Assembly (NCBI GenBank): GCA_017469115.1
Contig: JAFUGY010000100.1
Location: 1-33,799 of the forward strand
Length of the DNA: 33,799 nt
Source of the DNA: Oscillospiraceae bacterium
GTDB lineage: Bacteria; Bacillota; Clostridia; Oscillospirales; Oscillospiraceae
Direction: 5' to 3'
The notes under the pieces are model-generated. The model had not been told where the DNA came from. It saw only the letters and a program-made list of their open reading frames with translations, and did no database searches. A program made the translations under genes and the position numbers. Positions 1 through 33,799 of this stretch are shown one piece after another (the stretch's first letter is position 1; every line of letters begins with the position of its first letter).

Positions 1-1
1 G

Positions 2-826
2 GTCGTTTTATCGGCGCTGGTGGACAAGGGCTTTTTTCGCCCTCTTCCGAAAACCGTTTCTTATGAGCAAGTGTTTCCCTGGGTCATGGAAAAAAGCAAA
101 ATCCGGCAGAGAAACTACGGCGTGCCTTACATGCTGTGTTCCAACGCCCTGATCTGCCGGCAAAAGGACGACCTTCATGTTCACAATATCATGGAGCTGA
201 ACGAATCCGTCGCCATCCCGATGCGCTCGATGCTGATGTTCTATTTCGTTCAGGCAGTCTGTGAAAACCGGAGCCTGAAGAAAAGTTTCCGGGTTATGGA
301 ACACCTCCTGGATCTCATCGGCGGCAGAGACGCTCTGGAAAAATCCGGTCTCTCTGATTATGACGGGGTCAACCGTTTCAACCGGGAGGAATGCCGTTAC
401 CTCCTCAGCTTCACCGAAGATCTGTACGATTTGAAAAAAGATGACTATTCGGTTTCCTTTGCCAACTTCTCTGCCAACGAGACGAGCAGACATCCACGTT
501 TTCTGGCGGATTTTGTCTCTGTCGGAAAGCATATGGACAGGGAAAAGCGGCAGGATTGTCTCGATCTGATTCAGATTCTGATTTCGGAGTCGTTTGTTTT
601 GGATCTGTGCATGCAGGGCGGAGAGTTTCATTATCTGCTTCCGGCAGACAAACGTGTGTTCCGGCGGCTTGCCGAATGGAATACCGTCTATAATAGCCTT
701 TACGGTCTGCTGGATTTGGAGGAAAACGGAGTCCTCCGTTACGGAAAGCGTTTTTATGAAAATTTCTATTCCGGGAGAGATATTCTCCTCCAGCTCCTTT
801 GGGAACGGGCAGGTTGGAAGCCCTGA
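2..826 (+). CDS. Thiaminase-I-fold protein (5' end outside window)
   Basis: The reading frame is open to the window edge, so the N-terminus (signal peptide and first strands of the binding-protein fold) is missing. From memory of Paenibacillus thiaminase I, the visible part aligns along its length: a VDxG segment at the start, YGVPYMLCSN (family YGLPQILCTN), a VxNIxEL stretch, an FVSV segment and, near the C-terminus, FHYLLPADKRVF (family PQYLLPARHQVY). The cysteine in MLCSN (nt 137-139) corresponds to the catalytic nucleophile that attacks the thiamine pyrimidine. The catalytic glutamate lies in GYSES in the known enzyme. Here the aligned segment is NFSAN, so that residue may be absent or shifted. 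It could be an active thiaminase or a thiamine/pyrimidine-binding relative. It leads a five-gene operon, with a gap of 14 bp to the next gene. Confidence 0.72.
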   Translation, partial: VVLSALVDKGFFRPLPKTVSYEQVFPWVMEKSKIRQRNYGVPYMLCSNALICRQKDDLHVHNIMELNESVAIPMRSMLMFYFVQAVCENRSLKKSFRVMEHLLDLIGGRDALEKSGLSDYDGVNRFNREECRYLLSFTEDLYDLKKDDYSVSFANFSANETSRHPRFLADFVSVGKHMDREKRQDCLDLIQILISESFVLDLCMQGGEFHYLLPADKRVFRRLAEWNTVYNSLYGLLDLEENGVLRYGKRFYENFYSGRDILLQLLWERAGWKP

Positions 827-840
827 CGCGGGAGATTACG

Positions 841-1968
841 ATGATGAAACAGAATCAAAACAATTGGAATCCTCGGGCATTGGAATCGTATCTGCGGTTC
901 TCCTATGTTGCGGGGGACGAGACCTTATCGGGAGACCCGATTTTCTATCCGGCAATTCAGTTTTCTTTTGAACCGGAAAAGACCGAAGAGGAGTATCTGG
1001 AAGAGCTGAACCGGATTCTGGATGCCATGCTGCAGGAAGAGCGCAGACATTCCGACGCTGCCTTTCTCTCTTCCGGTGTCGATTCTTCTTTGCTCGCCTT
1101 TGGGATTCGTGCAAAAAAAACCTTCTCCGTGGCATACGAAGAAGAGGCATTTGACGAGTCTGCTCTTGCGCAAAAGGCTGCAGAGAAGCTTGGCAGTGAG
1201 CACCATATTGTAAAAATCAGCCCTGCCGATTATTTCGGCGCTGTCACGGAAGCTATGAAAAACCGAAGCCAGCCGACGGGGGATGCCTCCTATATCGCCC
1301 TGTTCCTTGCCGCAGGAGAAGCATCTCGCTATACCGATACAATCTGTTCCGGAGAAGGCCCGGATGAGATGTTCTGTGGGTATCCCTGCTACAGCAGCTA
1401 TTTCGATGATCCGAGCGAGGATTACTGGCTGAAAGTCAATACCATTATGGATGTGGGGCCGGTTGACTTCCCGGAGCTCTCCGCTTATCGGGGAGATGGT
1501 TTCCTGAAAATGAACGCCTTTGATCTCTCCCGCTGGATGCATGGGAATATTCTCCCCAACCTGGTTGCTGCGGCGAAGGGAGCCGGGATTACGATCCGCA
1601 CGCCCTATATGCGCCGGGATCTCATGGAGTTTGCCCTGTCGCTGCCCGTGCAATATAAAGCAGACCTCACGATGGGGAAGCTGCTCTTCCGCAAGGCAGC
1701 CCGGCGCATTGTGGGGCCTGAAATTGCGTTTCGGGAGAAAAGGGGATTTCCCGTTCCCGTACGGAAGTGGATGCGTCTCGAACCTTGGAAGACGCAGATT
1801 ATCGATGCCCTGACGGGGGAGAGCGCGCGGATAATCCTTCCATTGATCGATAGAGAACAGTTGCTGCAGGCATTTTATGCCGGTGGGGACGATACCCTGT
1901 GGACGCAGATCTGGGACCTGTTTGCTTTGATCAGGTGGTATGAAGCCCGGAAAGGAGAAATCAGGTGA
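841..1968 (+). CDS. Asparagine-synthetase-type ATP-pyrophosphatase, lacking glutaminase domain
   Basis: A 375-residue protein. The PP-loop SSGVDSS sits at residues 77-83, followed by GEGPDEMFCGY (family SGEGxDExFxGY) and a C-terminal FREKRGFPVP segment. These are hallmarks of the synthetase half of class B asparagine synthetases, which adenylate a carboxylate and transfer an amine. The N-terminal glutaminase domain with its Cys-2 is absent; only about 75 residues precede the PP-loop. The protein may therefore use free ammonia or another amine, as amide- or lactam-forming relatives do. ATG 841 is preferred because GGGAGA lies 7 bp upstream; a TTG further upstream (799) would overlap the previous gene and has no such site. 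The stop overlaps the next start by 4 bp, so translation is probably coupled. The substrate is unknown. Confidence 0.8.
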   Translation: MMKQNQNNWNPRALESYLRFSYVAGDETLSGDPIFYPAIQFSFEPEKTEEEYLEELNRILDAMLQEERRHSDAAFLSSGVDSSLLAFGIRAKKTFSVAYEEEAFDESALAQKAAEKLGSEHHIVKISPADYFGAVTEAMKNRSQPTGDASYIALFLAAGEASRYTDTICSGEGPDEMFCGYPCYSSYFDDPSEDYWLKVNTIMDVGPVDFPELSAYRGDGFLKMNAFDLSRWMHGNILPNLVAAAKGAGITIRTPYMRRDLMEFALSLPVQYKADLTMGKLLFRKAARRIVGPEIAFREKRGFPVPVRKWMRLEPWKTQIIDALTGESARIILPLIDREQLLQAFYAGGDDTLWTQIWDLFALIRWYEARKGEIR

Positions 1969-2720
1969 AAACCATTTCCTTTTTGGAGAATCTCTTTTCA
2001 GTCAGAGCGTTTTCTACCGAAAAAGAGGATACAAGTGACGATTGGCGGGATGTAGCATTGAGAAATGCCGCCCTGCAGAGTATGCTGAACGTGCCGGTTG
2101 ACCGGTTCTTCTATGCGCGGGAAACCCATTCCGGCAGTGTCTATGCTGTCACGCAAGAGAGGCCGGATGGTTGGATGGCCCGTTCCGAAGAGCATCTCCA
2201 TCTGGGGCCGGAGGGCGGCTATGACGCCCTGGTGACGTCTGTCCCGGGAGTCCTGCTTTGCATCTGGACGGCGGATTGTCTCCCGCTCTTTCTGTTTGAT
2301 CCCGCGCATCACATTGCAGCCATTGCGCATTGCGGCTGGCGAGGCATCTCCGAAAACATTGTGGCGAATACGATTGATGTGATGAAGCGCCTGGGGACCG
2401 AACCGGAGCAGATCGTTACTGCTTTTGGCCCCTGCATCTGCGAAAACTGTTATGAAGTGAGTGAAGACCTGCGTTTCCGTTATGCGGAAAAGTTTTCCCC
2501 GGGCGAAATGGAAGCGCTTTTTGTCCCGAAGCAAAACGGAAAATTCCTTTTGAATCTCAAAAAAGCAGTTGAGCTGGAACTGCTCCGCAGCGGCGTCAGG
2601 CGGGCATCCATGGCAGATACCGGGATCTGTTCCTATGAATCAGCGCATTATGCCTCCTACCGGAGAGGCGGACATTCCGATCCGTTCCGGCAGACGCTTT
2701 CCGGAATCATGTTATGTTGA
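1965..2720 (+). CDS. YfiH/YlmD family protein (laccase-domain, DUF152)
   Basis: A 251-residue protein of the multicopper-polyphenol-oxidase-like YfiH family, several members of which are reported to be purine nucleoside phosphorylases or deaminases. The three conserved metal ligands are present: His55 in RETHSG, Cys105 in TADCLPLF and His122 in AIAHCGWRG. The GPCICxxCYEV motif is also there. Length is normal for the family and no signal peptide is seen, so it should be cytoplasmic. It starts at GTG 1965 inside the stop of the asparagine-synthetase-like gene. YfiH genes usually sit with cell-division genes; in this operon the protein may act on a purine-like or aromatic product of its neighbours. 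That role is inference only. Confidence 0.88.
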   Translation: MKTISFLENLFSVRAFSTEKEDTSDDWRDVALRNAALQSMLNVPVDRFFYARETHSGSVYAVTQERPDGWMARSEEHLHLGPEGGYDALVTSVPGVLLCIWTADCLPLFLFDPAHHIAAIAHCGWRGISENIVANTIDVMKRLGTEPEQIVTAFGPCICENCYEVSEDLRFRYAEKFSPGEMEALFVPKQNGKFLLNLKKAVELELLRSGVRRASMADTGICSYESAHYASYRRGGHSDPFRQTLSGIMLC

Positions 2721-2721
2721 T

Positions 2722-3336
2722 ATGAATCGATACGAAACCTTTCTGCAAACGAATCCACAGCTGAATGAGGAAGAGGCATGGCCTGCACACCGCTTTCCGG
2801 AAGCCGACTATCGGTATTTCCGGGAGTGCGGCTGCCTGATCTGTTCTCTCTCCGTCCTGCTGCTCGAATCTGGATTGGAAGAAAACACAGAAGAGAAGCC
2901 GTTCAACCCGTGGATTCTCAATCAGCGCCTGATTGCCTGTGGAGCGTTTACCCCGTCTGCCGATCTGGAGCTGGCAGAGATCCAAAAGCTTTATCCGCTC
3001 CGCTATTGCGGTTCGTTGCCATATTCGCAAAAAGCGCTGGAGCATGCCTTGGAAAGCGGTTCCCTTTGCCTCATCACCGTGCCGGGAATCCGTGCCGACA
3101 GGCATTTTACGGCGCTTCTCCGCCTCGTTGCGAATGATGCCGTTGTTTTTGACCCTCTTTGCGGGGAAAAGGACCTGAGTGCATACGATCAGGTGTGTGA
3201 AATCAGGGAATTCAGATGTGCTGTGGGAGAAAAATGCAAGGAAATATTTGGGTTACGGAAAAACCCGGAGCGTGATAAGAAGAAAATAGAAAAGGCTGAA
3301 ATAGAAAGGCGGTGCTGTTGTGCAGACTGTATTTGA
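2722..3336 (+). CDS. C39-like cysteine-peptidase-fold protein
   Basis: A 204-residue protein without signal peptide or membrane segment. Residues about 33-45 (ECGCLICSLSVLL) resemble the catalytic-cysteine helix of C39/papain-like peptidases. HFTALL and VVFDPL further on match the histidine strand and the Asp-Pro of that fold. The middle segment NPWILNQRLIACGAF matches the NPxxLNxxLxxxGxF pattern common in bacterial C39-like proteins. ATG 2722 starts just after the YfiH stop, with no strong ribosome site, so it is probably translated by coupling. The last residues are lysine- and cysteine-rich (ending CCCADCI), and the 3' end overlaps the next gene by 17 bp. It may be a processing protease or a catalytically repurposed acyl-transfer protein; the assignment rests on short motifs. 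Confidence 0.55.
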   Translation: MNRYETFLQTNPQLNEEEAWPAHRFPEADYRYFRECGCLICSLSVLLLESGLEENTEEKPFNPWILNQRLIACGAFTPSADLELAEIQKLYPLRYCGSLPYSQKALEHALESGSLCLITVPGIRADRHFTALLRLVANDAVVFDPLCGEKDLSAYDQVCEIREFRCAVGEKCKEIFGLRKNPERDKKKIEKAEIERRCCCADCI

Positions 3337-4495
3337 AAACGGAGTCCTCACGTTGACCTTAACAGGGAATGTAACGGGTGCCAATGCGCCGGAACTGGAA
3401 GCGGAAATCTATAAAGTCTTGGAGCAGCTTCATCCGGACGCTGTTGTGATTGACTGCGATGGGGTGGAATACATGAGCAGTTCGGGGCTGCGTGTTATCC
3501 TCCGGGTAAGACAGAATGTGGATCAGACGAGCCTTATCCGGGTGCATCCGGAATTCTATGAGATTCTGGAGACAACCGGCTTCACAGAGATGATGGAGGT
3601 TCAAAAAGCGCATCGTGTTGTCTCTGTTGCAGGCTGTGAACTGATCGGCCGGGGGGCAAACGGGAAAATATATCGGCTTGACGAGGAAAACATCATCAAG
3701 GTATACACAAACACCGATTCTCTTCCGGAAATCCGGCATGAGCGGGAACTTTCCCGTGCAGCGTTTGTCTTGGGGGTTCCTACGGCGATTCCCTATGACG
3801 TGGTGATGATCGCAGAGGGAGGGTATGGTTCCATCTACGAGTTGCTGAATGCAAAAACCTATGTGCAGCTCTACAACGATGGGGAAAAGACCCTGAAGGA
3901 ACTCGCGGAAATGAGTGTGGCACTCCTGAAGCTTATTCATTCCCGGGTTGTAATACAGAGTTTTGTGCCCTCTGCCAGAGATACCACGCTGGGCTGGTTT
4001 CAGATTCTCAGAGATGATCTGCCTTCTGAGGAAGTTGAAAAGCTGTGCACCTTGATTTCAGCCCTTCCGGATGACATGCATATGATTCACGGAGATTATC
4101 ATTTCCGGAATTTGATGTACCAGAATGGAGAAAGCCTGCTGATTGACATGGATAAGCTCAGCCATGGGCATCCCGTTTTTGAACTGGCGGCAATCTATAA
4201 TGCCTATTGCGGATTTGGCGCAGTGGATCATTCCGTAACGAAGCAGTTTATGGGGATTGATTACGAAACAACAGTAGTTCTCTGGCGGAAGATTCTTGAA
4301 GGGTATCTGGAAACCAAAGAGGAGAGTACCCTTCAGTCGATAGAGGACAAGGTGAAAGTCATCAGTTATGCCCGTCTTATGCGGCATATGATCCGGGAAA
4401 ACGAAATCAATACCGAAGCAGGTCGTAAACAGTTCGCCTATTATCATGCTGGGCTGACAGAGCTTCTCCCACGTATCGATACGCTGCAGTTTTGA
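3320..4495 (+). CDS. STAS domain fused to APH/choline-kinase-like phosphotransferase
   Basis: A 391-residue protein starting at GTG 3320 after an AGGCGG site. Residues 1-95 form a STAS domain of the anti-sigma-antagonist type, with the phosphorylatable serine motif YMSSSGLRVIL at 51-61. Residues about 105-390 form a protein-kinase-like phosphotransferase. GRGANGKIYRL is a glycine-rich loop, IIKVY supplies the ATP lysine, HGDYHFRN at 257-264 is the catalytic loop, and LIDMDKL at about 275 holds the metal-binding Asp. It is the last gene of the operon. The kinase could phosphorylate a small molecule made by the operon while the STAS part senses or docks a partner; alternatively it phosphorylates proteins. 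Related STAS-kinase proteins occur in gut Firmicutes and Fibrobacter, but I know of no established substrate. Confidence 0.82.
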   Translation: MQTVFENGVLTLTLTGNVTGANAPELEAEIYKVLEQLHPDAVVIDCDGVEYMSSSGLRVILRVRQNVDQTSLIRVHPEFYEILETTGFTEMMEVQKAHRVVSVAGCELIGRGANGKIYRLDEENIIKVYTNTDSLPEIRHERELSRAAFVLGVPTAIPYDVVMIAEGGYGSIYELLNAKTYVQLYNDGEKTLKELAEMSVALLKLIHSRVVIQSFVPSARDTTLGWFQILRDDLPSEEVEKLCTLISALPDDMHMIHGDYHFRNLMYQNGESLLIDMDKLSHGHPVFELAAIYNAYCGFGAVDHSVTKQFMGIDYETTVVLWRKILEGYLETKEESTLQSIEDKVKVISYARLMRHMIRENEINTEAGRKQFAYYHAGLTELLPRIDTLQF

Positions 4496-4503
4496 TTTTT
4501 TTC

Positions 4504-4534
4504 ATAGCCTGTTTTATCAACCGGACGCCGTAGA
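4504..4534 (+). repeat. Direct repeat copy 1 (TCAACCGGACGCCGTAGA)
   Basis: The 18 bases at 4517-4534 are repeated identically at 7504-7521. Both copies are preceded by ATAGCC and a short T-rich spacer. The two copies bracket the AbiE remnant and the ATPase gene, about 3 kb. Its origin is unknown. Confidence 0.75.
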
Positions 4535-4567
4535 ATGGAAAGGGGATATATTATATTTTAATTGATA

Positions 4568-4612
4568 GAAGGTGAAGAAGCCTGAAATCAGCCATTTCAC
4601 CTCTTCACCTTC
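4568..4612. repeat. Inverted repeat, 10-bp arms
   Basis: GAAGGTGAAG (4568-4577) is the exact reverse complement of CTTCACCTTC (4603-4612), with a 25-nt loop. Further GGTGAA words follow nearby (4622) and around 5675-5820. This suggests a small structured non-coding repeat element of which the 60-bp repeat is a part. Confidence 0.6.
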
Positions 4613-4667
4613 AAAAATTCTGGTGAAGCAGTACAATGGAAAACAACACCGGGGAACTTGAAAACAG
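4608..4667 (+). repeat. 60-bp direct repeat, copy A
   Basis: Identical base for base to 5801-5860, with weaker similarity continuing for about 15 bp (CCTCGGTxTTT). The two copies flank the abiE locus on both sides, as expected from a duplicated insertion element or recombination site. The segment does not encode a recognisable protein. Confidence 0.85.
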
Positions 4668-4754
4668 GTCCTCGGTCTTTTTATAGCTATCGATTTTACA
4701 GGTAATCCTTGAGTGCATACTTGTTGTTCGGCAATTGCCAATCGAAAAAAGAAG

Positions 4755-4789
4755 TTTACTTTTATGCTAATATCATCTATAATGTTAGC
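4755..4789 (+). promoter_or_regulatory. Promoter and operator of abiEi
   Basis: TTTACT (4755-4760), 17-bp spacer, TATAAT (4778-4783). An inverted repeat GCTAA (4766-4770) / TTAGC (4785-4789) straddles the -10 box. AbiEi antitoxins are known to autorepress by binding inverted repeats at their promoter, so this is a plausible operator. Confidence 0.65.
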
Positions 4790-4807
4790 GTAAAGGTGGT
4801 GACGATT

Positions 4808-5401
4808 ATGGACGCAAAGAATCAAATCTTAATGATTGCCTCAGAACATCACGGCGTACTAAAAACAGCAGATGTCGTAGCGGCAGGGATCTCGAAAAAA
4901 GCACTTGCACAATTTGTGAAAGATCACGGATTTGAGAGAGTTGCACACGGTATCTACTGTGATCCGGCTTCATGGATTGATAATATGCTTGTATTGCAGC
5001 TTCGCTGTCCCAAAACAATCTTTTCTCATGATACAGCACTGTTTCTTCATGATCTGACAGACCGGGAACCGCTATTTTATACCGTGACAGCCAGAACCGG
5101 ATACAATCCTACGCATCTGACTGAGGCTGGAATAAAAGTATATACAGTCAAGAAAGATCTGTTTGAAATTGGCATGACGGACAGCCTTACCCCGTTTGGT
5201 AATCGTATTAATGTTTATAACATGGAGCGAACAATCTGCGATTTAGTCCGCAGCCGAAACACGATAGAAGCACGTGTATTGCAAGATGCCTTAAAGCAAT
5301 ACGCAAGGCGAAAGGACAAAAATCTGTATCGACTGATGGAATACGCAAACCTTTTTCATGTTGCCCGCATTCTTAGACAGTATATGGAGGTGCTTTTGTA
5401 A
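4808..5401 (+). CDS. abiEi: AbiEi-type antitoxin / transcriptional repressor
   Basis: A 197-residue protein. Residues 1-60 are a winged-helix DNA-binding region (HHGVLKTADVVAAGIS, then RVAHGIY). The rest follows the AbiEi C-terminal pattern, including FSHDTALFLHDL and NMERTICDLVRSR. AbiEi is the antitoxin of the type IV AbiE abortive-infection system and represses its own operon. ATG 4808 follows AGGTGG at a good distance and lies downstream of a strong promoter, which rules out an upstream alternative start. The stop overlaps the start of the toxin gene by one base (TAATG), the normal abiE arrangement. The toxin is broken, so this is probably an orphan antitoxin. Confidence 0.85.
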   Translation: MDAKNQILMIASEHHGVLKTADVVAAGISKKALAQFVKDHGFERVAHGIYCDPASWIDNMLVLQLRCPKTIFSHDTALFLHDLTDREPLFYTVTARTGYNPTHLTEAGIKVYTVKKDLFEIGMTDSLTPFGNRINVYNMERTICDLVRSRNTIEARVLQDALKQYARRKDKNLYRLMEYANLFHVARILRQYMEVLL

Positions 5402-5634
5402 TGATTCACACTTCAAGGCAGCTGAAAGATCTCGTTCGGAACTTGGCAAAATCCAGCGGCATTGAAGCGCATGTTTTGATCCGTCGTTACATGATGGAGC
5501 GCCTGCTGGAACGTATCTCGCTTTCTCCATTCAACACATATGCCAAGTGCTATACTTGGGATTGCATCATATGTTCAGTTCAGCAACTTTGCGAAAAGGC
5601 GGGTTTACGTGTTGAGAAGCCTACTGAAAGTTGA
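5401..5634 (+). pseudogene. abiEii: Truncated AbiEii nucleotidyltransferase toxin
   Basis: Residues 1 to about 44 (RQLKDLVRNLAKSSGIEAHV, then RRYMMERLLERIS) match the N-terminus of AbiEii toxins, which are normally about 250-300 residues. The frame then diverges and stops after 77 residues. The catalytic GGF...DxD nucleotidyltransferase core that follows in intact toxins is absent, and I could not find it in the other frames before the next repeat. The toxin is therefore probably inactive. The break lies around nt 5532, about 270 bp before the second 60-bp repeat, so a deletion linked to that element is plausible. Confidence 0.75.
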
Positions 5635-5800
5635 GAGCTCGGAGAATTAATGATCACAAATCTTCACCATCAGGCCTTTGGTGAAACAGAAAGCGCAGGG
5701 GCTTCGCCTGCAGAAGCTGGTGAAACTCGGAATCGACTCAACCGCCTGCCGGCAGGCTTGATTTGCCGTTCGGATTTCCGTTTTAACCGCATTCTTTCCG

Positions 5801-5860
5801 CCTTCAAAAATTCTGGTGAAGCAGTACAATGGAAAACAACACCGGGGAACTTGAAAACAG
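5801..5860 (+). repeat. 60-bp direct repeat, copy B
   Basis: Perfect copy of 4608-4667. It lies between the abiEii remnant and the promoter of the ATPase gene. Confidence 0.85.
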
Positions 5861-5889
5861 TACCTCGGTTTTTGACTTGGGTGAAAAGA

Positions 5890-5934
5890 AAAAAACGCGG
5901 GCTTGAATTTTCTCCAGAGAATAAAAAGCCCGCG
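5890..5934 (-). terminator. Possible rho-independent terminator
   Basis: CGCGGGCTT (5896-5904) pairs exactly with AAGCCCGCG (5926-5934). On the - strand the stem is followed by a run of six T, then CTTTTC. No - strand gene is seen directly upstream, so it may be a relic or stop antisense transcription. Confidence 0.4.
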
Positions 5935-5983
5935 GCTTCTATCGTATATAAAGAATTTTCGTTAGAATATCCAAAAATTATTC

Positions 5984-6015
5984 TTGAAATTATTATACTT
6001 TTTGGTATAATAATT
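5984..6015 (+). promoter_or_regulatory. Promoter with overlapping palindromic operator
   Basis: TTGAAA (5984-5989), 16-bp spacer, TATAAT (6006-6011). An inverted repeat with 11-bp arms, ATTATTATAC (5989-5998, plus one base) and GTATAATAAT (6005-6014, plus one base), spans the spacer and the -10 box. This is a likely repressor site for the ATPase gene. Confidence 0.6.
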
Positions 6016-6033
6016 ACGAAGGGCGTGATTTGC

Positions 6034-7431
6034 ATGGAAAGATTTATCGACCGCGAGCAGGAAATGGAAACCCTGCAAAGCGAATATGAGCGTAAGGGAA
6101 GTTCCCTGGTGATCCTTTACGGGCGGCGACGGTCAGGAAAGACCACACTGATCTCGGAGTTTATCAAGGGCAAGAATGCCCTGTTCTTCCTGGCCAGCGA
6201 AGAATCCGAACCGCTGAACCGTAACGCCTTTAAGGAAAAGGCAGCGGACTTCATCGGCAGCTCTTTGCTGCATGAGGCCAACGTCTCTACCTGGGACGCG
6301 ATCTTCAAAGCGATCATGGAGCACAGCTTCGACAGCAAGCCCATTATCGTGATCGACGAGTTCCAGTATATCGGCAAGTCCAACCCTGCCTTTCCCTCCG
6401 TGTTTCAGCGCATCTGGGAAGAGCAGCTCAAGAATCGTTCGGTCATGGTGATCCTCTGCGGTTCACTGATCTCCATGATGGAATCCCAGACCCTGGCCTA
6501 TAGCAGCCCGCTTTACGGGCGGCGCACGGCTCTGATTCGGTTGGGGCAGATTCCGTTCCGCTATTACGGCGAGTTCTTCCCCGACCGTAGCCGGAAAGAG
6601 CTCATTGAGATGTACGCCATTACCGGCGGTGTCCCCAAATACGTGGAAGTATTCTCTGAAAGGGAAGACATCTACCGCGCCATAGCGCGTAATGTCCTCA
6701 ATCGCTCCGGTTATCTTTATGATGAGCCGCATTTCCTGCTGCAACAGGAGGTCAGCGAGATCGGCAGCTACTTCTCTGTCATTCGGGCCATCGCTGCAGG
6801 CAACCACAAGCTGGCAGCCATTTCCTCCGCCCTGGAGGTCAAAGCCACCAGCCTGACCAAGTATCTGAAAACCCTGATCGACCTGGATATCCTGGAGCGC
6901 GAGGTGCCCATCACCGAGGACAACCCGGAGAAGAGCAAGCGCGGCCTTTACAGGATCAAGGACAATTATATCCGCTTCTGGTTTGCCTTCGTCTATCCCA
7001 ATATGAGCTTTATCGAAAGTGGCAACAACCAGATCGTGCTGGACAAGATCCGCAAGGGCCTGGTCAACAGCCATATCGCCTTCATCTATGAGGACGTGTG
7101 CCGGGAGAAGATGTGGGATCTGAATGCGGACGATGCCTGGCCCTTTCACTTCTCCAGAATCGGACGCTATTGGGATGCCGATACCGAGATCGACATTGCG
7201 GCTCTCGACCCGGAGGGGCACAACCTCATCCTGGGCGAGTGCAAGTATTGGCAGGAGCCGGTGGGTGCGAACATCCTGCGCGAGCTGGAACAAAAAGCCG
7301 AGCACGTATCCTGGAATCGGGATCATCGACAGACGTGGTTTGTTCTGTTCAGCATGGGTGGCTTTACCGATGAGCTGAAGCAGCTTGCCGAAGAACGCAC
7401 CGACTTACTCTTGGTGGACGACAAGGAGTAA
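6034..7431 (+). CDS. AAA ATPase with C-terminal DUF234 nuclease-like domain
   Basis: A 465-residue cytoplasmic protein. The N-terminal ATPase_2 domain has Walker A (YGRRRSGKTTLI), Walker B (PIIVIDEFQYI) and a sensor-like CGSLISMM. A winged-helix stretch follows (KLAAISSALEVKATSLTKYL). The C-terminal region has EIDIAAL then GECKY, the E/D...ExK spacing of PD-(D/E)XK-type nucleases and typical of DUF234. This family is widespread in anaerobes and archaea, often in accessory regions, and its biochemical role is not settled; a DNA-linked defence or mobile-element function is a guess. ATG 6034 is chosen because it follows a good promoter. The reading frame extends upstream only through repeats. 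Confidence 0.85.
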   Translation: MERFIDREQEMETLQSEYERKGSSLVILYGRRRSGKTTLISEFIKGKNALFFLASEESEPLNRNAFKEKAADFIGSSLLHEANVSTWDAIFKAIMEHSFDSKPIIVIDEFQYIGKSNPAFPSVFQRIWEEQLKNRSVMVILCGSLISMMESQTLAYSSPLYGRRTALIRLGQIPFRYYGEFFPDRSRKELIEMYAITGGVPKYVEVFSEREDIYRAIARNVLNRSGYLYDEPHFLLQQEVSEIGSYFSVIRAIAAGNHKLAAISSALEVKATSLTKYLKTLIDLDILEREVPITEDNPEKSKRGLYRIKDNYIRFWFAFVYPNMSFIESGNNQIVLDKIRKGLVNSHIAFIYEDVCREKMWDLNADDAWPFHFSRIGRYWDADTEIDIAALDPEGHNLILGECKYWQEPVGANILRELEQKAEHVSWNRDHRQTWFVLFSMGGFTDELKQLAEERTDLLLVDDKE

Positions 7432-7491
7432 GTCAGCACGAGAGCGTATCATTGACGCATAGATCAACACGGGGGAATTTGTATCATTTTT

Positions 7492-7521
7492 ATAGCCAAT
7501 TTTTCAACCGGACGCCGTAGA
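7492..7521 (+). repeat. Direct repeat copy 2 (TCAACCGGACGCCGTAGA)
   Basis: The 18 bases at 7504-7521 are identical to 4517-4534 and again follow ATAGCC plus a T-rich spacer. This marks the right side of the AbiE/ATPase segment. Confidence 0.75.
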
Positions 7522-7539
7522 GCGCTTGCCGACCGGTAC

Positions 7540-7576
7540 AAAAACAACAGCTGTGCACAAGTGGTATGCACAGCTG
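7540..7576 (-). terminator. Terminator of the RepA-like gene
   Basis: CAGCTGTGCA (7548-7557) pairs perfectly with TGCACAGCTG (7567-7576) around a 9-nt loop. Read on the - strand the stem is followed by TTGTTTTTG. It lies about 180 bp beyond the stop of the RepA-like gene, past the iterons. Confidence 0.65.
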
Positions 7577-7627
7577 CTCAACTTCGTGGAATATGGTGGC
7601 TGGTTATCTGTAAGATGCAGACGGTGC

Positions 7628-7733
7628 AATCCGATTGATTTTAAACTTCTAATCCGATAGATTTCGAACTTTCGATCCGATGGATTTCGATTTTCCAATC
7701 CGATAGATTTTTAAATTTCAATCCGACAAATTT
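7628..7733. repeat. 23-bp iteron array, five copies
   Basis: Five copies of a 14-bp core, consensus AATCCGATAGATTT, start at 7628, 7651, 7674, 7697 and 7720, exactly 23 bp apart. Copies two and four are identical; the others differ by one to three bases. Each core carries inverted AATC/GATT ends. Exact two-turn phasing next to a replication-type ATPase is the signature of an initiator-binding iteron array as in plasmid or ICE origins. Confidence 0.8.
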
Positions 7734-7756
7734 ACCAGCCTGCCGCTTTTCAAAGA

Positions 7757-8914
7757 TCAGATCTGTTCCGCTTCGTCTTCCGGCGTTTTCAGCGCGGTAT
7801 AGAATTCCGTAGTCTCTGCAAACCCTTTGCGGACGCTATCGATCTTCCCATCCTTTTTCAGCGCAGATTTTGCCCGCTTCACGGTGGCGAGGGAATACCC
7901 GGCTTCCTGCAACGCGCTGTTCAGCGCTGCGCTTTTGATCATGCCATTCTCCGCCCCTTCCAGCAGCACGAGGATTGCGTCCTGGCACTCCTCCACCTTG
8001 GAGGAAGGAGCCGCCGCGGCCTTCTTTTTGCTTTTCCGCAGAAAGCCGGCTTCGTGTCTGGCGGAGTAGCCTTCAAACTGAATTCTGCCGTCCTCCCCAA
8101 TGGAGAAGAGAATGGTGGCCTGGAGCGGCGCGTAGTTGTTTTTCTCGTTGCTGATGTATTTGATTACCGGCTTATTTTCCAATTCGATGTCGGTGATGCC
8201 CACCATGATGACGGAGCGGGCGGCATCCCAGAGATCGGCGGAGTTGGAGATGCGTTTTCTGGCTGAGGTGTTTTCCCGTTTGTTGGTATGGCAGACCAGC
8301 AGAAAAGCCGTACCGAAGGTCTTGCCGAGCGTGGAGAGGTATTCCATGCACTTCCGGATGCCGTTGCGGGAATTCATGTTGATGCTGTCCGGGAGAAAGG
8401 CCTGAATCGGATCCAGGACGCAGAGAGCCGGCCTGTGTTTCATAATCAGGAGCTTCAGCTCGTCCGATCCGATTCTGACGCGCCGGAGAACGGGCATATT
8501 GGCCAGTGTTGGCTCGATGGTGCAGAGGTTTTGCTCCCAGGCGTCATAGCGAGCAAACTGTTCTTTCAGCTTTGCCGAAACGCTGTCTTCACTGCTGAAA
8601 AACATGCAGACCCGGTTTTCCTTGAACTGCTCTTCATCCGGATCCTCCAGAAAGCAGGGTTTTCCCTGGCTGATCTCCGAGACCATCCGGCACCAGATCG
8701 ATGTTTTTCCGATTCCGCCGTCTCCCACCAGCAGAGTGACTTCCCCTTTCGGAATCCAGTAGGGGACGAGCCACTCCGTCTCCTTTTTCCGGATCTGGTC
8801 GACGGTGGTCAAACTGTTGAGTACCTGCAACAACTCCTGCTCTCTCTTCTCCCTGGCCTGTATGGCTTTGGCGGCATTGATCAGCTGTTTTGTTGGCACA
8901 TTGGTAAGGTCCAT
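7757..8914 (-). CDS. RepA-like hexameric AAA ATPase (RecA-fold helicase family)
   Basis: A 385-residue protein of the RSF1010-RepA/AAA_25 type. Walker A is GDGGIGKTS (64-72). MFFSSEDS and ALCVLDPIQAFLP follow, the latter being Walker B with the typical D-P, then LLVCHTNKR (sensor). Residues about 310-370 look like a winged helix (MIKSAALNSALQEAGYSLAT then VKRAKSALKKDGKI). Such ATPases are replicative helicases of plasmids, phages and integrative elements. The start is supported by GAGGAAG just upstream and by a promoter at 8971-8999. It is flanked by iterons on the 3' side and palindromes on the 5' side. No relaxase, integrase or partition gene is present, so the element looks degenerate. Confidence 0.82.
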   Translation of the reverse strand: MDLTNVPTKQLINAAKAIQAREKREQELLQVLNSLTTVDQIRKKETEWLVPYWIPKGEVTLLVGDGGIGKTSIWCRMVSEISQGKPCFLEDPDEEQFKENRVCMFFSSEDSVSAKLKEQFARYDAWEQNLCTIEPTLANMPVLRRVRIGSDELKLLIMKHRPALCVLDPIQAFLPDSINMNSRNGIRKCMEYLSTLGKTFGTAFLLVCHTNKRENTSARKRISNSADLWDAARSVIMVGITDIELENKPVIKYISNEKNNYAPLQATILFSIGEDGRIQFEGYSARHEAGFLRKSKKKAAAAPSSKVEECQDAILVLLEGAENGMIKSAALNSALQEAGYSLATVKRAKSALKKDGKIDSVRKGFAETTEFYTALKTPEDEAEQI

Positions 8915-8970
8915 GGTTCTCTTCCTCTATCCTTTTTGTACATTGATTCCGAAGGCTTTTTCTTGCATCA

Positions 8971-8999
8971 AAAATAACAGCTACCGGATTGCTTGTCAA
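8971..8999 (-). promoter_or_regulatory. Promoter of the RepA-like gene
   Basis: On the - strand: TTGACA (8999-8994), 17-bp spacer, TATTTT (8976-8971). The -35 box is perfect. The palindromes at 9018-9130 lie directly upstream. Confidence 0.65.
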
Positions 9000-9017
9000 C
9001 AGGTAAGGGGATCCTCT

Positions 9018-9130
9018 ATGCATTGGCTCAAACTTTTTCAATGAGCCAATGCATGAAAAGCCCCGAAATACGGGCGTTTTTGCCCATTGGCTCATGAGCC
9101 AATGGGCAGGATGCAATGAGCCAATGGGCA
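9018..9130. repeat. Cluster of five TGAGCCAATG half-sites in palindromes
   Basis: The first palindrome has 13-bp arms (9018-9030 and 9042-9054) around 11 nt. The second is a perfect 28-bp palindrome without a loop (9081-9108) made of two copies of TGAGCCAATGGGCA. A fifth single half-site is at 9117-9130. The spacing and symmetry suggest dimeric binding of a regulator or initiator upstream of the RepA-like gene. Confidence 0.8.
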
Positions 9131-9209
9131 GCTGTTTTATGGAATGAAGGAAAATCTCAAAACCGTATTATTTTTCTTCAGGAAATCCTTTGTGTTTGCC
9201 CCTTTTCTC

Positions 9210-9238
9210 TTGTAAAAAAGAGGCTTTTCCGTTATACT
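9210..9238 (+). promoter_or_regulatory. Promoter of cls
   Basis: TTGTAA (9210-9215), 17-bp spacer, TATACT (9233-9238), about 95 bp before the cls start codon. This is close to the housekeeping sigma consensus. Confidence 0.7.
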
Positions 9239-9248
9239 GTTTTTATAT

Positions 9249-9303
9249 GGAGTAACATAAATACCGGAGATACTGTGTGGAATATCTCCCACTGGATTAC
9301 TCC
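9249..9303 (+). promoter_or_regulatory. Nested stem-loop in the cls leader
   Basis: The outer stem pairs GGAGTAA (9249-9255) with TTACTCC (9297-9303). The inner stem pairs GGAGATA (9266-9272) with TATCTCC (9283-9289). Both are perfect. The structure would begin near the transcript start and end about 16 nt before the ribosome binding site. It may affect stability or translation; it matches no riboswitch class I recognise. Confidence 0.4.
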
Positions 9304-9332
9304 ACGAGAGATTGATGCAAGGAGGTTTTCCT

Positions 9333-10895
9333 ATGAATACGGAACAGACTCTCGAAGGAAAAGCCGAATCCCAAAACGGCACGAAACGGATGATTTTCGC
9401 CCTGATTGCGATTGGGCTTGAATTGATTCTGATTCTGATGATGTTTACGCAGCTGAACCGCTATGCGGAGTGGATTGACATCGGGACCAGAGTGCTGGCA
9501 ATCATTATGGTTCTGGTCATTTATTCGAAAAACGTGACTTCTACCATGAAAATGCCATGGATTATCCTGATCCTGGTGCTTCCCATTATGGGGATTACGT
9601 TTTATTTCCTGGTTGGGCTGAACCGCGGCACGCGGGATATGCGCGAGCGTTACGCAGAGATCGATAAAGCTCTTCTCCCGCAGCTGCCGGAAAACCGGGA
9701 AGAAATGGATGCGCTCCAAAAAAACCTTCCCGATTATGCAGGGGTCTCTGCGTATCTTGCGAAAAAAGCAGGATATCCTGTGTACCGGAATACCTCCGTC
9801 ACCTATTATGATGATGCAACTCCCGGCCTGGAAGCGCAGCTGAAAGCCATGAAAGAAGCAAAATCCTTCATCTTCATGGAATATCATGCCATTGAAGATG
9901 CATCTTCCTGGCAGCGTATTGAAGATGTGCTGGCAGAGCGCGTGCAGGCGGGGCTGGATGTCAGGGTGTTTTATGATGACATGGGCAGCATCGGTTTCAT
10001 CAACACAGATTTTGTGAAGAAGCTGGAAAGCCGTGGCATTGCCTGCAAGGTGTTTAACCCCTTTAAGCCGTGGCTGAATCTCTTCCTGAACAACAGGGAC
10101 CACCGCAAAATCACCGTGATCGATGGGAAAATCGGCTTTACCGGCGGATACAATCTTGCCGAAGAGTATTTCAACATCACGCATCCGTTCGGGCAGTGGA
10201 AGGATACCGGCGTCCGCCTGGAAGGGGATGCGGTGAAGAGCCTTACGGTTGCTTTCCTTGAAATGTGGTATGCCGGCAGCAAGGAACCGTGGGATCAGGT
10301 TGATTTTTCCGTTTACTTCCCGGAAACCGATTATCAGGCACCGGAAGACGGATTTGTTCAGCCCTATGCAGATTCTCCGATGGATGAGATGCGCGTTGGG
10401 GAGGATGTTTATATCAGCATTGCGGAAAAGTCGAACCGTTACTGCTGGTTCATTACGCCGTATCTGATTCTGACCGATGAAATGATACACGCCCTCTCGC
10501 TTGCCTCAAAACGCGGGGTGGATGTACGGGTGATTACCCCCGGAATCCCGGATAAAAAACTAATCTACAGCGTGACACGATCTTTCTATAACAGCCTGGC
10601 CCGCAACGGGGTGCGCATCTATGAGTGGACGCCCGGCTTCTGCCACTGTAAAATGGTAGTGGCTGATGATGCAGTAGCAACGTGCGGCACCATCAATCTG
10701 GATTATCGCAGCCTGTATCATCATTTTGAAAACGGGTGTTTGATGGCAGGCAGCCGGGCGGTGCTTGATGTGAAACGCGATTTTGATCGGACGATCGAGC
10801 AGTGCACTGAGGTCACGGACCAATACCGGAATATCCGGTCGGCTTACCTGAAATTCAGCCAGTTAATCATGCGCCTTTTTGCAGAGCTTCTTTAA
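9333..10895 (+). CDS. cls: Cardiolipin synthase (phospholipase-D family)
   Basis: A 520-residue membrane protein joining two phosphatidylglycerols into cardiolipin. Two N-terminal membrane segments (about residues 20-40 and 48-90 with a break) are followed by two PLD domains. The first HKD motif is HRKITVIDGKIGFTGGYN at about 257 and the second is HCKMVVADDAVATCGTINLD at about 438; both have the His, Lys and Asp intact. Length is normal for bacterial Cls. AAGGAGG lies 7 bp before ATG 9333, which decides against an upstream TTG. The stop overlaps the next start (TAATG). Confidence 0.95.
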   Translation: MNTEQTLEGKAESQNGTKRMIFALIAIGLELILILMMFTQLNRYAEWIDIGTRVLAIIMVLVIYSKNVTSTMKMPWIILILVLPIMGITFYFLVGLNRGTRDMRERYAEIDKALLPQLPENREEMDALQKNLPDYAGVSAYLAKKAGYPVYRNTSVTYYDDATPGLEAQLKAMKEAKSFIFMEYHAIEDASSWQRIEDVLAERVQAGLDVRVFYDDMGSIGFINTDFVKKLESRGIACKVFNPFKPWLNLFLNNRDHRKITVIDGKIGFTGGYNLAEEYFNITHPFGQWKDTGVRLEGDAVKSLTVAFLEMWYAGSKEPWDQVDFSVYFPETDYQAPEDGFVQPYADSPMDEMRVGEDVYISIAEKSNRYCWFITPYLILTDEMIHALSLASKRGVDVRVITPGIPDKKLIYSVTRSFYNSLARNGVRIYEWTPGFCHCKMVVADDAVATCGTINLDYRSLYHHFENGCLMAGSRAVLDVKRDFDRTIEQCTEVTDQYRNIRSAYLKFSQLIMRLFAELL

Positions 10896-11371
10896 TGACA
10901 ATGGGAAAGAAAGAACAACGCGAGAAGGAACTGCTTCAGAAAGTGAATCAGCTGGGAGAGGAAGTGCTCAATTCCGAACGTTTTCTCTCTGCCTGGGATA
11001 TTCCGCACCACGGGAGTGTCAGCGTAGCAATGCACAGCATGCACGTCGCAAAGGAGAGTTGCCGCATCGCTGATTGGCTGCGGCGTCACGGGGTGAAGAT
11101 CAGTGATGAGGATGCGGTGCGCAGCAGTCTCCTCCATGATATTGGGATGACGGAGAGGCGGGTCTTTTCCAGCCCATCGTGGAAGAAAGCCTACACACAT
11201 CCCGATCGGGGAACGGAAATAGCGGAAAAAGAATATCATGCAAATGAAATTCAGAAAGATGCGATTCAGCGGCACATGTGGCCGATCTGTGTAGTCCCGC
11301 CCTCCCATGTCGCGGGCTGGGTTGTCCTGGCTGCGGATAAAATCAGTTCCATGAAAGAGCTGTTTTCATGA
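10895..11371 (+). CDS. HD-domain phosphohydrolase
   Basis: A 158-residue protein. HSMHVA, then LLHDIGMTERR (the HD dyad), HPDRGTEIAE and RHMWP give the metal-binding H...HD...H series of HD hydrolases, as found in small nucleotidases and YedJ/YpgQ-like proteins. It is translationally coupled to cls (start inside the cls stop). Its substrate is unknown; the pairing with cls may only reflect shared expression. A strong terminator follows. Confidence 0.85.
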   Translation: MTMGKKEQREKELLQKVNQLGEEVLNSERFLSAWDIPHHGSVSVAMHSMHVAKESCRIADWLRRHGVKISDEDAVRSSLLHDIGMTERRVFSSPSWKKAYTHPDRGTEIAEKEYHANEIQKDAIQRHMWPICVVPPSHVAGWVVLAADKISSMKELFS

Positions 11372-11380
11372 GAGTTCAAA

Positions 11381-11430
11381 AGAAAAAAGAAAGATGAAAG
11401 GGTTGCGTGCCCTTCCATCTTTCTTTTTTT
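11381..11430. terminator. Bidirectional rho-independent terminator
   Basis: The AGAAAGATGAAAGGG arm pairs with CCCTTCCATCTTTCT (one mismatch) around a short loop, with A-rich sequence before and a T-run after. It therefore ends both the + strand cls operon and the - strand glycosyltransferase operon that converge here. Confidence 0.85.
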
Positions 11431-11448
11431 CAGGCTGTTTGTTCCTGA

Positions 11449-14400
11449 TTATTTCCTTGTTCTCGCTACGCGGTGGGCAATGTTTTGCCACAGGTGGGGG
11501 AGAATGCCGAAGTCTTTTCTCAGTGATTGTGGCAGAGAAGGGATCCGGTCATATAAAATCTCCCAGTATTCATAGCGGTCATTGCCGAAATCCAGAATTT
11601 CAATGGTATGTGTGCGGCTTTGGCTGCGGCGGGCCTGCTGCACGCCCGTGACCACTCCGCTCACCTGTGCCCGGTGGCCGTTGTTGCCGAGCACGTTCAC
11701 GCTCACATGGTCCCCGATGCCGGGTGAAACGCCTTCATCCAGAAACACCGTCATGCTGTGTTCACTGAGCTGTGTGGTGATCCCGGCGGAAGAGCCTGCA
11801 CTGCCGTAGAGCACGTCAACGGTAACAGGGATGAAGTCGTTCACTTTTACGGGTTCAGTGTCATCGTCCCGCCCATCCACCAGGAAAATGGATAGAATCA
11901 GATAATACAGATTTCGAATCAGCCAGAACAGCAGAATCAGCAGGCTGATCACTTGCACTTTGTCGAGAATAAGAATAACACGTATGATGCCAATCACTGA
12001 CAGCAATGCCAGAATCAGGAAGGGCAGCATGGAGCGAATATCGGCGCTTTGTTTTTCTGCCTTCCGTGTTTTGTCCGTCACTTTGAAAGCGGAAAGATGA
12101 ATCCCCAGCGATTCTTTGATGATCGGGATCAGCAGATGGGGCATTACGCTCGTTTCATAGATGCCACTCCACTTGTGGGAGATGGTCCGCTTGCTGCAGA
12201 GCATCAGGCTTATATCCTGCATGATATACATCGGCAGCCAGAACACCAGCAGTTCCAGCCAGTTGCATTTGAAAACCGGTAGGGCAAATACGGCAAAGAG
12301 CAGCGGCGAGAGAAGATAGATCAGGTTTTTAATCGGAGAGTACCAGTAGATCACAGAGCTCCAGTAGCTGATTTTCTGATCGAGGCTGAGGTTTTTCCTC
12401 CTCCATATTTTCAGCTGTTTCGCGGTGGCAATCACACCCCGGCCCCATCTGGTGCGCTGCTGGATATGCTCTTTGTAGGTGTGGGGTGTCTGCCCACTGG
12501 CGAGAGGAACCGGCAGCGCCAAACTGACATAGCCATGTGACTCGATCAGCAGACCGGTTGCAAAGTCTTCCGTGATGGATTCGGTGTAAAACCCGCCGAC
12601 GTCCTCCAGTGCTTTCCTGGCGATCACGGTGTTCGATCCGCCGTAAATCACGCTGTTGGTAGAGGTTTTGGCTGGTTCTATGGTGCGATAGAAAAAGTCC
12701 TGCTCATTTGGAGCACGCTTCTCGGAATAGAGCGCATGTTGAAAGACATCCGGATCATAGAAGCACTGCGGCGTCTGCAGCAGGCCGAGGGGCATGCGCC
12801 TGTCCTCCGGCAGTTTTTTGTTCCGCTCTTCCGCGTCCACAAAGTAGGGGATGGTTTTCAGCAAAAAGTCACTCCTGGGGATCATGTCGGCATCCAGCGT
12901 GACGATATACGGCGCTTTTGTGAGAGACAGAGCGTGGTTCAGGTTTCCGGCTTTAGCCCCTTTGTTGTCAGGGCGGTCAAAATAGCCTACGCCCATCTCC
13001 TCTGCAAGCGAACGCATTTCGCTGCGGCGATTGTCGTCACAAACCCAGATATGCACCTTTTTGGGGTCGGGATACTTCATATGCGCACAGCCGTTTATGG
13101 TTCTGCGCAGCAGGTCGGTGGGCTCATTGTAGGTGGCAATGAATACATCCACGTCAGGAAATGCATCCTCTGCAATCTCGGGCAGGGGATATTTTTTCAG
13201 CCCGAACAGATTCCGGAAGAGAACCAGTGACTCGGCAAACCCCAGGATCTCAACAGCCAGCAGCAATAAGTTCGCGGCAATGGGAAGAACCCCAAACCCT
13301 TTTGGAATGGAATAGCGGACACGCCAGCAGAGATAAATCAGCGTACAGAATATGCTCAGCATCAGCGCGGACGAAGCCAGCACGCGTTCCTTTGTCAAGT
13401 GTTCTTTCCCGCTTCCGCCTTCACTGCGGAGGAGCTCATCATAAGTGCGTTTCTTCTTTTTCGAAGTGCCGGATAGAATTCCGGCAGCTGCGGTAAATAA
13501 CAGGATGGCAAAAATGCCGATCCCTGCGAAAACAGGCCAGGAACGCATGGCGCTTGTGCCCCGCTCTCCCAAAGCGGAGGAGAGGAAGGACCAGATTTGG
13601 GAAAGGGTCCCTTTTTCCAGCGTAGGTGCCGGATACGGAATGCGATTCGGATCTTCACCGGATATCAGGGCTTTTACCCAGCGGCCGCTGACGGTGAGGT
13701 CGGCATCGCGGATCGGGCTCTCCGGCTCAAACCCGGGGCGGAACATTGCCGAAGATTCATTCTTGTCGGAGAGGCTCCAGACAGCATAGCTGATGCCGTT
13801 CCGATTGAGATAATCAAACCATTTGGCAGCCATGGCAAAATTGAGGTCTCCGTCACCGCTGTCTTCGCTGATCCCGCATTCGCTGATAAATACCGGCAAT
13901 CCGCTGGTAATCGCGGCCTCCAGCTCTCCCAGCAATCCTTCGCCATGGGTGGCAGCATAAAAATGCAGCACCGCCATCACGTTGTCATAGGGGATCGGCC
14001 GCAGAGTTGCACTGCCGAGATTTCGGTCAAATTCCGGCGTGCCGACCAGAATAACGGATTCCGGAATCTGCTTCCTTATGACAGGGATCACCTCATCACA
14101 ATAAGTAAGAATATCTGACCAGCCTGTATCTCCGTTGGGCTCGTTGCATATTTCGAACAATAAGTTCGGGACGTCCGTATATTCCGAAGCGATCTGCTCA
14201 AAAAACTGCTTGGCTTCTTTCGCATGTATGTTGGGGTTGCCGTCTTCCAGAATATGCCAGTCGACCAGGACGTACATGTCAGCAGAGATTGCTGCATCGA
14301 TGCCCTTTCGCAGCAGAGCAAGGCTTTCTTCCGCGTAACCGCCGCAATATTGGGAGGTATATATGGCAAGGCGGATGAGATTCCCATCCCATTCGGTAGA

Positions 14401-14661
14401 AACGCGCTGGAAAAGTGTTTCATTGATAAAATCCGGGAACCAGGTAAGCCCGTGCGTGCTAACACCGTGCAAAACCACTGCCTGTCCGGCTTCATCCACC
14501 AGTTTTGTCCCATCCACATGGAGCCTTCCGTTCACAGAAGGGCGGGCTATAAGCGCTTTTTCTGCCTGTGCCGGTTCACTCTGCGCAGATGCTTCGCCGC
14601 AGGCTGCCGCAGCAGACAGAAGCAGCAGAAGGCACAGAAGAATAGAGATCATTTTTTTCAT
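11449..14661 (-). CDS. GH5 glucanase fused to cellulose-synthase-like GT2 glycosyltransferase
   Basis: A 1070-residue protein. Residues 1-27 are a signal peptide, possibly lipoprotein-like (the residues before Cys21 are not a good lipobox). Residues about 45-335 form an extracellular GH5 domain: acid/base Glu174 in FEICNEPNG, nucleophile Glu261 in PVFISECG. Membrane segments lie near 376-396, 428-447 and 457-480. A GT2 catalytic domain at about 500-760 has VDVFIATYNEP, DAD (590-592), TED (697-699) and QQRTRWGRG, the BcsA signature set for processive beta-glucan synthesis. Further membrane segments reach about 935, then a beta-rich PilZ-like tail in which the RxxxR and DxSxxG c-di-GMP motifs are not recognisable. 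The protein probably makes, exports and trims an exopolysaccharide; which glucan is unknown. It lies 41 bp downstream of the AI-2E permease gene; GAGGTG precedes the start. Confidence 0.9.
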   Translation of the reverse strand: MKKMISILLCLLLLLSAAAACGEASAQSEPAQAEKALIARPSVNGRLHVDGTKLVDEAGQAVVLHGVSTHGLTWFPDFINETLFQRVSTEWDGNLIRLAIYTSQYCGGYAEESLALLRKGIDAAISADMYVLVDWHILEDGNPNIHAKEAKQFFEQIASEYTDVPNLLFEICNEPNGDTGWSDILTYCDEVIPVIRKQIPESVILVGTPEFDRNLGSATLRPIPYDNVMAVLHFYAATHGEGLLGELEAAITSGLPVFISECGISEDSGDGDLNFAMAAKWFDYLNRNGISYAVWSLSDKNESSAMFRPGFEPESPIRDADLTVSGRWVKALISGEDPNRIPYPAPTLEKGTLSQIWSFLSSALGERGTSAMRSWPVFAGIGIFAILLFTAAAGILSGTSKKKKRTYDELLRSEGGSGKEHLTKERVLASSALMLSIFCTLIYLCWRVRYSIPKGFGVLPIAANLLLLAVEILGFAESLVLFRNLFGLKKYPLPEIAEDAFPDVDVFIATYNEPTDLLRRTINGCAHMKYPDPKKVHIWVCDDNRRSEMRSLAEEMGVGYFDRPDNKGAKAGNLNHALSLTKAPYIVTLDADMIPRSDFLLKTIPYFVDAEERNKKLPEDRRMPLGLLQTPQCFYDPDVFQHALYSEKRAPNEQDFFYRTIEPAKTSTNSVIYGGSNTVIARKALEDVGGFYTESITEDFATGLLIESHGYVSLALPVPLASGQTPHTYKEHIQQRTRWGRGVIATAKQLKIWRRKNLSLDQKISYWSSVIYWYSPIKNLIYLLSPLLFAVFALPVFKCNWLELLVFWLPMYIMQDISLMLCSKRTISHKWSGIYETSVMPHLLIPIIKESLGIHLSAFKVTDKTRKAEKQSADIRSMLPFLILALLSVIGIIRVILILDKVQVISLLILLFWLIRNLYYLILSIFLVDGRDDDTEPVKVNDFIPVTVDVLYGSAGSSAGITTQLSEHSMTVFLDEGVSPGIGDHVSVNVLGNNGHRAQVSGVVTGVQQARRSQSRTHTIEILDFGNDRYEYWEILYDRIPSLPQSLRKDFGILPHLWQNIAHRVARTRK

Positions 14662-14702
14662 CGGAACGGTTCACCTCAATCTTGCAGACGCAAAGCAATG
14701 CA

Positions 14703-15818
14703 TCAGTTGGCTTTCTTTCGTTTCTCCTGCCCGGGGATAAAGTAATCATTATACAGAAAGCTCAGGATTGCTGCAGCAGGGATGGCAAGCAGAATTCCCA
14801 CAATGCCGGCAAGGTTTCCCAGCACAATGCTCATAACCAGAATCAGCAGACCGGATACACCAAGCGAATTGGAAAAAAGCTTCGGCTTGAGAATGTAACC
14901 GTCGAAAAACTGCAAAACACAGGTAAAAATGATAAAGAACAGCGCCTGTTTTGGGTTTACCAGCAACAGAATGAAGGCTCCGAAAACACCGCCGATGATT
15001 GGCCCAAAGTTGGGGATCAGGTTTGTAACCGCTACGATGACGGATATCAGCCCGATATAAGGCATCCGGCAAATCAGCATGAAAACCGCATTGACGGTGC
15101 CGACAATCAATGCATCCAGAATGCTCTGCCCGAGAAAACTCATGAGGATGGTGTCGCACCGCAGAGAGAAGTCCATAATCGCTTCGTGTGCTTCCTGCGT
15201 TGTCATCAGCCGCAGTAATCGCCAGAAGCCGCTCATGACTCTTGTCTTATCCATCAGGATGTAAATCACAAGGATCACCGCGATGACAACGGTTAAAATA
15301 TTTTTGCCGGAGTTTGCAGCCACATTCAGGATTTTACCGGCATTATCCCGGATAAAACCGGAGATGGAGGACAAAGCGTTCTCCGAAAGCGTTGTGAGCT
15401 GATCAACGCTGACGAACTTCTCAATGATGCTGCCCTTAATTAAATTGAGCAGAGAAATGGAGTAGGATTCAATATTTTGCGAAAACAGCGAAACGCTCTC
15501 GATAATCTGAGGAATCACCATGCCGATCAGCAGCACCACAATCAGTAACGCTGAGAGCAGAGCAAAAATGACGGAGACATTCCAGCGTGTTTTGCTGGCC
15601 TTCAGTTTCCGGAATGGCAGGTAGTAAAAAAACTTTGCCAGAGGGTTGAGAATATATGCCAGTACAATTGCCAGAAAAATGGCTTTGAAGTTTCCGAGAA
15701 ACTGCTGCACTGCGCTCCAAATCGGGCTCAGATGCGTCAAAACAACATAGAGTGTGACCCCAATGCAGGCAATCACGGCACCGTTATACCATTTTTTTTC
15801 GGATAATTTCTGCTTCAT
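14703..15818 (-). CDS. AI-2E (PerM/YdiK) family permease
   Basis: A 371-residue protein with about seven to eight membrane segments. The C-terminal PxxIGLISVIVAVTNLIPNF and GPIIGGVFGAFI region is diagnostic for the family. Members export small molecules or act as ion antiporters; the quorum-sensing name is historical and does not show AI-2 transport here. AAGGCGGTGAG precedes ATG. It is the first gene of a two-gene operon with the GH5-GT2 fusion and might move a precursor or ion needed for polysaccharide synthesis (inference). Confidence 0.92.
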   Translation of the reverse strand: MKQKLSEKKWYNGAVIACIGVTLYVVLTHLSPIWSAVQQFLGNFKAIFLAIVLAYILNPLAKFFYYLPFRKLKASKTRWNVSVIFALLSALLIVVLLIGMVIPQIIESVSLFSQNIESYSISLLNLIKGSIIEKFVSVDQLTTLSENALSSISGFIRDNAGKILNVAANSGKNILTVVIAVILVIYILMDKTRVMSGFWRLLRLMTTQEAHEAIMDFSLRCDTILMSFLGQSILDALIVGTVNAVFMLICRMPYIGLISVIVAVTNLIPNFGPIIGGVFGAFILLLVNPKQALFFIIFTCVLQFFDGYILKPKLFSNSLGVSGLLILVMSIVLGNLAGIVGILLAIPAAAILSFLYNDYFIPGQEKRKKAN

Positions 15819-15947
15819 CCGCTCACCGCCTTCTGTGTGATGAATCTATCTTACACCATTCCCGATCGATGGTCAAGTTCAACAGTATTTCAAATAAAGT
15901 TTACGTAATTCGAGTGACAAAAAATGGTAGAGCAATGATTATTTCTC

Positions 15948-15976
15948 TTTTCATGGAAGAAAAAAAGTGCTATACT
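15948..15976 (+). promoter_or_regulatory. Promoter of the NHLM-type export operon
   Basis: TTTTCA (15948-15953), 17-bp spacer, TATACT (15971-15976), 36 bp before the first start codon. Confidence 0.55.
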
Positions 15977-16012
15977 TTAGCGTGGATTTCTGGACAAGAA
16001 GGAGCATCGATC

Positions 16013-16429
16013 ATGAAGAATGAAATATTCAGGGAGAAAAGCCTGGAGAAACTGTCGTCCCCGGAGGAATTGAATGAATATCTGCATGTCACCAACCCGG
16101 CTATCTGGACGGTTCTTGCCGCAATCATTCTTCTGCTTGCAGGGCTTCTGATTTGGAGCAACTTCACATCGATCGAAAGCAGAATACCGGCAACGGCAGT
16201 TGCAGAAAAAGGCGTCCTGACGATCACTATTGACGATCAAGAAAACGCAAAAAAGATCAATGCCGGAATGCAGGTAAGTGCCGGAGGCGTTGATACGAAA
16301 ATACTCTCCGTTTCTACCGGAAAGAATGGGCAGGTTACAGCGCGGGCTTCTGCAAATTTGCCGGATGGGATATATGATGCAACGATCAGCTATCAGAGTA
16401 CCCGGATTCTGCACCTGCTGTTTAACTGA
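16013..16429 (+). CDS. Short HlyD-like membrane-fusion subunit of NHLM-type exporter
   Basis: A 138-residue protein with AAGGAG upstream of ATG 16013. Residues about 15-27 (EELNEYLHVTNPA) and the following single membrane segment (WTVLAAIILLLAGLLIW) match the N-terminus of NHLM bacteriocin-system secretion proteins. The outside part is only about 85 residues, with an AVAEKGVLTI strand start, and lacks the long coiled coil and most of the barrel of normal HlyD proteins, which are usually at least twice this length. It is the first gene of the export operon, 17 bp before the C39 ABC exporter. It may be a minimal adaptor or a reduced form. Confidence 0.7.
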   Translation: MKNEIFREKSLEKLSSPEELNEYLHVTNPAIWTVLAAIILLLAGLLIWSNFTSIESRIPATAVAEKGVLTITIDDQENAKKINAGMQVSAGGVDTKILSVSTGKNGQVTARASANLPDGIYDATISYQSTRILHLLFN

Positions 16430-16446
16430 CGGGAGGAATGCCTGCA

Positions 16447-18621
16447 GTGAAGAAAACAGTTCAGCCCGTTACAAAGGGAATTGCAAAAGTGCCGGTTATC
16501 ATGCAGATGGAAGCGCTCGAATGCGGAGCTGCCTGCCTGACGATGGTGCTGGCCTATTATCAAAAGTGGATACCGTTGGAGCAGGTTCGGGTCGATTGCG
16601 GCGTTTCACGGGATGGGTCCAATGCACTGAACGTTCTGAAAGCAGCCCGGAGTTATGGGCTTGAGGCTTCCGGCTACCGGATGGAGCCGGAGATGCTGAG
16701 AGAAGAAGGAAGTTTCCCGTGTGTTGTCCATTGGAATTTCAATCACTTTGTGGTTCTATGCGGCTTTAAAGGAAATCATGCCTATTTGAATGATCCGGCT
16801 CGCGGGAATGTCAAAATTACCATTGAGGAATTTGATCGCTCTTTCACCGGGGTTTGCCTCATGTTTTCACCGTCGGAAGCCTTTGTGCCGTCAGGGAAGC
16901 GGAAAAGCACGCTTGCCTTTGCACGAAAACGCCTGACGGGAGCGGGAGCAGCCGTCGTCTTTGTAATGCTGACTACGGTGATCGGCTATCTTTTCGGACT
17001 CATTAACCCGGTGTTTTCCCGTTTCTTTATGGATTGGCTGCTCGGAGGGCAGAATCAGGAGATGCTCTTGCCGTTTTTGGCTTTGCTTGCTGCGGTAGGG
17101 GGATTGCAGATTCTGGTGAGTGCAATCCAGGCAGTGTATTCCCTGAAAATAAACGGAAAAATGGCAGTGATCGGAAGCAGCACCTTTATGTGGAAGGTTC
17201 TGCATCTGCCGATGTCGTTCTTCTCTCAACGCATGGCGGGAGACATACAGATGCGGCAGGAGACGAATGCTGTGATAGCAGCCACGCTGGTCAACACGAT
17301 AGCTCCTTTGCTGCTCAATGCAGTGATGATGGTTTTTTACCTTGTTGTGATGGTGCGTTACAGCGTGGTGCTGACGTTGGTTGGGGTAACTACAATTATT
17401 ATAAATGCCTTTATGGGCAGGCTCATTTCGGAAAAGCGCATGAACATTACCCGTGTGCAGATGCGCGATTCCGGAAAACTGGCTTCCGCCACAGTCTCCG
17501 GTGTACAGATGGTGGAAACCATTAAAGCCAGCGGAGCGGAAAACGGTTTCTTTGCCAAATGGGCAGGATATCAGGCATCTGTCAGCACCCAGGCAGTGAA
17601 GTTTTCAAGGCTTAATGCCTATCTCGGGATGATCCCGATGTTTTTCTCGGCAGTTGCCAACTATACCGTTCTGGCCCTTGGTGTGTTCCTCACAATGCAG
17701 GGCAGGTTTACCCTTGGAATGATTCTTTCCTTTCAGGCATTTTTATCTTCTTTTCTGAATCCTGCCATGACGTTGATTTCAGCCGGGCAGACCATTCAGG
17801 AAATGCGCACCCAGATGGAACGTGTGGAAGATGTCATGCAGGTGCCCGATGATATGCCGGAAAATCCATTGCCTGCAACGAGAGAAGAAGATTACAGAAA
17901 GCTTTCCGGCGAAATTGAACTGAAGCATGTCACGTTTGGGTATTCCCCACTGGATAAGCCGCTGATTGAAGATTTTTCCATGAAGGTGAAGCCCGGATCC
18001 CGCGTCGCTTTCGCAGGGATGTCGGGCTCGGGAAAAAGCTCCCTTGCAAAGTTGATTTCTGGGCTGTATCAGCCTTGGAGCGGAGAGATCCTTTTTGACG
18101 GAAAGCCCATCCGTGAGATTGACCGCAGTGTCTTTACGGGATCTCTCGCAGTAGTGGATCAGGACATCATTCTCTTTGAAGGAACCATTGCCGATAACAT
18201 TAAAATGTGGGACAGTTCCATAGAAGATTTTGAGATGATCCTTGCAGCGCGGGACGCACAGATCCACGATGATATCGTGCAGCGTGAAGGCGGCTATGAG
18301 GGAAAGCTGACGGAAGGCGGAAAAGACCTCTCCGGCGGCCAACGGCAACGGTTGGAAATCGCCCGTGTGCTGGCCCAGGATCCGTCGATAATTATTATGG
18401 ATGAAGCGACAAGCGCGCTGGATGCCAAGACGGAATATGAGCTTGTGAAAGCTGTGAAAGAACGCGGAATTACCTGCATTGTGATTGCGCACAGGCTTTC
18501 CACCATTCGAGACTGTGATGAAATTATTGTGCTCGACCATGGCAAGGTGGTGGAGCGGGGAACCCATGAAGAGCTTTATGCAAAAGGCGGAACTTACGCA
18601 GAGCTCATCACGAGCGATTGA
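16447..18621 (+). CDS. C39-peptidase ABC exporter (NHLM ABC1 type)
   Basis: A 724-residue inner-membrane exporter. An N-terminal C39 peptidase domain has Cys26 (LECGAACL), His100 (NFNHFVV) and Asp116 (LNDPARG), so it should cut double-glycine leaders. Membrane segments at about 160-450 are followed by an ATPase with Walker A GMSGSGKSSLAK, signature LSGGQRQRLEIAR, Walker B IIIMDEATSALD and IAHRLS. GTG 16447 is preferred over ATG 16438, because the GGGAGG site is too close to the latter. It exports and processes peptides, the obvious local substrate being the LysM microprotein at 24267. It overlaps the region before the second exporter gene, with 14 bp between stop and next start. Confidence 0.93.
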   Translation: MKKTVQPVTKGIAKVPVIMQMEALECGAACLTMVLAYYQKWIPLEQVRVDCGVSRDGSNALNVLKAARSYGLEASGYRMEPEMLREEGSFPCVVHWNFNHFVVLCGFKGNHAYLNDPARGNVKITIEEFDRSFTGVCLMFSPSEAFVPSGKRKSTLAFARKRLTGAGAAVVFVMLTTVIGYLFGLINPVFSRFFMDWLLGGQNQEMLLPFLALLAAVGGLQILVSAIQAVYSLKINGKMAVIGSSTFMWKVLHLPMSFFSQRMAGDIQMRQETNAVIAATLVNTIAPLLLNAVMMVFYLVVMVRYSVVLTLVGVTTIIINAFMGRLISEKRMNITRVQMRDSGKLASATVSGVQMVETIKASGAENGFFAKWAGYQASVSTQAVKFSRLNAYLGMIPMFFSAVANYTVLALGVFLTMQGRFTLGMILSFQAFLSSFLNPAMTLISAGQTIQEMRTQMERVEDVMQVPDDMPENPLPATREEDYRKLSGEIELKHVTFGYSPLDKPLIEDFSMKVKPGSRVAFAGMSGSGKSSLAKLISGLYQPWSGEILFDGKPIREIDRSVFTGSLAVVDQDIILFEGTIADNIKMWDSSIEDFEMILAARDAQIHDDIVQREGGYEGKLTEGGKDLSGGQRQRLEIARVLAQDPSIIIMDEATSALDAKTEYELVKAVKERGITCIVIAHRLSTIRDCDEIIVLDHGKVVERGTHEELYAKGGTYAELITSD

Positions 18622-18635
18622 GGGGGAGGCGAGAC

Positions 18636-20837
18636 ATGTTCAACTGGTTTGACGAACAGATCCGGCAGAGAAAACAGCATGATCAGGATCTGTTTGAAGA
18701 CTCGATGCTTCGAATGGCCTCGTCTGTTATCGGCGCTCGAAATGCAGGGAAAGCTGCGGATGAGAGAATCGTTACACGGGATGCCATTGATGACATTCTG
18801 AAGTATTATCACCTGAAAGCAGCAGAAATCCCGGATTCTATCAAGAATCCGGAAGAACAACTGGATTTTGCTTTTCGCCCGCACGGAATTATGTACCGGA
18901 CGGTAGAATTGCGTGAGGGATGGCAGAAAGATGCATTCGGCCCGATGCTGGCCCGCAGAAAGGAAGACGGGATGCCGGTTGCGTTGATCCCGAATCCTGT
19001 CCGCGGATACCGGATGAAGGACGCTTCCGGGAAAAACATAACAGTTTCCGGAAAGCATGCCGAAGAACTGCAGGGAAGTGCACTATGCTTTTATCGCCCA
19101 CTACCGCTGAAGGCAATCGGCATTCCGGATCTGATGCTTTATCTGAAAGATTGCATGAACACGGGAGACGTTGCGCTGCTTGTAGTTCTGACACTTCTGA
19201 TTGTCATGATCGGTCTGCTGGTGACGCGGTTGATGAAGATGATGACGGGTTTTGTGCTCTCCTATGGGAATGCGGCAATCCTATGGGGGACGGCCGGATT
19301 CCTGTTGTGCACGGCTGTTTCGTCACAATTGCTTTCTGCTGCACATGATCTGGCAATGGCACGGATTGAAACCAAAACCTCACTTGCGGTTCAAGCAGCC
19401 ATGATGCACCGGCTGCTGAGTCTGCCGGCACCTTTTTTCCGGAATTACAGTTCAGGAGAACTTTCCAGACGAAGCCAGGCAGTGAATCAGCTTTGCAGCC
19501 TGCTGCTGGGCAGTGTTTTCTCGACGGGAATCACTTCTCTGGCTTCTCTGCTGTACGTCGGGCAGATCTTCCGTTATGCGCCCGGGCTTACGAGACCTGC
19601 GCTTTGCGTCATTGCCTGTACGGTAGGGATGTCGCTGGTAACAACGTGGAGCAAAACAAAGCTCAGCAAACGGCAGATGGAATTCAGCGCCAAAGAGAAC
19701 GGGCTGAGTTACGCGTTGATTACCGGGGTGCAGAAAATCAAATTGGCAGGAGCGGAGAAACGCGCTTTTGCCAAATGGGCAGATGCCTATTCCAAAGGAG
19801 CTGAGCTGGAATATAATCCTCCGTTGTTTTTGAAAATCAATTCCTCTCTGATCACTGCAATTTCACTGATTGGGACGCTGGTGATGTATTACTGTGCAGT
19901 GAAAACACAGGTTTCCCCTTCGGAGTATCTTGCCTTTAATGCTACATACGGAATGGTGATGGGTGCTTTCACATCGCTTGCCGGAATTGCCGTTTCAGTG
20001 GCGCAGATCCGGCCGATTCTGGAGATGGCGGAGCCTATTCTGAAAGCGGAACCGGAAGTCTCGGAGGGCAGGGAGATTCTGACAAAACTCTCCGGAGGAA
20101 TCGAGCTGAACAATGTTTCGTTTCGTTATCATGACCATATGCCTTATGTGATTGACGGGATGAATCTGAAAATCAGGGCAGGGGAGTATGTCGCAATTTG
20201 CGGGAAATCAGGCGCGGGAAAAAGCAGCCTGATGCGTCTGTTGCTGGGGTTTGAAACACCGGAGCGTGGTGCTATTTATTATGACGGAAAGGATCTCACG
20301 AAAATAGATCTCCGCTCCCTCCGCAAAAAAATCGGAGCGGTGACGCAGGACGGAAGCCTTTTTCAGGGAGATATCTATTCCAACATTGTGATTTCTGCCC
20401 CGCAATTGTCGGTCGATGAAGCCTGGGAGGCTGCCGAAATAGCAGGAATTGCGGATGACATCCGCGCTATGCCGATGGGTATGAACACCGTGATCAGTGA
20501 AGGACAGGGCGGTATATCCGGCGGGCAGAAGCAACGGCTTATGATTGCAAGAGCCATTGCACCGAAACCCAAAATCCTGATGTTCGACGAGGCAACCAGT
20601 GCGCTGGATAACAAAACACAAAAACAGGTTTCGGAAGCACTGGATCAACTGAAATGTACTCGAATTGTCATCGCGCACCGACTTTCCACCATACGCCACT
20701 GCGACAGAATCCTCTACCTGGAAGACGGAAAAATCGAGGAAGACGGAACTTACGATGAGCTGATTGCAAAAAAAGGTAAATTTGCCGAACTTGTGGAGCG
20801 CCAGCGCATTGAAACCGGGGCAAATGAAAAATCATAA
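18636..20837 (+). CDS. Partner ABC exporter ATPase/permease (NHLM ABC2 type)
   Basis: A 733-residue protein with a soluble N-terminal region of about 160 residues that shows no C39 catalytic residues. Membrane segments at about 165-450 follow, then an ATPase with Walker A GKSGAGKSSLMR, signature ISGGQKQRLMIAR, Walker B ILMFDEATSALD and IAHRLS. This is the layout of the second ABC protein of NHLM bacteriocin systems, thought to pair with the peptidase-bearing one. GGGGGAGG precedes ATG 18636; an earlier TTG in the same frame overlaps the ABC1 stop and is less likely. Confidence 0.9.
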   Translation: MFNWFDEQIRQRKQHDQDLFEDSMLRMASSVIGARNAGKAADERIVTRDAIDDILKYYHLKAAEIPDSIKNPEEQLDFAFRPHGIMYRTVELREGWQKDAFGPMLARRKEDGMPVALIPNPVRGYRMKDASGKNITVSGKHAEELQGSALCFYRPLPLKAIGIPDLMLYLKDCMNTGDVALLVVLTLLIVMIGLLVTRLMKMMTGFVLSYGNAAILWGTAGFLLCTAVSSQLLSAAHDLAMARIETKTSLAVQAAMMHRLLSLPAPFFRNYSSGELSRRSQAVNQLCSLLLGSVFSTGITSLASLLYVGQIFRYAPGLTRPALCVIACTVGMSLVTTWSKTKLSKRQMEFSAKENGLSYALITGVQKIKLAGAEKRAFAKWADAYSKGAELEYNPPLFLKINSSLITAISLIGTLVMYYCAVKTQVSPSEYLAFNATYGMVMGAFTSLAGIAVSVAQIRPILEMAEPILKAEPEVSEGREILTKLSGGIELNNVSFRYHDHMPYVIDGMNLKIRAGEYVAICGKSGAGKSSLMRLLLGFETPERGAIYYDGKDLTKIDLRSLRKKIGAVTQDGSLFQGDIYSNIVISAPQLSVDEAWEAAEIAGIADDIRAMPMGMNTVISEGQGGISGGQKQRLMIARAIAPKPKILMFDEATSALDNKTQKQVSEALDQLKCTRIVIAHRLSTIRHCDRILYLEDGKIEEDGTYDELIAKKGKFAELVERQRIETGANEKS

Positions 20838-20864
20838 AGATCATATAATAAGGAGAGAAGTAAC

Positions 20865-21374
20865 ATGGCACATTCACTGATTGACAAAGCATTTTATGAT
20901 GCGATTCTCCATTTTGAAGAAAATGAAGAAGCTCAGAACTACTACTATTCCATTATGAATCAGGAAGTGGAGCGAAACGGCAGGAAGGATACGGTGCGAA
21001 ACCAGATCCTCAGGGCGTATGCAATGCTGTTTTGTGATGACATCGGAGCAGAACCCGGGCAGATTGCCGGACCGGATGAAGTGGAAGCCACAGCCGACCG
21101 CCTTCACACGGGAACGATGGGGTTCGATCCAAGACACTGGTATCGGATGCAGCATCATTTTCCTGTGATTGATGAAGATAATTATGATCGTTTCGCAGCA
21201 CTTGTGATTGCAGATCTCAATGCCGGTCCTCTCCGGGAGGCAGCGGTAAACGGGGGAGATATGCTGCTGGTCGGCGCTGTTGATCCGTTACATATGACGA
21301 GAGAAGAACGGGAGAAACAGGTCGTCAGAACAGTTTCTTTGCATGATCTTGCCAATGGAGGAGAGACAAAATGA
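20865..21374 (+). CDS. Unknown 169-residue protein in export operon
   Basis: I do not recognise this family. It starts at ATG 20865 after AAGGAG. It is acidic and soluble, with no signal peptide, membrane segment or double-glycine motif near the start. The N-terminal half is predicted helical (DAILHFEENEEAQNYYYSIM). The middle has a distinctive GFDPRHWYRMQHHFP stretch rich in aromatic and histidine residues. The C-terminus ends SLHDLANGG plus four residues. The stop overlaps the next start by 4 bp. Position between exporter and regulator suggests a chaperone, immunity or regulatory role for the exported peptide; none is shown by sequence. Confidence 0.8.
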   Translation: MAHSLIDKAFYDAILHFEENEEAQNYYYSIMNQEVERNGRKDTVRNQILRAYAMLFCDDIGAEPGQIAGPDEVEATADRLHTGTMGFDPRHWYRMQHHFPVIDEDNYDRFAALVIADLNAGPLREAAVNGGDMLLVGAVDPLHMTREEREKQVVRTVSLHDLANGGETK

Positions 21375-22180
21375 CAATATTCGCTGTGGAAGAAAAGAAA
21401 GACGCCTTGCAAGCCCTGGAGAAGCTCCTCCGTGAACAGGCGGGTGATGCAGAGCTTTTCTGTTTCGACAGCAGCCTTGCAGCGCTTGCTGCTGCCAGAA
21501 ACCGTGAGGTGGATCTTGCTGTTCTCAGCGTTGAGATGACAGAGCTTGGCGGGATGGATTTGGGGCAGTATCTCATAGAGCTGTATCCGCTGATCAACCT
21601 GATTTATCTGTCAGATTCACGGGAGAGGGGTTATGAAGCGATGAATCAGCATGCAAGCGGATACCTCCTGCGGCCAATTTCACAGGAAAAGCTTCGCCGG
21701 GAGATGGAAGACCTGCGCCATCCGGCAGTTCAAAAAAACCAAAAGCGTGTTTTTGCACAGACATTTGGAAATTTTGACCTGTTTGTAGACGGCAATCCGG
21801 TAGCCTTCAAGTATTCCAAGACGAAAGAAATCGTTGCCCTGCTTGTGAACAACCGGGGAGCACAGACCACCAATGGAGAAATCATAGCGACACTGTGGGA
21901 AGATGACGGAGATCCGGAAAAGAAGGCCTCCTATCTATCCAATCTCCGGCAGGATCTGCAGAATACATTCACGAGATTGAAGCTGAACGGGATTTTGCTG
22001 AAACAGCGCGGCAGCCTCGCCATAGCAAAAGATAAAATAGAGTGCGATCTTTATGACTGGCTGGAAAAGAAACTGGATTCGAAATATCAGTATCTCGGAG
22101 ACTATATGAACCAATACAGCTGGCCGGAAACCACACATGCCGAAATTGACGAAATCAGTTATTCTCTCTATGATGATTGA
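21371..22180 (+). CDS. Pseudo-receiver / SARP-type winged-helix regulator
   Basis: A 269-residue protein. Residues 1-115 look like a response-regulator receiver, but key sites are changed: the phospho-acceptor position reads VLSVEM (family VLDxxM), and the conserved lysine is arginine in YLLRPIS. Residues about 130-230 are an OmpR/SARP-type winged helix (FGNFDLFVDG, TKEIVALLVNNRG, EIIATLWEDD, LSNLRQDLQNTF). It probably binds DNA without phosphorylation by a histidine kinase and controls the export genes or the nearby secreted genes. It ends the operon; no hairpin terminator was seen after it. Confidence 0.82.
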   Translation: MTIFAVEEKKDALQALEKLLREQAGDAELFCFDSSLAALAAARNREVDLAVLSVEMTELGGMDLGQYLIELYPLINLIYLSDSRERGYEAMNQHASGYLLRPISQEKLRREMEDLRHPAVQKNQKRVFAQTFGNFDLFVDGNPVAFKYSKTKEIVALLVNNRGAQTTNGEIIATLWEDDGDPEKKASYLSNLRQDLQNTFTRLKLNGILLKQRGSLAIAKDKIECDLYDWLEKKLDSKYQYLGDYMNQYSWPETTHAEIDEISYSLYDD

Positions 22181-22241
22181 AAGATATAAATAGTTACAGA
22201 AAATTTACAATTTCGTTCAACATTTAAGAATCATTTTGTAG

Positions 22242-22247
22242 TATAAT
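22242..22247 (+). promoter_or_regulatory. Possible -10 box of the secreted-protein gene
   Basis: TATAAT 40 bp before the start codon. No good -35 box is found at normal spacing, which would fit activator control, for example by the regulator encoded just upstream (inference). Confidence 0.35.
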
Positions 22248-22286
22248 CTTATTTGTAAAAAGATGGAAAAAATGGGAGGTGCTTTT

Positions 22287-24158
22287 ATGAAGAAAACAAT
22301 CAGCACGATTCTGACCCTCGCGATGATTCTTGCGCTTGCCGCTTTTGGCGGGCAGGGCGCTCTTGCAGCTGACCTGACAGCGGACCAGGCAGATGCGCAG
22401 CTCAACACCATTTTTGCAACAATGGGATCGTTCAAACAAACAGGGACGACGGCAGCCTGGCGCTATGCTGTGACGGATCTTGACCATAACGGGCAGCTTG
22501 AACTTGTTGCAGCCGCGCTGCATCCGGTGGATCGGTCCAACAACCTGAAAGTCTGGGAACTCAGCGCTGACAACAGCAGCTTCCAGGAATGCAAGACGGT
22601 TGTACCGGAAGGCGAATCTTTCCCGGATATTCTGACCAACAGTGCAGATACCTTTTTTGATGCTGGTTCGAATACCTGGTCCTATGTCTTCCTGGATCAC
22701 ATTGTGCTCTCAGACAAAGAAGTATATGACGTGAATTGCTCTGTGACGTTGAAGGATCAGGCTGTCAGCTTTACACAGCATGCTATTTCTCACACGGAAA
22801 TGGTGAACGGGGTGATGACAACATCCTACATGGATAACAACGGCATCACGATTTCACCGGATGTTTATAACAATTCCGGTGTAAATGCCCATGCAGGAGC
22901 GGTGAAGAGCAGCACCAACTTCGGATGGTTTGCCTTTGAGAATGCAACTGAGCTCTCCGTTTTGAAAGATAGCTATGCTGTTTTCACGGGTGAAAAGGAG
23001 CCGGACAAAACCACGTCTCCCAAACCGGGCGTGACGCCGACGGTGGCTGTACCGGTTCAGACGCAGGCACCGCAGGCAACCACAGCGCCTGTCGCTACCG
23101 CAGCGCCGCAGCAGCAACAGAGAGTCACCTATCTGACGGTTACGAAGAACCCGACCAACGAGAACCGCAAAACAGGTGACACAGCCCTGTTCGTAGCCAA
23201 TGCCACGGCGTTTGACAGCCTGACATGGACGTTCGTAGCTCCCAACGGCGGAGAATATTCTGTGCAGAACTTCCGGAATGTCTTTCCTGGGTCCACCGTT
23301 TCGGGTGAATACTCTACGACTCTGGCGGTCGGCAAACTGCAGGCAGACATGAGCGGATGGGGCGCTTACTGCACCTTCTATTATAACGGACAGACTGCAA
23401 AAACCAGCACTGCCTACATCAACATCACAAACAAAGGACAGCCGGCTTCCACGCAGGATGTTTACGGCTCTGCCAGCGGCAAGGCCTATCATGATACCGC
23501 ATATACTGTATATATCGTTTTACAGAACGGTGTGGACGCACATGTAAACGGCAGTATCTGCAATCTCGTTTACGGAACATTGGTGGATGGCAGCAGCTGC
23601 ACGGTCTATTATGTGGCTCATCCCAATGGCACATATGATATCTATTCGGTAGATATTTACGGCTCATACAGCCCGTATACACCGTCAACACCTACTCCGC
23701 AGTCAACCTATGGCTCCATGAGCGGCAAAGCTTATTCCGGCGGAGGCGGATATGCCATTAACCTTTCCAACGGCACTCAGGTTTATGTGGATGCTTATCT
23801 GTGCAATGTTTCCGGCTATTTCTACGAAGGGGCTGACTGCACGGTTTACTATGTTGCCTATTCCACCGGTGGCTATGATATCTACTCCGTTGATATTTAC
23901 GGCCAGTCTGGGCCGGCAGGCGGCGGCTGGGCAGGCAGCAACTATTATGAGAATGAATATGGCGGAACTGTCAACATCAGCGGCGGTACCTACCAGGATG
24001 AATACGGTAGTTTTACACCGGCTCACCCGGATCCCTATGAAGAGGATCTTAGCGGCGGCGGCTGGGCAGGCAGCTCCACTGTCACCTGTCCCAACTGCGG
24101 CAGAGAAGTCCAGTCTGCATATGAATATTGCCCGTATTGCAATTATCATCTCTGGTGA
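22287..24158 (+). CDS. Large secreted multidomain protein with C-terminal zinc ribbon
   Basis: A 623-residue protein; GGAGGT precedes ATG 22287. Signal peptide at residues 1-27 (cleavage near GALA-ADL). The N-terminal domain (about 30-230) contains YAVTDLDHNGQLEL, a calcium-loop-like or VCBS-like segment. A Thr/Pro/Gln-rich linker follows (about 235-285). Next is an Ig-like domain (VTKNPTNENRKTGDTALF to GWGAYCTFYYNGQTA), then two tandem copies of a domain of about 65 residues ending YDIYSVDIYG. A Gly-rich tail comes next, and a CPNC...CPYC zinc ribbon in the last 23 residues. A zinc ribbon on an exported protein is odd. It is paralogous to the gene at 30586-32229. The role is unknown; cell-surface binding is plausible. 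Confidence 0.85.
   Translation: MKKTISTILTLAMILALAAFGGQGALAADLTADQADAQLNTIFATMGSFKQTGTTAAWRYAVTDLDHNGQLELVAAALHPVDRSNNLKVWELSADNSSFQECKTVVPEGESFPDILTNSADTFFDAGSNTWSYVFLDHIVLSDKEVYDVNCSVTLKDQAVSFTQHAISHTEMVNGVMTTSYMDNNGITISPDVYNNSGVNAHAGAVKSSTNFGWFAFENATELSVLKDSYAVFTGEKEPDKTTSPKPGVTPTVAVPVQTQAPQATTAPVATAAPQQQQRVTYLTVTKNPTNENRKTGDTALFVANATAFDSLTWTFVAPNGGEYSVQNFRNVFPGSTVSGEYSTTLAVGKLQADMSGWGAYCTFYYNGQTAKTSTAYINITNKGQPASTQDVYGSASGKAYHDTAYTVYIVLQNGVDAHVNGSICNLVYGTLVDGSSCTVYYVAHPNGTYDIYSVDIYGSYSPYTPSTPTPQSTYGSMSGKAYSGGGGYAINLSNGTQVYVDAYLCNVSGYFYEGADCTVYYVAYSTGGYDIYSVDIYGQSGPAGGGWAGSNYYENEYGGTVNISGGTYQDEYGSFTPAHPDPYEEDLSGGGWAGSSTVTCPNCGREVQSAYEYCPYCNYHLW
23454..23904 (+). repeat. Tandem coding repeat (two copies of a domain of about 65 residues)
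   Basis: The copies start at about 23454 and 23701. Both run from a YGSxSGKAY segment, through a conserved cysteine followed by Asn (ICNLVYG / LCNVSGY), to CTVYYVA and YDIYSVDIYG. The paralogue at 30586 has only one copy, so copy number has changed since the genes diverged. Confidence 0.8.
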
Positions 24159-24200
24159 TGATTCGGGAATCACTTTGTGACAGTAGTGTGACATTTCGCA

Positions 24201-24209
24201 TGTTATACT
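24201..24209 (+). promoter_or_regulatory. Extended -10 promoter of the LysM microprotein gene
   Basis: TGTTATACT (TGn plus TATACT at 24204-24209), 57 bp before the start codon. The extended -10 element compensates for the weak -35 region and shows that the small gene has its own transcript. Confidence 0.5.
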
Positions 24210-24266
24210 GATGCTGCAAAGAAGGAAAACTCTATTTGTAAATCTATTTTCAAGAAAGGAAAAATC

Positions 24267-24473
24267 ATGGATAAGGAAAAAGCAATGTTGAACGATGAGG
24301 AACTCGGCAGCGTACAGGGCGGAACCCAGCTCCCCTATATCATCAAGGGCGGCGATACCCTCGGTGCACTTGCAAAGAAGTATGGCTGCACGGTAGAACA
24401 GATCTGCCAGTGGAACGGCATTAAAAATGCCGACCAGATCTCTGTCGGGCAGAAGCTGGTTATCAAGTTCTGA
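24267..24473 (+). CDS. Double-glycine-leader LysM microprotein
   Basis: A 68-residue protein after AAAGGA. Residues 1-19 are a textbook double-glycine leader: Leu8 (-12), Glu12 (-8), Leu13 (-7), Val16 (-4), Gly18-Gly19 (MLNDEELGSVQGG). Residues 20-68 are almost exactly one LysM domain: YIIKGGDTLGALAKKYGC, then EQICQWNGIKNADQISVGQ and KLVIKF. LysM binds N-acetylglucosamine in peptidoglycan or chitin. There is no Sec signal and no other domain. The likely route is cleavage after Gly19 and export by the C39 exporter encoded 6 kb upstream, giving a basic 49-residue wall-binding protein with two cysteines (41 and 47). It is monocistronic, with its own promoter and a strong terminator. It could be a bacteriocin-like agent, a wall-bound signal or a decoy. 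Confidence 0.92.
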   Translation: MDKEKAMLNDEELGSVQGGTQLPYIIKGGDTLGALAKKYGCTVEQICQWNGIKNADQISVGQKLVIKF

Positions 24474-24492
24474 TTTGTAACAAGAAATAAGA

Positions 24493-24522
24493 AGAGGTCG
24501 GAAATGCATCCGGCCTCTTTTT
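24493..24522 (+). terminator. Terminator of the LysM microprotein gene
   Basis: AGAGGTCGGA pairs with TCCGGCCTCT (one G-T pair) around a 6-nt loop, followed by TTTTT. It lies 20 bp after the stop codon. Confidence 0.88.
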
Positions 24523-24541
24523 CATAAAGTCTGTAGAGAAG

Positions 24542-24568
24542 AACCACTTGAAAGAGTGGTTTTCTTTT
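24542..24568 (+). terminator. Second terminator hairpin
   Basis: AACCACT (24542-24548) pairs with AGTGGTT (24554-24560), followed by TTCTTTT. It backs up the preceding terminator and lies just before the stop of the convergent protease gene. Confidence 0.6.
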
Positions 24569-24578
24569 ATTTGTTTTA

Positions 24579-26717
24579 TCAGTTTTGAATGGCGCGCAGG
24601 ATATAACCGCATTCCGGGCAAATTGACGTCTCTCCGGACAAGTTTTCCATCTGGTGGATCTTCCGAATTTCATCCAGCGGATACAGGTATGCCTTGATCG
24701 GCAGATTATCATAGGCCATGTAAGAGCAGTCGCCGTGGCTTCCAAAGGTATCAATTGCAGCTGTCCAATCGATCCAGTTTTTATGATTGAAGCTGATCAT
24801 GCTTTCTCCGGGGTTCACAACAGCGCGGCAATACCGTCTGAGTTGCCCTACAGCAGCATCCTGATGACGAGCTTTAAATACTTCGAGAGCTGCCTCGCCA
24901 AGGCTGCTGGTATTTGTAAGCGCATATCTCGTCCCGTCTGCTGTCGGAACCCTCTCCAGAATGACAATGCCGATCCGGGAACCGGAGGGTAGAGACAATT
25001 TCTCTTCAAGCTCAATACGATGATAACCGGCGAAGAGAAATTCCTGCGTTGTGCTCTCCAGCAGTCTGCCTTCCGTTGGTTGTAAAGCATCTTCCGGCAA
25101 GAGATAGACGGAGACGGTGACAGAGGTGTTGAGATCCCCGGTCATGGCGGAGATATACTGCAGAACGCTATCTTCTTCCACCTTAAAGATGTTTGCAGCG
25201 TAGACCGGCTGCTCGAACAGTGTGGAACTGATAATGGAAGCTGGCATGTTGTCATAATCGAGGAGGCTCAGATAATCCATCTCCCTGTTCTCGTCATCTA
25301 CCACATATTCAAAGGTTTCAATCCCGCCAAGAGACTGGTCGTAATAGGAAATCCAGAAATACCCGTCTTTTCCCCAATCCGTCCCCCAACTGTTCTTGAC
25401 GATCCACGCACCGTCTGCCGGTGGCTGATACCCCTCGCGAAAAGCGGAAGCGGGGAAACTGTCATCCCAGCCAACAACAGTCACAGCATGATTGGATTGA
25501 ACATGTTCATATGTATATTGGGCATAGATTTCTGAATTTTCACCCGAGAAATTAAGATAGGGAATATGTGCAGCATCTTCCTCTTCCTGGGCGATCAGCT
25601 TCTCATACTCATCACCGAAGTATCTGGACTTCAGGACTTGAATCATTTGATCATGATCAAGATTCAGATCCGCATAAGGGTTTTCGTCCAGGTTATTTAG
25701 CCTCAAAGCAATTCCCATAAACCGCTGCAGATCTGAATCAGACAAGGTGTCAGGAGAAAGAATTCCGGCACGGAGATCAACAAAGTCAGAGAGTTCTTCC
25801 TTGGTCACCCTGTCTGTATCCCCATACCTGCTCAACAGGCGGGCCCGGACTGCATCCGGTTCCGATGGCATGGAAAGGTCTGCTGTGAAGCTGATTCCGA
25901 CTGCCCTGCCTTTCAGCAGTTCACTCTTGATTGCTTCGGTACCTTCCGGGCGGTAACAATAGTTTCCGCTTTCATCGGTACTTACCGGGGCAGGCAGCAC
26001 GTTGGCGTTCTTCAGTTCAAAGCTCTGCAGATAACGCTGTTCCTCCGGGAGGCTCCAGTCGCCGTCACTGTTCAGATGACCCTCGCTGTCGGCATACGGA
26101 ACCAGCGATTCTTTCACAACACCGATGCCGGAGGCCAGGCTGGATGCGGCGAAGAAGTAGTTTCCACCAAAATTATATGTTGTCGTCTCAGAATTCTCAG
26201 CCGGATAGGCACCTTCTCCTGACTGACTGATATCGTAGGGATAAGCACCGTCCGGATAATCTTCCGCACGCGGAAGTGCTGTAGCGGTGAACCAGGCAAG
26301 GTGCTTCTCGGAGAGATCCATCTCTTCTCCGGTCTGCTTAAGATATTCTGCTGCTGTCATTCCAAGGGAACTCAGAATGCTGGTTTCACTCGATGCCATC
26401 GTGGCGAAACTCCAGCAGGTTCCCCATGGGCTTTGGCTTTTTACAGAAGTGACGACACCGCGGTTTCGAAGGTCAAACTTCTCCGGAAATGTGTCAGCAA
26501 GGGGCTTCCACGTCAGGGCAGAGTAAATGTCATCGACGTCTTCTCCGGACTTCATCAAAACAGCAGCGGGCTTTGCCAACTCGCTTCCCAGATAGTCTAG
26601 GGCAAGCTGCTCTTCCGCTGAAAGAGCGTCACTTCCGCCTGCTTCTGCAAAAGCACAGGGCAGCAGGGAAGAGAGCAGCGCAACAGCAAGTAAAAAAGAG
26701 ACGGTTTTTCTTCTCAT
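24579..26717 (-). CDS. Secreted papain-family (C1) cysteine protease
   Basis: A 712-residue protein. Signal peptide at residues 1-25 (ending AFAEA), then a short propeptide. The C1 catalytic set is complete: Gln95 and Cys101 in KSQSPWGTCWSFA, His410 in SNHAVTVVGWDD, Asn442 in WIVKNSWGTDWG. The roughly 300 residues between Cys and His hold a large insertion compared with papain, including an acidic helical stretch. After about residue 480 comes a beta-rich domain as in other bacterial secreted C1 proteases with a lectin-like module. The tail carries a lone CPECG knuckle, half of a zinc ribbon. It converges on the LysM gene and has its own promoter. It could process surface proteins or host substrates; the target is unknown. 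Confidence 0.92.
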   Translation of the reverse strand: MRRKTVSFLLAVALLSSLLPCAFAEAGGSDALSAEEQLALDYLGSELAKPAAVLMKSGEDVDDIYSALTWKPLADTFPEKFDLRNRGVVTSVKSQSPWGTCWSFATMASSETSILSSLGMTAAEYLKQTGEEMDLSEKHLAWFTATALPRAEDYPDGAYPYDISQSGEGAYPAENSETTTYNFGGNYFFAASSLASGIGVVKESLVPYADSEGHLNSDGDWSLPEEQRYLQSFELKNANVLPAPVSTDESGNYCYRPEGTEAIKSELLKGRAVGISFTADLSMPSEPDAVRARLLSRYGDTDRVTKEELSDFVDLRAGILSPDTLSDSDLQRFMGIALRLNNLDENPYADLNLDHDQMIQVLKSRYFGDEYEKLIAQEEEDAAHIPYLNFSGENSEIYAQYTYEHVQSNHAVTVVGWDDSFPASAFREGYQPPADGAWIVKNSWGTDWGKDGYFWISYYDQSLGGIETFEYVVDDENREMDYLSLLDYDNMPASIISSTLFEQPVYAANIFKVEEDSVLQYISAMTGDLNTSVTVSVYLLPEDALQPTEGRLLESTTQEFLFAGYHRIELEEKLSLPSGSRIGIVILERVPTADGTRYALTNTSSLGEAALEVFKARHQDAAVGQLRRYCRAVVNPGESMISFNHKNWIDWTAAIDTFGSHGDCSYMAYDNLPIKAYLYPLDEIRKIHQMENLSGETSICPECGYILRAIQN

Positions 26718-26757
26718 GATGCTTCTTATATACCTCCATGGTTGTTTTTACTGTGTT

Positions 26758-26786
26758 ACTATAACATTTATTTCCAGATGTCACAA
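26758..26786 (-). promoter_or_regulatory. Promoter of the C1 protease gene
   Basis: On the - strand: TTGTGA (26786-26781), 17-bp spacer, TATAGT (26763-26758). A GGAGG site lies between it and the start codon, although its spacing to ATG is rather long (about 14 nt). Confidence 0.6.
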
Positions 26787-26886
26787 GTTGAAACCGCTAC
26801 GGTTTTTAGTGATTCCATAGTTACTGTGTATTTCCGTACTGGAAAAACATGGTGTAAAATGACATTTCAGCCAGGGAATGAGGTCA

Positions 26887-27981
26887 TCAGGAAGCCTTTA
26901 TGCGCAGATCAATCCGATTCATTTTTCCCGATTGCAGATCATAGCGGTAGGAAAGGACATCTACCGTGCTTTTCAGCACGGAAAGGGACAGGTCATTGTC
27001 AGAATCCAGCGGGTCAAACCGGTCACCGCAGTAAGTGACCGTTATATTGGTTGTTTCTTCCTGAGGGGAATACTCCACAGTAACATGAATTTGCAGCTCA
27101 GGTTTACGAGGCAGCAGGATCTGCTGCACAAGCTCCTCAAGCGCAAGCCGAATGCGGGCCTTGTTTTTCGGTGTCATTTCGTTTTGCTGGCAATAATGGT
27201 CGAGCTCTGTACCGGCAGTGATAAAACTATCGATCCGGTTATCCATGTGAAGCTCGAGAACCTTCAGTTTTTTGATGAAGCGACGGGTCAGTTCTTTTTG
27301 AGGGTGGTCGAAGATCTGTTCCGGCGTCCCGTCTTCATAGATGCCGCCTTCATCCATATAAAAGACGCGGTTAGAGATTGCCCGGGCGAAATTCATTTCG
27401 TGGGTGACGATCATCATCGTTTTTCCGCTTCTGGCTAACTCACGAATGACAGATTGAACCTCGTCCACCATGGCAGGATCCAGGGCACTGGTCGGTTCAT
27501 CCAACAGTATTATTTCGGGATCCATCGCAAGCGCCCGTGCAATTGCAACACGCTGCTTCTGACCGCCGGAGAGCTCATCCGGATAGTTTAATGCCTTTTC
27601 TGCCAGACCCACCATTCGTAAAAGCGACATGCCCTTGTTATAGGCGTCCTGACGGCTTATTCTTTTTAGATCTACCGGAGAAAACATGATATTTTCGATG
27701 ACCGTCATATGACCGAAGAGGTTGAAGGACTGGAAAACCATACCCATCCGCTGCCTGACGCGGTTGACATTGCACCTTGGATCTGTGATCTCATCCTGAT
27801 CAACCCAGATTTTCCCTGATGTGGGCTTTTCCAGAAGATTCATGCAGCGCAATAGTGTGCTTTTGCCCGTGCCCGATGAGCCGATGACAGCAATGACATC
27901 TCCGTCATGGATTTCTACATTCACATCCCGTAGAGGAGTAATGCCCGAATATTCTTTCCTCAAATGTTCTATTTTAATCAT
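26887..27981 (-). CDS. Polar amino-acid ABC ATPase fused to histidine-kinase-like ATPase domain
   Basis: A 364-residue protein. Residues 1-241 are a GlnQ/HisP-type ATPase: Walker A GSSGTGKST (34-42), Q-loop QSFNLFG, signature LSGGQKQR (137-144), Walker B IILLDEPTSALD, and His194 in VTHEM. Usual GlnQ length is about 240. Residues 247-364 resemble an RsbW/anti-sigma HATPase: the helix RIRLALEELVQQIL in place of the N-box, then YCGDRFDPLD, then DLSLSVLKSTVDVLSYRY. The conserved N-box Asn and the glycine-rich lid are not evident, so ATP binding there is doubtful. The start overlaps the permease stop by 8 bp. The tail probably regulates transport or docks a regulator. Confidence 0.88.
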   Translation of the reverse strand: MIKIEHLRKEYSGITPLRDVNVEIHDGDVIAVIGSSGTGKSTLLRCMNLLEKPTSGKIWVDQDEITDPRCNVNRVRQRMGMVFQSFNLFGHMTVIENIMFSPVDLKRISRQDAYNKGMSLLRMVGLAEKALNYPDELSGGQKQRVAIARALAMDPEIILLDEPTSALDPAMVDEVQSVIRELARSGKTMMIVTHEMNFARAISNRVFYMDEGGIYEDGTPEQIFDHPQKELTRRFIKKLKVLELHMDNRIDSFITAGTELDHYCQQNEMTPKNKARIRLALEELVQQILLPRKPELQIHVTVEYSPQEETTNITVTYCGDRFDPLDSDNDLSLSVLKSTVDVLSYRYDLQSGKMNRIDLRIKAS

Positions 27982-30328
27982 CGGTTTTTACCCCCTTCAG
28001 GATGCGCTCCCTACTACGTCTTTTTGGGTCTGTATATAAACGGAGCCAATCCACCAGCGCATTCAGAATGCCTTCCAGCACAAAATAAATGATGGTAACA
28101 GCTATCAGCGGGAAAAATGCTTCATAGGTACGGCTGCGGACAATATCTCCCATCTTGGTCAGATCCTGCACAGCAATATATCCGACGATAGCAGTGGCTT
28201 TGATAAGCCCGATGATCTCTCCTTGATAAGCAGGCAGAATATGAGGAATGGCTTGCGGAAGAATGACGCGATAAAAAGTGCGGCGGTTGGAATGACCGAG
28301 TGCATAGGCAGCTTCATATTGGCCGCGGTCAATCATTCCGACACCCAATTTTACCAGCCCGAACACTGACGCACCAAAAGTTAGCGAGAAACCGATTACT
28401 GCTACCGCGATGCCGCTGATGGATACATTGCCAAAGATAACATAGAACAGAATCATCAGAAGCACTACCATTGGCATTCCCTGCACCAGCCATATACAGA
28501 AGCGGGTGACGGTATTTGCCACCGGGTTACCATTGCGGCAGAGCATAAACACCAGAAAACCCAACATCGTTCCGAACAGAATGGATAAAACCGTGATAAG
28601 GAGGGTCGTACCAATGCCCTGAAGAAACAGGCGCCACCTGTTTTCTCGTAGGAAGGTTTTTTCAAAGCTGGTTTTGATGCCGGCAAGGAAGGAGGCAGGA
28701 AAGGCGGATGCTGTTGCGTTCGATCCGTCCACGTCTGTCTCTTCGGAATCGGTTTTGCCTTCAGGGGAAGCCAAATCAGAAGCGCGAGCAGCAAGAACGA
28801 TTCCGCCGTGGCTTGTCGGCTCTGAGAAGAGAACCTGCTCCTGCCGTTCCGGCGTCACATTCATATCAGTAGTGAAATCGTATTTACCTGATTGGACTGC
28901 AGGAATACGGCCGGCAAAATCCACATCACCGAGTTCGAGAGCATAACCTCTGTCACGGCAAAAGCGCACAACAAGGTCAATATCGTAACCGACGTTTTTC
29001 CCGTCTTTGATATAGGACCAGGGGATATCTGTGGCCGTGGTGACGACCCTTATAGTTCCGTTTTCTCCCGAGAGGCCTGACATGTCCACTGTTTTTCGTG
29101 CGTCATCTACGCCAAACCAGATGTCATCAAGATCCTGCATTGTGCCGTCAGCCCAACTTTTCTCCAGAAAGGTATTCAGTTCCTCACATAAGGCGGCGCT
29201 TTTCGGGTCGTTCAGGCGAAAGGCAAAGCTATAGTTATTCTCTGTCAGACGGTCATGAATGTAATCGATCTCCGGCTGTTCGGCATGGAGCGCTTTCATC
29301 CCCGGCTCGTCTCCAAGAAAGGCATCAATCTTATCGGAAAGGAGCGCAGCGACGCAGTCCGGATAGCTATCCAGGAGGAGAACCGGGCTGTCCGGGAAAA
29401 ACTCGGTTGCCGCATCTTCCATCAGTGGCCCGACCAGAATGCCAAGACGTTTGCCATTATAATCCTGCCAGCGGACGGTGTCAGCCTCCGCCGCAACCGA
29501 ATCCCCGGCTGTTTTTCGGACTGCAATCCCTGTTTGTATGTAATAAAGAGGCTCGGAGAACAGCAACGCCTCGGCGCGCTCAGGCGTAACCTGAAGATTT
29601 GCGGCGATGACGTCTACCTTTCCGGTATGTGCTGCCGCCACGATGGAACCGTAATCGTAGATTTCAAAAGAAACATCGGCATTCAGCCATGCAGCCAGGC
29701 GATGGGACAGCTCAATATCAAACCCTGTCAGTTCTGACCCCTTGTAGAAGCTATAGGGTTCTACGATGCCGGTTGTTCCTACGGTGAGGTGCCAACGCGG
29801 GGAAGGAGGCACTGGAATTTCAGGTATATCAGAATTGTCGTGCACAACCCAGCGATCATACATTTCATCCAGAGTTCCGTCAGCGCGGATTGAAGAAATA
29901 AATTCATTGACACGCGTTGGCAGATCCGGAATATTTGAAATCTCAGAGATACCGAGAGCAACTTCGACATCTTCTCCGACGGTCTGATCCAGCACTCTGA
30001 CTCCTGACTGCCCGTTGGCAACTGCTATTTCCAGTTGCCTTTTTTCATAGAGGTAACAATCAATCTTTCCCTGCGCGACGGCCATACAGCCATCGACTTT
30101 CTCAAAGTAGAATAGGTTTGCTTCGGGATAGAGCTCCTGGATAAGGTGTTCCTGCACCGTCCCTGTCGCTACGCCGATGCGAAGGCCTTTCGCTGACAGG
30201 TCGATCTCAGAGAGCTCTGCCGAGGCAGCTTCCGCAGAATATGCCTGCTGCGGAAGATACACACCCAAGGTAAGAAGCAGAGAAAACACAAGTGCGGCTG
30301 CTCGTTTTAGAATTGTTGTTTCTCTCAT
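27974..30328 (-). CDS. Amino-acid ABC permease fused to half/full/half substrate-binding domains
   Basis: A 784-residue protein. Signal/anchor at residues 10-35. Residues 43-165 match only the second half of a type-II binding domain (GLRIGVATGTVQEHL... to DGTLDEMYDRWV). Residues 178-406 are a complete SBP_bac_3 domain (GFDIEL, VTPERAEALLFSEP, GTMQDLDDIWFG). Residues 425-520 match only the first half (IPWSYIKDGKNVGYDIDL, VTPERQEQVLFSEP). A polar linker leads to a HisM-type permease (about 570-765) with the EAA loop EAAYALGHSNRRTFYRVILP. The two halves may form one domain by circular pairing. This is the GlnP type of transporter, with a likely amino-acid substrate. It is first in a two-gene operon with the ATPase. 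Confidence 0.9.
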   Translation of the reverse strand: MRETTILKRAAALVFSLLLTLGVYLPQQAYSAEAASAELSEIDLSAKGLRIGVATGTVQEHLIQELYPEANLFYFEKVDGCMAVAQGKIDCYLYEKRQLEIAVANGQSGVRVLDQTVGEDVEVALGISEISNIPDLPTRVNEFISSIRADGTLDEMYDRWVVHDNSDIPEIPVPPSPRWHLTVGTTGIVEPYSFYKGSELTGFDIELSHRLAAWLNADVSFEIYDYGSIVAAAHTGKVDVIAANLQVTPERAEALLFSEPLYYIQTGIAVRKTAGDSVAAEADTVRWQDYNGKRLGILVGPLMEDAATEFFPDSPVLLLDSYPDCVAALLSDKIDAFLGDEPGMKALHAEQPEIDYIHDRLTENNYSFAFRLNDPKSAALCEELNTFLEKSWADGTMQDLDDIWFGVDDARKTVDMSGLSGENGTIRVVTTATDIPWSYIKDGKNVGYDIDLVVRFCRDRGYALELGDVDFAGRIPAVQSGKYDFTTDMNVTPERQEQVLFSEPTSHGGIVLAARASDLASPEGKTDSEETDVDGSNATASAFPASFLAGIKTSFEKTFLRENRWRLFLQGIGTTLLITVLSILFGTMLGFLVFMLCRNGNPVANTVTRFCIWLVQGMPMVVLLMILFYVIFGNVSISGIAVAVIGFSLTFGASVFGLVKLGVGMIDRGQYEAAYALGHSNRRTFYRVILPQAIPHILPAYQGEIIGLIKATAIVGYIAVQDLTKMGDIVRSRTYEAFFPLIAVTIIYFVLEGILNALVDWLRLYTDPKRRSRERILKGVKTDD

Positions 30329-30385
30329 CTGCTGACCTCCAATTTGTCGATCCTATAAGGAATTCCGAGAACCAATATACATCAT

Positions 30386-30413
30386 ATCATAAAATACAAA
30401 CCTTGCCTATCAA
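30386..30413 (-). promoter_or_regulatory. Promoter of the amino-acid transporter operon
   Basis: On the - strand: TTGATA (30413-30408), 16-bp spacer, TATGAT (30391-30386). GGAGGT precedes the start codon at 30328. Confidence 0.55.
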
Positions 30414-30534
30414 AAATTTATTTTTCAAGGCCACTCTTTTTCCTTTGCAGAAGAGAATGGAAAACTCCGGCGGATCAAGGATCCGAAAGGTAAAAACATG
30501 GTGTTTATCCCGGCATAAATCGGAGAAAGCCGGA

Positions 30535-30564
30535 AATAACAAATGCCGCCCGAAAGGGCGGCAC
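30535..30564 (-). terminator. Terminator of the secreted paralogue gene
   Basis: A GTGCCGCCC / GGGCGGCA stem with a 4-nt loop (30544-30564), read on the - strand, followed by TTTGTTATTT. It lies 22 bp beyond the stop codon of the gene at 30586-32229. Confidence 0.7.
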
Positions 30565-30585
30565 TGTTTGCTTCGTGAAATCTAA

Positions 30586-32229
30586 TCAGCCGTTTGAAAT
30601 AAAGTCTTCATTAAACCCACTGGCGACCACATTGCCGGATTGATCATAGATATCATAAAAACCGTAGGGATCGGCATCAATCATGTATCCTTCAGAGGTG
30701 ATACCGGTGTAGGAACCATCAGCCCAGAAAGTTTCCGAGGATCCATCTGAGTTGAAGATCGTATTTCCAGGATTATCATTATAATAGTCATAAGAATAGG
30801 CAGAGGGATCATACCCATCGATAGCATAATAATAAGGATCTACATAGCCGGCAGATTTGTTGCCATAGATATCAACCTGGTAGATATCATAGGAGCCGTT
30901 GCTGTATGCCACGTAATACACGGTGCAGCTGCAGCCATCAGCCAGATCGCCATAGACAACATTGCATCTGGAGCGGCTGACCTGAACGGAAGAACCGTTG
31001 GCAAGATAAATCAGGTAAACGTTGGACCAGGTGTCGTATACCGTGCCGGATATGGAGCCGTAGACATTCGAAGCGTTGGAGCTGGTTTTTGCGTTTGTTA
31101 CATACAGATATGCTGTGCTGGTACGTGCTGTCTGACCGTTATAATAGAAGGTGCAATATGCGCCCCAGCCGTTCATATCGGCTTTGACATTGTTGACGGC
31201 AAGCGTTGTGGAATAGTTGCCCGTTACAGAGGAGCCAAAATAGCTCTGGAAGGTTTCTACGGAGTATTCTCCGCCGTTCGGGGAAACAAACGTCCAGGTC
31301 AGGCTGTCATAGGCATTGGCATTGGCAACGAACAGGGCTCTGTCTCCCTGTTTGCGGTTTTCGTTGGTCGGGTTCTTTGTAACAGAAAGATAAGCAGGTC
31401 TGGTATTGTTTGCTGCCGGTGCACTCTGTTGCTGAACAGGAGCTGCAGCTGGTGCGGAAGGAGCCGGTGCCACAGAAGGGAGAGTTGAGGTAGGCCGTGG
31501 TGTGCTCCGCTCCAGTTCCTTTTCACCGGTGAAAACAGCATAGCTGTTGGCAAGACTTGCCACTTCTGTGATATCTTCAAGGCGGAACCAACCAAATGCC
31601 GTGTTGCTTCTCTCAGTTGCTGCAAAAGCATTCACGCCGGCTGCATTATAAGCATCGGCAGAAACTGGGAAGCCGTTATTATCCGTGTAAGAGGTGTTCA
31701 TAATGCCGTTGACAACTTCGGCATGCTCAATGGCCAACTGGTTGAAGCTGAGCACACTGTCTTTGAGAGTGACGGCACAGATAACTGTATAAACATTCTG
31801 CTCGGAGAGAGCAATTTTGTCATGGAAGATGTATGCCCAGGTGTTGCCTGCAACATCATGATAGGTGTCGGCAGTGTCAGCAATCAGATCCGGGAAGGAT
31901 TCGCCGTCAGGCACATTGACTTTCAATTCCTGGAAAGCACTGGCATCGGCATTCAGTTCCCAAATCTTCACGTTTGATGCGTTGCTGGCATGCAGGGAAG
32001 CAGCAATGACTTCAAGGCAGCCGTTGTGATTCAGATCGGTTACGGCATAACGCCAGACGTCTCCATTTGCAGCCTGTTTCAAAGTGGGGAGCGTGGCAAA
32101 AATGGTGTTAAGCTGGGAATCGGCCTGCTGTACACTCGGACTGTCGGCAAATGCGGTGAGCCCACTGAGTGCGAAGGCCAGTACCAGCAGAACAGCAAAC
32201 AGAGATTGGAATATTGATTTCTTTTTCAT
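30586..32229 (-). CDS. Secreted multidomain protein, paralogue of the one at 22287
   Basis: A 547-residue protein with a signal peptide (about 1-28, ending AFA). It matches its paralogue in the N-terminal domain (DSQLNTIFATL, WRYAVTDLNHNGCLEVIAA, FPDLIADTADTYHD), the Pro/Ala/Gln linker, the Ig-like domain (VTKNPTNENRKQGDRALF, GWGAYCTFYYNGQTA) and a single copy of the YDIYxVDIYG domain. It lacks the zinc ribbon. Instead the last 100 residues are Tyr/Asp/Ser-rich (for example YYYAIDGYDPSAYSYDYY), which suggests a flexible or ligand-binding tail. GGAGGT precedes ATG. It is a single-gene transcript ended by a hairpin. Its role is unknown; the matched pair suggests a lineage-specific surface family. 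Confidence 0.88.
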   Translation of the reverse strand: MKKKSIFQSLFAVLLVLAFALSGLTAFADSPSVQQADSQLNTIFATLPTLKQAANGDVWRYAVTDLNHNGCLEVIAASLHASNASNVKIWELNADASAFQELKVNVPDGESFPDLIADTADTYHDVAGNTWAYIFHDKIALSEQNVYTVICAVTLKDSVLSFNQLAIEHAEVVNGIMNTSYTDNNGFPVSADAYNAAGVNAFAATERSNTAFGWFRLEDITEVASLANSYAVFTGEKELERSTPRPTSTLPSVAPAPSAPAAAPVQQQSAPAANNTRPAYLSVTKNPTNENRKQGDRALFVANANAYDSLTWTFVSPNGGEYSVETFQSYFGSSVTGNYSTTLAVNNVKADMNGWGAYCTFYYNGQTARTSTAYLYVTNAKTSSNASNVYGSISGTVYDTWSNVYLIYLANGSSVQVSRSRCNVVYGDLADGCSCTVYYVAYSNGSYDIYQVDIYGNKSAGYVDPYYYAIDGYDPSAYSYDYYNDNPGNTIFNSDGSSETFWADGSYTGITSEGYMIDADPYGFYDIYDQSGNVVASGFNEDFISNG

Positions 32230-32339
32230 GAGGTACCTCCTGTTTTATTCATTATAGTCTTTACAAACTACAGTAATTATATTACCACAAAAGTATTATA
32301 GAAGCAAAAGGTTTTTAAAGGACAGAAGCACAGAAGGAT

Positions 32340-32368
32340 TTGATTCTGCCGGAAATTAGCAGTATAAT
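32340..32368 (+). promoter_or_regulatory. Promoter of the secreted protein at 32439
   Basis: TTGATT (32340-32345), 17-bp spacer, TATAAT (32363-32368). Confidence 0.65.
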
Positions 32369-32438
32369 TAACGCAAATACATGATAATTGATCCGAATGG
32401 TTCGTTATTTTATCAGGGGAAATGGAGGTTTTGAAAGA

Positions 32439-33347
32439 ATGTACGCAAAAAAGAAAAAAGCATCCTGTGGATTACCAGGTGCACTCTTATGCAGTTTTAT
32501 ACTGCTTTTCTGCACTGTTTTCCAGACAACAGCATTAGCTGAAACAGATTTGCATTCAGAATGGAAGCCAGACTCTTACGAAATCCACTTGCTGTTGAAT
32601 TCAGATCTCGTTTTGGATGAAAACCATCTTTTGAAGCAGGGTTTTTTAAAGGAATTTGGGGCAGATGACAGCTACAAAACTTTTAGCCTGGCGTATTATG
32701 AAACACAGGATAGGGATTTCTTTGAGGAAGGTTGGATTAACCGAATCCGGCTGAAGTATGAAGAAAATGATGAAAACGATTTTAAGCTGACGTATAAAAA
32801 ACGATATCCTGTACCGGAAGGAGACATGACGTCTGCGATCCGTCTTGCTGAAACGGAAGGTTTTGATCTGTCAAGCAATTTCTGGGAACCGCAAATCGAC
32901 TGGGGTTATACAGGAATGACGTTAAGCCTCTCCGCGGAAGCTTCTGTTCCAGCTGATACTGAAGAGACAATTGCCGATCTGCATCCTGAAGAAGGATTTT
33001 CCATGATGATAGAGAACATGCCTGCTGAGGAACAGAACTGGAAGGAAGAACAGTGGGGGAGCCGCACTTTCCAATCGGCAGAAGTGGTTGGGCCAATTTT
33101 CTTCAACCGATATAAGGGAGATTATCTCGACCAGAAGGTCAAAATAGAGATCTGGGAAATCCATGATGAGAGGGACGATGCCATCCATTACCTGACAGAA
33201 CTCTCTTTTGAGGCGAAGGACTATCAGGAGGCATCCAATAGTCGGGAAATGATGATGGATGCCCTGCTGGATCTCGGCATTCTGTTAAAGGTTGATTCAT
33301 TGAAGACACAGCAGATGCTGGATGCTTACCTTGTCAGCCCCCAATAA
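32439..33347 (+). CDS. Secreted protein, possibly triphosphate-tunnel (CYTH)-like
   Basis: A 302-residue protein. A GGAGG site 9-10 bp upstream favours ATG 32439 over an earlier in-frame ATG. Signal peptide: four lysines, then GALLCSFILLFCTVFQTTALA. The mature part has strands with alternating charged residues: INRIRLKYEEND, FKLTYKKRYPV and, later, VKIEIWEIHDERD. Such basic/acidic alternation is typical of the beta-tunnel of CYTH/triphosphate-tunnel enzymes. The usual ExExK signature is not clearly present, so this is a fold suggestion only. If correct, it would be an exported member of a normally cytoplasmic family. No partner gene is evident next to it. Confidence 0.75.
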   Translation: MYAKKKKASCGLPGALLCSFILLFCTVFQTTALAETDLHSEWKPDSYEIHLLLNSDLVLDENHLLKQGFLKEFGADDSYKTFSLAYYETQDRDFFEEGWINRIRLKYEENDENDFKLTYKKRYPVPEGDMTSAIRLAETEGFDLSSNFWEPQIDWGYTGMTLSLSAEASVPADTEETIADLHPEEGFSMMIENMPAEEQNWKEEQWGSRTFQSAEVVGPIFFNRYKGDYLDQKVKIEIWEIHDERDDAIHYLTELSFEAKDYQEASNSREMMMDALLDLGILLKVDSLKTQQMLDAYLVSPQ

Positions 33348-33375
33348 ATGGTTTTACACACCAATCTTAATTAAA

Positions 33376-33630
33376 AAAGGGGTTCTTGGGAGGAGAAGCA
33401 GCAGTTCCGGTTCAGGCATCCTGTTCTGTTCCGGGATGATCGCGGGTGAGGGGATCATCGGGATTGTTCTTGCCGTACTCGCAGTGGTGGGTATTGCAGA
33501 TAAACTCGACTTGTCCGGTTATATAAATGTAGGAATGGTTGGCGTCTTGGTGCTGTTAGGGATATTGTTTATTGCGGTTTGTATTTCCGGAACAAAGAGA
33601 AAGGAAGCATCCGCCGGCACAAAGAAATAA
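33376..33630 (+). pseudogene. C-terminal remnant of an OPT-family oligopeptide transporter
   Basis: About 85 residues. From about nt 33406 the sequence GILFCSGMIAGEGIIGIVLA and the hydrophobic segment after it resemble the last membrane helices of OPT/YSL-family transporters, which normally exceed 600 residues. There is no ribosome site at a suitable start, and the 5' part is replaced by unrelated sequence right after the previous gene. A large deletion is the likely cause. It could also be a small membrane protein of its own, but the match to the family end argues against this. Confidence 0.55.
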
Positions 33631-33799
33631 AAGATATTCCGGATATGACAAAGATTCTGAAGCGGGCAATGAAAATGCACCTGTGCTCGATATCAGAAGC
33701 CAGGTTTTTGATTTTTTTTAAACACGACGATTTCCGTTTTTAGGTATGTTTGAACCATGGTCTCTGGTGAACAGTGGATAATAGTTCTTAGAATCGCTA
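33631..33799. other. Window end, no gene seen
   Basis: 169 bp with an A/T-rich stretch (about 33710-33722) and no open frame with a ribosome site. A T-run is present, but no clear hairpin. Confidence 0.5.

What the first reader, a model, noticed from the sequence alone, without database searches (positions are those of the whole stretch)
16013..24473. LysM microprotein with double-glycine leader, next to an NHLM-type C39 exporter
Seen: residues 1-19 of the 68-residue gene fit the double-glycine leader rule position by position (Leu -12, Glu -8, Leu -7, Val -4, Gly-Gly), and the rest is one intact LysM domain. Known: C39 peptidase domains cut such leaders, and the exporter here has its Cys/His/Asp set. 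Inference: the cell exports a bare 49-residue peptidoglycan-binding domain by a bacteriocin route instead of Sec. This would be a secretion system for wall-binding microproteins, perhaps to mark, shield or signal at self or neighbour cell walls. I know of no described system of this kind.
Basis: partly seen in the sequence, partly recalled or inferred. Interest (0 to 1): 0.88.

Follow-up and report, generated by a model that had tools for sequence, protein, structure and literature searches.

The report
Exported wall-binding microproteins, bacteriocin-style exporter
A group of uncultured gut bacteria appears to use a bacteriocin-type export pump to put tiny, enzyme-free cell-wall-gripping proteins outside the cell, which would be a new use for that pump, though what they do there is untested.

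Summary
Window 24267-24473 (+) encodes 68 residues: a 19-residue double-glycine leader and one LysM domain (Pfam E 3.6e-16). It ends a co-directional cluster with an NHLM/NHLP exporter whose C39 domain is 79% identical to LahT147, a biochemically characterised GG-leader protease.

The pattern is not a one-off. In a sample of 61 genomes of the genus, GG-LysM genes were listed in 32 of 36 genomes with the exporter and 1 of 25 without. A leader-free LysM search of 26 genomes found 44 short LysM frames: 43 match through the leader and the other starts at base 3 of its contig. The same loci encode further GG-leader wall binders: other LysM classes and two-repeat CW_7 proteins that keep the Arg/Gln pair implicated in muropeptide binding.

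I conclude that this is a dedicated export system for bare peptidoglycan-binding microproteins. A coat on the producer's own wall is my best guess. The closest precedent is MAM of Faecalibacterium, a GG-leader envelope protein. Cleavage, export and function are untested. No description of the system appeared in the listings of ten searches of open-licence papers.

The parts
24267..24323 (+). double-glycine leader, residues 1-19 of the LysM microprotein
   Evidence: L-12, E-8, L-7, V-4, G-2 G-1; GG in all 50 members of A2 and A3, which were chosen as GG-leader genes
24324..24470 (+). mature part, 49 residues, one LysM domain, no other domain; stop codon 24471-24473
   Evidence: PF01476 3.6e-16; PDB LysM relatives (Ecp6 4b8v, LytE 8i2e, an autolysin 2mkx)
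16013..16429 (+). 138-aa HlyD stub: N-terminal part of TIGR03794 only
   Evidence: 33.5 bits, model positions 1-59 of 421; 34 homologues found, window included, 138-158 aa with starts picked by script; 24 of them aligned
16438..18621 (+). C39 peptidase-permease-ATPase, NHLM/NHLP ABC1
   Evidence: TIGR03796 937.6 bits; C39 domain 114 of 145 identical to LahT147 (6mpz)
18636..20837 (+). partner permease-ATPase, NHLM/NHLP ABC2, no C39 match
   Evidence: TIGR03797 710.8 bits; no Peptidase_C39
20865..21374 (+). conserved protein P0005, 169 aa, no family found; present with P0006 in the same 18 loci
   Evidence: no family; 18 members, 63-83% identical to this one
21371..22180 (+). response regulator (P0006)
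   Evidence: Response_reg 5.8e-11; overlaps P0005 by 4 bases
22287..24158 (+). Sec-type secreted repeat protein (P0007; signal peptide read by eye) directly upstream of the LysM gene
   Evidence: a P0007 relative within 1 kb of class A LysM in 24 of 30 places, upstream on the same strand in 23; lipobox pattern in 10 of 27 aligned members, neither window copy among them

Best explanation
The 68-residue gene makes a precursor whose GG leader docks on the C39 domain of the NHLM-type exporter (ABC1 with ABC2). C39 cuts after Gly19 and the exporter releases the 49-residue LysM domain outside, where it binds peptidoglycan glycan without any enzyme. It is one of a set: the same genome has a second GG-LysM gene and one GG-CW_7 gene on other contigs, and relatives have up to seven listed GG-LysM genes per genome, many with CW_7 genes too. 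My best reading of purpose is a non-enzymatic coat on the producer's own wall that occupies binding sites and so stabilises or shields it, with the Sec-secreted P0007 as a surface partner and P0005/P0006 as regulators. Shown by sequence: leader, domains, co-occurrence, partial linkage, conserved catalytic and ligand residues. Inferred from biochemistry of relatives: cleavage and export. Inferred only: the coat function and the roles of P0005-P0007.
For: Leader fits the LahT rule at the key positions (PMC6363468 passages). C39 79% identical to LahT147 with Q/C/H/D kept. Leader in 114 of 115 listed short LysM frames and 0 of 35 listed long ones; leader-free control 43 of 44 short frames. 17 of 17 aligned CW_7 members keep Arg and Gln 15 residues apart in both repeats, the spacing of the Cpl-7 Arg271/Gln286 pair (PMC5705596 passages). 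Of 60 fetched loci, 24 hold a DUF218 protein and 11 a D-Ala-D-Ala dipeptidase relative, one of the 11 weak, which fits wall biology. Two loci of another genus (g84) carry exporter, GG-LysM and GG-CW_7. MAM is a GG-leader envelope protein in Faecalibacterium.
Against: No cleavage, export or binding was measured. Only 41 of 114 GG-LysM and 21 of 41 listed CW_7 genes lie within 15 kb of an exporter gene, so many cargoes are unlinked; fragmented drafts add to that. Three exporter-positive genomes have neither cargo (G433, G439, G444), and G439 has LanM genes by its exporter, so the exporter family is not specific to wall binders. One genome counted as negative, G418, has a C39-bearing fragment below the cut-off (416 bits) and no GG-LysM. 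The window's contig lacks the DUF218 and dipeptidase genes seen in relatives. Nothing here distinguishes binding to self walls from binding to neighbours' walls.
Confidence: 0.7

Rival explanations
1. A bacteriocin-like antagonist: the LysM and CW_7 microproteins bind walls of competitors and disturb their growth, and the adjacent P0007 (with a lipobox in some relatives) protects the producer.
For: Exporter family known for bacteriocins and RiPPs (PMC2887384 passages). P0007 within 1 kb of class A LysM in 24 of 30 places, of class B in 11 of 29 and of CW_7 in 13 of 34, and a lipobox in 10 of 27 aligned members, resemble an immunity lipoprotein layout.
Against: No toxin or pore-forming part was found; residues 24-67 of 68 are LysM. 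LysM and CW_7 bind general peptidoglycan parts, probably the producer's too. P0007 is absent within 1 kb of 12 of 12 class C genes and has no known immunity family.
Confidence: 0.15
2. A trans-anchor: the class A LysM microprotein non-covalently fastens P0007 to the wall, so export by two routes (GG and Sec) meets outside.
For: P0007 lies within 1 kb in 24 of 30 places, upstream on the same strand in 23, including 9 of the 11 places on pieces without an ABC1 gene. No wall-binding family was found on P0007 or its 26 aligned relatives.
Against: Classes B, C and D and CW_7 have P0007 within 1 kb in only 11 of 29, 0 of 12, 1 of 5 and 13 of 34 places. 6 of 30 class A genes have none near. No interaction evidence.
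Confidence: 0.2
3. A signal: the exported peptide is sensed (P0005/P0006 or a STAS/SpoIIE switch) as a measure of wall state or density.
For: Response regulator in the cluster. Of 60 loci, 24 have a STAS match (two weak) and 12 a SpoIIE-protein match, some over a part only. A histidine kinase family, present beside the second LysM copy (L020), occurs in loci of 6 genomes.
Against: No kinase among the seven genes of the window cluster. A folded wall-binding domain is an unlikely diffusible signal.
Confidence: 0.07
4. A modified RiPP: the LysM or CW_7 core is chemically modified before export.
For: LahT and NHLM exporters serve lanthipeptides and TOMMs. LanM-type DUF4135 is in 5 of 61 genus genomes, four of which also carry GG-LysM.
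Against: DUF4135 is not found in the window's genome, nor is YcaO. Cores are intact LysM and CW_7 domains. Other modifying enzymes were not searched for.
Confidence: 0.04
5. Chance: the leader-like start is accidental and the LysM protein is cytoplasmic or uses another route.
For: Leader is short and the motif permissive.
Against: 86 against 2 in the reversed control, 5 of 973 long ORFs, 43 of 44 short LysM frames with the leader.
Confidence: 0.02

Closest known systems
MAM of Faecalibacterium duncaniae with its PCAT (PMC12184118; abstract, outline and passages seen)
   Same: GG leader with the -12/-8/-7/-4 pattern, PCAT, small non-enzymatic protein, envelope location in the producer, same order as I recall
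   Different: MAM core is helical and reported to form a lattice, not LysM or CW_7; export there too rests on modelling and localisation
NHLP/Nif11 RiPP export systems (TIGR03796/03797/03794; PMC2887384 passages seen)
   Same: Same ABC1 and ABC2 families over curated cut-offs, GG motif
   Different: Cargo is a wall-binding domain, no nitrile-hydratase or Nif11 leader here, HlyD protein cut down to 138 aa, no LanM or YcaO found in the genome
LahT of Lachnospiraceae C6A11 (6mpz; PMC6363468 passages seen)
   Same: C39 domain 79% identical, catalytic residues and leader rule shared
   Different: Its own cluster's cargoes are nine putative lanthipeptide precursors with Nif11-type leaders, though the protease accepts diverse peptides
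Fungal LysM effectors such as Ecp6 (function recalled; sequence match to 4b8v)
   Same: Secreted enzyme-free LysM proteins that occupy or shield wall glycan
   Different: Eukaryotic, Sec route, several LysM domains, act on plant immunity
phrog_1274, 70-aa phage lysM motif protein
   Same: Stand-alone small LysM family
   Different: Phage lysis category; its leader and surroundings were not examined

Membership tests
NHLM/NHLP export system (TIGR03794/03796/03797) | ABC1 with C39 over the TIGR03796 cut-off | tested here: met
   937.6 bits, cut-off 853.3
NHLM/NHLP export system (TIGR03794/03796/03797) | ABC2 over the TIGR03797 cut-off | tested here: met
   710.8 bits, cut-off 709.4, only just
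NHLM/NHLP export system (TIGR03794/03796/03797) | HlyD-type secretion protein TIGR03794 | tested here: not met
   33.5 bits, cut-off 156.2; only model positions 1-59 of 421
NHLM/NHLP export system (TIGR03794/03796/03797) | cargo with nitrile-hydratase-like or Nif11 leader | tested here: not met
   No such family on P0001 at E 0.1; one relative outside the genus, L027, has a weak Nif11-leader match, 18.6 bits, cut-off 32.3
GG-leader substrate of a C39 exporter | hydrophobic -12 and -7, acidic -8, V/I/L -4, GG at -2/-1 | tested here: met
GG-leader substrate of a C39 exporter | cleaved after GG and exported | not testable with these tools
   needs protein chemistry
LysM domain (PF01476) | over gathering score, whole domain | tested here: met
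   59.3 bits, cut-off 20.9, positions 1-43 of 43
LysM domain (PF01476) | binds peptidoglycan or chitin glycan | not testable with these tools
class II bacteriocin (Bacteriocin_IIc PF10439) | over gathering score | tested here: not met
   14.5 bits, cut-off 27.1, residues 7-34 only
lanthipeptide / TOMM RiPP | LanM or YcaO enzyme in the genome | tested here: not met
   no DUF4135 and no YcaO in G000; the genome is 89% complete
MAM family | MMMPAN start motif as given in the paper | tested here: not met
   sequence of P0001 read against the motif given

The most novel reading that the evidence does not exclude
A previously undescribed kind of secretion: a bacteriocin-type C39 exporter repurposed to build a non-covalent protein coat of peptidoglycan-binding microproteins of two folds (LysM, CW_7) on the producer's own wall. 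The set differs between genomes and so may give a species-specific armour against lysozyme, lysins or rival hydrolases that target the same sites.
Probability: 0.4. Interest if true: 0.85.

Novelty: new variant of a known kind. Interest (0 to 1): 0.74.

Why it matters
The NCBI models for these exporters name them bacteriocin exporters. If they also place folded wall-binding domains outside the cell, such annotations in gut Firmicutes need a second look, and with MAM this suggests that some gut bacteria build part of their envelope by this route. It also offers small, easily assayed cargoes for studying how such exporters pass a domain, and natural enzyme-free LysM and CW_7 modules that might compete with lysins.

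Tried and rejected
Viral contigs: no relative of P0001. Plasmids: 11 records, best identity 56%, LysM stretches in annotated autolysins and the like or in unannotated DNA. PADLOC: nothing for five cluster proteins. Order search with the GG-LysM profile, 345 genomes (weaker matches not listed): outside the window's genome the listed matches start at profile position 12 or later, except one at position 7 in a frame of 246 codons. Most are in frames above 190 codons; the short frames among them (51 to 154 codons) start at position 15 or later. Class search with the GG-CW_7 profile, 291 genomes: matches outside the window's genome start at position 19 or later. So in the samples searched the system looks confined to this genus and a few relatives in the family; I set aside a wide distribution. 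RiPP modification considered and disfavoured. Structures of P0007 and P0005 could not be predicted; P0007's profile has no PDB chain match at E 1. Promoter and terminator scan: 4 against 2.5 (sd 1.4) and 2 against 2.6 (sd 1.4) in shuffles, so uninformative. Genome-level P values ignore shared ancestry; treat them as description. Fetched loci were chosen because they hold an exporter or a cargo, so neighbour counts out of 60 are not a random sample.

Papers: ten searches of open-licence full text. The queries pairing LysM with a GG leader, C39 or NHLP, LysM with a peptidase ABC transporter and CW_7 with a GG leader showed no such system in the rows listed, judged by titles and abstract starts. 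For some searches only 20 of 83, 20 of 23 and 15 of 115 papers were listed. Passages of two listed papers that hold LysM and a GG-leader term (PMC3482391, PMC5524665) are about other matters. Subscription papers were not searched.

Full report
What was checked. The ORF, its leader and its LysM domain are as described. It is the last of seven co-directional genes, 16013-24473, flanked by opposite-strand ORFs at 14703-15818 and 24579-26717. The first five lie within 30 bases of each other or overlap; P0007 and the LysM gene follow after gaps of 106 and 108 bases.

The exporter. ABC1 and ABC2 pass the curated cut-offs of TIGR03796 and TIGR03797, the second narrowly; the HlyD protein is a stub and fails its model. 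Blast found 34 such short HlyD proteins in the loci used, the window's included, 138-158 residues with starts picked by script; 24 of them were aligned. The C39 domain is 114 of 145 residues identical to LahT147 (6mpz), with Q, C, H and D aligned. In the LahT paper (passages) the leader residues -4, -7 and -12 sit in a hydrophobic groove and the protease tolerates varied residues after the cut. In the PCAT1 paper (passages) the cargo in the cavity is unstructured and the leader alone gives specificity, so a small domain that folds after export is plausible.

The cargo family. The window's genome (G000, 148 contigs, 89% complete) has a second GG-LysM gene, 94% identical, at C12, and one GG-CW_7 gene at C145. 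Named near relatives are Oscillospiraceae genomes from yak and goat duodenum, 84% and 78% identical. In the genus I distinguish at least four LysM classes behind this kind of leader: A, 49 residues as here; B, with a WQ-YAKG-YVNYG stretch before LysM; C, ending IPQR; and D, with FWQEG-IYYR (class names are mine). There are also two-repeat CW_7 proteins. All 33 aligned LysM members hit PF01476 and all 17 aligned CW_7 members hit PF08230; they were chosen as GG-leader genes. Each of the 17, and the own-genome copy, keeps R-14x-Q in both repeats, which is the spacing of Arg271 and Gln286 of Cpl-7, implicated in GMDP binding (passages).

Association tests. In 61 genomes drawn from the genus, ABC1 is over cut-off in 36. 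Short GG-LysM genes were listed in 32 of those 36 and in 1 of the other 25 (G454); CW_7 matches of short frame in 26 of 36 and 1 of 25 (G406); either in 33 of 36 and 2 of 25. The LysM counts rest on 150 listed rows; weaker rows were not listed. Of 115 short frames (up to 210 codons, stop to stop) 114 matched from profile position 9 or earlier, that is through the leader, and the other starts at base 44 of its contig; of 35 long frames none did. For CW_7 I left out two rows of one genome (G417, frames of 412 codons) and kept seven one-repeat matches. One genome counted as negative, G418, has a C39-bearing fragment below the cut-off (416 bits) and no GG-LysM. Because the LysM profile contains the leader, I repeated the search with Pfam LysM alone in 26 genomes: 110 matches, 44 in short frames and 66 in long ones, with none between 134 and 254 codons. 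43 of the 44 are GG-leader genes, and the last, G408:C6:3-146, lies at a contig start.

In DNA that I hold, 10 of 92 distinct short ORFs that match the LysM profile failed a relaxed leader pattern. Three come from the genus and carry GG with a -4 residue or a position outside my pattern (L074, L083, one in L100). Two are cut at ends of the DNA held (L088, L100). Five belong to genomes outside the genus. For CW_7, 3 of 37 failed, all outside the genus.

Linkage. 41 of 114 GG-LysM and 21 of 41 CW_7 genes lie within 15 kb of an ABC1 gene, against 1 of 35 long LysM genes. A frequent order is HlyD stub, ABC1, ABC2, LysC, P0005, P0006, LysB, P0007, LysA, CW_7, with much variation. Class A LysM has P0007 within 1 kb in 24 of 30 places, upstream on the same strand in 23, and in 9 of the 11 places on pieces without ABC1. 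For class B the figure is 11 of 29, C 0 of 12, D 1 of 5 and CW_7 13 of 34. P0007 is found in 18 of 39 loci with ABC1.

Limits of distribution. 11 of 400 family genomes matched P0001 at 1e-8, six of them in the genus; of the five others only G354 is in a short frame (146 codons). In the order sample the listed matches outside the window's genome do not look like GG-leader genes from their frames and start positions. GG-CW_7 and class B LysM with the exporter also occur in genus g84 (L169, L170). L027 (G354, genus g80) carries a class B LysM behind a longer leader with a weak Nif11-leader match, below cut-off.

Neighbours and function. Of 60 fetched loci, 24 hold a DUF218 protein (apparently membrane-bound), 24 a STAS match (two weak, 27% and 30%), 12 a match to a SpoIIE protein, some over a part only, and 11 a D-Ala-D-Ala dipeptidase relative (one weak). 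DUF218 proteins SanA and ElyC act in peptidoglycan and envelope biogenesis in E. coli (passages). These point to the producer's envelope. The window's contig has no match to the DUF218 and dipeptidase queries; its STAS match is a STAS-kinase fusion at 3320-4495, about 11.5 kb away. Of the five genus genomes with LanM-type DUF4135, four also have GG-LysM; the fifth, G439, has LanM genes by its exporter and no wall-binding cargo listed. G433 and G444 have other small GG-leader proteins. So the exporter type is general and the cargo choice is what is new.

Precedent. MAM of Faecalibacterium (PMC12184118: abstract, outline, passages) is a GG-leader protein found as the most abundant envelope protein, with PCAT export inferred by modelling. 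It makes an envelope role for GG cargo credible and lowers the distance of this finding from what is known. The paper's text does not mention LysM.

Verdict. Export of bare wall-binding domains by a C39 exporter is well supported by comparison and untested at the bench. A self-wall coat is my preferred purpose at modest confidence; antagonism, trans-anchoring of P0007 and signalling remain open.

Noticed in passing
window 11449-14661 (-): One 1070-aa ORF fuses a GH5 cellulase domain (7.7e-51) to a cellulose-synthase-like GT2 protein; the pairing looks unusual to me.
   Followed up: partly
window 30586-32229 (-): Paralogue of P0007, 56% identical over residues 2-462, with no LysM gene found beside it.
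   Followed up: partly
window 21371-22180 (+): The receiver domain of P0006 appears to have Ser where its near relative L084 has Asp at the usual phosphate-accepting place (read by eye); it may not be phosphorylated.
   Followed up: no
window 22287-24158 (+), C-terminus: A protein with a signal-peptide-like start that ends in a four-cysteine zinc-ribbon-like motif (weak, below Pfam cut-offs).
   Followed up: no
window 24267-24473 (+): Cys41 and Cys48 occur together in a number of class A LysM members and are both absent in others.
   Followed up: no
window 24579-26717 (-): Papain-family protease with a lectin-like domain and a signal-peptide-like start, convergent with the LysM gene.
   Followed up: no
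L117 and L118 (G444, G433): The same exporter type with several different small GG-leader proteins, some with cysteine pairs, and no LysM or CW_7 match in these loci.
   Followed up: no
L022 3945-4226, L024 15432-15713, L029 10285-10488: A further GG-leader peptide with a DSWFV/HSWFV motif next to a DUF218 gene.
   Followed up: partly
L103 (G439:C12): LanM genes near an NHLM exporter in a genome without listed wall-binding cargo.
   Followed up: partly
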